Positions 1 through 43,182 of a stretch of 43,182 nt of DNA are shown one piece after another. The stretch comes from a virus. The position numbers were made by a program, and so were the translations under genes. The DNA is taken from the IMG/VR virus record IMGVR_UViG_3300006865_000017, positions 1 to 43,182 of that record, one strand, 5' to 3'. The stretch's first letter is position 1. Every line of letters begins with the position of its first letter. The notes beneath the pieces were generated by a model, which saw only the letters and a list, made by a program, of their open reading frames with translations, searched no databases and was not told the origin of the DNA.

Positions 1-235
1 AGCGCTCCCAGGACGAGAGGCTCGAGTGGCTGAACACCCGCTGCACGCGCGCATTGTAGCCCCGGCCCGCGTTCCCGGACCCGGCGGGACTTCTTGGCCG
101 CGCCCGTCCGGCGCGCGCTAGATGCATCTCGCGCTCGCGAGCGCTAGCCCTCGAGCCGACCTTCGCCCGCGGGGCAGCCTGGCCTCGCAGGGCGGCCCGC
201 GCAGGGCGCACCCGAGCCCGCAGGGCGCACCCGAG

Positions 236-373
236 CCTAGGCCCAGGTGCGTGGGCGTGGGGCACGACCCGCGCGTGACTGAACCTTGTAGAACCGTCAC
301 AGCCGAGCCTAGGCCCAGGTGCGTGGGCGTGCCTAGGCCCAGGTGCGTGGGCGTGGGGCGCTCCATGCCTAGG
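236..373. repeat. Left-end repeat cluster built on CCTAGG
   Basis: Three near-identical 24-bp units start at 236, 308 and 332. Each begins CCTAGGCCCAGG and ends GTGGGCGTG, and the last two are directly adjacent. A degenerate fourth start (CCTAGGCAGG) lies at 368. Just upstream, a unit ending GGGCGCACCCGAGCC is repeated in tandem (about 203-235). The cluster flanks the 43-bp element at 262-304. Spacing is irregular and there are no unique spacers, so this is not a CRISPR. It may be a protein-binding cluster or part of an origin or packaging region; the function is unknown. Confidence 0.75.
262..304 (+). repeat. 43-bp terminal element, left copy
   Basis: This 43-nt sequence recurs in inverted orientation at 43020-43062 with one mismatch (T at 280, where the other copy has the complement of C). 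It includes the AT-richer core ACCTTGTAGAACCGTCAC. The two copies each point toward the gene arm that follows: plus-strand genes on the left, minus-strand genes on the right. The right copy contains a dyad GTGACGG-N12-CCGTCAC; the mismatch weakens the dyad here. It could be a shared promoter or operator element, an origin half-site or a recombination site. Confidence 0.8.
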
Positions 374-467
374 CAGGGGCGGGGGGAGCGGGCGACCCCA
401 AAGCGCGGGAGGTACACACGGGTGGCGTAGCTGGAGTCCCACGTCCGGGTTCCCTCGGTCGACCCCC

Positions 468-497
468 CTTGACACCAAGGCGTCAAGGCGTCAAGAT
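468..497 (+). promoter_or_regulatory. Candidate left-arm promoter with operator-like repeats
   Basis: A consensus -35 box TTGACA lies at 469-474. With a 17-nt spacer, a weak -10 (CAAGAT, 492-497) follows. CTTGACA (468-474) is half of an inverted repeat with CGTCAAG at 481-487, and a second CGTCAAG lies at 489-495, so three half-sites cover the promoter. The same half-sites overlap the right-arm promoter at 42868-42898. The XRE repressor encoded at 38611-38991 is an obvious candidate binder, but that is inference. Transcription would begin within a few bases of the ATG at 507, suggesting a leaderless or very short 5-prime leader. Confidence 0.5.
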
Positions 498-506
498 CGG
501 CCGCTG

Positions 507-998
507 ATGTACCTCCCGCCGAGCTACGAAGACGGGCTCATCATCGTGACCCGCGGGCCGCTGCCGCTCCTGCGGCCGGCGCTCGCGGCGCTCCGCGCCG
601 ACAGGGTCGAGGTCGTGATCCTCGCTCCGCTGGAGAGAACCGTCCCGCTCCCGACCTGGGCGCACTTCGCCGGGGAGGCCGCCCCCGGGGTCGCCTCGAT
701 CGGCCGGGTGCTCCGGCTCGGAGAGCTGCTCCGCCAGGGGTGCTGGGGGGATCCCCGTGGGAGCCGGGAGGACCCGCTCTGTCTCCCCGTGCGCACGTGC
801 GCCACGGGGCTCTTCCCGGCGGCGGACTCGCTCCGGGTCCGCCTCCAGTGGACGCACCTCATGGCGGCGAGACCGGGCTGCATCAAGGAGGTGTTCCCGG
901 CCCTGATCGCCGGCCCGCTCGAGGAGCGCATCCTGCTCTCCGGCGCGGTCGAGGGCTTCGAGCCGGCCGTGCGGCCTCCGGCGCAGGCGCGCCCGTGA
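507..998 (+). CDS. Hypothetical protein, 163 aa, first left-arm gene
   Basis: I do not recognise this protein. It has no obvious signal peptide or membrane span. The N-terminus reads MYLPPSYEDGLIIVTRG, and the codons have the strong third-position G/C expected of a real gene here. No Shine-Dalgarno precedes the ATG. The candidate promoter immediately upstream would place the transcription start almost on the ATG, so translation could be leaderless; alternatively the true start is further inside. It ends in a GTGA overlap with the next gene, suggesting translational coupling and one left-arm operon. Function is unknown. Confidence 0.6.
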   Translation: MYLPPSYEDGLIIVTRGPLPLLRPALAALRADRVEVVILAPLERTVPLPTWAHFAGEAAPGVASIGRVLRLGELLRQGCWGDPRGSREDPLCLPVRTCATGLFPAADSLRVRLQWTHLMAARPGCIKEVFPALIAGPLEERILLSGAVEGFEPAVRPPAQARP

Positions 999-1333
999 CC
1001 GAGCGTCTCCGCTCGACGGAGTGCGTGGTGGCGGCGCTCGCCGGCATCGCCGGCTACGTGATCGCGACCTGCGCGGCGGGGCTGTGGATCGCTGGCGGCT
1101 CGCCGCTGGCCCACGACGAGCGCTCCCTCGCGCACGTCGTGAGAGACGAGGGCCTCGAGGTTCCCCCGCGCGGGGCGGGCGGCGTCGGCATCCTCGTCGT
1201 GTGTCGCGGCGACGGGGAGCCCCCGATCGCGCTCTTCAACTCCTTCGACGGCGACCTCGTCCTGTGCCCCGGCGACGAGCGCTGCCCCTCGGATCGCACC
1301 GGCCTCCTCGAGGGCTTCGAGGTGGCCCCTTGA
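995..1333 (+). CDS. Small single-span membrane protein, 112 aa
   Basis: The GTG start at 995 overlaps the stop of the preceding gene (GTGA). Residues about 10-32 (roughly CVVAALAGIAGYVIATCAAG) form one hydrophobic segment, followed by a soluble domain of about 75 residues with two Cys near the end (LCPGDERC). This topology suits a type II membrane protein or an uncleaved signal anchor. No family is recognised. It ends in a TTGA overlap with the DUF2493 gene. Role unknown; a membrane-associated accessory function is all that can be said. Confidence 0.6.
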   Translation: MTERLRSTECVVAALAGIAGYVIATCAAGLWIAGGSPLAHDERSLAHVVRDEGLEVPPRGAGGVGILVVCRGDGEPPIALFNSFDGDLVLCPGDERCPSDRTGLLEGFEVAP

Positions 1334-2067
1334 GCAGCGGCGAGACCAAGAAGCGCGCGCTCGTGTGCGGAGGTCGCCGCTGGGGGTGGACGCGGCCGCA
1401 GCGGCGCGCCATCGAGCGCGTCCTCGACGGCGTGCTCGCGATGTACGGCCACGTCGTGATCGTTCACGGAGACTCCAAAGGAGTCGACACCATCGCGAGA
1501 CAGTGGGCCGAGAGTCGCGGCGTCGAGCACGAGCCCCATCCCGCCGAGTGGGGCAAGTGCGGTCTCGGCGCGGGACCAATCCGCAACGAGGAGATGGTGA
1601 GAAGCGGCATCTCCATCTGCATCGCCTTCCCCGGCGGCAAGGGCACGGCGGAGATGGTCCGGCGCGCCCAGCGCACCGCCGGAGTGGCGGTGGTGGACTT
1701 GCGCGACCAGGCCCGCGCCGCCCGAGCGGCGCGCCGAGGCGGCCGAGGAGGAGAAGGCGTGACTAAGCCGGTGTGCGTGGTGTGCCAGAAGCGCCCCGCG
1801 GCGGTTCCCGACCGCAACAAACCCGGATCACGACGCCGAGAGGTGTGCCGCGAGTGCCATGCGAACCGCCTGATGGGCGACTTGCAGAGCATCGTGCGGC
1901 AGCGCAAGGAGCCGAAGCCACGGACGAAGCCTCTGCCGCGCGAAGGCGTTTGTTGCTCGTGCGGCTACGCCGACGCGGAAGAAATCGACTGCCCTGCGCG
2001 AGAGGGCCGAACGCACTGCGCACATTGGTGGGACGGCCCGCCCGAATCCGACGGAGATGAGCGATGA
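1330..2067 (+). CDS. DUF2493/SLOG-family protein with C-terminal zinc-binding region
   Basis: The TTG start at 1330 overlaps the previous stop (TTGA). Residues about 8-125 match the DUF2493 (YspA/cpYpsA-related SLOG, Rossmann-like) pattern: RALVCGGRRW, HGDSKGVD, AEWG, GPIRN and AFPGGKGTAEM. SLOG domains are thought to bind nucleotide-derived ligands. Residues about 144-245 form a Cys-rich tail (CVVC, CREC, CCSC, then C and H) typical of zinc ribbons. A strong Shine-Dalgarno (AGGAGG) sits before an in-frame GTG at 1759 (residue 144), so the tail may also, or instead, be made as a separate 102-residue protein. No stop codon separates the parts. It ends in an ATGA overlap with a small ORF. Confidence 0.8.
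   Translation: MSSGETKKRALVCGGRRWGWTRPQRRAIERVLDGVLAMYGHVVIVHGDSKGVDTIARQWAESRGVEHEPHPAEWGKCGLGAGPIRNEEMVRSGISICIAFPGGKGTAEMVRRAQRTAGVAVVDLRDQARAARAARRGGRGGEGVTKPVCVVCQKRPAAVPDRNKPGSRRREVCRECHANRLMGDLQSIVRQRKEPKPRTKPLPREGVCCSCGYADAEEIDCPAREGRTHCAHWWDGPPESDGDER
1759..2067 (+). CDS. Possible internal-start product: 102-aa zinc-ribbon protein
   Basis: The in-frame GTG at 1759 lies 7-8 nt after an AGGAGG sequence, a better ribosome site than most true starts in this window. The product would begin MTKPVCVVCQKRP and carry CxxC pairs near residues 6-9 and 35-38, then CCSC and further Cys/His residues, suggesting one or two treble-clef or zinc-ribbon knuckles. It could be independently translated inside the DUF2493 gene, or the site could be fortuitous within a genuine fusion. 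Function unknown, probably nucleic-acid or protein binding. Confidence 0.45.
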   Translation: MTKPVCVVCQKRPAAVPDRNKPGSRRREVCRECHANRLMGDLQSIVRQRKEPKPRTKPLPREGVCCSCGYADAEEIDCPAREGRTHCAHWWDGPPESDGDER

Positions 2068-2237
2068 CTGCGGACGCGCTGAACGCCGGACGCTGCGACC
2101 GCCGCTCGTGTTCGACATGGGAGAAGAGGAGCCCGATGCCGACCGTTGAGCAGGCCATCGCGCGGCTGCGGGAGACAGTAAGGCACTCAACGGAGGGGAG
2201 TCCATGGACTTCATGGAGAAGGTCTTGTTCACGCTGA
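2064..2237 (+). CDS. Small ORF, 57 aa, uncertain
   Basis: ATG at 2064 overlaps the stop of the preceding gene (ATGA), the junction style used repeatedly in this genome. The product reads MTADALNAGRCDRRSC and later MPTVEQAIARLRETV, where a short amphipathic helix looks plausible. It overlaps the next gene by 34 nt, and its last residues are probably out-of-frame reading of that gene. No family is recognised. The overlap supports translation, but the composition is not decisive. Confidence 0.35.
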   Translation: MTADALNAGRCDRRSCSTWEKRSPMPTVEQAIARLRETVRHSTEGSPWTSWRRSCSR

Positions 2238-2458
2238 TCTTCGTGCTCGGCGTCGCGCTGGTGGCGGTCCAGCTGTGGGCGCCGAGGGATCGGCCGCCCG
2301 CCATCGTCGGTGACGCAGCGGACTGCCGAGCGGCCTACGAGGACGGGTTCAGCGACGCCGTCGAGTTCTCGGCGTGCGTCCTGGTGTCGGACACGCCCGA
2401 GCAGGCTTCGGCGTGCCAGGAGTCCGCACTGGAGAAGGTGCGAGCGCGCCGCCAGTAG
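2204..2458 (+). CDS. Small membrane-anchored protein, 84 aa
   Basis: ATG 2204 is preceded by GGAGGGGAG. Residues about 6-26 (VLFTLIFVLGVALVAVQLWA) form one transmembrane helix with a very short N-terminal side. The remaining about 58 residues are acidic and contain three Cys (CRAAYEDGF, ACVLV, ACQES) that could form a disulfide if exported. No family is recognised. Its position among accessory genes rather than next to the endolysin argues against a holin, although that cannot be excluded. Confidence 0.65.
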   Translation: MDFMEKVLFTLIFVLGVALVAVQLWAPRDRPPAIVGDAADCRAAYEDGFSDAVEFSACVLVSDTPEQASACQESALEKVRARRQ

Positions 2459-2482
2459 AGGGCGCGGTCGCGGGAGGGGTAC

Positions 2483-2878
2483 ATGCAGGAGGGTAGAGAG
2501 AGCCGCAAGCTCGATGACTGGATGGCGCGCATGTGGCGGTACCGTATCATCAACTACCTCGACAAGATGGGTCACGAGCAGCGCGAGGCCGCCTTGCGCG
2601 AGATCGCGGCCAGATACGGTCCCGTGGCCTTCGTGCGTGGATCGACGACCTCGAAGGAGGCGGCGGAGCGGATCCGACCTGTGCGCGGGCGGATGCACGA
2701 GGCGATCATGGCGGCCATCACCAGGCGCGGCCCCATGTCGGACCGGGAGCTGGAGGCGGCGCTGGGCCTGAAGCACCAGACCTGCTCTGCGCGACGCCGA
2801 GAGCTGGTTCTCGCGGGGCACCTCGTGGCGGTGTCCAAGCGCCACGGCTCTACGGTGTGGGGGCCGAAGAATGCCTAG
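2483..2878 (+). CDS. Winged-helix DNA-binding protein, 131 aa
   Basis: The ATG at 2483 begins MQEGRESRKLDDW. The C-terminal half (about residues 56-128) follows the phage winged-helix pattern: TSKEAAERI, then MHEAIMAAI, then SDRELEAALGLKHQTCSARRREL as helix-turn-helix, and a wing ending STVWGP. This family is common in phages as short regulators whose targets are usually unknown. The N-terminal about 55 residues are charged and helical. It overlaps the next gene by 8 nt. It is probably a transcription regulator acting in the host cytoplasm; the specific operator is not identifiable. Confidence 0.75.
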   Translation: MQEGRESRKLDDWMARMWRYRIINYLDKMGHEQREAALREIAARYGPVAFVRGSTTSKEAAERIRPVRGRMHEAIMAAITRRGPMSDRELEAALGLKHQTCSARRRELVLAGHLVAVSKRHGSTVWGPKNA

Positions 2879-3122
2879 CTCGGGGGACTTCATCGGCGCG
2901 CGCAAGATGAAGGAGCAGGCGAAGAAGCTGAACGCGGAGCTGTCCGTGGCGAGGCGCCGGCGAGAGAGGCTCAAGTACATGGTGTCTCACCCGCCCGATT
3001 TGCTCGGCGCGGCAGCCTACGAGGCGCTGAAGCACCAGCTCGCCGAGGCGACCCGAGAGGTGGCCGAGATCGAGGGCCGGATCCTCGACTTGCAGCGGGA
3101 GGCGGTATCGCTGCCGTGGTGA
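2871..3122 (+). CDS. Coiled-coil protein, 83 aa
   Basis: ATG 2871 lies inside the end of the winged-helix gene. The product is mostly a charged helix, with heptad-like stretches at about residues 12-36 and 50-76 (KMKEQAKKLNAELSVARR and ATREVAEIEGRILDLQRE) separated by a short Pro-containing turn (HPPDLLG), so a helical hairpin is likely. It ends in a GTGA overlap with the next gene. No family is recognised. It may be an oligomerising partner of the neighbouring small DNA-binding proteins, which is inference from context only. Confidence 0.65.
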   Translation: MPSSGDFIGARKMKEQAKKLNAELSVARRRRERLKYMVSHPPDLLGAAAYEALKHQLAEATREVAEIEGRILDLQREAVSLPW

Positions 3123-3358
3123 GCAAGGCCAGTGACGCGAGCGGGAAGAGGGCACGCGATCCGGTGCGCGTGCGCTTCCCCGCTCGCGTCACCCCCGAGA
3201 TGCACGCCGAGCTTCGTGCCATCTCCTACCTGCTCGGGGTCTCCCTCAACGAGATCGTGGTGTTCGCCCTGAAGCGGTGGCTCCAGGATGCGTACCGCGA
3301 GCGTCCGAATCTGCGCGACGCGGTGAATCGGCTGATCGTGCGCAGCGACGAGGCGTAG
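3119..3358 (+). CDS. Ribbon-helix-helix-like small protein, 79 aa
   Basis: The GTG at 3119 overlaps the previous stop (GTGA); GTG at 3116 is an alternative. A basic N-terminus is followed by a short beta-like stretch (VRVRFPARV), then helix TPEMHAELRAISYLLGVS, then helix LNEIVVFALKRWLQDAYRE. This order (strand, helix A, turn with G-V-S, helix B) matches Arc/MetJ-type ribbon-helix-helix proteins. Such proteins bind DNA as dimers and often repress their own operon. Identification is by pattern only. Confidence 0.65.
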   Translation: MSKASDASGKRARDPVRVRFPARVTPEMHAELRAISYLLGVSLNEIVVFALKRWLQDAYRERPNLRDAVNRLIVRSDEA

Positions 3359-3369
3359 GAGGCGCCGCG

Positions 3370-4008
3370 TTGCGCCCTCACGAGTGGAAGCGCGGGAAGA
3401 AGCTCCCGCACGCAGGCCCCGTGCTCGGGACGAGGCGCCTGATAGACCAGCTCATGCAGCGCCTCCCTGGCCTCGAGGAGGGCCTCGCCAGGGACTACGT
3501 CTACTCGACCTTCGACGTGATGCGCGAGGCGCTCCTGGCCGGAGAGAAGGTCTCGATCCGCGGCTTCGCCGTGTGGTACCCGAAGGGCATGCCCCGCAAG
3601 GACGGCAGGCATCGCAACCGCCAGCACGGACGCGGGGTGACGTGCCGCACCAGTCACGCGCTGCGCCTGGCGGTGGATCCGACCCATGCGCAGAGCACCT
3701 ACTACACCCGGTGGCGCGGGCGTCGCGCTCGAGACCTGGCCGCGCTATGCCTAGGCGCGTGTCTGGCCTTGGGGGTGGGGCCAACGCCTACGTTCCCGCT
3801 GGAACGGACGGCATCGAGTTCTGGGTCGCCGGCAGACGCCGGATGGTGGCGCTTGCTCTGTGGAAAGCGCTGGAGGGCCCTCTCCCCCCTCCCGGCTTCG
3901 TATGCGACGGCTGCTCTCGGTCGCCTGATACCTGGCGAGGGCTGCCCGTCTGGGTGGCGTGTCTCGCGCACGACTTCCATTTCCGGCACTACGAAATCCT
4001 CTGGGTGA
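3370..4008 (+). CDS. HU/IHF-like nucleoid protein with long overlapping extension
   Basis: TTG 3370 follows AGGAGG by 8 nt. Residues about 22-110 resemble the HU/IHF fold: RRLIDQLMQRLPGLEEGLAR, then STFDVMREALLAGEKVSIRGFAVW, then a basic arm-like stretch. The GEKV-RGF signature matches the HU core; HU-type proteins bend and coat DNA. Homology ends near residue 125, but the frame stays open to 4008. The last about 85 residues overlap the next gene in another frame and look like shadow translation. Either this gene has an unusual overlapping tail or a frameshift removed the natural stop. Confidence 0.7.
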   Translation: MRPHEWKRGKKLPHAGPVLGTRRLIDQLMQRLPGLEEGLARDYVYSTFDVMREALLAGEKVSIRGFAVWYPKGMPRKDGRHRNRQHGRGVTCRTSHALRLAVDPTHAQSTYYTRWRGRRARDLAALCLGACLALGVGPTPTFPLERTASSSGSPADAGWWRLLCGKRWRALSPLPASYATAALGRLIPGEGCPSGWRVSRTTSISGTTKSSG

Positions 4009-4484
4009 CCTACGCGCGGTCGAACGCGATCCTGCGTCGCAACGTCCGCCGCGTGCTTCTGGCGACCGGCCCCCCGGAGCGGCGCAGCCGCTTCCTGCCG
4101 TGGCGAGCCGAGGCGGAGATCGTCGCCTGGGGCTACTACCTAGGCGTCGTAGCCGGCGGCCGACTCGCGTGGCTGCGCTGGCGCTGGAGGAATCGTGCGG
4201 ACGCTGACGGCGGCCGAGTACCGAGCGCTGCTTGCGAGGCCGGCTGCCCTGGCTGCCGGGCGGCATCGGCCCGGGAAGATGAACCGGCTCGAGGAAGCCT
4301 ACGCGAGCTACCTGGAGCAGCTTCGACGCGGGGGAGCCATCGCGGCCTGGAAGTTCGAGCCGATGCGCCTGTGCCTGGCGCCGCGGTGCAGCTACACACC
4401 GGACTTCTTGGTGGTCGCCTCGGAGGCGCCGCAGGTGTGCTTGGACGATGTCAAAGGCTACTGGCGCGACGACGCGCGGGTTAA
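3747..4484 (+). CDS. Protein with CDGC and HD motifs, phospholipase-A2-like pattern
   Basis: The best start is ATG 3747 inside the HU-like gene. The first about 150 residues contain CDGCSRSPDTWRG, then ACLAHDFHFRH, then ARSNAILRRNVRR. The Cys plus H-D arrangement followed by a helix with N or D is reminiscent of small phage proteins with a phospholipase-A2-like fold, but catalytic activity is not demonstrated. From about residue 150 on, the frame overlaps the DUF1064 gene by 290 nt and reads as unlikely sequence, so the biological C-terminus may be earlier or the region may contain a frameshift. Function uncertain. Confidence 0.55.
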   Translation: MPRRVSGLGGGANAYVPAGTDGIEFWVAGRRRMVALALWKALEGPLPPPGFVCDGCSRSPDTWRGLPVWVACLAHDFHFRHYEILWVTYARSNAILRRNVRRVLLATGPPERRSRFLPWRAEAEIVAWGYYLGVVAGGRLAWLRWRWRNRADADGGRVPSAACEAGCPGCRAASAREDEPARGSLRELPGAASTRGSHRGLEVRADAPVPGAAVQLHTGLLGGRLGGAAGVLGRCQRLLARRRAG

Positions 4485-4581
4485 GATCAGGGTCGCGGCA
4501 GCGCAGTTCCCGTGGTTCAGATTCCGGGGCGTCACGCGCTCGAAGGGCGGGCTCTGGACGTTCGAGGTGTTCCGGCCGTGA
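4195..4581 (+). CDS. DUF1064-family nuclease-like protein, 128 aa
   Basis: GTG 4195 begins MRTLTAAEYRALL. The pattern MNRLEEAYASYLEQL, KFEPMRLCLAPRC, YTPDFLVV, DDVKGYW, DDARVKIRVAAAQFPWFRF matches DUF1064, a restriction-endonuclease-like phage family. The PD at TPDF and the D-V-K of DDVKG are consistent with the PD-(D/E)xK core, although here the usual E is D. Such proteins are often considered resolvase-like or recombination accessory nucleases. It sits just before the packaging genes and overlaps its neighbours at both ends (290 nt and GTGA). Confidence 0.8.
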   Translation: MRTLTAAEYRALLARPAALAAGRHRPGKMNRLEEAYASYLEQLRRGGAIAAWKFEPMRLCLAPRCSYTPDFLVVASEAPQVCLDDVKGYWRDDARVKIRVAAAQFPWFRFRGVTRSKGGLWTFEVFRP

Positions 4582-4805
4582 GCGGCGAGCACGAACCCGA
4601 CGACGAGCCGCAGCCGATGCGGGCGATCCCCATGGCGTCGACTTCGCGGCCCGGTCTAGGCAGCGTGCGGATGTGCAGGCTCCCGAAGGGGGCGATCGTC
4701 TACCGCATCGAGCGAGGTCCGGACGTGAAGCTGCGCGAGGTCGCGCGGACCCTCTCGCATGACGTCGCGATCTTCGTGCGCGAGGGCTTCCTTGGGAGCG
4801 CGTAG
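4578..4805 (+). CDS. Small hypothetical protein, 75 aa
   Basis: GTG 4578 overlaps the DUF1064 stop (GTGA). The product is acidic at the N-terminus (SGEHEPDDEPQPM) and basic-hydrophobic later (CRLPKGAIVYRIERGPDVKLREVARTLSHDVAIFVREGF). A small mixed alpha/beta domain from residue 30 on is plausible. No family is recognised. It precedes the candidate small terminase gene, overlapping it by 14 nt if the TTG at 4792 is used, so it likely belongs to the same transcript. Confidence 0.55.
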   Translation: MSGEHEPDDEPQPMRAIPMASTSRPGLGSVRMCRLPKGAIVYRIERGPDVKLREVARTLSHDVAIFVREGFLGSA

Positions 4806-5277
4806 GCAGGGCGACGTCGTCTCCGCGTTCCGGCGCGAGGACCTGCCGAAGGCGCCCAGACTCGACCGCGCCCTCACGCAGGACGACTTCGTGAAGAAGG
4901 CGCGCGAGCGCATCTGGGCGATGCTGCACGCGAAGAACGTGGTCTCGGTCAAGCTGGAGTCTCTCCAGGGCGGAGCCGGCGTCGATGAGCTGAACGCGAT
5001 GTTCGGGGAGGGCAATTGGCTCGAGCATCGCGGGCGGCTCTACTACAAGCTGGACAACGCGGAAGCGCAGATTGCGGCGGCGCGAGAAGTCCTCTCGCGC
5101 GCCGAGCCCCAGCTCAACCGCACCGACCCGAACATGAGCCGCACCTTCAAGGTGTTCAGGCTCGATCCGAGCAAGCACGGCGACGCGGTCGGCGTCGAGG
5201 AGATCGCCTCGAGCGAGATCCGGCCGGCCGAGCTGCCCGCCGGGTCGACGCTCGACGTCGAGGCCGAGGGTTCCTAG
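4792..5277 (+). CDS. Hypothetical protein upstream of terminase; candidate small subunit
   Basis: The start is uncertain: TTG 4792 has GAGG 6 nt upstream, while ATG 4759 is the longest option. The product (161 aa from 4792) has a charged helical N-terminal half (DDFVKKARERIWAMLHAK) and a middle region WLEHRGRLYYKLDNAEAQIAAAREVL. It ends one base before the terminase GTG, and its stop lies inside a CCTAGG. Position suggests a small terminase or packaging accessory role, but no DNA-binding motif typical of TerS is evident. The assignment rests on context. Confidence 0.5.
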   Translation: MGARRQGDVVSAFRREDLPKAPRLDRALTQDDFVKKARERIWAMLHAKNVVSVKLESLQGGAGVDELNAMFGEGNWLEHRGRLYYKLDNAEAQIAAAREVLSRAEPQLNRTDPNMSRTFKVFRLDPSKHGDAVGVEEIASSEIRPAELPAGSTLDVEAEGS

Positions 5278-6837
5278 GTGTCGCAGCCGGTCTCGGCCAA
5301 TGCGCTGGGTCTCGAGCTGGGGCCGGGCGAGCTGTTCTACCAGCTACCTAGGTTCCTGAAGACCCAGCAGTCCTTCCGCGAGCTGATCGCGAGAGGCGAC
5401 CCCGACAACCCCTCGGCGATCTGCATCCACGGCTACTTCGGCGGGTGGGGCTCCGGCAAGACCACGATCGGGAAGTGGATCGTGTTCGACTCGATGGTGT
5501 GTTACGCGGGGATCAAGGTGCTCGTCGTGCGAGACACCTTCTCCAGCCTGAACCTAACCACGAAGCAGGAACTTCTGCATCGCATGGTCGAGGGCGACCC
5601 CGCGGGCCGCAACATCGCGGACCTCATGAAGGAGTCATGGAACGAGCAGCGCCAGACCTTCACGATCCGCAACGGCTCTCAGTGTACCTTCGGCGGCCTC
5701 GATCGCGTCGAGAAGTGGGGCTCTACAGAGTTCGGGATGATCTACGTCGACGAGGCGAGCTTGATCGGGGAGCAGGACATCCCGTTCTTGCTGAGCCGAC
5801 TGCGGCAGCCGGCGCCGAAGTGCCGAAGCTGCCTAGGCTCTCGCTGCGCGCTGTGCGGGAACACGGGACACGTCTGGGGGCCCGACTACCGCCGCGCGAT
5901 CATCCTGACGTCGAACCACGTCTATACCGAGCACCACCTATACAAGGCGTTCGTCGGGACGCCGGATCAGCCGCGGAAGAAGAACCACTTCTACGTCGAG
6001 ACCTCGAGCTACGAGAACGCGCCCGAGAACGGCGGCTTCCTGCCGCCCGGGTACCTCGAGTCGCTCGCGCAGTCGGGCGACGAGCGGATGGTCTCGGTCT
6101 ACATGGGCGGCCAGTGGGGCGTCGTGCCGAAGGGCACGCCGGTCTACCAGTGGGTGCCTCGCAGCTCCGGCCGGCCGTGGCACGAACGCCCGTGCGAGTT
6201 CGACCCCTCGAGGCCGATCTGGCTGTCGTTCGACTTTGGGTATCGCTTCCCGTTCGTGACGTTCCACCAGCTCCAGGCTCGCGGTCGATGGCGCATCCTG
6301 CACGAGTTCACCATGCCCAGCTCGCGCACCGAAGAGCTGTGCTTCGGCGTGCAGGGCGTGCTGCGCGAGCGCTTCCCGAACGCACGGCTCGGGAGCGTGG
6401 TCTACGGGGATCCGGCCGGCCTCCAGAATCACTCGGAGGGGCAGAACGACGCGACCACAGTCGAGTCCGTGTTCCGCGTTCCGTTCAGGTGCGCTCCCTC
6501 GACCGAGGCGACGAAGCGCGGACGCCGCACCACGATTCAGAAGCGCCTGGCGCTCCAGGTCGAAGGTGAGCCGCTGCTCGCCGTCGATCCGCGCTACTGC
6601 CCTCGCCTGTGCGAGGCGTTCCGGGGGATGTACCGCTTCCCCGAGATGAAGCAGCGGTTCGAGACCGAGAACTACAAAGAGGAGCCGCTCGAAGAGCACC
6701 CCTTCTGCGACGTGATGCACTCGGTAGAATACTTCGCCCTCAACCACTTCAACGAGCAGAGCACGGAGGCGTTCCGTCGAGCGGCGGGGCAGGTCGTCGT
6801 GCCTAGGTTCAACTTCGGGGGATACGATGGCGGATGA
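5278..6837 (+). CDS. terL: Terminase large subunit
   Basis: This is the packaging motor ATPase and headful or site nuclease. GTG 5278 abuts the preceding stop. Walker A is GGWGSGKTT (about residues 55-63) and Walker B is MIYVDEA (about 154-160), followed by the coupling motif LTSN. The C-terminal RNase H-like nuclease has acidic residues in SFDFGY (about 319), YGDPAG (about 377) and FCDVMHS (about 478). At 519 aa it has the normal length for the family. A four-Cys knuckle (C182, C185, C190, C193) is inserted between the ATPase motifs. The gene overlaps the portal gene by 11 nt. Confidence 0.93.
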   Translation: MSQPVSANALGLELGPGELFYQLPRFLKTQQSFRELIARGDPDNPSAICIHGYFGGWGSGKTTIGKWIVFDSMVCYAGIKVLVVRDTFSSLNLTTKQELLHRMVEGDPAGRNIADLMKESWNEQRQTFTIRNGSQCTFGGLDRVEKWGSTEFGMIYVDEASLIGEQDIPFLLSRLRQPAPKCRSCLGSRCALCGNTGHVWGPDYRRAIILTSNHVYTEHHLYKAFVGTPDQPRKKNHFYVETSSYENAPENGGFLPPGYLESLAQSGDERMVSVYMGGQWGVVPKGTPVYQWVPRSSGRPWHERPCEFDPSRPIWLSFDFGYRFPFVTFHQLQARGRWRILHEFTMPSSRTEELCFGVQGVLRERFPNARLGSVVYGDPAGLQNHSEGQNDATTVESVFRVPFRCAPSTEATKRGRRTTIQKRLALQVEGEPLLAVDPRYCPRLCEAFRGMYRFPEMKQRFETENYKEEPLEEHPFCDVMHSVEYFALNHFNEQSTEAFRRAAGQVVVPRFNFGGYDGG

Positions 6838-8986
6838 GATCAAGGGGACTCCGGCCTCTCCCGGCACGTCGACGCCCTTCAGCTTCGCTCCCGCGAAGGA
6901 TGTCGCTACCGAGCGCGCTTCCGCGCCGTTCCCCGATGTCGAGGCGGAGCGGCTCTGGATTGCGGGTCGCGTCGAAGCCATCGCGAACGCAGAGAAGGAC
7001 CATCGCCTGCCGCACGAGCAGCGCTGGAAGCGCAACGAGCGGCTCATGAACAACGAGCACGACTGGCGAGGCAAGGCGACCTGGCAGTCGCAGATCGAGA
7101 TTTCGAAGGTCCCGAACGCGGTGAACGCCCAGCTCGCGATCCTCAAGGGCGGACTGGTCCAGACGAAGGACTGGTTCGACATGGACGCGCGCGAAGGGAC
7201 CGACCCGCTCGACCAGGCGCTCCTCGCGGACCTCAAGGATCTACTGCGAGCCGAGCTGGAGGAGCGCGACCCCTACACGCGGCGCGACTTCCTAGACGAG
7301 TGGCTACTCGCCCTCAAGGGAGGTCTCGTGAACTCGATGCTCGTGATGAAGTTCTACCCGGTGGAGGACCTTCGCCCCGTCCGCGTCTTCAAGATGGTCG
7401 ACGTGGGTCGCGCGGAGGCGGAGGCGTGGGACGGCCTAGGCGCCCTCGAAGCCCAGGTCTACGGGCAGCCTCGCCTCGAGACGGGTGTCGCCGACGAGGC
7501 GACGCCGGAGTCGATGATGCGGTCACTCGCGCTCGCGGCGGGCCCGAGTCTCGCGGCTTCCGGAGAGCAGCCCACGCAGGCGCCGACGAACCCCTCACCC
7601 GCGGGCGCACCGCCTGCGCGCGGCATGACCAGCCGGATCGAGATGCGCAAGCAGGTGCGGATCGCGAAGGACGGAGTGCCGACGCGCGACTACTTCTGGG
7701 ACTCGACCGGACGCAGGAAGTACGAGTTCCAGCGGATCCAGGGCGACCTAGACGAGCTGAACCGCATGACGACGGAAGCCGGCTACATCGAGTCGGCGGT
7801 CGCGCGCGTGAAGGCGAAGTGTTCGCCGAAGGTCCCCGAGAGCGAGATGAAGCGCGTGGAGGGCAGGCCGTCCGAGGCGGTCACGCTGCCCCCGCACCGG
7901 GTCGGCTGGGAGGGCTGGGAGTTCTACGGCGACATCCAGGGTCCGGACGGCGAGCTGCTTCGCCGCAACGCCACCATCACCGTGATCGAGGGCGTCGTGG
8001 TGCGCGACAAGGAGAACCCCTTCGACGACGGCTCGCCCTTCCGAGCATGCGCGCTCGAGCCGATGCACGACTCGACCTACGGCCGCGCGCCGCTCGAGAA
8101 CGTGGCCGGCATCGCGCACTTCATCACCGAGCTGGCGAACGCGATCATCGACGCGACCACCTACGAGGTCCTGAAGATGTGGGAGATCGACGTCGAGATG
8201 CTCGACGCCGCCACCAATCTCCAGACCGGCGCGGCTCCCGGGAAGGTCTGGTGGAAGCGCGACAAGTTCGGCACCGGGAAGCCCCTGATTCAGCCGGTCG
8301 ACACGGGGCGCGTTCCGGTCGGAGCGATCAACCTTCTCACCTGGGCGGATCGGCAGTTCCAGGAGGGGACCTCTGTGACCGAGATTTCGCATGGGCTCCA
8401 GCCGATCCGCGGATTCCCGACGGCGACCGAGATCAGCGCTCGCCAGCAGAACACGAACACGTCGTTCCGCGCGCTTGCGCAGTGGTGCGAGAAGGGGTCG
8501 CTCGAGCCCTGCCTCGAGGCAGTGTTCAACCGCATGATGCAGTTCAAGGTGTTCGCGGATGGCGGGCCTTCGTGGTGCTCGAAGGTGCTAGGTAAGGCTC
8601 GGGCCGAGCAGTTCTACCAGCGCCTCTACCAGCGCATTCAGGAAGACGACAGCTTCGAGGTCTCCATCGAGTTCCGCGTGCATGCGCTCAGCTCCATCCT
8701 AGCGCGCGCCTCGGAGACCGAGAGACTGGCGCGCATGCTCGAGGTGCTGCGCCAGTTCCCTGGCCTCGCGAACCGACTGAAGCTCGAGGTGCTCGCGAAG
8801 CGCGTGGTGGCGACGCTGGGCTACTCGGCCGAGGATCTTCTGCGCGATGAGGCCGAGCTGGGGGCGATCCAGCGCATGGAGATGGAGGCGATGGCCCGGC
8901 TCTCGGCGGCGGCCGGCCAGCAGCCGAACTCGCACACGAGCGCGGGGACGGCTGCCGCTGGTATCGTGACGCCGGCTGGCGCCTAG
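6827..8986 (+). CDS. Portal protein
   Basis: The portal is the dodecameric channel at the head vertex that docks the terminase and later the tail adaptor. At 719 aa it falls in the podovirus size range. Recognisable stretches include the HEQRWKRNERLMNN and QSQIEISKVPNAVN region near the start, YGRAPLENVAGIAHFITELANAI, and FPTATEISARQQNTNT with a helical C-terminal barrel. Residues about 225-265 are a low-complexity Ala/Pro-rich linker. It follows the terminase with an 11-nt overlap. The start at ATG 6827 is preceded by GGGGG. Assignment is by synteny and pattern. Confidence 0.88.
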   Translation: MADEIKGTPASPGTSTPFSFAPAKDVATERASAPFPDVEAERLWIAGRVEAIANAEKDHRLPHEQRWKRNERLMNNEHDWRGKATWQSQIEISKVPNAVNAQLAILKGGLVQTKDWFDMDAREGTDPLDQALLADLKDLLRAELEERDPYTRRDFLDEWLLALKGGLVNSMLVMKFYPVEDLRPVRVFKMVDVGRAEAEAWDGLGALEAQVYGQPRLETGVADEATPESMMRSLALAAGPSLAASGEQPTQAPTNPSPAGAPPARGMTSRIEMRKQVRIAKDGVPTRDYFWDSTGRRKYEFQRIQGDLDELNRMTTEAGYIESAVARVKAKCSPKVPESEMKRVEGRPSEAVTLPPHRVGWEGWEFYGDIQGPDGELLRRNATITVIEGVVVRDKENPFDDGSPFRACALEPMHDSTYGRAPLENVAGIAHFITELANAIIDATTYEVLKMWEIDVEMLDAATNLQTGAAPGKVWWKRDKFGTGKPLIQPVDTGRVPVGAINLLTWADRQFQEGTSVTEISHGLQPIRGFPTATEISARQQNTNTSFRALAQWCEKGSLEPCLEAVFNRMMQFKVFADGGPSWCSKVLGKARAEQFYQRLYQRIQEDDSFEVSIEFRVHALSSILARASETERLARMLEVLRQFPGLANRLKLEVLAKRVVATLGYSAEDLLRDEAELGAIQRMEMEAMARLSAAAGQQPNSHTSAGTAAAGIVTPAGA

Positions 8987-9008
8987 ACACCTCACGGAGG
9001 GGCAGCGT

Positions 9009-9212
9009 ATGGAGCAGATCCGCGAAGGAGACGGCAAGCGCAAGGGGCGCGCGGACGTGGTTCGCACGCCCACGAAGGAGCCCGGCGACAGCGCCCCGGT
9101 GAGGGGCGCGGAGAGCGCGGGCTTCACCGCGCACGCGGCGCCGCCGCGCGAGGATCCGTCCTCGGAGCGGCTGCATGCGTCGAGGCCGTGGCGGCCGAAG
9201 GGGCGGCGATGA
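9009..9212 (+). CDS. Small basic hypothetical protein, 67 aa
   Basis: ATG 9009 has GGAGGGG upstream. The product is charged and probably disordered (MEQIREGDGKRKGRADVV, ending RPWRPKGRR). It lies between portal and a small membrane protein, and its stop overlaps the next ATG (ATGA). No family is recognised. Disordered small proteins at this position could be scaffold-associated or structural, but nothing in the sequence shows this. Confidence 0.55.
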   Translation: MEQIREGDGKRKGRADVVRTPTKEPGDSAPVRGAESAGFTAHAAPPREDPSSERLHASRPWRPKGRR

Positions 9213-9388
9213 GCGGGGAGCCGAAGCCTTTCTGGAAGTCGCGACGCTTCTGGGGAGCGCTGATTCTCGCGGTCGGGCGCGCCCTTACGGGCCAGGACGT
9301 GGAGCTGGGCCCCCTGATCGAAGCCGCCGGAGGCGGCGTGGCCCTGCTCGGCGCGGCTCGCGCGAATGGGCCCCTGGTCCTTCGCTAA
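9209..9388 (+). CDS. Small membrane protein, possibly holin-like, 59 aa
   Basis: ATG 9209 overlaps the preceding stop (ATGA). MSGEPKPFWKSRRFWGALILAVG starts a short hydrophobic helix; a second, weaker hydrophobic stretch (LIEAAGGGVALLGAARANG) follows. The KPFWKSRRFW opening resembles small phage membrane proteins annotated as holins or holin-associated. The endolysin is far away at 35744, on the other strand, so a holin role is a guess. The alternative is a structural membrane-interacting peptide. Confidence 0.5.
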   Translation: MSGEPKPFWKSRRFWGALILAVGRALTGQDVELGPLIEAAGGGVALLGAARANGPLVLR

Positions 9389-9649
9389 GCGCGCCACCGG
9401 AGGGTAGGGGGTCGGCGCGTTCGACCCGGAAGTGGAAGGCTACGCGCGAAGGCCTGGAGGCGAGAGCCGTTTGGACGGGGCCGCGGCGGCCGAAGTGGAT
9501 AGGCGCCGCTCTCCTAGGGTGAGGCTCACCCACGCTCGAATCGCGCGGGGACATGGTGAGTTTGCCGGTCGGTCTGCGCTTCCCGCTGATGACCGCCCCT
9601 ACCCCGCCCCTCTTGACACGCGCTCGGCTCGGTGCTTCTCTGCGCGCCA
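9389..9649. other. Intergenic gap with candidate promoter
   Basis: About 260 nt lack a convincing gene. A short hairpin GGGTGA-ggc-TCACCC lies at 9516-9530 next to a CCTAGG. A consensus -35 TTGACA lies at 9613-9618, with a poor -10 (TTCTCT, 9636-9641) 17 nt later and the next GTG at 9650. This would be an internal promoter for the scaffold/capsid genes if used. The long open frames crossing the gap are shadow-like. Confidence 0.4.
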
Positions 9650-9937
9650 GTGGAGACCATCGCCGACAACGGTCCGCGACCGAACGCGGTCCGCAACGCG
9701 GAACTCGAGAAGCTCCTGCGAGGGCGCATCGAGGTCGCGGAAGCGGCACGCGAGATCGCGGGCCAGGCGCGCAAGGTGCTCGCGGCGGTCCTAGGGGACC
9801 ACGCGATCTACCTGGCCTCCAGCAACGGGCTGACGGACGCGCAGATGAGGGAGGTCGTGGGTTCCATGCGCGGTGCATGGCTCTTCGCGGCCGAACTCGA
9901 TACGGCAATCGCGGCCTCGGAGAACAGCCGCCTGTGA
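9650..9937 (+). CDS. Hypothetical helical protein, 95 aa
   Basis: GTG 9650 is taken as start (METIADNGPRPNAVRN); GTG 9632 is possible. The protein is predicted almost all helical (ELEKLLRGRIEVAEAAREIAG, then LTDAQMREVVGSMRGAWLFAAELDTAI). It ends in a GTGA overlap with the putative scaffold, so the two are probably co-translated. No family is recognised. Position suggests a head-assembly accessory role. Confidence 0.6.
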   Translation: METIADNGPRPNAVRNAELEKLLRGRIEVAEAAREIAGQARKVLAAVLGDHAIYLASSNGLTDAQMREVVGSMRGAWLFAAELDTAIAASENSRL

Positions 9938-10773
9938 ACGAAAAAGACACGCAGGCGTCGGGCAACGACGCGACGCAGGACCCCTCGGGCGAGACCCAGA
10001 CCCAGCAGGGGCACGCGAGCGCGGGCACGCCCGGATCGGCCGGACACGGCGGGCTCACCGTGGAGCAGCAGCTCGAAGCCATGCGGGCGGAGAACCTGCG
10101 ACTCCAGGGAGAGCTTTCGGCACGCTACACGCCTCCCGCTCCCTACGACCCCGCCGCGGCTCGCGGTCTGGCGCCGGCACGAACCGGCGTCGACGAGTCG
10201 GAGCTGCGCGCGCTGGCCGAGGAGCTGGGCGTGAAGCCCGAGCGGATCGAAGGGCTCGTGAGCCTCGCTATCGCGCGCGCCGAGTCGCAGGTGCTCGGGC
10301 GCGTCGACCAGGCACTACGAGCGCAGCGCGTGGCCGATCGGGTCGCGCGCGAGTTCTTCGAGCGCTATCCGCGTCTGAGTGCCCATCAGGCGACGGTGGA
10401 CCAGGTCGTCCGCGCCTACGCGAGCGACCCGGTGCGACTGCGCGGCAGGGGGATGTTCCAGGAGGACGTCCTCGCGGAGATCGCGCAGGAGAGCCACCGT
10501 GCCCTGAGCATCGAGTTCTACGATGCGCGCAAGGCCGCGGGTTCGGGCGCAGGAGCGACGGCTCCTGCGGGTGGTGCCGCAGTCATCGTTCCGGCCGGTG
10601 ATGTGCGATCGGCCCAGGTCGCCACCGGACGGTCCGGTGGCGGTGGGGCTGCAACCCCGAAGCCGGAGCCCGAACCCGATCCCGTGAGCGAGTGGATCGG
10701 CGGCATCAAGGACCAGCGCGAGCGCGGCATCGCGGGCGCGCACGGTCGGCTCGCGGGGGTGCAGACCCGGTAA
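9934..10773 (+). CDS. Putative scaffolding protein, 279 aa
   Basis: GTG 9934 overlaps the previous stop. An N-terminal Gln/Thr/Ser/Gly-rich disordered stretch (about residues 1-45) is followed by a coiled-coil-like helix (VEQQLEAMRAENLRLQGEL), more charged helices, a Gly/Ala/Pro-rich linker, and a basic C-terminus. This composition, together with a position immediately before the major capsid gene, is typical of scaffolding proteins, which guide procapsid assembly and then leave. No direct homology is claimed. Confidence 0.65.
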   Translation: MNEKDTQASGNDATQDPSGETQTQQGHASAGTPGSAGHGGLTVEQQLEAMRAENLRLQGELSARYTPPAPYDPAAARGLAPARTGVDESELRALAEELGVKPERIEGLVSLAIARAESQVLGRVDQALRAQRVADRVAREFFERYPRLSAHQATVDQVVRAYASDPVRLRGRGMFQEDVLAEIAQESHRALSIEFYDARKAAGSGAGATAPAGGAAVIVPAGDVRSAQVATGRSGGGGAATPKPEPEPDPVSEWIGGIKDQRERGIAGAHGRLAGVQTR

Positions 10774-10778
10774 GCCTG

Positions 10779-10797
10779 GGCCTCTCACCGAGAGGCC
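10779..10797 (+). promoter_or_regulatory. Hairpin covering the capsid gene Shine-Dalgarno
   Basis: GGCCTCT (10779-10785) and AGAGGCC (10791-10797) form a perfect 7-bp stem with a 5-nt loop. The stem ends three bases before the major capsid ATG at 10801. The downstream arm contains the only Shine-Dalgarno-like sequence (AGAGG), so folding would hide it. It could act as a translational control element, an RNA-processing site or a stability element; no U-tract follows, so it is not a classic terminator. Confidence 0.6.
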
Positions 10798-10800
10798 AAC

Positions 10801-11781
10801 ATGGGTCAGGCTTGGGTTCCCTCGGCGGATGGCGGCTTCCTCGCCAACCCGAAGCTCTCCTCCAAGCTGCGCTACGCGGCGCAGGCGATGATGAAGTTCA
10901 ACCAGTTCGTCCGCCCCGAGCCGGGTCTAGGCAAGGGCGTGGGCGACACGCTGGACTTCGACAAGATCAGCGACATCGTGAATCCGACCTCGATCACGGG
11001 CATCAGCGAGCTGAACGCCATGCCCGAGTCGAAGTTCATCATCACGCGCGGTCAGCTCGTGATGACCGAGTACGGCAACAGCATCCCGTGGACCGGCAAG
11101 CTCGAGACGCTCGCCGAGTTCAACCCGAACAACATCGCCCAGCAGGTTCTCCGCAACGACATGGCGAAGACCATCGACGCCATCGTCGCGAGGACCATGA
11201 AGCGGTGCGCGATCACGGCCACGCCGACCGCGGCCGGCGCGATCACCATCGCGGTCGAGACGACCCCGAGCACGGGCTGGTACGCTGGCGGGCTCACCGC
11301 AGAGCACATCTACGCGGTGCGCGACTACCTGAAGGCCGTGCTCAAGTGCGAGCCGTTCGACGGAGAGAACTACATCGCCGTCGGTTCGGTTCGTGCTCTC
11401 CGTTCGCTGCGCAAGGACACCGACTGGAAGGACGCCGCGAAGTTCGGCGACCCGGAGCGGCTGTTCTCGGGCGAGGTGGGGCGCTTCGACGGCATCCGCT
11501 TCATCGAGAGCAACAACGACGCGGCGCTCGACAACGGGCTCCAGAACGGCGGCAACGACGTGGGCGGCGAGATGCTGATCTTCGGGGCCGACCCGATCGT
11601 CAGCGGGACCGCGATCGCGCCGGAGATCCGGGCGAAGGTCCCGAGCGACTACGGTCGCTCGAAGGGCGTCGCCTGGTACGCGCTCATGGGTCACCAGGTG
11701 CCGTGGCGCGCGAACCTCGACAGCGGCGCAGCGCGCTGCGTCTGGATCACCGCGTCGGACACGAACGTCCCGGCGATCTAA
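10801..11781 (+). CDS. Major capsid protein, N4-gp56 family
   Basis: The protein forms the capsid shell with an HK97-type fold. Diagnostic stretches of the N4-gp56 family are GGFLANPKLSSKLRYAAQ near residue 10, GDTLDFDKISDI, the FIITRGQLVMTEYGNSIPWT segment (about 80-100) and WYALMGHQVPWRANLDSGAAR near the C-terminus. At 326 aa it has the usual length for this family. It is preceded by the putative scaffold and followed by two paralogous small proteins. Its start lies 3 nt after a hairpin that includes the Shine-Dalgarno. Confidence 0.9.
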   Translation: MGQAWVPSADGGFLANPKLSSKLRYAAQAMMKFNQFVRPEPGLGKGVGDTLDFDKISDIVNPTSITGISELNAMPESKFIITRGQLVMTEYGNSIPWTGKLETLAEFNPNNIAQQVLRNDMAKTIDAIVARTMKRCAITATPTAAGAITIAVETTPSTGWYAGGLTAEHIYAVRDYLKAVLKCEPFDGENYIAVGSVRALRSLRKDTDWKDAAKFGDPERLFSGEVGRFDGIRFIESNNDAALDNGLQNGGNDVGGEMLIFGADPIVSGTAIAPEIRAKVPSDYGRSKGVAWYALMGHQVPWRANLDSGAARCVWITASDTNVPAI

Positions 11782-11808
11782 GGCCCGGGCCCAAGAAGGG
11801 GATCCAAG

Positions 11809-12222
11809 ATGTACGACCGCACCATGCTCACCGTGCTGCCGGCGGCGAACGTGACGCTCGCGACCGGGGTCCCGGCCGCGTTCACGCTCACGCAGGCGGC
11901 GGGGACCGAGGGCAACTCCCCCTACACCGCGGGGGCTGCCGGGATCGTCGACTCGATCCTGCTCCAGATCGCGACGGCGACCGTCTGGCCCACGACCGCG
12001 CTCGTGCTCGCGGTCCACGTCAACGACGTCGAGGTCGGCGTCGTGACCATCCCGACCGGCCTGGCGCAGGGCGTGAACCGGCGCTTCCGTCTCCTAGACG
12101 TGGCCGGCGCGAGCCGGGCCTTCAAGGCGGGCGACGTGCTCAAGGTCGAGATCAAGACGCAGCCCGCCGGTGCGGGGCTGGCGGGCTCCGCGATCCCGTA
12201 CCTCGGCATCCGCTCCGAGTAG
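11809..12222 (+). CDS. Capsid-associated protein, paralog A, 137 aa
   Basis: ATG 11809 follows AAGGGG. The protein is beta-rich with small hydrophobic strands (LVLAVHVNDVEVGVVTIP) and a C-terminal block AGDVLKVEIKTQPAGAG. It shares its beginning (MYDRTMLTVLPA), the ALVLAVH-NDVEVG block and the end with the next gene, so the two are tandem duplicates. Position directly after the major capsid gene suggests a decoration, cement or head-fibre protein; the fold is not identified. Confidence 0.7.
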   Translation: MYDRTMLTVLPAANVTLATGVPAAFTLTQAAGTEGNSPYTAGAAGIVDSILLQIATATVWPTTALVLAVHVNDVEVGVVTIPTGLAQGVNRRFRLLDVAGASRAFKAGDVLKVEIKTQPAGAGLAGSAIPYLGIRSE

Positions 12223-12235
12223 GGGGGGCGGGTCG

Positions 12236-12655
12236 ATGTACGACCGCACCATGCTCACCGTGCTGCCGGCCGTACACGCAACACCGGCGACGGGGATCCC
12301 TGCGGCGCTGAACATGGTGCTCGCCGCGGGGACGGAGGGGAACGCGCCCCACCACGCCGCGGCGAGCGGCGTGGTGGACTCGCTGCTCCTCCAGTGGTCG
12401 ATCGAGCCCACCTGGGACACGACCGCGCTCGTGCTCGCCGTTCACATCAACGACGTCGAGGTCGGCACGGTCACGGTGCCGGACGCATCCGCCCTTCAGG
12501 GCGAGCTAGTCCACTACAAGATCGAGCCGAAGGCGGGCGTGAGCCGTGCGTTCAAGCCCGGCGACGTCCTCAAGGTGGAGATCAAGACCCAGCCGGCGGA
12601 CAGCGGGGTGCCGGGAGGGGCGGCGACGCCCTACCTGGGCGTTCGCACCGAGTAG
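12236..12655 (+). CDS. Capsid-associated protein, paralog B, 139 aa
   Basis: ATG 12236 begins MYDRTMLTVLPAVHATPATG. It is clearly homologous to the preceding gene: same N-terminal 12 residues, the TTALVLAVHINDVEVGTVTVP block, SRAF-PGDVLKVEIKTQPA, and an end PYLGVRTE versus PYLGIRSE. The middle region (about residues 45-65 and 80-100) differs, and DNA identity is highest at the 5-prime end. Such pairs can form mixed decoration complexes or heteromeric head fibres. Function is inferred from position only. Confidence 0.7.
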   Translation: MYDRTMLTVLPAVHATPATGIPAALNMVLAAGTEGNAPHHAAASGVVDSLLLQWSIEPTWDTTALVLAVHINDVEVGTVTVPDASALQGELVHYKIEPKAGVSRAFKPGDVLKVEIKTQPADSGVPGGAATPYLGVRTE

Positions 12656-12686
12656 CCCGATCGCGAAGATGCGTAGATGAGCAGCG

Positions 12687-12717
12687 GGGCCCGGTCGTCG
12701 GATGGCGGCCGGGCCTC
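12687..12717 (+). terminator. Candidate terminator hairpin after capsid genes
   Basis: Arms GGCCCGG and CCGGGCC can pair around a GC-rich loop, followed by TCTTGCC rather than a clean T-run. It sits between the decoration paralogs and the next gene. Partial termination could reduce transcription of downstream genes relative to capsid. Weak, because the T-tract is poor and GC-rich hairpins are common in this genome. Confidence 0.35.
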
Positions 12718-12734
12718 TTGCCTAGGAGGGTCCG

Positions 12735-12980
12735 ATGCAGAAGACGCTCGACCAGCTCGGGATCGACACCACGAAGCCCTATCGGGTGGTGCTCGGCTCC
12801 GGCGGATCCGTTCTCGAGGCGGAGCAGGTGAAGCCTCCCCGCGTGACGCTCGAGCACTCGCGAGAGACGCGCTCGACCAGGCCCGTCGAGCCGGAGCCGG
12901 AGGCGAGCATCGCGCCCGAGGACCTCGGGGCGATCCCGGTCCCCGCGCGGCGGCGGCGTCTGAATCAGGAGGAGGCGTAG
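12735..12980 (+). CDS. Small hypothetical protein, 81 aa
   Basis: ATG 12735 is preceded by CCTAGGAGGG, in which the CCTAGG palindrome supplies part of the Shine-Dalgarno. The product starts MQKTLDQLGIDTTKPYRVVLG and has a Glu/Pro/Arg-rich, probably disordered second half ending RRRRLNQEEA. No family is recognised. It lies between the head genes and the exported proteins and could be a minor head component; nothing further can be supported. Confidence 0.6.
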   Translation: MQKTLDQLGIDTTKPYRVVLGSGGSVLEAEQVKPPRVTLEHSRETRSTRPVEPEPEASIAPEDLGAIPVPARRRRLNQEEA

Positions 12981-12982
12981 GC

Positions 12983-13510
12983 ATGCGCAATCGCTCGCTC
13001 GCCGCGCTCGCGTTCGCCGCACTGCTCGCCATCGCGCAGCCTGCCTGGTCCGCGCCCTTCTCGGGATGGCGGATGCGCTGCGACGATCCTGCCTCGGCGA
13101 TCACGAGGACCTACCTGCTACCAGGGGAGTCGATTTGCTGGGTCCACAGCGACGACGCGGCGACCGCGAACAGCGTCGCGATCGGCGTCTACCTGTGCCC
13201 CTCGATCTCGTTCGAGTATTGCCGCGTCCCTGGCGACTCGAGCGCTGCGACGATGCGCTTCATGGCTGCGCTCACCGACGCGAAGGCGAACTCGTCGCCG
13301 TACATCGGCGACGTGGACGCGGATGGGATCTTCGACCCGGTGCCTGCGACCGGGGACTGCGGGAGCAACGAGGACGGCAACGGCGTGACGGCGAACGATT
13401 CGAGCTTCTACGGGATCTCGCCGAAGCGCCCCTACTTCTGGGTCGAGGAGGTGAACGCGCCCGGCGCGGGCAACGTCGCGCGCGTGGTCCTCACCTGCAA
13501 CCGCTCCTAG
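12983..13510 (+). CDS. Exported protein with Sec signal peptide, 175 aa
   Basis: ATG 12983 follows AGGAGG. The N-terminus MRNRSLAALAFAALLAIAQP then AWSA is a textbook Sec signal peptide: basic n-region, hydrophobic core, and A-x-A-type cleavage after about residue 24. The mature part has several Cys (at least six, in CDDP, CWVH, LCPS, YCRV, DCGS and TCNRS), consistent with disulfides in an oxidising compartment, and a segment DVDADGIFDPVPATGDCG that may bind calcium. No family is recognised. It is the first of three consecutive signal-peptide genes in the structural region. Confidence 0.75.
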   Translation: MRNRSLAALAFAALLAIAQPAWSAPFSGWRMRCDDPASAITRTYLLPGESICWVHSDDAATANSVAIGVYLCPSISFEYCRVPGDSSAATMRFMAALTDAKANSSPYIGDVDADGIFDPVPATGDCGSNEDGNGVTANDSSFYGISPKRPYFWVEEVNAPGAGNVARVVLTCNRS

Positions 13511-13519
13511 GGAGGCTCC

Positions 13520-15799
13520 ATGCGCAGCCTGCTCGTCGCGCTTCTGACGCTCCTCGCGCACGCGGCATCGCACGCGGCTGGCCCTCCGCGCCTGACAACC
13601 GGAGGCGCGAATGCCGAGGCGTATGCCCCCGGAGACCCCGCGGACTGGGGAGGCGCGCCTCCCACGACCAAGAGCGAGGGCCTCGACAAGATCGTGAACG
13701 AGTGGCTCCGGCTCGACAACGCCGGCTGCGTGACGAAGGCCCCGACGGGCTCCCCGACCGGGGCCGTGACCTGCGAATGCGCGGTCTGCCTACACGCCAC
13801 GACGACGGGGCCGGACTCGCCGTCCCTGTGGGCCTCGATCTCGCCCGGGACCAACAACCAGTGGTTCAACACTGGCGTCTCGCTCGGGGTCGAGGGCCAC
13901 GTCATCGCCAACGAGGGGATCCCGATCGCGCAGCAGGATGCGCTGAACTGCCTAGGTCCCATGGTGGACTGCGTCAACGACGCGGGCAACAACGAGACCG
14001 AGTTGCGCGTGTCGCTGGTCTTCGAGGACGAGGGCGCGGCAGTGACGGAGCGCGCGCGCGTCGACTTCGTCGGCGGCGGGGTCACGGTGTCGGACGTGGG
14101 CGGCGAGACCAGGGTCTCTGTCCCCAGCCCGTTCACGTCGACCGCGACGTCGCTCGCGGAGCTGAAGACCTGCATCGAGACCGCGGTCGCCGCGCGCGAC
14201 TGCCGCATGGCTCCCGGGACGTACAACGGGACGCTCTACGCGGTCCTGCCGAACCTAGGCACCGTGCCGCAGCACCTCACGATCTCGCTCGCAGGGGCGA
14301 CCATCGACCCGGTGGGCGCCGCGGCCGTGAACAATGGCGTCAAGGCCGTGTTCCAGATCCTCCTCAACAACTGGGCGCACGACTCGACGCTTCAGATCGC
14401 CGACGCGCGGATCGAGGGCTCGTCGGATACCGACGAGACCGTCCTCGCCCTGGTGAAGACCGCGGACACGAATGCCAACGCCATCGGCAAGGTGCTCCTG
14501 AGCAACGTGCAGGCGGGCCAGGAGGGCGGAAGCGCGCGCTCGTACCACTACGATCGGCAGGGCGGGACCGGCGCGCAGCTCACGGTGGTGAACAGCGTCT
14601 TCGAGGCCACCGGCTACGTGTTCGAGCACGAATCGGCCGCGGACAACGCCGCCATCGAGATCATGAACTCGAGGTTCCTTGGCGTCGGAGACCGCACCCG
14701 GGCCAACAACATGTGCCTTGGCCTGGGCACGAACCGACCCAGCGCAGGCGCCGACAACGCGTACATCCAGGTGCTCAACTCGCAGCTCCAGAATTGCGGG
14801 GGCGCTTCGCTCGTCGCCTCGACGGTGGCGATGAGCGCTGCGGCCCACCAGCTCGGGACGGGGACCGAAGACGACGTCGTGTTCTTGATCGACGCCAATG
14901 CGGCAGACATGCGGATCCGCGCGACGACCGGGTCGGGAGCCGCCTGGAGCGACGCGCCGATGTTCTTCATGGTCCGCGACCTCCAGCACTCCATCAATGT
15001 GGACGTGGTCGACGAGGGATGCGGAGTATTCGGCGGCAACGGAGGGATCCTCTTCGACGCGGACGTGACGGAGATCAACGGCGACTACCGCGGGCGGGTG
15101 ACCGGCGGCAGCAGCTTCGGGTGCAACATCACCCCGTTCGGGCCCAACATGCTCTCCCTCGACATCGAGGGCTTCCGGGGAGAGGTCGAGGCATTCGGAG
15201 AGGTCTATACCTACCAGGGGCCGACGCTCTTCCGTCGCCGCGTCGACTCTCAGCCGTTCGTGTGGCGCGGATCGGTCGGCGCCGGCGCGTCGCGGAATGC
15301 GATCTCGCTCGCCACCTCGATCGTCGGGGTGAGCCCGACTACCAACAACGCTTGCTTCCTGGCGTCCGGCGCGGGCGCGGCGGCGTGCTCGAGCGAGCTG
15401 TCCGTCTGGATCCCGGTCGACTCGTCGAGGCCGCTCTACATCAACGAGTTCGGGTGCGTCCTCGAAGACCAGGAGGTCACGAACGCCGACGAGGACGACG
15501 CGATCGACACGATCCTCCAGAAGCAGTCGGTGCTCGGCGATGCGACGACCTGGGCGAATGTGACCGCGACGCCTGGGCAGACGGGCAGGATCCGCTGGGT
15601 GGACGACACGCAGACCGAGCGCCACCTCACTGAACTCGGGTATGCCTACGAGCAGGTGACGCGCGGCGCCGTGGTGTTCCCGGCGGGCCAGGTGGCCGCG
15701 CTCAGGGTGCTGGCCCACGTCGAGGTCGACACAGCGCCCACGATCACGAACGGCGCGACGGCGCTGAGAGACAATTGCTGGATCAGGGGGTGGAACTGA
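13520..15799 (+). CDS. Exported beta-helix protein, 759 aa
   Basis: ATG 13520 follows GGGAGG. MRSLLVALLTLLAHAASHAAG is a Sec signal peptide with likely cleavage near residue 20. From about residue 213, after ELKTCIETAVAARDCRMAPGTY, the sequence shows right-handed beta-helix character with repeated N-x-x-F or V-N-S turns (VNSVFEATG, MNSRFLGVG, LNSQLQNCG), as in pectate-lyase-like tailspikes. A C-terminal about 100-residue domain ends DNCWIRGWN. It is probably a polysaccharide-binding or degrading surface protein. A signal peptide on a tailspike-type protein is unusual. It ends with a TGATG overlap with the next gene. Confidence 0.75.
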   Translation: MRSLLVALLTLLAHAASHAAGPPRLTTGGANAEAYAPGDPADWGGAPPTTKSEGLDKIVNEWLRLDNAGCVTKAPTGSPTGAVTCECAVCLHATTTGPDSPSLWASISPGTNNQWFNTGVSLGVEGHVIANEGIPIAQQDALNCLGPMVDCVNDAGNNETELRVSLVFEDEGAAVTERARVDFVGGGVTVSDVGGETRVSVPSPFTSTATSLAELKTCIETAVAARDCRMAPGTYNGTLYAVLPNLGTVPQHLTISLAGATIDPVGAAAVNNGVKAVFQILLNNWAHDSTLQIADARIEGSSDTDETVLALVKTADTNANAIGKVLLSNVQAGQEGGSARSYHYDRQGGTGAQLTVVNSVFEATGYVFEHESAADNAAIEIMNSRFLGVGDRTRANNMCLGLGTNRPSAGADNAYIQVLNSQLQNCGGASLVASTVAMSAAAHQLGTGTEDDVVFLIDANAADMRIRATTGSGAAWSDAPMFFMVRDLQHSINVDVVDEGCGVFGGNGGILFDADVTEINGDYRGRVTGGSSFGCNITPFGPNMLSLDIEGFRGEVEAFGEVYTYQGPTLFRRRVDSQPFVWRGSVGAGASRNAISLATSIVGVSPTTNNACFLASGAGAAACSSELSVWIPVDSSRPLYINEFGCVLEDQEVTNADEDDAIDTILQKQSVLGDATTWANVTATPGQTGRIRWVDDTQTERHLTELGYAYEQVTRGAVVFPAGQVAALRVLAHVEVDTAPTITNGATALRDNCWIRGWN

Positions 15800-18700
15800 T
15801 GCGGCAGGCGGCCTGGGCCCTTCTTGCCTCGCTGACGCTGGCGCTCGCCAGCGCGGCTCACGGTGCGCGCGGGCTGCTGGTGCCTGCGCAGGTCACCTCG
15901 TTCGAGGTCCAGACGACGCAGACGAACGGAGGCATGGTCCCGAGCCTCACGAGTCACAGCCTAGGCATCGAGCACGACTGCCGCCTGCGAAAGTTTTTCG
16001 TCCGAACGATCTGCGCCGAAACCCCCGAGGCCCCCAGCGACACGGTCGAAACTGGCGGCGACCTCGTCGATGCGAACCCGAACGACGGCGACGGTTGCCG
16101 CACCGAGTACGACCTCGCGAATGTGTGCCAGAGGAACGTCGCCGGCACGGTGAGCGACACGATCATCGTCTACCACAAGGTCGGGAACGTGAAGCTCCCG
16201 GCGGTCACCTACGGCAAGGCGGTGACGGCGACGGAGGCGGCGGCGATGAGCATCGCGTTCGCCGCCGTGCTCCCTTCGCCGGTCGGGGTCGCGCCCTTCT
16301 CCCCCGTGCTCGGGCTCTCTGCGCTCGGCGGCACGGTCCCCGTGGTCTGGGACTTCGACTGCAACGGCGACGGGTCGTTCGAGACGCAGCACGGTCACAG
16401 CGGGAAGCAGTTCAACGCGGCGCCGTGCGGATCCTACACGGAAGGGCTCTACGCCATCGGGGCGCGCGTCTGCGACGAAGCCGGCGTCGGCTGCGGGACG
16501 GCCCAGGTTCAGATTGTCGTCGAGGCGCCCGCCCCGGAGCCGGCCTGCCGCGACGGTCTCGACAACGACGGGGACGGTCTGCGCGACTACCCGAGCGACC
16601 CCGGCTGCGCGAGCCCGGACTCGCCGAGCGAGTCGCCGGAGTGCAGCGACGGGCTCGACAACGACGCGGACGGGGCCGTCGACGGCGTCGACGCCGACTG
16701 CTCCTCCCCCTTCGACCAGAGCGAGCACGGGAGCGTGCAGGCCGTGTGCTCGAACACGCTCGACGACGATGGAGACACGCTCGTCGACGCGGCCGATCCC
16801 GGGTGCCCGGACGCAGCCGGGACCAAGGAGAACCCGCGCTGCAACAACGGAACCGACGACGACGACGACGAGCAGGTCGACTACCCGAGCGATTCGGGGT
16901 GCTACGGACCCTCGGACGACGACGAGACCGGCCCCGTCGGCACCGGCGCGATCTTCGAAGAGAGGTTCGACGCGGCCAACGTAGGGACGATCGCGAGCCA
17001 CTTCGGGAGCTGTTGCCAGGGGACGACCGGGATCAGTGTCATCACCGGCGCTGGGAACACCAGGCCGGGGGCCGCAGACGGACAGGCGATCCGCATGGCG
17101 GCGAACGGGTCGTCGTACCTCTACAAGAGGCTGCCGCAGGACTACGGCCGCATCTACATGCGCGTCTGGCTGAGGTACGGGGCCGGCTCGAGCGCGGGCC
17201 ACCCTGGCATCGTCGTGGGCGGCTACTCGCCTCCGACAGTGTTCCCTCAGGGCGACTCGGGCTGGAAGGGGTACCGCGATCCTGCATTCGGAGGCGACGG
17301 CAGCAAGCTGTTCACATTCGCCTACGAGCTGCGGCCGGACAGCCAGCTCGACTTCTACGCGAACTTCGTCGGCATGGCCGGTCCGGCGTTCCTAGGCCCC
17401 GGGACCGAGGGCGCCGGATACTTCGGTCGGTCGTTCCTGTCGGCGCCCATCCCCTCGTACTCCAACCCTCCCGGCACGGCCTGGCGGTGCGTCGAGGTGA
17501 TGGTCAAGCCGAACACGACGCCGGCCGGAACCGACGGGGAGATCGCGGCTTGGATCGACGGCCTCCTCGTCGAGCACTTCAGGCCGGGCGCTCCCACGGG
17601 ATCGTTCAACGCCGCGGGCGATTGGATCACGGGCGCGGGATCGCCGTTCCCCGGGTTGCAGATCCGCGACGAGACGACTTACGGCGTGAACTTCATGAAG
17701 GTCCAGAACTACCAGTCCGGCGGGACGCTGGACGTGGACGACCTGGTCGTGAGCGCCGAGCGTGTCGGTTGCGGCGCTCCTGCGCCCGCGGCGTTCTTCG
17801 AGGTGTCGCCCAGCTCGTTCTCGGCGTCGAGCGTCGTCGGGCAGCCCTCATCGCCGACGCGGACGCTGACCGTGACCAACACCGGCGGCGCCACAGGTAC
17901 GTACTCGATCACGCCGCGCTCCGCGCTGGCGGCTCCCTTCGCCAGCATCACGAACCAGACGGCGACGCTCGCGCCCGGCCAGTCGATCGCGGTGACCTAC
18001 GCCTTCAACGCCTCGGGCCTGACCCCGCAGACCTACTCGTTGCTGGCGGACCTGACCAACCCCGCGAACGCGGCGAACGCGGTGCTCATCACCGCCACCT
18101 ACACCGTGACGCCTACGTCTACGGGGGCCTCGTGCGGCTCGAGCTACGAGCAGCGCGCGTGCGACCTGATGTCCGACGCCGACCCGAGCACGGTCGTCAC
18201 CTGCGCGGAGAAGCTCGATCGCGACACCACGCCGTACCACGAGACCGGCCTAGGCGGCTGGATGAACGACTCGCTCCAGTGGACGACCGGACCCGAGCCT
18301 AGGCTGAAGGCGCTGTTCCCGAACGTCGACACGCCGCAGGCGTGCAGGCATCCGGGGTTCAACGCAGTGTGGGACACCGGCAATGCGAAGCGCTACCGAA
18401 CCGTGACGGGATCGTCCGTGGGCCTGCCCCAGGTCTCCAGGCTCTTGCAGGTCAACATGGAGGGCGGGCCGACCAGCGTCTATCTGTACGACTGGTTCGA
18501 CGAGACGTTCGAGGATCGCACCTACTGCGGCCGTGCCTACGTCCAGTATTCGGCCGGCACGAAGCCGCCGAAGGAGGGCTGCGCCGACGGCGGGTCGCCG
18601 TGCATCCCCGACTCGAGCCCGGGCGCGGCGCACAAGGGGCCCTCGTGGCGCGCGATCTTCACCACCAGCGGGCCTCAGGACAACCAGGGCACGCCCGGCG

Positions 18701-21297
18701 CGCCGAACGTCGAGTTCACCTTCGACAACCTCGCGCCCGTCCTGAACGTGAACGGGACGGCACAGCAGGATCAGGACCCGGCGCTTGCGGACTTCCGGCT
18801 CGCGCCCCAGAACTCCGCAGGGAACGACTGGTGGACAGGGTCCGACCCGCTGAACGCGCCGCGCGTCGCCGGTCGCGCCATGAAGCTGAAGGACTGCATC
18901 GACTCGCTATGCCGGGTCGAGATGTGCTTCGACCATCGGCAGGATGATCGCCTGAGAGCGCGCCTGCGCATCACGAGGGTCGACAACGGCGAGTTCGGGC
19001 AGTGGGAAGAGGTCGGCGATCGGGTGAGCCCCGGCATCGTGCCCCGCACGGGATGGTTCTTCGGGCCCATCACCGTTGCGGACGACGCGAACACGACCGC
19101 GGGCCTGTATAGGCTCTACACGCACTTGCTATCGGCGAAGGTCCCGCTCAACGAGTCGTACTGGCTCGGTGCTGCGTGCGAGGTCGAGGGTGGCTGCGGC
19201 GGGCAGCCCGAGCCGCTCAAGGTGCTCGGGTTCGGCGACGAGATTACCCAGGGGTGGGACTACGGGTCGCTGTTCCCTGCGGAGTGGGCGAGGATCGACC
19301 GCGGGAAGCCCGGGGAGACGGCCGCGGCCGGCGCATCGCGGTTCCTCGATGCCGGCCTCGCCAGCGGGTGCGCCGACGCGGCTTCGACCACCTGCTCTTA
19401 CGCGAACACCATCGCGCAGCACCCGGACGTTGACGTCGTCGTCGTCGGCTGGGGAACTCACGACGCGAAGCTCTACGGCGCATCCGGCGGCAGCCAGCTC
19501 TGCGAGTGGGACATCCGCACTTGCAGCACCACGACCGGCATCGACTCCTACGCGGAGAGCATGCACGACGTGCTTCAGGCGATCGAAGACTCGGGGCGCG
19601 CGGCAGTGGTGCTGATCCCTCCCCCGGTCTACGGCACGCACGGAGGCGTCGACTACGTCACCGCGGTCGAGCGCGGGTCCGACATCCGCAAGATCGCGAT
19701 GGCCGAGGCGGTCGAGCACGGGTTCACCTGGGCCGATCTATGGGGCGTCTGGCAGGCCCAGGTCGAGCCGTGGGACTGGTACCAGCCCAGTTGCACTGCG
19801 CCGGACGCTGCGAACCCTCCTGCGGACTGCGTGCTGTTCGCCGGGAACGTTCCGGCCATGGATGCCGCATCCGCCGAGGTGAAGAAGGCGATCGAGGATG
19901 CGTGGAGGCTTCACACGCTCCCGATCGTCTCCCCGATCGGGAGCGACGACGCGGCCATCGAGGCCGCGCTCGGCATCTGCGACGGCCTAGACGGGTGCGA
20001 GCTGCGGCTGCCCGCCGGGACGTACTCGGGCCTACAGATCGACGGCTCTAGGATGCGAGCCACCCTGTTGCCTAGGGGGCTGCGCATCCGAGGGGCCGGC
20101 CGCGGCGCGACGATCCTGGCGTACCGAGAGGACGGCCAGGCGACGCACGCGCTGATCCACAACGACGCGACGCCCGACTACTTCTCGATCCGAGACCTCA
20201 CGTTCGATGGCCGAAGGCTGTCGGCACAGATGAGCGTCAACTGCGTTCCGCAGCAGGTGAGCGTCGGGCTCTCCCCGAAGCGATGCGCCGGGGGGAACCT
20301 CCACACTGCGGTTTCGTTCAATTCCCCTGCCAATGCGCTGAAGCGGCGCCAGGGGATCGCGCGCGTCGACTTCCTCGACTGGCCGAACGCCGGCCTGATC
20401 GTCGAGAACCTGGAGCAGGGCGGGTTCGCGGATCTCGTGTTCCGGCGGATTGGCTGCTCGGACCGCACCGCCTTCGGCGCGACGCAGCCATTCGTCGGGT
20501 GCCACGCAAGCTGGGGGACCGATCCCGGGCCGAACACCACGACCCAGGCCGGCCACGGGATGCACATCAGCCGGATCTCGAGGACGATCGGCGTCATCCG
20601 CGTCGAGGTGGAGGCTTCGACGAAATACTCGATCGAGACCGGGAATCTGGCGGGCGTCTCGGTCGGGGACGTCCCTGCGTTCGAGAGCACGCAGGACATC
20701 TTCGTCGGCTGGACGACCCACAAGAACACGGCGACCGGCTTCACGATGCGCAGCCCGCGCACCACCTTCTACGACTTCTCGATGACCCAGGATCTCACAA
20801 AGCCGCACTGGTGGGCCACCGGGATCGACGGTGGGACCGGGCTCAACATCTTCGATTGGGTGTGGTCCGGGAAGGCGCTCAACGGATACGTGGAGTCGCT
20901 CGGGGCCGGGCTCTCGACGCGCAACGAGAGCCAGCCCAGCCGGCCGAGCGAGATGTACCTCCGCAACGTGGACTTCGCGCGACCTTGCCTACAGGACGTG
21001 GCGACCTCCGGCGCCTTGCAGCTCATGCCCACGTCGGCGTCGCCCAGGGACATCGGCGTGCTTCGCATGGAGGAGGTCCGGGTCGCAGTCGACTCGAACA
21101 ACTACTGCGCGCTCGCCGCGGACGCGCACAGAATCGACCAGCTCATCGTCGATGGCTTCGAGGTGGACGGCGGCTCGCAGGGTGCCGACGTGCTGGTTCG
21201 AGACACGGTCGAGGCGGGCTCGATCGACGGATGCACGCTACTCAATGGAGCGCAGATCACGAACCAGAGCCCGGGCGTGGCGGGGGACTGCGTGTGA
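15799..21297 (+). CDS. Giant exported mosaic surface protein, 1832 aa
   Basis: ATG 15799 overlaps the previous stop. MRQAAWALLASLTLALASAA is a Sec signal peptide. Domains in order: PKD-like (about 158-244, WDFDCNGDG); four DGLDNDGDG-type calcium-binding repeats ending in Cys (about 249-368); laminin-G/concanavalin-like region (about 383-657); Ig-like module (about 668-770); a second lectin-like region (about 778-1131); an SGNH-hydrolase-like domain (about 1135-1374); and a pectate-lyase-type beta-helix (about 1378-1832, DDAAIEAAL...LPAGTY). In the SGNH domain the GDS serine is replaced (G1146-D1147-E1148), and the block III N is H1221. The role is likely recognition of host or environmental glycans. 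Confidence 0.8.
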   Translation: MRQAAWALLASLTLALASAAHGARGLLVPAQVTSFEVQTTQTNGGMVPSLTSHSLGIEHDCRLRKFFVRTICAETPEAPSDTVETGGDLVDANPNDGDGCRTEYDLANVCQRNVAGTVSDTIIVYHKVGNVKLPAVTYGKAVTATEAAAMSIAFAAVLPSPVGVAPFSPVLGLSALGGTVPVVWDFDCNGDGSFETQHGHSGKQFNAAPCGSYTEGLYAIGARVCDEAGVGCGTAQVQIVVEAPAPEPACRDGLDNDGDGLRDYPSDPGCASPDSPSESPECSDGLDNDADGAVDGVDADCSSPFDQSEHGSVQAVCSNTLDDDGDTLVDAADPGCPDAAGTKENPRCNNGTDDDDDEQVDYPSDSGCYGPSDDDETGPVGTGAIFEERFDAANVGTIASHFGSCCQGTTGISVITGAGNTRPGAADGQAIRMAANGSSYLYKRLPQDYGRIYMRVWLRYGAGSSAGHPGIVVGGYSPPTVFPQGDSGWKGYRDPAFGGDGSKLFTFAYELRPDSQLDFYANFVGMAGPAFLGPGTEGAGYFGRSFLSAPIPSYSNPPGTAWRCVEVMVKPNTTPAGTDGEIAAWIDGLLVEHFRPGAPTGSFNAAGDWITGAGSPFPGLQIRDETTYGVNFMKVQNYQSGGTLDVDDLVVSAERVGCGAPAPAAFFEVSPSSFSASSVVGQPSSPTRTLTVTNTGGATGTYSITPRSALAAPFASITNQTATLAPGQSIAVTYAFNASGLTPQTYSLLADLTNPANAANAVLITATYTVTPTSTGASCGSSYEQRACDLMSDADPSTVVTCAEKLDRDTTPYHETGLGGWMNDSLQWTTGPEPRLKALFPNVDTPQACRHPGFNAVWDTGNAKRYRTVTGSSVGLPQVSRLLQVNMEGGPTSVYLYDWFDETFEDRTYCGRAYVQYSAGTKPPKEGCADGGSPCIPDSSPGAAHKGPSWRAIFTTSGPQDNQGTPGAPNVEFTFDNLAPVLNVNGTAQQDQDPALADFRLAPQNSAGNDWWTGSDPLNAPRVAGRAMKLKDCIDSLCRVEMCFDHRQDDRLRARLRITRVDNGEFGQWEEVGDRVSPGIVPRTGWFFGPITVADDANTTAGLYRLYTHLLSAKVPLNESYWLGAACEVEGGCGGQPEPLKVLGFGDEITQGWDYGSLFPAEWARIDRGKPGETAAAGASRFLDAGLASGCADAASTTCSYANTIAQHPDVDVVVVGWGTHDAKLYGASGGSQLCEWDIRTCSTTTGIDSYAESMHDVLQAIEDSGRAAVVLIPPPVYGTHGGVDYVTAVERGSDIRKIAMAEAVEHGFTWADLWGVWQAQVEPWDWYQPSCTAPDAANPPADCVLFAGNVPAMDAASAEVKKAIEDAWRLHTLPIVSPIGSDDAAIEAALGICDGLDGCELRLPAGTYSGLQIDGSRMRATLLPRGLRIRGAGRGATILAYREDGQATHALIHNDATPDYFSIRDLTFDGRRLSAQMSVNCVPQQVSVGLSPKRCAGGNLHTAVSFNSPANALKRRQGIARVDFLDWPNAGLIVENLEQGGFADLVFRRIGCSDRTAFGATQPFVGCHASWGTDPGPNTTTQAGHGMHISRISRTIGVIRVEVEASTKYSIETGNLAGVSVGDVPAFESTQDIFVGWTTHKNTATGFTMRSPRTTFYDFSMTQDLTKPHWWATGIDGGTGLNIFDWVWSGKALNGYVESLGAGLSTRNESQPSRPSEMYLRNVDFARPCLQDVATSGALQLMPTSASPRDIGVLRMEEVRVAVDSNNYCALAADAHRIDQLIVDGFEVDGGSQGADVLVRDTVEAGSIDGCTLLNGAQITNQSPGVAGDCV

Positions 21298-21569
21298 CCT
21301 CTCCGATCAGCCTAGTCAAGGACGCGATCTCGCACGTGGAAGTCCAGAGATCCAACGGCGCCAACGGCGACGGCGGGCTAACCATCCGAATCAGCAGCAG
21401 GGGGGTGTTCGTGTTGCTGCTCGTGGCGGTCGGCCTGAGCATCTGGAACAGCCTGGAGCTTCGCGGCATGCGGCGCGAGCTGACGCGCATCCACAAGCAG
21501 CAGATCGCGATGGCGCAGGCCACCGGGGTCCCGGTGACGTCCGGGCCCGACGAAGAGCGCGGCACTTGA
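21294..21569 (+). CDS. Small membrane protein with coiled coil, 91 aa
   Basis: GTG 21294 overlaps the previous stop (GTGA). After about 40 polar residues there is one transmembrane helix (GVFVLLLVAVGLSIW), then an amphipathic charged helix (RGMRRELTRIHKQQIAMAQA) and a short acidic tail. An N-in, C-periplasmic topology with coiled coil resembles inner-spanin-like or membrane-tether proteins, but the usual lysis neighbours are absent. It might anchor or chaperone the exported giant protein encoded upstream. Function unproven. Confidence 0.55.
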   Translation: MTSPISLVKDAISHVEVQRSNGANGDGGLTIRISSRGVFVLLLVAVGLSIWNSLELRGMRRELTRIHKQQIAMAQATGVPVTSGPDEERGT

Positions 21570-21588
21570 GCAAGGCGGAGGGAGGGCG

Positions 21589-22332
21589 TTGAACTACCAG
21601 AAGATCGAACAGGAGGCGCTCGATTTCCTGAACGCCCAGTTCGCGGAGATCACGAACTGGCAGCGCGCGTGGACCAACGGCGGGCGGCGCGAGATCCAGC
21701 GCCTCTACGACTTCCCCGAGGCGCTCAAGCTCTACCCCGACGAGGACGCGATCGGGACGACCTTCAAGCTCGAGGCGGGGAACCGGAGGCTCGTGATGCC
21801 CGCCACCTTCAAGGCGTTCCGGTCGAAGCGCGGCGACCTCTGGCGCGTCGAGGGGGCGAACGGAGATCATGTGCCGCTCGAGCGCATGGAGTACGAGGAC
21901 ATCGTGGAGCGCTACGACCTAGGCGCCAGCGGGGTGCCCGAGGCGTTCCACATGACCTGGTCTCCGGACGGGTCCGGCCTCGTGACGGTGGACTGCTACC
22001 CGAAGCCGAGCGCGGAAACCCCGCTTCGCGCGCACGCCTACTTCTACCTGGAGGACCTGCCCGATGGAGACGTGTCCTCCTACGAGGACTTCATCTCGCG
22101 GCTCGACCCGTTTCTCGTGCGCGACTACATCGTGCGCGAGGCGCTCATCAAGCTCGAGATGTGGGACTCGGCTTCGCAGCTTTCGCAGTCGATGAGCAAC
22201 CGCGCTCTGGCGCTCCAGAAGGACGCCAAGGTCCGCGAGCTGGAGCGATCCGGGTCGCTGGTGCCGCGGCTCCGCGTGGCAGAGAGGGGAACCTCGCGCG
22301 AGATGGGGTATCCCTTCTGGGGCAAGGCGTAG
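21589..22332 (+). CDS. Head-tail adaptor-like protein, 247 aa
   Basis: TTG 21589 follows GGAGGGAGGG. The protein begins NYQKIEQEALDFLNAQFAEITNW and continues with helices and beta segments: RLYDFPEALKLYPDED, VDCYPKPSAETPLRAHAYFYLEDLP, LRVAERG. This pattern (helical start, YP-P motif before a short beta strand) matches the podovirus adaptor family, such as SU10-type adaptors, which bind the portal and form the first tail ring. The stop codon is the left part of a 20-bp perfect palindrome centred on CCTAGG. Confidence 0.7.
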   Translation: MNYQKIEQEALDFLNAQFAEITNWQRAWTNGGRREIQRLYDFPEALKLYPDEDAIGTTFKLEAGNRRLVMPATFKAFRSKRGDLWRVEGANGDHVPLERMEYEDIVERYDLGASGVPEAFHMTWSPDGSGLVTVDCYPKPSAETPLRAHAYFYLEDLPDGDVSSYEDFISRLDPFLVRDYIVREALIKLEMWDSASQLSQSMSNRALALQKDAKVRELERSGSLVPRLRVAERGTSREMGYPFWGKA

Positions 22333-22345
22333 CCTAGGCTACGCC
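22326..22345. repeat. 20-bp perfect palindrome GGCGTAGCCTAGGCTACGCC
   Basis: The palindrome spans the adaptor stop codon (TAG at 22330-22332) and is centred on CCTAGG. As RNA it would form a self-complementary hairpin with virtually no loop. As DNA it is an extended form of the dispersed CCTAGG motif and may be a high-affinity version of whatever site that motif represents. Confidence 0.9.
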
Positions 22346-22364
22346 GAGAGAGGGGGAGGGGGCC

Positions 22365-23192
22365 TTGGGGAATCCGACCGGCAACAACGCGCCGATCCCG
22401 CTCGACGACAGCGAGCCGGACGGCGACGTCATCAAGGTTAAGCAGCTCGACGACTTCATCCGAGAGACCAGGCTACAGCTCAAGACCTTCCTCGAGCGCT
22501 CGCACGTCCACTTCGACGATCCCAAGGCGGGCGAGATGAAGCCGGGCACGGCGCTGCCCGCGGTCGACACCGCCGCGAACCTACGAGCCGCGGGCGTGTA
22601 TCCCCCGGCCGCTTGGTCGGGGCGCCTGGGCCTCTCGCACAACCGCGACCTGTGGAGCTGGCGCGACCTGGGCGGCGGGCTCGAGGCATACCGCGTCGGG
22701 CACATGCCTCTGATCCAGGGCGTCACCTACGAAGAGGTGACCTCGTCCGCTCTCCAGGCCAACATCGCGGCTTCCGCGTGGACCGAGGTCGGGCCTGGGG
22801 CGACGGTCTCTCTCTCCGGCTTCACGAGGCGCGACTTCTCTCCGCTGGTGAGCATCCGGATGCGCTACGCGATCCCTGTGCTCAACGCCTCCGGCTCGGA
22901 GCGCGGCGTCACGGCGCGCTTCAAGTACTCCATCGGAGCCGAGTACGTCACGCCCGGCGGCCTCACGATGCAGACGCACACTCCGGTGCGGCTCCGCCAG
23001 AACACGGGGGCTACGCTGCTCGGAGAAGCGTGGATCCTAGGCGGCGCGCTGTTCGTCCCGGGTGGGCAGTTCAACGTCCGCGCGGAGGTGTTCGCCGACG
23101 GCAACCAGGTCTCTATCTGCGGCGATCTGGTCGCCGGCCAGGCAAACGCGGCGTTCATCAACGCCACGATCATGCACCATCCGTCGTCGTGA
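22365..23192 (+). CDS. Putative tail protein, 275 aa
   Basis: TTG 22365 follows GGGAGGGGG. The N-terminal about 60 residues form a helix (KVKQLDDFIRETRLQLKTFLERSH), then a beta-rich body with ATVSLSGFTRR, GVTARFKYSIGAEYV and FNVRAEVFADGNQVSICG. It lies between the adaptor and the beta-propeller nozzle and ends in a GTGA overlap with the latter. It may be a tail fibre, knob or nozzle accessory. No specific family is recognised. Confidence 0.6.
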   Translation: MGNPTGNNAPIPLDDSEPDGDVIKVKQLDDFIRETRLQLKTFLERSHVHFDDPKAGEMKPGTALPAVDTAANLRAAGVYPPAAWSGRLGLSHNRDLWSWRDLGGGLEAYRVGHMPLIQGVTYEEVTSSALQANIAASAWTEVGPGATVSLSGFTRRDFSPLVSIRMRYAIPVLNASGSERGVTARFKYSIGAEYVTPGGLTMQTHTPVRLRQNTGATLLGEAWILGGALFVPGGQFNVRAEVFADGNQVSICGDLVAGQANAAFINATIMHHPSS

Positions 23193-25489
23193 GCGCAGGA
23201 ACCCCTCCGACCAGTCGCCGCTCTCGCGCCAGGCGGACCGCGCTCGTCGGATCCGCCGAGTACCAGCCCTACGAGATCCGGTCGGTCGGCGGCGGGATCG
23301 ACCGCACGATCCGGCAGACGCTCACCGACCCTGGCAAGTGGTGGGACTCGGACGGAATGGCGCCGCGCCGGCTGCGAGCGGAGAAGGCCGGGGGCTTCGA
23401 GGCGCTGCTCCCCGACCTGCTCTCGCCGCCGTTCTCGGGGGAGTTCTCCCGCGGCGCGATCTTCTACCTGAGCGGCAGCGAGGCGTACTGGGAGCTGTAC
23501 GGGTTCGACCCGGCGAGCATGGTGTTCGGCGACTCAGGCGCGAACCCGTATCGGGCGTGGGAGTTCAAGCTCGAAGGGGATCCGGAGTCTTTCTGGACGC
23601 GCATCGACGACATCGCCGTCGTGGGCGGCGCGCCCGCCTCGATGCGGAAGATCACGTTCTTCGGCGGGGCCTCCTACCCCACGATGCAGTTCGGGGACCC
23701 GTCACAGACGGATGTCGCCATGGCCGCGGTGCGCAAGAGGCCGCAGTTCCGGATGAGCTTCGGTCGCCTAGGCTCGGTGGGTGGCGACTCCACGCAGACC
23801 TGCCAGGTGAACCTGGTCGAGGCCCACTACGTCTCGCCGGACGACGAGCGCCTCATCCTAGGCACGCCCCGCATGGTCTACCGCTTCGACCTCGCCACGC
23901 GGCGCGCGGACTACACGGACCACATCAACCCGATCTACACAACCGGGACGATCTCGACGATCGGCGTCGGCAGTGCTGGAGCCACTTCGCTCGTGACCGG
24001 GGCCGGCACGGGCTGGAACGGGTCTGCCTGGCCGCTGCCGGTCCAGGAGCGGTGGCTCTTCAAGCTCGACGAGGACCCCGACTCCTACTGGACCGAGGTC
24101 GACTCGGCCACGAACGCGACCACGATCGAGCTGAAATACAACTACCCGAAGGCGCTCGGCGGCGGGCCGAAGGCATACACACTGATCCGCGTCTGGCAGG
24201 CCGTGATTCCGCCCGAGCTAGCTCGGCTGAACTCGTGGAGCGCGGCGCAGTGGGGATACGACTCTCCGGGGCGTCGGCTCATCATCACGAACGGAATCGA
24301 CGCGGTGCTCCAGTACGACGGAGGCACCGGCAGGCTGGCGCCGCTCTCATTCATCGACGACGACGACCCCGAGAGCGATCCGCTGAGCCCGACGTTCGAC
24401 TGGGCCCGCTTCGTGCTCGAGTTCAAGGAGCACCTCATTCTCGGCTACTTCAAGAAGGGCGCCGTGGTCCACGAGCGCGGCGTCGCGTGGAGCATCCCGC
24501 TCGACTGCGAGCGCTGGCGCCACAGCTACGCGCGGCTCCTCCCTGGCGCAGGGGAGATCACCGGGCTGGGGCAGCTCGGCGACCTGCTCGTGGTGTTCAC
24601 CGACCGAGCGATCTATGCCATGCGCTACCTAGGCAGCCCGTTCTGGTTCGGGATCGCCCAGAGGATTTCCGATGTGGGCTGCATCGCGGCAGGCTCGATC
24701 CAGAATATCCGCGACCAGCAGATCGTCTTCCTCGGCGAGGACAACCTCTACAGCTACGACGGCGTGCGCGCGGCTCCGATCGGGGATCCGGTCAAGGACC
24801 TGATCTACCCGATGCTCAACGACGACAACAAGCCGCTGGTCGCGTCGCGCTACGACGAGACCAGCGGGCGCTACCTACTGTCGGTCCCCAGCAACACGAG
24901 AGACGACCGCAACGCATCGACGTTCGCGTTCGACGTGAACGAGGCGAAGTGGTCGCGCCCGCTGCCCGGCTTCGGCGCGATCGGCAAGTACGTCCTCGCC
25001 GAGGACGACGGTGTCGTGAACCAGGACGAGCGCATCGTCAACTCTGTGAACGATATCGTCAATCAGCGACACACGAAGAAGACGCCCATCCTGGTCGCTG
25101 GGGATCACGGCGGGGCCGTGTACAGGATCAACGGCGGCACGAACCACGACGGCGCAACCAAGCGCTGCGAGATCACGCTGCCGCTCTCCGACCTAGGCGT
25201 GCCTGGCCTGAAGCGATACGGCTGGGCCGACATCGAGTGCGCGCGCGGCATGGAAGGCGCGCAGGTCTACGTCGGGCTCTCCAACAACGGGGAGGACGTC
25301 ACCTGGGTCGGGCCGTTCGGCATCGAGGTGCTGGGCGTGCCCGGTGACCCCAACAGCGAGCGCAGGCCGCGTGTCTGGGTGAACAAGTCGGCGCACTACT
25401 TCGCGCACCGAATCGTCCACGAGCAGCCCGATGCGGACTTTGTCGTGGACGGCATCACCGCGTGGTTCCGCTGGAGGGGCGTCCGGTGA
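23189..25489 (+). CDS. Tail nozzle / beta-propeller tail hub, 766 aa
   Basis: GTG 23189 overlaps the previous stop. The body has repeated W/Y-containing beta blades: LYGFDPASMVF, DSYWTEVDSATNATTIEL, LIITNGIDAVLQYDGGTG, LLVVFTDRAIYAMRYLG, QIVFLGEDNLYSYDGVRAAPIGD, YLLSVPSNT. This is the signature of the P22 gp10 / T7 gp12 class of hexameric tail nozzles built on a beta-propeller. It forms the DNA exit tube of a short tail and is strong support for podovirus morphology. It ends in a GTGA overlap with the following gene. Confidence 0.82.
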   Translation: MSAGTPPTSRRSRARRTALVGSAEYQPYEIRSVGGGIDRTIRQTLTDPGKWWDSDGMAPRRLRAEKAGGFEALLPDLLSPPFSGEFSRGAIFYLSGSEAYWELYGFDPASMVFGDSGANPYRAWEFKLEGDPESFWTRIDDIAVVGGAPASMRKITFFGGASYPTMQFGDPSQTDVAMAAVRKRPQFRMSFGRLGSVGGDSTQTCQVNLVEAHYVSPDDERLILGTPRMVYRFDLATRRADYTDHINPIYTTGTISTIGVGSAGATSLVTGAGTGWNGSAWPLPVQERWLFKLDEDPDSYWTEVDSATNATTIELKYNYPKALGGGPKAYTLIRVWQAVIPPELARLNSWSAAQWGYDSPGRRLIITNGIDAVLQYDGGTGRLAPLSFIDDDDPESDPLSPTFDWARFVLEFKEHLILGYFKKGAVVHERGVAWSIPLDCERWRHSYARLLPGAGEITGLGQLGDLLVVFTDRAIYAMRYLGSPFWFGIAQRISDVGCIAAGSIQNIRDQQIVFLGEDNLYSYDGVRAAPIGDPVKDLIYPMLNDDNKPLVASRYDETSGRYLLSVPSNTRDDRNASTFAFDVNEAKWSRPLPGFGAIGKYVLAEDDGVVNQDERIVNSVNDIVNQRHTKKTPILVAGDHGGAVYRINGGTNHDGATKRCEITLPLSDLGVPGLKRYGWADIECARGMEGAQVYVGLSNNGEDVTWVGPFGIEVLGVPGDPNSERRPRVWVNKSAHYFAHRIVHEQPDADFVVDGITAWFRWRGVR

Positions 25490-25914
25490 GCGCAGGCGTG
25501 CCCGCTTGGCCGATCCCCGACGACTACGTGGGGAGCGCCGAGGAGCATCGCGGCTGGGCGCGCTGGGGCCGTCGACTGATCGCGGTGCTTCGAGAGCGCG
25601 ACCCGGTCGAGCGCAGGGTTTCGGAGTCGATCATCGTCCCCGTCACCTTCGACCACGCAGGCCTTCCGGCGGTCGTCGTCGAGCACAACCTCAGCGCGGA
25701 GGTCGGCGCTGCGTCCGACCCCAATGTGCTCTGGACCGTGCTGGGCACGCGCCACTCGGGCGCCGGTGGCGGCAACGTCGGCATCGAGTACGTCGTCGGG
25801 ACGGCGATCACGGCGAACTCGATCTCGCTCGTCGCGACCACGACGACGCGCACCATCAACGGCGCGAACCCGCTGCGCGCGATGCTCCGCTTCGAGCGCT
25901 GGGTCCCCTGGTAG
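25486..25914 (+). CDS. Hypothetical virion-region protein, 142 aa
   Basis: GTG 25486 overlaps the nozzle stop. A charged N-terminal segment (EEHRGWARWGRRLIAVLRERD) precedes a compact beta-rich C-terminal part (ESIIVPVTFDHAGLPAVVVEH and IEYVVGTAITANSISLVAT). It may be a tail fibre tip or adaptor plug. No family is recognised. The gene is coupled to the nozzle gene. Confidence 0.6.
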   Translation: MSAGVPAWPIPDDYVGSAEEHRGWARWGRRLIAVLRERDPVERRVSESIIVPVTFDHAGLPAVVVEHNLSAEVGAASDPNVLWTVLGTRHSGAGGGNVGIEYVVGTAITANSISLVATTTTRTINGANPLRAMLRFERWVPW

Positions 25915-25929
25915 AAAGGGGAGGAGGGC

Positions 25930-26367
25930 TTGGTGGGGGTCGAGTACGTCGTCGAGTGGGTTCCCTTCGAGGAGCGCGGCCCGATCGCAGCGTTCCAGCT
26001 CGAGGCGGTGCGAGAGGCTGGCGTCGTGGTGCCTGCCGGCGTGCCGGTGCTCCCGATCCTCGACAGCGCGGACTGTCTCGCGCTGATCGCGAACCACGCG
26101 AGCGAGGACGGCTCGTCGGACGGGCTCCGGCGCCTGGACGGGCTGGTCTACGTCCGCGCGGTCTCGCCGGTTGAGGGCGCGATGCTGCTCTACTGGGTCA
26201 GAGAAGGGACGCCTTCACACGCGACGCACCTGATCAACGTTGCCCTCGACGACTGGCTCGAGAAGAACGGGCTGCGGAGCCTGCGCGGCGGCGTGCGTCG
26301 CTGCCCGCATGGGTTCCGCAAGACCGGGGTTCAGGTGGTCGAGCGTGTGCTAGAACTCGACCCCTAG
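25930..26367 (+). CDS. Hypothetical protein preceding the GNAT gene, 145 aa
   Basis: TTG 25930 (or GTG 25933) follows GGGGAGGAGGG. Mixed alpha/beta protein: EYVVEWVPFEERGPIAAFQLEAVREAG, then VPAGVPVLPILDSADCLALIANH, then MLLYWVREGTPSHATHLINVALDDWLE. No family is recognised. Its stop is inside a CCTAGG that also contributes to the next ribosome site, and a second CCTAGG lies 11 nt later. It may act with the acetyltransferase encoded immediately downstream. Confidence 0.55.
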   Translation: MVGVEYVVEWVPFEERGPIAAFQLEAVREAGVVVPAGVPVLPILDSADCLALIANHASEDGSSDGLRRLDGLVYVRAVSPVEGAMLLYWVREGTPSHATHLINVALDDWLEKNGLRSLRGGVRRCPHGFRKTGVQVVERVLELDP

Positions 26368-26381
26368 GGGGCGCCTAGGCG

Positions 26382-26894
26382 ATGCAGATTCGCAGGGCAC
26401 GGCCGGAAGACCTCGACACGTTCAGGTTCCTGTGGCGACGCTTCCTCGAGGAGGCGAACGCCATGGGCATCCGCGAGATGCTGCCGACCCATCGCACGCT
26501 CTGGTACTACGTCCGGAGCTTCGACGCCGTCGTGAGCGGACGCAGCCCTGGCGTGTGTCTCGCGGTCGAAGTCGACGGCGAGGTGGTCGCGATGTCGCTC
26601 GCCGCCGGCATCGACGTGCCCTGGGACACGGGGTTCGGGCGCTGCGCAGCCGGCCTCGGTTCCGTGGTCCACCCGGACCATCGTGGCAAGGGGTACGCCG
26701 ACCCGCTCCTGCGGGCGATGCGCGCGGCTCTGCGCGAAGAGGGATTCGACTCCTGGCTCGGCAGCGGCCACGTCGAGAACAAGCGCTCGCTGGAGACCTA
26801 CCTCAAGCGCGGCTGGAAGGTCTACGCGGTCGCCGGCCGCATGGACCTGCGCGAGGATCAGGCAGAGAGCGGAGGTCAGGGGGAGCGCGCATGA
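26382..26894 (+). CDS. GNAT-family N-acetyltransferase, 170 aa
   Basis: The sequence starts MQIRRARPEDLDTFRFLWRR, typical of GNAT beta1-alpha1. Strands with CLAVEVDGEVVAMSLAAG follow, then the acetyl-CoA-binding motif A region VVHPDHRGKGYADPLL (about residues 95-110, R/Q-x-x-G-x-G/A type), and the C-terminal SWLGSGHVENKRSLETYLKRGWK, as in family members. It transfers an acetyl group to an unknown amine. Several podoviruses carry a GNAT among late genes, with unknown substrates. It overlaps the next gene (ATGA). Confidence 0.87.
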   Translation: MQIRRARPEDLDTFRFLWRRFLEEANAMGIREMLPTHRTLWYYVRSFDAVVSGRSPGVCLAVEVDGEVVAMSLAAGIDVPWDTGFGRCAAGLGSVVHPDHRGKGYADPLLRAMRAALREEGFDSWLGSGHVENKRSLETYLKRGWKVYAVAGRMDLREDQAESGGQGERA

Positions 26895-28141
26895 GCCCGC
26901 GTCGACTGCTAGCGCTCGCGTGCAACGCCGTGGCGTATGCCGCCATCGCGGCGATGGCCCCGAACGACCCGGAGTACCAGGTCGCGTGGACCACGCTGCT
27001 CATCGTGGGCCTCGGCGCCGGCCTCTCCGCGGCCGGCTCCGCCTACTCCGGCAACCAGCAGGCGAACGCGCAGGAGGCGCAGCTCGACTTCCTGAGATCG
27101 CCGGCCGGCATGCTCGGCCCGCTGGGCATGATCTTCGGGGGCGACAACCTCGCGGCCCTCAAGGACAGCGTGAATCAGCTCCTCGAGGAGGAGGGGCTGA
27201 GCTTCCTGGGCTCCCCCGAGCAGCAGAATGTCGGCGCCTTCTACGCGAAGCTCAAGCCCGAGGAGAAGGCGTTCCTCGACGCGATCAAGTCGCACGCGGC
27301 GCAGCCGCCGACGTTCGAGACCGCGGCGAGCGACTTCCTAGGCAGCCTGCTCGCCGGTGAGTTCCTGCCTGGTCAGGCGCGCCAGAACCCTCTCCTCGGT
27401 CCCGTGCTCGATTCGATCCGCCTCAACGCGCGCGAGGCGGCGGGCTTCGCCGGAGAGCAGTTCCGCAGCGACGCCTCGCGCGTGCTCGGCGGGCTCTCCG
27501 GAGCCGCTTCGTTCCTGCCCGTGTACGGCGACCAGGTCCGGGACTTCCAGACCCGAGAGACCGACCTGGTCAACCAGACGTTCTACAACGCCTACAACGA
27601 CACGTTCGGCAGCATGGTGCGTGGCCTAGGTCTCGCTCCGGCGGTGCAGACGCTCCCCTTCACGCGCCTCCAGCTCGGGCGCCAGGCGGCGGCCGTGCCG
27701 CGCGAGCTGAGGGACATCGGCATCCAGCGAGCGCTCACCGCGTTCGAGAACAGGGCGAACCGCTACGCGAACCTCGTGGGCGGGTTCACCGGGCAGATCG
27801 CCGGCAACCCGTATCCGGGCGTCATGGCCTCGATCCCGTTCCCGTCGAACGCCTACATCGGCGACGCGGTCGCGGACCTCGGGAACTCGCTCGCGCTGGT
27901 CGGCATGCTCGGCCTAGGCGGAGACCGTGGCGGAGGCGGTGGCGGGGTGGGGACCAGCACGGGGTACGGCCCCGCGCTCACGAACTTCAGCGGGTTCCTC
28001 GGGAGTCCGGCGCTCAACCTCGACGTCGGTTCTCCGAGCATCTACACCAATCCGTTCTCTTCCGTGGCGCCCTCGTCGTTCGGTGCTTCTCCGCTCGTTT
28101 CGGCGCCCTTCGGAGGGACGACGAGGCGTTACCCCTACTAG
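26891..28141 (+). CDS. Putative internal/ejection protein, 416 aa
   Basis: ATG 26891 overlaps the previous stop. The N-terminus has one or two hydrophobic segments (LLALACNAVAYAAIAAMA and TTLLIVGLGAGLSAAGSAYSG), then long helices and a Gly/Ser-rich tail (GGDRGGGGGGVGTSTG). A helical protein with membrane-insertable N-terminus just before the largest virion gene matches podoviral ejection proteins (P22 gp7/gp20/gp16 or T7 gp14-16 roles) that form a trans-envelope channel. Identification rests on context and composition. Confidence 0.65.
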   Translation: MSPRRLLALACNAVAYAAIAAMAPNDPEYQVAWTTLLIVGLGAGLSAAGSAYSGNQQANAQEAQLDFLRSPAGMLGPLGMIFGGDNLAALKDSVNQLLEEEGLSFLGSPEQQNVGAFYAKLKPEEKAFLDAIKSHAAQPPTFETAASDFLGSLLAGEFLPGQARQNPLLGPVLDSIRLNAREAAGFAGEQFRSDASRVLGGLSGAASFLPVYGDQVRDFQTRETDLVNQTFYNAYNDTFGSMVRGLGLAPAVQTLPFTRLQLGRQAAAVPRELRDIGIQRALTAFENRANRYANLVGGFTGQIAGNPYPGVMASIPFPSNAYIGDAVADLGNSLALVGMLGLGGDRGGGGGGVGTSTGYGPALTNFSGFLGSPALNLDVGSPSIYTNPFSSVAPSSFGASPLVSAPFGGTTRRYPY

Positions 28142-28160
28142 GCGAGAAGGGGCCACCCAT

Positions 28161-29453
28161 ATGGGGCTGTTCGAGGCGCTCGCGCGGGCATACGAGCTGC
28201 GAGACATGCAGGAGCGCACCTCGCTGGCGCGCGCCGCGCAGCAGAGTGCGGCGGCGGCGGAGGCCGCGCTCGCGGACTACCGCAACCGCGCGCTGAGCGA
28301 GCAGAGTCGCCAGTTCGACGTCAGCTCCGACCGCGCCACGCGCGCGCTCGACATCCAGGAGCGACACGGCGACGCGAACATCGCCCACGAAGGCACGCGG
28401 CTGAGCATCCTAGGTCGCCAGGTCGACGAGGCGGTCCGTCACAACATGGCCTCGGAGTCGATCTCCCGCGGCCACCTCGGCGTGTCGCAGGGACAGCTCG
28501 CCATCGCGCAGCGGAACCAGGCCGTGCAGGACGCGGTGCGCTTCGCGCTAGGCGGCGGCGGGCTGCCGCCTCACCTGGCCGGCGCGCTCTCGCCCGAGAC
28601 GCTTGCGCTGATCGGGACGATCCCGCCGCCGCAGCGCGCCGCGCTGCTCGCTGGCGCCGGCAGCCTCACGCCCGCAGGACAGATCGAGCAGATGATCGCG
28701 GAGCGCACGGCCGCGGGGGCGGCGCCGGACGACCCTGAGCTTCAGCGCCTCCTCGAGATCCGCGGTTCCGTGGCCGAGCGCGCCTTCCAGGGTCGCGCGA
28801 CGGGCTCGGCGCTCGAGAGTCTCCTCATGGGGTCGGAGCCGGCAGCGGGGGCGCCGGTGCCCGGCGGCGCTCCGGGTGCCGACATCGGGCTGAGCGCGGA
28901 TCCGCTCATGGGCATGGAGCCTAAGGCGTTCGCGGACCAGTTCATCGCCGAGCTTCAGCAGGCCGCCGCTGCCGGCGTGAGCCCCGACCTTGTGCGCCAC
29001 GGGCAGGCGGCGCAGGCGCTCGCGGCGCTCGCCAGTCGCGACCTCCAGCAGGCGCGCCGCGTGGGAGCGGCCGCGATCGACCTCGGGTTCGTCTCCCAGG
29101 AAGAGCTGGCCGTGCCGCCCGCCAGCGTCGCTGCCCCCAACGCGCCGCGGGCGACGCCCGCTGCCCCGCCGCTGGCGGCGGGCACCACGATCCCGATCCC
29201 TCCCGGCGCGTATGCACTGCCGCCCTCGGGCGTTGCGCCGCCGCCGACCGCGCACATGGTGCCGCGCCCGGACGAAGCGTTCGACTGGGCGCTGTCCGGC
29301 GTGCGCGCGGTCCCCGAGGTGGGGCTGTCGGCGCTACACAAAATCTGGTCTGGGCAGACCCGCGACCTCAACGAGGCGATTCGTCGCTCGGTCGAGGAAC
29401 GATTCGCCGGTTCGCGAACCCGAGCCCGCAGCGAACAGGCCGGGCTTCGGTAA
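28161..29453 (+). CDS. Putative second ejection/internal virion protein, 430 aa
   Basis: The N-terminal about 140 residues are an Ala/Gln/Arg-rich extended helix (LARAAQQSAAAAEAALADYRN), compatible with a coiled coil. The middle has shorter helices, and a Pro/Ala-rich disordered stretch runs about residues 315-370. The C-terminal helix WALSGVRAVPEVGLSALHKIW is amphipathic. Length, order and composition suit an internal virion protein delivered with DNA, paired with the gene before and the polyvalent protein after. No homology is claimed. Confidence 0.65.
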   Translation: MGLFEALARAYELRDMQERTSLARAAQQSAAAAEAALADYRNRALSEQSRQFDVSSDRATRALDIQERHGDANIAHEGTRLSILGRQVDEAVRHNMASESISRGHLGVSQGQLAIAQRNQAVQDAVRFALGGGGLPPHLAGALSPETLALIGTIPPPQRAALLAGAGSLTPAGQIEQMIAERTAAGAAPDDPELQRLLEIRGSVAERAFQGRATGSALESLLMGSEPAAGAPVPGGAPGADIGLSADPLMGMEPKAFADQFIAELQQAAAAGVSPDLVRHGQAAQALAALASRDLQQARRVGAAAIDLGFVSQEELAVPPASVAAPNAPRATPAAPPLAAGTTIPIPPGAYALPPSGVAPPPTAHMVPRPDEAFDWALSGVRAVPEVGLSALHKIWSGQTRDLNEAIRRSVEERFAGSRTRARSEQAGLR

Positions 29454-29466
29454 CCTCGCCGCCTAG

Positions 29467-32400
29467 GTGGCCTCGCCCTTCGCCATTCTCGGACCCCTCG
29501 AGCCTGAGGCTCAGGCTCCGGGCGTCGCCGCGGGCGCCGCCGTCGACCCCGACGCCATCTGGCGGCTGGTCGCGCAGAGCGAGCCCTCGCTGCTCGAACG
29601 CCTAGGTGGCGGCTTCTCGGCCGGCCTCTCGGAGTCGATCTTCGCTCCGGCGCTCAGGCACATGACGCGCCCTGGTGTCGAGGGTCTCGAGCGCCGCCAG
29701 GCGTTCCCCGGCGTGATCGCTCACGGGAGACCCGAGGCGCCCGGCATGGCGGAGCGGGTGCGCGCGTTCGACGAGGCGCGAGCGGCGGCGGGGATCGAGC
29801 GACCGGGGCTCGACATCGCGGCCGACGCGCTCGCCTTGACGGCCGGGATGCTGGCGGGCGACCTCCCGACGTTCTTCGTCCCCGGGGGGCTCATCGCGCG
29901 CAGCGTTGGCGTCGGGCGGCGGCTGGCCGCGGCGACCGGGGCCACCGGCGGGCGCGCGGCGCTGGTCCGCGCGATGACCGAGGCCGGGGCTCTGTTCGGG
30001 ACCGGCGAGGGCCTGCGCGAGGGGCTGAAGCAGGCGTTCGGCGAGGCGCCGGAGGACCCCGGGGCCATCGTGGCACACGCGGCGCGCGGCCTCGCAACGG
30101 GCGCCGCGCTGGGCGCGACCCACAGGATCCCGAACGCGCTCCTGCGGCTGGCCGGCGAGTACGCCACCTTCGCCGGCTTGGCGCCCGGGCTCGAGGGGCG
30201 CCTCCCCACGAGGGAAGACCTCTGGGGCGCGGGCGCCATGGTGCTCGGATTCCGGGCCCTCGACCTCGTGATGCGCGCCGCGAGCCCGACCCCTGGCGCC
30301 GATCGCGAGGTTGCCGTCGCGGAGATCCGCCGGCTCCACGAGCTTGCTGCGCGGGAGCGGCAGCTCTCGCCCGAAGTGAGCGCCGGCGCTCGCGCCATCG
30401 AGGGCGCCTTCAGGGCCATGTTCGAGGGTCGCGAGGGCGGCATGAGCGAGCTGGAGACGCAGCTCGCTGCGAAGCTCGCTCGGGCGGAGTTCGTAGAAAG
30501 GGCGACGTCAGACCCGGAGTACCTCGGAAACTTCTCTCCTGAGGCCGTCCAGCGCGCCCAGGAGCGCTTCATCCGCGAGTTCACCGAGACGAAGCTCGCC
30601 GAGACCGAGATGGGGCGCTTCCTGGCCGATCAGTTCCCCTCGGGCAAGCCCGCGGCCCCCATGGGGCGACAGGTGCTCGACGTGAAGGGGGGAGCGCCCG
30701 AGCGCCTCCAGATCGCGACCACGCGGGGCGTCGCGCCGGAGGCCCGGGTCGGCGAGGTGATCCGCCGCCGCGGCGCCCCGACCGCGCGCCGCACCGAGGC
30801 CATCGCCGAGGTGTCGGCCGGGAAGCTGCCGGACATCGTCGGCCGGGGCCCGGCCCCGCCGGCCGCGGCCCCGCCGGCCACACCGGCCCCGCCGGCCGCG
30901 ACGCCGCCCGCGACGCCGCCCGCGGCCCCGGCGCCGAACAAGGTTCAGCCGCCGACCGAAGACCAGCTCGTGAGGGCGCGCGTCCACATCAACCGGCAGG
31001 TGCCGCAGGCCGAGCGCGGCGCGGTGCGCAAGCTGCTCGCGCAGCTTGCCGAGCGCCCGGAGGGCTTCGACATCCAGGCCGCGCTCGCCGACCCGCGGGT
31101 GCGGACCGTGCTCGAGAGCGGCGGCTGGACGCCGACGCCCTTCGTGGGCGAGGTCGAAGCCATGCGCCTGCCGCGCTCGCCCGCCGAGGCGGGCTACGTC
31201 CCCGCCGCAGAGCTGCGCTCCGGCGAGATCGTGGCCGCGCCGGATCTTGGCGAAGCGCTCAGGTCGCGCGGAGTGCTCGCCAGTCAGGTGGCTCGTGTCG
31301 GCTACACGGATCCGCGTCGGCCGGAGCTGGGTCTGAGACCGACGAGCGAGGTCTCGGCCGAGATCGTGCAGCGCCTAGGCACCGCCCGCGGCCTTGATGA
31401 GACCGACATCGCGGCCGCGGTCGGCCATCTCGAGGCGCGCCGCCTAGAGCGGCAGGTGCTCGAGGACCTGACCGCGGGCTCCGCGGATCCGCTTCAGGCG
31501 GGCCCTGCGCCCGAGGTGTCTCCGACCATGCAGGCGTACCTGCGAGAGAACGAGAGGCGCCGGGGCGATGTTCGCTACGCGGCGGCCGAGCCGCCGCCTG
31601 CGCGCCCGGAGCCGATCCACGAGGCGCCGCCGAGCGACCTCTACAGCGGACCGCTCGGCGTGGCCGCCTACGAGAACGCGCTGCGACACGCGCGAGCGGT
31701 CTCCGAAGAGATCGCCATGCAGCTCCATGAGCGCGCCTGGGTCCGCCGCTATCAGGTCGCGCGACGCCTGCGGCGTCCGGCCTCTGGCGAGCCGCGGTCG
31801 TCCAGTTGGGAGACGCTCGCCGGAGGGCGCGGCACGTACCTGAGTGACGGTGCCTTGGCGATGCTGGAGAAGCTCCAGCGCCACCTCGCGCTCAGCGCGG
31901 TCTCGCGACAGCTCAAGGTCGAGACGCCCCTCGACTTCGCCGTGCTGGGGCAGCTATTCGGCAGGAACGACGCATTCGAGCAGTTCGGGACGGCCTACTT
32001 CAAGGAAGACGGCACGCTCGTCCATATCGAGCTGACCACGATGCGTCTGCCGTCTAGCACAGCGGCTTTCGAGATCGCCCCGCGCGACGCCCGCAAGCTC
32101 GAGCGCGCGAGGCAGCAGGGCAGCGACGCCTACAACATGGCGATGCGCGATCTTTGGATGCGAGAGTTCGAGAGGCTCGAGGCGCGCCGGCGCCAGCTCG
32201 GCGCGGACTACATCGCCAACTTCCACAACCACCCGAGCAGCGCGGCCGCCGCCTCGCCCGCCGACATGATAGTCGTGCGCCTGTTCGAGAGATACGTCCC
32301 GACGTGGCGCTACCACGTCATCTTCGACGAGGGACACTTCGGGCTCATGCACAGGCATCGCGGAGGCTCGGCCGCGCCCGTCGTCGTCCCGCTCCCCGCC

Positions 32401-35400
32401 GAGGTCGCGCGCAACGGCCGCCTCATCGGCGTCGACGAGGCGTTCCACGAGATGCTAGGCATGGGACTGAACGAACCTGCGGTCGTGGCCCTCGTCGCGG
32501 ACCAGTTCGGCAGCTCCCAGCGCCACGCGCTGATCTTCTACCGAGACAACGGGAGCCGTCTGGCCGGCGTGCAGCGGATGCCTGCCTCGACACTCCAGAG
32601 GATCGGCTACGAGGACCAGCACAGCGAGGGCTTCCTGCGCCGGCTCGACCGCGATGTGATCCGCCAGGGCATCCGCCGCTTCCAGGCCGACGACGCCATC
32701 GTCTTCTACGACGGCAAGGTCGAAGCGGTCGGCCGAGGCATGCTCATCGCGGTCGAGCATGGCGTGTTCGCATCGGCGGTCTCTCGCTACCTCGACGCCG
32801 AGGGCAACGTGATCCCCGTCGAGCGGCGCAACAAGGGAGGGGGGCTCTCGCCCGCGTTCGAGGAGCGCCTCAAGCAGCTCGGCAAGGCGCCTAGGCCGCA
32901 TGCGATCCTGCGCAGACACCGAGCCGACGATGGCGCAGCGGCCGAGTTCGCCGTGGCCGAGATGCGCGAGCAGGCGCTCAGGGACGCCTACAAGGCCGGG
33001 CCCGACCCTGACGCGCTCAAGCCCCCGCCGCGCGTGCCGGCGAAGGCGCGCCTGGGGGGCAACAACCCCCGCGGCTCGCCGGTGCCCGTCGAGGAAGGGA
33101 AGCCCTTCGCGGGTCGCTATGAGAGCGACTGGGCCGCCGGACCGCGCGAGCTGCGCGAGGCCATGCTCGACCTGATCGGCTCGCAGCAGGAGTGGCAGCG
33201 ACGAGGGACGCTGACGCGCGCCCAGGTCACGAAGCTCGCGGAACGCCTGCACATCAGGAGCCGCGACATCGACCACCTTCTAGGCAAGCAGGGGACGATC
33301 CTGCCCGTGGAGCACCAGGAGGCGTTCGTCACCGAGTTCTACCGCCTAGACAAGGTGATCGAGGACTTGTCCGCCAAGGCGCAGCAGGCGGCGGCTCGCG
33401 GAGACATCCAGGAGAAGCTCCGCCTCGAGTCGGAGATCGAGAACGCCGCGGACCTGTCGGTGAAGCTGTGGATGACCGTGCAGGCGTCGCGCAGCGAGGC
33501 CGGCCGGACCCTAGGCGCCGGAGCGCGCCGGCCGGGCTTCATGCGCGCCTACGCCGCGTCGATCCGAGCCGTGCTAGACGAGCGCCGGCTCTCGCCGGAA
33601 GCGAAGAAGCGCATGATCGAGGCAATCGTCCGCGCGCGCTCACCGCTCGAGCGGCGCGCCGCGATCGAGGAAGCCTACATCCCGGACGTCTGGGACAAGT
33701 TGTTCGAGCTGCGCGTGGGCTTCCTGCTCTCGTCGCCCGTCACCATGCTGGAGCGCAACCCCGTCGGGAACGCGGCCGCCGCGGTCACGCGGTACGCGGA
33801 GACCGTCGCCGGCATCGGCTTCGACCTCCTGTTCGACGCGGCCGGCATCGGACGCGCGAGCCAGGGGCGCCGCACGCCGGCAGAGGCGATGTGGGACCTG
33901 TACGGTCTCTGGAACGGGCTGAAGGTCGGCGCGCAGATGTTCATCCGCGGGCTCGCCGACGAGGGCTACGCGATGAGCCGCGGCGGCAAGGCCGCCGAGG
34001 TCGGCGTGCTGGGAGCGATCAAGCCCGACCTCCCTGGCACTGGACTGTCCCGCTTCGGCAGGCTGAACCAGCTACAGGAGCCCGTTGGCAAGATCGTGCG
34101 GTCGCCGATGCGGGTGGTCGCCGCCACGGACATGCTGTTCGCCTCGGTCAACAAGGTGGCGGAAGTCTACAAGAGGGCGTCTAGGCAGGCGACACTGGAA
34201 GGCGTCACAGGGGTAGACCGGGCGCGCCGGATCAACGAGATCGCCGACCAGGTCATCAACGTGGATGCGGACCGGCTTGCCGAGCTGGTCAACGACATCA
34301 GCTTGGCGGAGAGCGCGATCGAGCGCATCGCCGCCGAGTCTCAGCTCGCCAGCAAGGAGTTCATCTTCCAGCGCGAGCTAGGCAACATGGCGAAGCGCGT
34401 CGATGCGCTGCGCTTCGCGACGATCGTCAACCCCGTCACCGGCCGTCCGCACAAGGCCAACCTCGCGAAGCTCCTGCGCTTCTTCATCCCGTTCCTGCCG
34501 ATGCCGATCAACATCCTGAAGTTCACGGCCGAGCGCACGCCGGTGCTGGGCGCCTTCACCGAGCGCAATCGCGCGATCTGGGAGGCGTTCAAGAATCCCC
34601 GCAACGTGCCGCGCGAGGATCTGGTGGATGCCTGGGCGCGGATGGCCGTGGGCACGGCGATCTTCGTGCCCTTCGTGCTCTGGGCGCTCGAGGGCAACAT
34701 CACCGGCGCGGCGCCCGACAACCCGTCGGCGAAGGCGCTCTGGGAGCGCTTCAATCAGGCGCACAGCATCCGCATCGACGGACGCTGGTACTCCTACCGC
34801 GGACTGTCCCCGCTCTCCGAGATGATGGCCGCCGCGGCCGAGATCGCCAACGGGTTCGCCCAGGACGGCCGCGTCCCCGACGCCGACCTCATCGGCAGAG
34901 TCGGCCTCGCGATCGGGCAGACCTTCCTAGATCAGCCGTTCCTGACCGGGGTGAACGACGTCCTCACCGCGCTCATGGATCGGCGCGAGGGCGAGCGCCG
35001 CGCGACCACGGCGCTAGGCAGCGCGGTCTCATCGACGCTGGTCCCGCGCCTAGCGACTTTCGTGGCGCGCTCGCTCGACCCGGAGCGTCGAGCGTTCCCC
35101 GAGACGGTGATGGAGCGACTCCGCCAGGACGTGCCTGGGCTCAGGAGCGACGCGGTCCCCCTTCGCGACCCGATCGGGCGCAAGTTCAGCGCGGAGAGCG
35201 TGCTGCATCAGGTCGCGAACGCTTGGCTCTACACCAAGGAGTCAGCGTCGCGTTCGCGCGCCGACCATCTGCTTTGGCTGGCAAGCGACATGCCCCACCG
35301 CGCTCTAGTCAACTACCCGTCGCGCCGACAGCTCGGGCGCAAGCTCACCCCCGAAGAGTACGACGAGTTCCTGGCGAAGCGCGGCGAGATCCTGGAGCCG

Positions 35401-35739
35401 ATGCTCGAGCGCCTAGGCGCAAGTCCTGCCGTGCTGAACATCGCCAGGCGCTCGAAGCCCGCGATTCAGCGGATCATTAGGGACGCGGTCGAGGACGCGA
35501 CGCTCGTCGCGAAGGTGCGCGTGCTCGTGCCTCGCGAGCTGGAGCGCCTCGGGCTCGAGGACACTCGGGCGAACCGAGCCCGCCTCATTGTGCTGCTCCG
35601 CACGCCGCGACTGCGCGACGCCTACGAGTCGCCGGAGGCGAGCGACGAGGATCGCGTCTACCTGCTCGCGACGGGGCGCCCTGCGCCGGGCTCGCATCTA
35701 CTCGCGCCCGAGACCCCTGGCGAGGTCGCGGCGCAGTAG
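29467..35739 (+). CDS. Giant polyvalent internal virion protein with JAMM domain, 2090 aa
   Basis: GTG 29467 is contained in a CCTAGG-GTG junction. Residues about 120-260 have hydrophobic helices. A Pro/Ala-rich linker spans about 450-500. Residues about 840-990 contain a perfect JAMM zinc-metalloprotease motif (H920-x-H922, S930, D933) in a RadC/JAB-like setting. The C-terminal half matches phage large polyvalent/internal proteins: FLLSSPVTMLERNPVGN (about 1420), FIPFLPMPINILKFTAERTP (about 1672) and IRIDGRWYSYRGLSPL (about 1768). Such proteins are thought to be ejected with the DNA. The JAMM domain could process the protein itself or host targets. Confidence 0.85.
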   Translation: MASPFAILGPLEPEAQAPGVAAGAAVDPDAIWRLVAQSEPSLLERLGGGFSAGLSESIFAPALRHMTRPGVEGLERRQAFPGVIAHGRPEAPGMAERVRAFDEARAAAGIERPGLDIAADALALTAGMLAGDLPTFFVPGGLIARSVGVGRRLAAATGATGGRAALVRAMTEAGALFGTGEGLREGLKQAFGEAPEDPGAIVAHAARGLATGAALGATHRIPNALLRLAGEYATFAGLAPGLEGRLPTREDLWGAGAMVLGFRALDLVMRAASPTPGADREVAVAEIRRLHELAARERQLSPEVSAGARAIEGAFRAMFEGREGGMSELETQLAAKLARAEFVERATSDPEYLGNFSPEAVQRAQERFIREFTETKLAETEMGRFLADQFPSGKPAAPMGRQVLDVKGGAPERLQIATTRGVAPEARVGEVIRRRGAPTARRTEAIAEVSAGKLPDIVGRGPAPPAAAPPATPAPPAATPPATPPAAPAPNKVQPPTEDQLVRARVHINRQVPQAERGAVRKLLAQLAERPEGFDIQAALADPRVRTVLESGGWTPTPFVGEVEAMRLPRSPAEAGYVPAAELRSGEIVAAPDLGEALRSRGVLASQVARVGYTDPRRPELGLRPTSEVSAEIVQRLGTARGLDETDIAAAVGHLEARRLERQVLEDLTAGSADPLQAGPAPEVSPTMQAYLRENERRRGDVRYAAAEPPPARPEPIHEAPPSDLYSGPLGVAAYENALRHARAVSEEIAMQLHERAWVRRYQVARRLRRPASGEPRSSSWETLAGGRGTYLSDGALAMLEKLQRHLALSAVSRQLKVETPLDFAVLGQLFGRNDAFEQFGTAYFKEDGTLVHIELTTMRLPSSTAAFEIAPRDARKLERARQQGSDAYNMAMRDLWMREFERLEARRRQLGADYIANFHNHPSSAAAASPADMIVVRLFERYVPTWRYHVIFDEGHFGLMHRHRGGSAAPVVVPLPAEVARNGRLIGVDEAFHEMLGMGLNEPAVVALVADQFGSSQRHALIFYRDNGSRLAGVQRMPASTLQRIGYEDQHSEGFLRRLDRDVIRQGIRRFQADDAIVFYDGKVEAVGRGMLIAVEHGVFASAVSRYLDAEGNVIPVERRNKGGGLSPAFEERLKQLGKAPRPHAILRRHRADDGAAAEFAVAEMREQALRDAYKAGPDPDALKPPPRVPAKARLGGNNPRGSPVPVEEGKPFAGRYESDWAAGPRELREAMLDLIGSQQEWQRRGTLTRAQVTKLAERLHIRSRDIDHLLGKQGTILPVEHQEAFVTEFYRLDKVIEDLSAKAQQAAARGDIQEKLRLESEIENAADLSVKLWMTVQASRSEAGRTLGAGARRPGFMRAYAASIRAVLDERRLSPEAKKRMIEAIVRARSPLERRAAIEEAYIPDVWDKLFELRVGFLLSSPVTMLERNPVGNAAAAVTRYAETVAGIGFDLLFDAAGIGRASQGRRTPAEAMWDLYGLWNGLKVGAQMFIRGLADEGYAMSRGGKAAEVGVLGAIKPDLPGTGLSRFGRLNQLQEPVGKIVRSPMRVVAATDMLFASVNKVAEVYKRASRQATLEGVTGVDRARRINEIADQVINVDADRLAELVNDISLAESAIERIAAESQLASKEFIFQRELGNMAKRVDALRFATIVNPVTGRPHKANLAKLLRFFIPFLPMPINILKFTAERTPVLGAFTERNRAIWEAFKNPRNVPREDLVDAWARMAVGTAIFVPFVLWALEGNITGAAPDNPSAKALWERFNQAHSIRIDGRWYSYRGLSPLSEMMAAAAEIANGFAQDGRVPDADLIGRVGLAIGQTFLDQPFLTGVNDVLTALMDRREGERRATTALGSAVSSTLVPRLATFVARSLDPERRAFPETVMERLRQDVPGLRSDAVPLRDPIGRKFSAESVLHQVANAWLYTKESASRSRADHLLWLASDMPHRALVNYPSRRQLGRKLTPEEYDEFLAKRGEILEPMLERLGASPAVLNIARRSKPAIQRIIRDAVEDATLVAKVRVLVPRELERLGLEDTRANRARLIVLLRTPRLRDAYESPEASDEDRVYLLATGRPAPGSHLLAPETPGEVAAQ

Positions 35740-35743
35740 CGCC

Positions 35744-36340
35744 TCAGCGGCGCAGGAGCCCGCTCGCGAGTCCGGCGGCGAAGCCGAGCGCGCCCTGTAC
35801 CCACCCGCTCTCGGGTCGATGGTCGACGTACACGAGCTGGGCGCGGTCCGTGCCGTCCGTCGCGTCGGGCGGCACGCAGCGGACCTTGGCGGACGCGACG
35901 CGCGCGACGGTGCGGTGCTTCACAACCGGCCGGCCGTTGACGCAGGTCGCCTCCGTCGTGGCGCACCCGAGCGCGAGCGCCGCGACGACCGCAGCGAGGC
36001 GGATCGAACGAGCCGGGCTCCTGCGCGGCTTCGGGTCGTACTCGATGTGCAGATGATCGCTCTCGAGGACGATGTCGAAGCCTAGGCCGGCCAGCCGGAG
36101 CCTCAGAAGCTCGGCCCAGCCGCGAGCCTCGCTCCCGCTGAGGTGCGCGGTTCGCAGGTCCGCCGCACGGCCGCTGTAGTGCAGGGATCCGGGCATGTGC
36201 TTGCCGTCGTTGATCGACGTGACCTCGAACGGGCCTCGCTTGTCTAGGCCCTGGTCGTCGTGCGTCGACTCGGCGACGATCAGGCCGAGCAAGAGCTGCG
36301 GCGAGAGGCCGTCGATCTTCACGCCACGCTTGAATCGCAT
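35744..36340 (-). CDS. M15-type endolysin fused to a lipoprotein-like tail, 198 aa
   Basis: ATG 36340 is preceded by GGAGG with 7-nt spacing. Residues about 12-104 form a peptidase M15 (D-Ala-D-Ala carboxypeptidase / L-alanyl-D-glutamate endopeptidase type) domain with zinc ligands H54 (HYSGRAAD), D61 and H98 (DHLHIEY). Residues about 111-126 are a hydrophobic segment ending LALGC, a lipobox with Cys126, followed by a polar tail and a final Gly/Ala/Leu-rich hydrophobic stretch. No ATG, GTG or TTG lies in frame near the lipobox, so this appears to be one continuous fusion. It is 4 nt from the convergent polyvalent gene. Confidence 0.8.
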   Translation of the reverse strand: MRFKRGVKIDGLSPQLLLGLIVAESTHDDQGLDKRGPFEVTSINDGKHMPGSLHYSGRAADLRTAHLSGSEARGWAELLRLRLAGLGFDIVLESDHLHIEYDPKPRRSPARSIRLAAVVAALALGCATTEATCVNGRPVVKHRTVARVASAKVRCVPPDATDGTDRAQLVYVDHRPESGWVQGALGFAAGLASGLLRR

Positions 36341-36960
36341 CACCAGTCCTCCGCGAGCGCCTCTGCGGCGGCCATCGGCGCCACCCGACGGAGCACAGGG
36401 CGAAGCTCGCGCAGCCTAGAGATGCCCGTGCAGCCAGGCGGGTCGCAGTCGTACTGCTCACGAAACTCGACGCGCCGTCGATTCAGAGCGCTCGACACCG
36501 AGCGGATCATGGCTCGAGCGCGCACGGACTCATCGGAGGCGACGTCTACCTCGCGATCCGCAAGACGCTGGAGCGCCCATAGGCGCGCCTCGTGCTGCGC
36601 GTGTTCGTGCCACGCCTCGACGGGCACGCGCTCAGGGCGCTCGCGCTCGCGCAGGATCTCGGGCACCAAGCCCGCGGCCACGCGCTCCCAGAGCGCCAGG
36701 AAGCGACGCTCGAGCGTGGGGTCGGGCGCAGCGGGCGCCTTGCGGTTCGCCGCGTAGGACTCCGCCTCGCGCTTCATCCACGCCGTCAACGCGGCGCCGG
36801 GGTTGTCGGGCCGCTTCCGAACGACGTGGATCCAGTATGTCGAGAATCTCTCCATCTGCCGCTCGAATGCGCGCGGTCCGCCCACGCGACTCTCGTACCG
36901 GAAGCGCACGGCAGCGAGTTCGTGGTCGGGGACCCCGACCTCTCGAAGATCCACCCCCAT
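36340..36960 (-). CDS. Hypothetical protein, 206 aa
   Basis: ATG 36960 directly follows the stop of the small upstream ORF (TAGATG). The protein is basic and helical. Residues 30-75 (MERFSTYWIHVVRKRPDNPG, then LTAWMKREAESYAANRK) loosely resemble the F-x-x-YW...W-x-x-WxRR pattern of C-terminal DnaT/replication-protein fragments, but this is weak. Cys residues occur in DCDPPGC. It ends in TGATG coupled to the endolysin gene. A replication or transcription accessory role is possible but unsupported. Confidence 0.6.
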   Translation of the reverse strand: MGVDLREVGVPDHELAAVRFRYESRVGGPRAFERQMERFSTYWIHVVRKRPDNPGAALTAWMKREAESYAANRKAPAAPDPTLERRFLALWERVAAGLVPEILRERERPERVPVEAWHEHAQHEARLWALQRLADREVDVASDESVRARAMIRSVSSALNRRRVEFREQYDCDPPGCTGISRLRELRPVLRRVAPMAAAEALAEDW

Positions 36961-37065
36961 CTACCCCCCCCTTTTTTTGGCGACCGTAGCGCCGGGGGGC
37001 AGGCGCCGGGTGTCCAAGATCCCCGGCGCCCAACCCCCGGCCGCGCGGTGGACCGGGCCGCTCAT
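36961..37065 (-). CDS. Possible micro-ORF, 34 aa
   Basis: On the minus strand ATG 37065 reads MSGPVHRAAGGWAPGILDTR and ends KKRGG with TAG at 36963-36961, immediately before the ATG of the 206-aa gene. The 105-nt frame has strong third-position G/C, and TAGATG junctions suggest coupling. It contains an AAAAAAA-GGGGGGG run that could also act as the downstream ribosome site or a slippery sequence. It is too short to be certain. Confidence 0.35.
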   Translation of the reverse strand: MSGPVHRAAGGWAPGILDTRRLPPGATVAKKRGG

Positions 37066-37202
37066 GACCGACCCCGACCTCGCGGTCGAGGCGAGAGGGC
37101 GCGTGCCCGGGCCTGCTTATGATCCGTCTCCGCGCCAGACCGGACGGAGGATGGCCCTCTCCTTTCCGCGGCAATCCGCTCGCGCAATAGGCTACCGGTC
37201 AC

Positions 37203-37700
37203 CTAGCGAATCTGAAGATGCTGGCGCTCGACGATCTTGGCAACCCCATCAAGGATGGCCGAGTCGAACGGCGACTCGAGCGTCTCGCGAAGGGCTCCTA
37301 GGTCGGGCTCGCGCTTCACGCGGACGAAGGCATCGCCGAGGTCGTCTACAGAGACCAGCAACTCGATCGCGCGACTGCGCCTCCAGCCGATCGCGACGCG
37401 CGGGTCCTTCAGCTTCTCGCCGGGCTGCACGAAGCGATGGACCTGTCTCGCCACGGACTCGGCCCTCTTGTCGCACGCTTCGGCGCGCTTCTTGAGGCGC
37501 TCGATCTCTTCCTTGATCGCGTCGCGCTCGGCGCGAGCCTCTTTCACGACGCACGCCAAGTCCAGCACAAGTTTGTCGCGCTGCCTCTGGAGCGCGTCGA
37601 TGCGGGCCTCGCCTTCGGCGTTGATCTCGCCGGTCTCGTGGTCGACCACCTCGTCGAGGACGCGCCTCAGCTCGGCGTCGATCTCGTAGAGCGACCACAT
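37203..37700 (-). CDS. Gp157-like coiled-coil protein, 165 aa
   Basis: The sequence MWSLYEIDAELRRVLDEVVD, then ETGEINAEGEARIDALQRQRD, then a long coiled coil (about residues 40-90) and a VQPGEKLKDPRVAIGWRRS beta segment matches the siphovirus Gp157 family pattern (LYEL..., helices, then short beta with I-x-W/R). Gp157 proteins often neighbour single-strand annealing or recombination genes, as here with ERF upstream by 1 nt. In a Streptococcus phage the founding member was linked to phage resistance; mechanism and role here are inference. Confidence 0.75.
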   Translation of the reverse strand: MWSLYEIDAELRRVLDEVVDHETGEINAEGEARIDALQRQRDKLVLDLACVVKEARAERDAIKEEIERLKKRAEACDKRAESVARQVHRFVQPGEKLKDPRVAIGWRRSRAIELLVSVDDLGDAFVRVKREPDLGALRETLESPFDSAILDGVAKIVERQHLQIR

Positions 37701-38614
37701 CAGAACGGGGGCTCCTCGGGCTCATGGGTTCCCCGGCGCTGAAGCTCGACCTGAAGGCGCTGGAGTACGATCGCCGCCTCTCCGGCGGTCAGCACGTCGC
37801 TGCGGATCCGGCCGTGGGCATCCAGCGGCGCGGTCGGCGCGCACTCGCGCAGGATGGGCTGAAGCGTCACCGCGTTGAGGCCCAGCTCGGAGGCCAGCGC
37901 CTTGACCTTCGCGATGAGGCTCGGGTCGGCCTTCTGGGCCTGCGTCCCTGCCGGCGCCGAGGGCGCCGTGCCGCGCGCAGCGTCGGCGCGCGGCCCCTGT
38001 ACGAACCACTTGTGGCCGCACCCGCCGATCCGGTCGTAGCAGACCCAGTCGGCGTCTTCGAATTTCGATCGGATCACGCTCTTGGCCTGCCCGCACTGCG
38101 GGCACTGCGGCTTGTTGTTGCCGCCGGCCGCGCGCTGCTGCTGCTGCGGCGGGCGCTGCGAGCGCGCCTCTTCCCTGCCCGCGCTCGCGGCGCCGCCGTC
38201 GTCGTCGTCCTCGGACGCCACGAAGAGCATCGACGAGTAGGCATAGCGGCGCGCGTAGGTCATGGCGCTGCCCATCTCCTGCGGCGTCAGCTCGTCCCAC
38301 CCCGGGATCGGGACGAAGCCGGCCCAGTGCTCGCACGACTCGGCATGGACCAGCACCGTGACCACGCCGAACAGGACGGAGTCGCCCACGAGGCGCACTT
38401 CGGGGTACTGCACAACGGTCACGCCGTTCTCGTGGAGGGCAGGCAGCGTGGCTTCCATCGTGTCGGCTAGGTCCGCGTACTTGTAGGTGCGCGACTGGAT
38501 CTGGCCCGTGTGCGATCTGATGATCGGCTTGAACGCCTTGCGCGCCGCGATCAGGGCGCCTAGGAGCCTCGGCCCCGGCGATCCGCTGGCAGTGTACGCG
38601 AAGTTGTTGGTCAT
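37700..38614 (-). CDS. erf: ERF-family single-strand annealing protein with zinc ribbon
   Basis: ERF proteins anneal complementary ssDNA and support phage recombination and circularisation. ATG 38614 overlaps the upstream stop (ATGA). Characteristic blocks: YKYADLADTMEATLPALHENGV, VLFGVVTVLVHAES, and GSAMTYARRYAYSSMLFVASEDDDDGG (about residues 115-145). The C-terminal extension carries a zinc-ribbon-like CPQCGQ...CYDRIGGCGHKW and ends GTHEPEEPPF, an acidic tail as seen in ssDNA-interacting proteins. At 304 aa it is longer than the core family because of this ribbon and tail. Confidence 0.87.
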   Translation of the reverse strand: MTNNFAYTASGSPGPRLLGALIAARKAFKPIIRSHTGQIQSRTYKYADLADTMEATLPALHENGVTVVQYPEVRLVGDSVLFGVVTVLVHAESCEHWAGFVPIPGWDELTPQEMGSAMTYARRYAYSSMLFVASEDDDDGGAASAGREEARSQRPPQQQQRAAGGNNKPQCPQCGQAKSVIRSKFEDADWVCYDRIGGCGHKWFVQGPRADAARGTAPSAPAGTQAQKADPSLIAKVKALASELGLNAVTLQPILRECAPTAPLDAHGRIRSDVLTAGEAAIVLQRLQVELQRRGTHEPEEPPF

Positions 38615-38991
38615 GAGCTTCTCCTCGATTCACGCGGGGCGACCGCCGCGGCGCTTGACATGGCACTGAGCGACCCGTGAGGGTCGCGCACAAACCAGTG
38701 CGTCGCCCACTCGGGCGCGATCCCGGCGGCTAGCAGAAGCAGGTCGGGAGGTAGGTCCAGGGCGACCGCGACGCACTTGAGTGTCGACGGGCGGAAGCCG
38801 CGCCGACCTCCGCTCTCGATATAGGAGATGATCGACTCGCTCAACCGAGCGCGCTGGCCGACCTCGGCGAGCGTGAGGCCCAGCTCGAGTCGTCGAGACT
38901 GCACAATCCCCGCGAGCGCGACGCGCCTCGGCGCTCGCTGCGCGCGGAACGCTCGCCGGATGTCCTTCCGGCTCCTGGGCCTAGGCTTCAC
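38611..38991 (-). CDS. Cro/CI-type (XRE) helix-turn-helix regulator, 126 aa
   Basis: GTG 38991 is preceded by GGGAGG with about 6-nt spacing. The HTH region (about residues 24-70) reads VQSRRLELGLTLAEVGQRARLSESIISYIESGGRRG, which is the XRE pattern, followed by VALDLPPDLLLLAAG. A basic N-terminal arm precedes it. It is likely a repressor or timing regulator. CTTGACA/CGTCAAG elements at both arms' promoters are candidate operators. Its upstream gap (38992-39096) contains CAAGCTAGCTTG, a perfect 12-bp palindrome at 39079-39090. No C-terminal peptidase domain is present, so it is not a LexA-like self-cleaving repressor. Confidence 0.82.
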   Translation of the reverse strand: MKPRPRSRKDIRRAFRAQRAPRRVALAGIVQSRRLELGLTLAEVGQRARLSESIISYIESGGRRGFRPSTLKCVAVALDLPPDLLLLAAGIAPEWATHWFVRDPHGSLSAMSSAAAVAPRESRRSS

Positions 38992-39096
38992 ACGAAGCCT
39001 CCCGGGGTGGGCCGCCCACCGCCCCACCGCGATGGAACGGGTGAGAGGAGATAGGCAGGACGATGGGCGGACCCACCCCAAGCTAGCTTGTTGCTC

Positions 39097-39831
39097 TCAG
39101 TTGCCATCGGCCGCGGCCCTCGCGCGATCCTGTTCGGGGTCGACCCCGGCGGCAGCGCCGAGCGCGAGATCGAGGAGCAGGGAGTTGGTGTCCTCGGGAG
39201 TGGGATCGAGGCTGATGTGCTCCGCCATGCGGGGCCCGTAGGCGACGTTGTACATGTGGCACAGGAGCGTCAGCGCCGTACCCACCAGCTCGAAGACGGG
39301 CCTCATCGCGCGCCGCGTGCCGTCCCGATCCAGCCCGGTGGCGCCGTGCGGCAGGTCGAGCGCGGTGATCGCCTGCCTCGCGCGCGTCGCAATCCTGCTC
39401 CCCAGGTCCTTCATCGCGGCATGCCGCCGCTCCGGGTCGCGCAGGTTGTAGGCCATGAGGATCACCTGCTCGACTTCCTCGGACTCCGCCGCCGCGGCGA
39501 TCAGGACCGCCGCGCGCACGACGAGCGGTACGTACTCGTGCGCGTGGATCGCGTCGGCGGCGCGTAACGCGCCCTTGCTCCGCGCCGCGCACAGGGAGCA
39601 CTCGCTCGCGTGCTGCGCCGGGTCGGTGTGGCGCCGCTCGTGCCGCGCCATGCTCTCCGCCAGCGTGTCCCGGGCGGCCTCGCGGCACGCGTGCTCCAGC
39701 GTCGCGCCCAGGTCCATCACGAGCGCGCCGAAGCGTGTCATCGAAAACATCCGGACCTCCACGTCCGGCCCGAGCGCGGCCCCGATCGCGGCGCGCAGCC
39801 TGTCCTCGAAGCCGTTCTTCTTATTGGTCAT
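39097..39831 (-). CDS. Hypothetical helical protein, 244 aa, own promoter
   Basis: ATG 39831 follows AAGGAGAAAG. Mostly helical and rich in Ala/Arg, with a Cys pair and His (HERRHTDPAQHASECSLCAA, about residues 66-85) that could bind a metal. Later helices include VVRAAVLIAAAAESEEVEQVILMAYNL. A strong -35/-10 pair (39871-39900) sits directly upstream inside the end of the previous gene, so it can be expressed separately from the rest of the right arm. No family is recognised; the size and position suggest an early regulatory or host-takeover protein, which is inference. Confidence 0.65.
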   Translation of the reverse strand: MTNKKNGFEDRLRAAIGAALGPDVEVRMFSMTRFGALVMDLGATLEHACREAARDTLAESMARHERRHTDPAQHASECSLCAARSKGALRAADAIHAHEYVPLVVRAAVLIAAAAESEEVEQVILMAYNLRDPERRHAAMKDLGSRIATRARQAITALDLPHGATGLDRDGTRRAMRPVFELVGTALTLLCHMYNVAYGPRMAEHISLDPTPEDTNSLLLDLALGAAAGVDPEQDRARAAADGN

Positions 39832-39870
39832 GTCTTTCTCCTTGTTCCCCTCTCCAGGGGCCCTTGCACC

Positions 39871-39900
39871 ATCATACGGTCGGCTTGGTGTCGCTGTCAA
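39871..39900 (-). promoter_or_regulatory. Sigma70-like promoter for the 244-aa gene
   Basis: On the minus strand, -35 TTGACA (39900-39895), an 18-nt spacer and -10 TATGAT (39876-39871) are a near-consensus pair. The expected start is near 39864, about 33 nt before the ATG at 39831, with AAGGAG in between. The -35 is also CTTGACA, one of the half-sites repeated at the two arm promoters, so the same regulator may act here. Confidence 0.65.
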
Positions 39901-40354
39901 GCGCCTCCCTGATCTGCTCGTCGGTCTCCTCGCCGGGCCACTTGCCGTAGATGGCAGCGAGGCCCGAGCGCGCCTCGGTGGACTGGGCGGGAGCCGCGGC
40001 TCCCTCAGCCGCGGCCGCCTCGGTGGGCGACTCTTCCCCCTTGGCCGCGACCTTCGACTGCTTGGTCTGACGGGCGGCGCGCGCGGCCGCCTTGGCCGTG
40101 TCGGCCGCGAAGAGCGTGGCGTTCTGCACGGCCTGCACAGCCGCCCCTAGGCGGGCCGCCTCGGACTGTGTGAGCCGCTCGTGCTCCTCGCGCACGACCT
40201 CGAGCGTGGACTTGGCGACCTCGAGCGCCTCGTCGAGCGCGTAGATCGCGACGGCCATCTGGTCCATGAGTACCTGCGCCCTCACAAGCGCTTCACATAC
40301 GTCGCCCTCGTCCACGCCAAGCGCGAGGGTGATCTCGTTGCGCATCTCGTCCAT
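39872..40354 (-). CDS. Coiled-coil hypothetical protein, 160 aa
   Basis: ATG 40354 follows AAGGGGGG. Residues about 20-75 form a helix or coiled coil (ALVRAQVLMDQMAVAIYALDEALE, then STLEVVREEHERLTQSE), then AAVQAVQNATLFAADTAKAAARAARQ, a Glu/Ala/Pro-rich linker and a short C-terminal domain KWPGEETDEQIREALDSD. No family is recognised. Its last part carries the promoter of the next gene. Probably a cytoplasmic early protein. Confidence 0.65.
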   Translation of the reverse strand: MDEMRNEITLALGVDEGDVCEALVRAQVLMDQMAVAIYALDEALEVAKSTLEVVREEHERLTQSEAARLGAAVQAVQNATLFAADTAKAAARAARQTKQSKVAAKGEESPTEAAAAEGAAAPAQSTEARSGLAAIYGKWPGEETDEQIREALDSDTKPTV

Positions 40355-40416
40355 CGGGCCCCCCTTGGGTTCCTAGGGGCGCCTGCCCCTTGTTCGTTGG
40401 TCGTTGTCGTGCCTGC

Positions 40417-40539
40417 CTAGAACGCTGGGCCGGCCAGCACCTCACAGGCGAGGGCGAGCACGCCGAGCGCCACTGCGGCGACGAGCGAGAGCGCCCACGT
40501 CATCACAGCGCAGACGAGCAGCTCGCGCCACGGGGTCAC
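40417..40539 (-). CDS. Small membrane protein, 40 aa
   Basis: GTG 40539 overlaps the preceding stop (GTGA) and gives VTPWRELLVCAVMTWALSLV followed by AAVALGVLALACEVLAG. This is a single long transmembrane helix covering nearly the whole protein. Longer upstream starts are in-frame but overlap the neighbour and look non-coding. Could be a lysis or superinfection peptide; no evidence decides. Confidence 0.55.
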   Translation of the reverse strand: MTPWRELLVCAVMTWALSLVAAVALGVLALACEVLAGPAF

Positions 40540-41504
40540 GGGCGGCCCCGGAGCGCTCGCTCTAGAGCGCTCGTGAGTAGCGAGTCGGTCAGCTCCGCCG
40601 CGGACGCCGCGCCCATGGGCGCTCCCACGCACCCATGGATCCGCATCGCGGCCATCACGTCGAGGGCCGGCAGCCGCGAGCTACCGTTGCTCGCGCCGCA
40701 GATGGCCTCACGCAGCCCCATACACGCGGCGCGGAACGCGGCATGGGTCGCTAGCGTGAGCACGCGACTGCGGTCCAGACGCTCGCCCGCGCGCTTCACC
40801 GGCCAAGTGATAATCCAATGCGACACGTTGCCTCGCCCGCCGTACAACGAGTCGTTCGTGTGTCGCGTGTCCGAGCACGCGATTCCCAGGATCTCTACGC
40901 TCATCCCGTAGCGGCGCTCCACCTCTTCGGCCACACAGCACGCCACCTCGGCCGCGACTGCATGCCCTCGCTCGGCCTTCACGTCCGCGAGCCGCGCAAC
41001 ATTGATGGCGATCCGCAGCACGGGCATGCTACGCCCGCGAGTGTGGCGCAGGGCCCAGAGGGGCTCATTGGCGAGCACGCGCGACAAGACGTACTTGCCA
41101 CCCGTCGCGGAGAGCCGCGGGACGCGGCGACGACTCGGGTAGCGGTCTGCGAGGCGCATGCGCTGGATTCGCGCCCGGATCTCGCCTCGCACTTTCTCGG
41201 CGTCGCGCTCTACCTCTCGCGTCGCCCGGCCGTCGCGCAGCCCGGCGACCGCAGCGCGTTCGCTGCGGTAGGAACCGAAGCGCTCTTCGGGGCTCCACCA
41301 AGGCTTGTGACTACGTGCGATCGTACCGTCAGAGCAGAGGACCGAGAGAGTCGTCTCCCAGAGCGAGACGACTCCATCCTCACAGTCCCACTCGATTCCC
41401 TCGCGCTCCGGATCCCAGGGCGCGCGCACGAACCGCACGTTGCGGGCGCGCCGCATGTCTACCAGACCTACCGTGCGTCCCTCGACTCGCTTTGCTGCGC
41501 TCAT
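40536..41504 (-). CDS. Degenerate VWA-like (DUF7192/CobT-like) partner of AAA ATPase, 322 aa
   Basis: ATG 41504 follows GGAGG; a longer start would run through a hairpin. The C-terminal half has a von Willebrand A-like layout: VLRIAINVARLADVKAERGHAVAAEVACCVAEEVERRYGMSVEILGIA, with hydrophobic strands and helices but without the MIDAS DxSxS (INVARLA instead). The N-terminal part with GKYVLSRVLANEPLWALRH resembles the pattern of the phage DUF7192 proteins. AAA-plus-VWA pairs act as chaperone or chelatase-like machines; this is inferred from adjacency to the MoxR-like ATPase. Confidence 0.6.
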   Translation of the reverse strand: MSAAKRVEGRTVGLVDMRRARNVRFVRAPWDPEREGIEWDCEDGVVSLWETTLSVLCSDGTIARSHKPWWSPEERFGSYRSERAAVAGLRDGRATREVERDAEKVRGEIRARIQRMRLADRYPSRRRVPRLSATGGKYVLSRVLANEPLWALRHTRGRSMPVLRIAINVARLADVKAERGHAVAAEVACCVAEEVERRYGMSVEILGIACSDTRHTNDSLYGGRGNVSHWIITWPVKRAGERLDRSRVLTLATHAAFRAACMGLREAICGASNGSSRLPALDVMAAMRIHGCVGAPMGAASAAELTDSLLTSALERALRGRP

Positions 41505-41566
41505 CGCGCCTCCAATGCCGAGCGCGCCCAGCTTGGCGCGCCTTGATATGCGCGTCAATGGGAACC

Positions 41567-41605
41567 CCGAAGGGGTAGGGCACCGTGCCATACCCCTTCG
41601 GGGCC
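41567..41605 (-). terminator. Long perfect hairpin between AAA and VWA genes
   Basis: The arms CCCCGAAGGGGTA and TACCCCTTCGGGG pair with 13 bp, and the middle (GGCAC-c-GTGCC) pairs too, so almost the whole 39 nt folds. CTTCGG in one arm could itself form a stable UUCG tetraloop. No U-run follows, so classic Rho-independent termination is unlikely; attenuation or mRNA stabilisation fits better. Confidence 0.65.
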
Positions 41606-41639
41606 GCCCAGGCGCGCGACTCGCCTTGCGCGCCTGGGC
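41606..41639 (-). terminator. Second GC-rich hairpin directly after the AAA gene
   Basis: GCCCAGGCGCGC (41606-41617) and GCGCGCCTGGGC (41628-41639) form a perfect 12-bp stem with a 10-nt loop, abutting the AAA stop codon. With the adjacent 39-nt hairpin it makes a double-structured gap before the VWA-like gene. No U-tract is present. It may uncouple expression of the two partners. Confidence 0.7.
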
Positions 41640-42817
41640 TAGAAATCGACGCCGTCAAGCGCCTTGTCCCGCTCTTCCGCGCTCCAAGGGAGCATGACGT
41701 GCCGAACGAAGCGCTCTCGGTGCGCGGGGGTGGATAGCCCCTTGTGGAGGGTGGCGAGCTTGGCCGCGGCGACGAACCATCTGGTACCGACCGGGCGCGC
41801 GATCCCCGCGGCGGCGACGCGATCTCGGATTGCCCAAATCACGCGAGCGACATCATCGGCCGCGTCGCCTAGGCAACCCACGATGCGCCGCTCCGCGGAG
41901 ACGTCGTAATCGACGTACAGCACGAACCCGCAGAAACGATCCAGGAACGCGGCGTCGAGCGTGTTTCGCCCCGCGTAAAGCCAGTCGGCGCCCGTGCCGT
42001 AGGTGTTCGCGGTCATCACGACGCGGAACCCCTGCGCCGCGCGGACCGTCCCTCGAGCCGTGTTCAGCAGCCGGTGGGAGAGAACCGCGTTGAGCCCGTT
42101 CAACGTGTTGGCATTGCCGTTGTCGACCTCATCCAGCACGAGCAGACAGCCCCCGCGCATCGCACGGGTCACGGGCCCGTCGACCCACTCGCCGCTCGGC
42201 AGCAGGTAGCCGACTAGATCCGCGAGGGACTGCGTTTCGTCGCAACCTACGATCTCAATGCTGTCTTCCATGCCGAGTGCGCGGGCGCAGTCGATGGCTA
42301 CTGACGTCTTACCTGAGCCGGCGGGGCCTACGAGCATGACGTCGCCGAGCGCGACGTGCTCGACTACCTGCCGCAGGGCGCGATGCGCGCCATTGACCGC
42401 GGGCCCCAGGGGCTCTCCACTCGGGAGTGCGACCTGCACGGGCGCGGCGGCGCCGTCGAGCGCCTCGCCTAGGCGCTCAATCATCCGCTCTTCCGCCTCT
42501 GCAACGATTTTCCGCACGCGCTCTTCGCCGAGCCCGAATGAGACACTGGAGAGCGCCGCGCGGATGCCAGACTCGATTGCCGCGACGGGGTCGCTCTGGG
42601 GTGTCGGCGTCGGCGCGCGGCGCTCGCCATCGTAGATGTACGCGAGCATGTCGGCGCGGCTCGCGGACGCTAGCCACGTCTTGGGCTCTCCGCGCTGATC
42701 CGCGAGGGCTCTCGCGAGGGAGAGCAGCGCTCGGGTCTTGAGCCTCGCAGCCTCATCGCGATCGGGCTTGGCGGCGGGATCGAGGCTGGGCTCGGTGCTG
42801 GCTTCAGGGTCGGTCAT
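41639..42817 (-). CDS. MoxR-like AAA+ ATPase, 392 aa
   Basis: ATG 42817 follows GGAG. An N-terminal helical region (about residues 1-150) precedes the AAA domain: Walker A GPAGSGKT (about 163-171), the region DETQSLADLVGYLLPSGEWVDGPVTRAMRG, Walker B LLVLDEVD (about 226-234) followed by NGNANTLNGLNAVLSHR, then sensor VVMTANTYGTGAD and an arginine-finger stretch LDAAFLDRF. This matches MoxR/CbbQ/CobS-type dynein-related AAA proteins. They usually pair with a VWA-domain protein, and the next gene is a degenerate VWA-like protein. It is the first gene of the right arm and so probably early. Confidence 0.87.
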   Translation of the reverse strand: MTDPEASTEPSLDPAAKPDRDEAARLKTRALLSLARALADQRGEPKTWLASASRADMLAYIYDGERRAPTPTPQSDPVAAIESGIRAALSSVSFGLGEERVRKIVAEAEERMIERLGEALDGAAAPVQVALPSGEPLGPAVNGAHRALRQVVEHVALGDVMLVGPAGSGKTSVAIDCARALGMEDSIEIVGCDETQSLADLVGYLLPSGEWVDGPVTRAMRGGCLLVLDEVDNGNANTLNGLNAVLSHRLLNTARGTVRAAQGFRVVMTANTYGTGADWLYAGRNTLDAAFLDRFCGFVLYVDYDVSAERRIVGCLGDAADDVARVIWAIRDRVAAAGIARPVGTRWFVAAAKLATLHKGLSTPAHRERFVRHVMLPWSAEERDKALDGVDF

Positions 42818-42867
42818 GGCAAGTCTCCGCTGTGTGCTTGTTGTGTGGCGCGGGCGCCGTGAGGCGC

Positions 42868-42898
42868 ATTCTACTGCTAACTTGACGGCGGCGTCAAG
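42868..42898 (-). promoter_or_regulatory. Right-arm promoter with overlapping operator-like inverted repeat
   Basis: Minus-strand -35 TTGACG (42897-42892), an 18-nt spacer and -10 TAGAAT (42873-42868) form a good sigma70-like promoter. A perfect inverted repeat CTTGACG-gcgg-CGTCAAG (42881-42898) covers the -35, so a dimeric repressor could block it. The same half-sites occur at 468-495 upstream of the left arm. The AAA gene starts 51 nt after the -10. Confidence 0.7.
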
Positions 42899-43019
42899 GC
42901 CTATGCGCGAGCGCGAGCCCTAGGGGTGGGTGCCCTCGCGAGGGCGCCATGCGTCGCTCGATACCGGCGCTCGCTCGTCGAGCCTGGGAGTGCGGGGGGT
43001 TGCGGCGCTCCCCGGAGGG
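42899..43019. other. Right-end non-coding region
   Basis: No convincing gene is visible between the right-arm promoter and the 43-bp terminal element. There is one CCTAGG (42919) and scattered GC-rich sequence. Open frames in this stretch are short and have no ribosome site. Together with the adjacent repeats it forms the right half of a divergent control region if the genome is circular. Confidence 0.6.
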
Positions 43020-43062
43020 GGCTGTGACGGTTCTACAAGGTTCCGTCACGCGCGGGTCGTGC
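43020..43062 (-). repeat. 43-bp terminal element, right copy (inverted)
   Basis: This is the inverted copy of 262-304 with one mismatch. It contains GTGACGG-N12-CCGTCAC, a perfect 7-bp dyad, which the left copy has lost by its single base change. Read from the minus strand it lies about 123 nt upstream of the right-arm promoter, and the left copy lies about 164 nt upstream of the left-arm promoter, in matching orientation. Confidence 0.8.
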
Positions 43063-43087
43063 AGTTTCGCGCACTTGCGCGTTCGTG

Positions 43088-43117
43088 CTTGACAGGGCGC
43101 CCGTGGCCGTGGCAATG
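43088..43117 (+). promoter_or_regulatory. Weak candidate plus-strand promoter near right edge
   Basis: CTTGACA at 43088-43094 supplies a consensus -35, but the expected -10 region (GCAATG, near 43112) is poor. In a circular genome it would read across the junction into the left arm. It may instead be another CTTGACA regulator half-site. Confidence 0.3.
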
Positions 43118-43134
43118 TCCGCGCGCGCGGTTCT

Positions 43135-43182
43135 CCGAACCGTTCCGAACCGTTCCGAACCGTTCCGAACCGTTCCGAACCG
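43135..43182. repeat. 10-bp tandem repeat at the window edge
   Basis: CCGAACCGTT is repeated head to tail 4.8 times without a mismatch and runs into the window edge, so the array is probably longer. It has iteron-like regularity. It could be a replication-initiator binding array, a genome-end repeat or the point where assembly stopped. A related GGTTC-tacaa-GGTTC direct repeat lies inside the nearby 43-bp element. Confidence 0.85.

Follow-up and report, generated by a model that had tools for sequence, protein, structure and literature searches.

Three adjacent genes in the virion cluster of a bacterial virus, here named A, B and C, were confirmed to carry Sec signal peptide-like leaders at their natural start codons. 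Judged from sequence, export signals fused precisely onto tail-fibre proteins recur in many environmental phages. The virion parts of tailed phages are generally taken to be made in the cytoplasm. The arrangement described here suggests that fibre proteins of some phages are completed or put to use beyond the cytoplasm of the host.

The window, which is the whole stretch of DNA analysed, corresponds to one virus record with a length of 43,182 bases and 69.6% GC. By its predicted genes it is a podovirus with an N4/SU10-like head. A, B and C sit in the virion cluster, between the capsid and the adaptor genes. The features were as follows:

Window gene: terminase (Pfam Terminase_3)
Window gene: portal protein, SU10 type
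10801-11781, + strand: major capsid protein, about 32% identical to the capsid proteins of Vibrio phage D279 and Escherichia phage PTXU04
12735-12980, + strand: 81-aa gene without a leader, directly upstream of A (open reading frame and coding composition)
12983-13510, + strand: gene A, 175 aa, 6 Cys, putative leader at about residues 1-22 (leader score, AGGAGG)
13520-15799, + strand: gene B, 759 aa, 16 Cys (the first at residue 70), putative leader at about residues 1-19 (leader score, GGAGG)
15799-21297, + strand: gene C, 1832 aa, 48 Cys, putative leader at about residues 1-22 (leader score, start overlapping the stop codon of B; Pfam)
21297-21569, + strand: 90-aa protein immediately 3' of C, with one membrane helix and a charged helical tail (sequence)
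21589-22332, + strand: head-tail adaptor, SU10 type, at the end of the interval (Pfam SU10_adaptor, E 3e-7)
22365-23192, + strand: tail-side protein without a leader, a candidate cytoplasmically assembled fibre (position and N-terminal likeness by eye)
23207-25489, + strand: head-closure virion protein, P22 gp10-like (phrog_3287, E 6e-25)

The N-terminus of the 22365-23192 protein resembles proteins of the relatives L009, L010 and L096 by eye, and a profile gave no confirmation. The 90-aa membrane protein had no match in a Pfam search; small membrane genes like it also lie near leader genes in L014, L018 and L097.

Leaders were scored with a rule-based scorer of our own, which weighs the charge of the n-region, the hydrophobic core and the presence of an AXA-type cleavage site. 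The leaders of A (MRNRSLAALAFAALLAIAQPAWSA...), B (MRSLLVALLTLLAHAASHAAG...) and C (MRQAAWALLASLTLALASAAHGARG...) each have, at the best-supported start, a charged beginning together with a hydrophobic core and a site of AXA type. Their scores of 7.25, 7.33 and 6.6 lie inside the span covered by 13 E. coli controls (5.4-8.3), in agreement with the sequence-only reading, which had proposed signal peptides for the genes at 12983, 13520 and 15799. In 2000 trials each, shuffled N-termini reached the leader score 1, 0 and 19 times for A, B and C, respectively, and none of the internal stretches of these proteins scored above 5. Cleavage is predicted, approximately, at about 22/23 in A, 19/20 in B and 22/23 in C. 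The ATG of A at 12983 has an AGGAGG ribosome site and lies 2 nt past the upstream stop codon (ending at 12980). The ATG of B at 13520 has a GGAGG ribosome site and stands 9 nt beyond the stop of A, and the ATG of C at 15799 overlaps the stop codon of B, so the proposed coupling of the three genes by overlap or short spacing held. Starts further downstream, which would drop the leaders, were looked at, and the ribosome sites there were weak or absent. Two upstream starts of C, TTG 15775 and GTG 15790, were rejected; either would spoil the leader.

The leaders might also stay uncleaved and act as signal anchors or hydrophobic N-termini inside the virion or the membrane. The scorer by itself does not tell cleaved signals and signal anchors apart and also detects anchors such as those of Rz and a SAR endolysin, and the leaders of L018 14843 and L097 11121 in the relatives look anchor-like. 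The AXA-type cleavage motifs and the high Cys content of A-C speak against this explanation, as do the leaders of relatives, which diverge while the mature domains behind them stay almost identical. We consider it very unlikely.

The Cys content of A, B and C sets them apart from the neighbouring capsid, tail and ejection genes. Cys makes up 3.4% of A, 2.1% of B and 2.6% of C, with even counts of 6, 16 and 48, against 0-0.9% in the neighbours. The earlier reading had taken Cys and calcium-type repeats as a sign of an oxidising environment. High Cys content was found in all three proteins, and the repeats, which are Cys/Asp-rich, were located in C at about residues 250-370. C also has a HYDIN Ig-like domain (Pfam, residues 683-754) and a degenerate GDSL/SGNH-like block at residues 1145-1328, a weak Pfam match of 27.9 bits against a curated cut-off of 32.9. 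This block reads GDE where the catalytic GDS is expected and so has no catalytic Ser. For both reasons an active esterase is not claimed for C, and the suggested depolymerase activity was shown for none of the three proteins.

Searches of A, B and C in Pfam and PHROGs gave no fibre-family match. A and B matched no family there at all and had no recognisable relatives. When B and C were used directly as queries against viral contigs and phage records, nothing was found, and the N-terminal part of B, searched at E up to 10, gave chance matches only. The B motif DWGGAPPTTKSEGLDKI occurred, among all proteins collected, in B itself only. Among solved structures none matched B, and C had one short weak match. 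AF2 models made without an alignment were unusable for both B (pLDDT 39) and the C-terminal part of C (pLDDT 34). The earlier designation of the three as virion-region fibres or spikes stands for the virion cluster; for the fibre family there was no match in A and B, and in C only the Ig-like domain and the weak GDSL-like block. We infer the fibre or spike label from position, size and relatives. SAR endolysin or spanin identities do not fit A-C, which have lengths of 175, 759 and 1832 aa, cleavage motifs and no lysis domain.

The Cys/Asp-rich repeats and the Ig-like domain of C are of a bacterial extracellular type, although this is partly inference, and they could point to secretory genes taken from a host or to an assembly chimera, in either case without a function for the phage. 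The GC content of the A-C region (0.686) is like that of its flanks (0.685 and 0.703) and codon usage agrees (r 0.90), which makes a host insert or chimera unlikely. The genes are also tightly coupled to virion genes, and the arrangement recurs in many phages. This explanation is barely credible.

Relatives of the window phage were located with the capsid protein as anchor. This gave about 140 loci from viral contigs, and another 20 came from contigs of bacteria and archaea. The bacterial contigs include three betaproteobacterial isolates and deltaproteobacterial MAGs, none near enough to name the host of the window phage. Around the homologous capsid genes, leaders were predicted in 42 of 1098 genes of at least 150 aa, compared with 2.2 expected from shuffled N-termini; only starts picked by a ribosome site were counted, and the counts are approximate, the gene caller having misplaced some starts (e.g., those of A and C). 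When T7, lambda, P22, N4 and five further phages were scored in this way, 6 of 189 genes had leaders. The positives in lambda and N4 were Lom, Rz and a SAR endolysin, which are known exported or signal-anchor proteins, and no annotated virion fibre was among the leader-positives of these nine control phages.

Many of the leader proteins in relatives are fibre-like. Single leader proteins matched the Collar domain and phrog_523 (L116, 1e-19), Collar (L156, 4e-20), phrog_366 with collagen-like repeats (L138, 4e-11), a tail spike (L018, 1e-13), phrog_892 (L052, 2e-9) and Pfam Beta_helix (L065, 2e-11), and leader proteins of L043 were laminin-G (2e-19) and beta-helix-like. Leader genes also occur in adjacent runs: four in L043, four in L065 with a fifth close by, and three each in L052, L053 and L263. 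In a close capsid relative, L087, the capsid-to-adaptor interval held no leader gene. On the capsid tree the trait is scattered: leader genes occur in 21 of 90 scorable genomes, two of which (L027 and L068) depend on short proteins that are possible signal anchors, with 17 changes, of which at least 11 are forced by supported branches. A single ancestral gain is therefore unsupported, and such recurrent gains and losses are consistent with cargo genes.

The argument is carried by homologues that differ from one another only in the leader. Family 1 is defined by a domain at the N-terminus of fibres, LKQSTASQ...GPFVDDTDGKTAETGLTIANTD. Of 71 further homologues, 68 have this domain starting near the Met, mostly within 1-5 residues, and in a Microcystis phage protein it likewise begins close to the Met. 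In five phages (L053, L065/L177, L235, L244 and L263) a complete predicted leader stands ahead of it. After the predicted cleavage, 2-4 residues remain ahead of the conserved L[KR], matching the leaderless forms. The Cys content was 1.39% in the leader forms and 0.47% in the leaderless forms (p 0.004, n = 5 and 64). A compartment-specific Cys pair was considered and found to hold only in part, with both Cys in three of the five leader forms and also in some leaderless ones. No homologue of the window capsid was found in three of the family 1 leader contigs. Although these contigs are incomplete, this means that the arrangement may extend over more than one type of phage.

Predicted leaders are present in seven of the eight homologues of a second domain family, and the leaderless homologue lacks the conserved Cys pair. 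Among four close members the leaders are 35-60% identical, and the mature domain that follows is 85-98% identical. Such fast change of a leader beside a nearly fixed mature start is the pattern of cleaved signal peptides. The leader form of L156 and the leaderless form of L159 align starting just after the leader. In L019/L020 and others, the leader and N-terminal domain are conserved while the C-terminus diverges. Together, the leaders, the Cys content and this comparison make export of these proteins to an oxidising compartment, as the sequence-only reading had supposed, a well-supported prediction, and A-C themselves are very probably exported.

In this study, we propose that A, B and C are late fibre- or spike-type phage proteins synthesised as Sec precursors. 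Host SecYEG would export them and signal peptidase I would then remove the leader. The mature, Cys-rich proteins would oxidise in the periplasm of a diderm host, probably with calcium binding, and would be held apart from the cytoplasm, the site of head and tail assembly, until the pools mix at lysis. They would then dock on released virions via their N-terminal domains, forming extra, exchangeable appendages that bind receptors or polysaccharides, in addition to the leaderless tail fibre. Translocation, cleavage, disulphides, the diderm host and docking are the parts of this scheme that we infer from sequence. Docking is favoured because the predicted mature N-termini coincide with the starts of leaderless fibres and because conserved N-termini precede variable C-termini. 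It is also physically plausible, given that P22 tail spikes join finished heads in lysates. Once export is granted, docking as the main end use still falls somewhat short of an even chance. We regard the proposal as a whole as evenly balanced, with docking favoured as the end use rather than proven.

The exported proteins need not be virion parts, because relatives have leaderless fibre-like genes too; the L065 and L138 contigs hold such genes, which are Cys-poor. The exported proteins could instead be set free at lysis in soluble form, bind or degrade polysaccharides and so clear the envelope and matrix of the producing cell, which would keep progeny from sticking, and never enter the virion. 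The beta-helix (L065) and laminin-G (L043) leader proteins of relatives, the mosaic of extracellular-type domains in C and the separate leaderless fibre-like genes in the same genomes agree with free secretion. However, the leader forms keep a fibre N-terminal domain that a soluble enzyme would not need, their mature N-termini match those of leaderless fibres, and no intact catalytic site was identified in C. We hold this reading to be unlikely.

Exported proteins could also coat or mask the surface of the infected or lysogenic host, with superinfection exclusion or adhesion as the outcome, as lambda Lom and Bor do. Lambda Lom, encoded between tail genes J and orf-401, scores as exported. Relatives also have glycosyltransferase- and methyltransferase-like genes between capsid and adaptor, which suit surface conversion. 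These sugar-modifying genes, the separate leaderless fibre-like genes and the beta-helix and lectin-like content of relatives would be explained by free secretion or by conversion. The L018 contig has an integrase, homologous capsid genes occur in long bacterial contigs, and the scattered leader trait points the same way. On the other side, those window genes that were scanned against Pfam included no recognisable integrase, A-C show no lipobox, membrane anchor or barrel, and they belong to the virion operon. Such conversion is quite unlikely. All three end uses named in the earlier reading, free depolymerase, surface conversion and a virion part added from outside, survive with partial support; among the readings that accept export, docking comes first as a tentative choice with the other two as close rivals, free secretion being rather unlikely and conversion distinctly so.

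Known systems share only part of this arrangement. The tail spikes and fibres of podoviruses (P22 gp9, T7 gp17, N4 appendages) are likewise large proteins encoded among virion genes, and they share Collar, phrog_366 and phrog_523 matches and a conserved N-terminus with a variable C-terminus with the leader genes of relatives. Unlike A-C, they have no leaders (none scored in T7, lambda, P22 or N4), and they assemble in the cytoplasm. Lambda Lom and Bor resemble A-C in leader, cargo-like position and probable action at the cell surface, but they are small single-domain membrane proteins or lipoproteins, not arrays of large fibre-like proteins. Vibrio phage 1.232.O and Escherichia phage PTXU04 have a homologous capsid and a similar order of portal, adaptor and head-closure genes; their capsid-to-adaptor interval, unlike that of the window, contains small genes only and no leader gene, and the PTXU04 fibre, encoded between terminase and portal, is leaderless. 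Phage lysis proteins (SAR endolysins, Rz, T4 RI) also use host Sec, but they are short regulators or enzymes, and A-C have no lysis domain. Phage JG068 has a SAR endolysin (PMC3765740), and for T4 RI a cleavable signal peptide has been reported (PMC8385771). A full-text literature search, partial in that it covered few subscription journals and preprints, found no description of leader-bearing tail fibres and only signal sequences of lysis proteins (PMC3765740, PMC8385771).

A more general form of the proposal is that there is a recurrent class of tailed phages whose virions are finished only after leaving the cytoplasm, by Sec-exported fibre arrays (in one case perhaps Tat), periplasmic oxidation and docking at lysis via N-terminal domains of the leaderless-fibre type. 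We put this forward as an idea that is still doubtful. If fibres routinely pass through Sec, host range may be set by disulphide-bonded, periplasmically folded modules, and such modules could mix between co-infecting phages at lysis. Alternatively, fibre-like proteins could remodel infected cells from outside. On either reading, a class of large, mostly unannotated viral proteins would come within reach of ordinary export assays.

The locus L003, from another viral record (IMGVR_UViG_3300025310_000073), showed 99.99% identity to the window across 11.4 kb. The two records thus represent one virus, and the L003 record stops short of gene A, the first of the three Cys-rich genes (A–C) with signal-peptide-like leaders. 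The other genes considered in the window were as follows:

11809-12222 and 12236-12655, tandem paralogues immediately 3' of the capsid gene
21297-21569, small one-helix membrane protein with a charged helical tail
26382-26894, GNAT acetyltransferase (Pfam E 1.5e-11)
29467-35739, probable ejection protein, ~2000 aa
35744-36340, minus strand, possible endolysin (weak match, Hedgehog N-terminal fold)

The paralogues share ~76% DNA identity across 235 bases and are possibly decoration proteins. The GNAT gene is located within the virion operon, and small genes resembling it were seen in a comparable position in L009, L018, L096 and L111. The probable ejection protein contains no Cys, the opposite character to A–C within one gene cluster. 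The possible endolysin is perhaps of the peptidase M15 type.

Like the window's 21297-21569 gene, which adjoins its leader genes, L014 (at 12173), L018 (at 12150) and L097 (at 5919) each have a small membrane protein of this kind, one helix plus a charged helical tail, next to leader genes; spanin, holin and anchor are candidate roles for all of them. In L053:955-2130, one of three consecutive leader genes, the leader (MNRRQFITTASGLLVPALADA) resembles a twin-arginine (Tat) signal.

Glycosyltransferase- and methyltransferase-like genes were recognized by eye near the capsid gene in L011, L014, L018, L043, L052, L091, L097 and L112, and they share one common region with the leader genes. This region is a cargo slot of the phage group.
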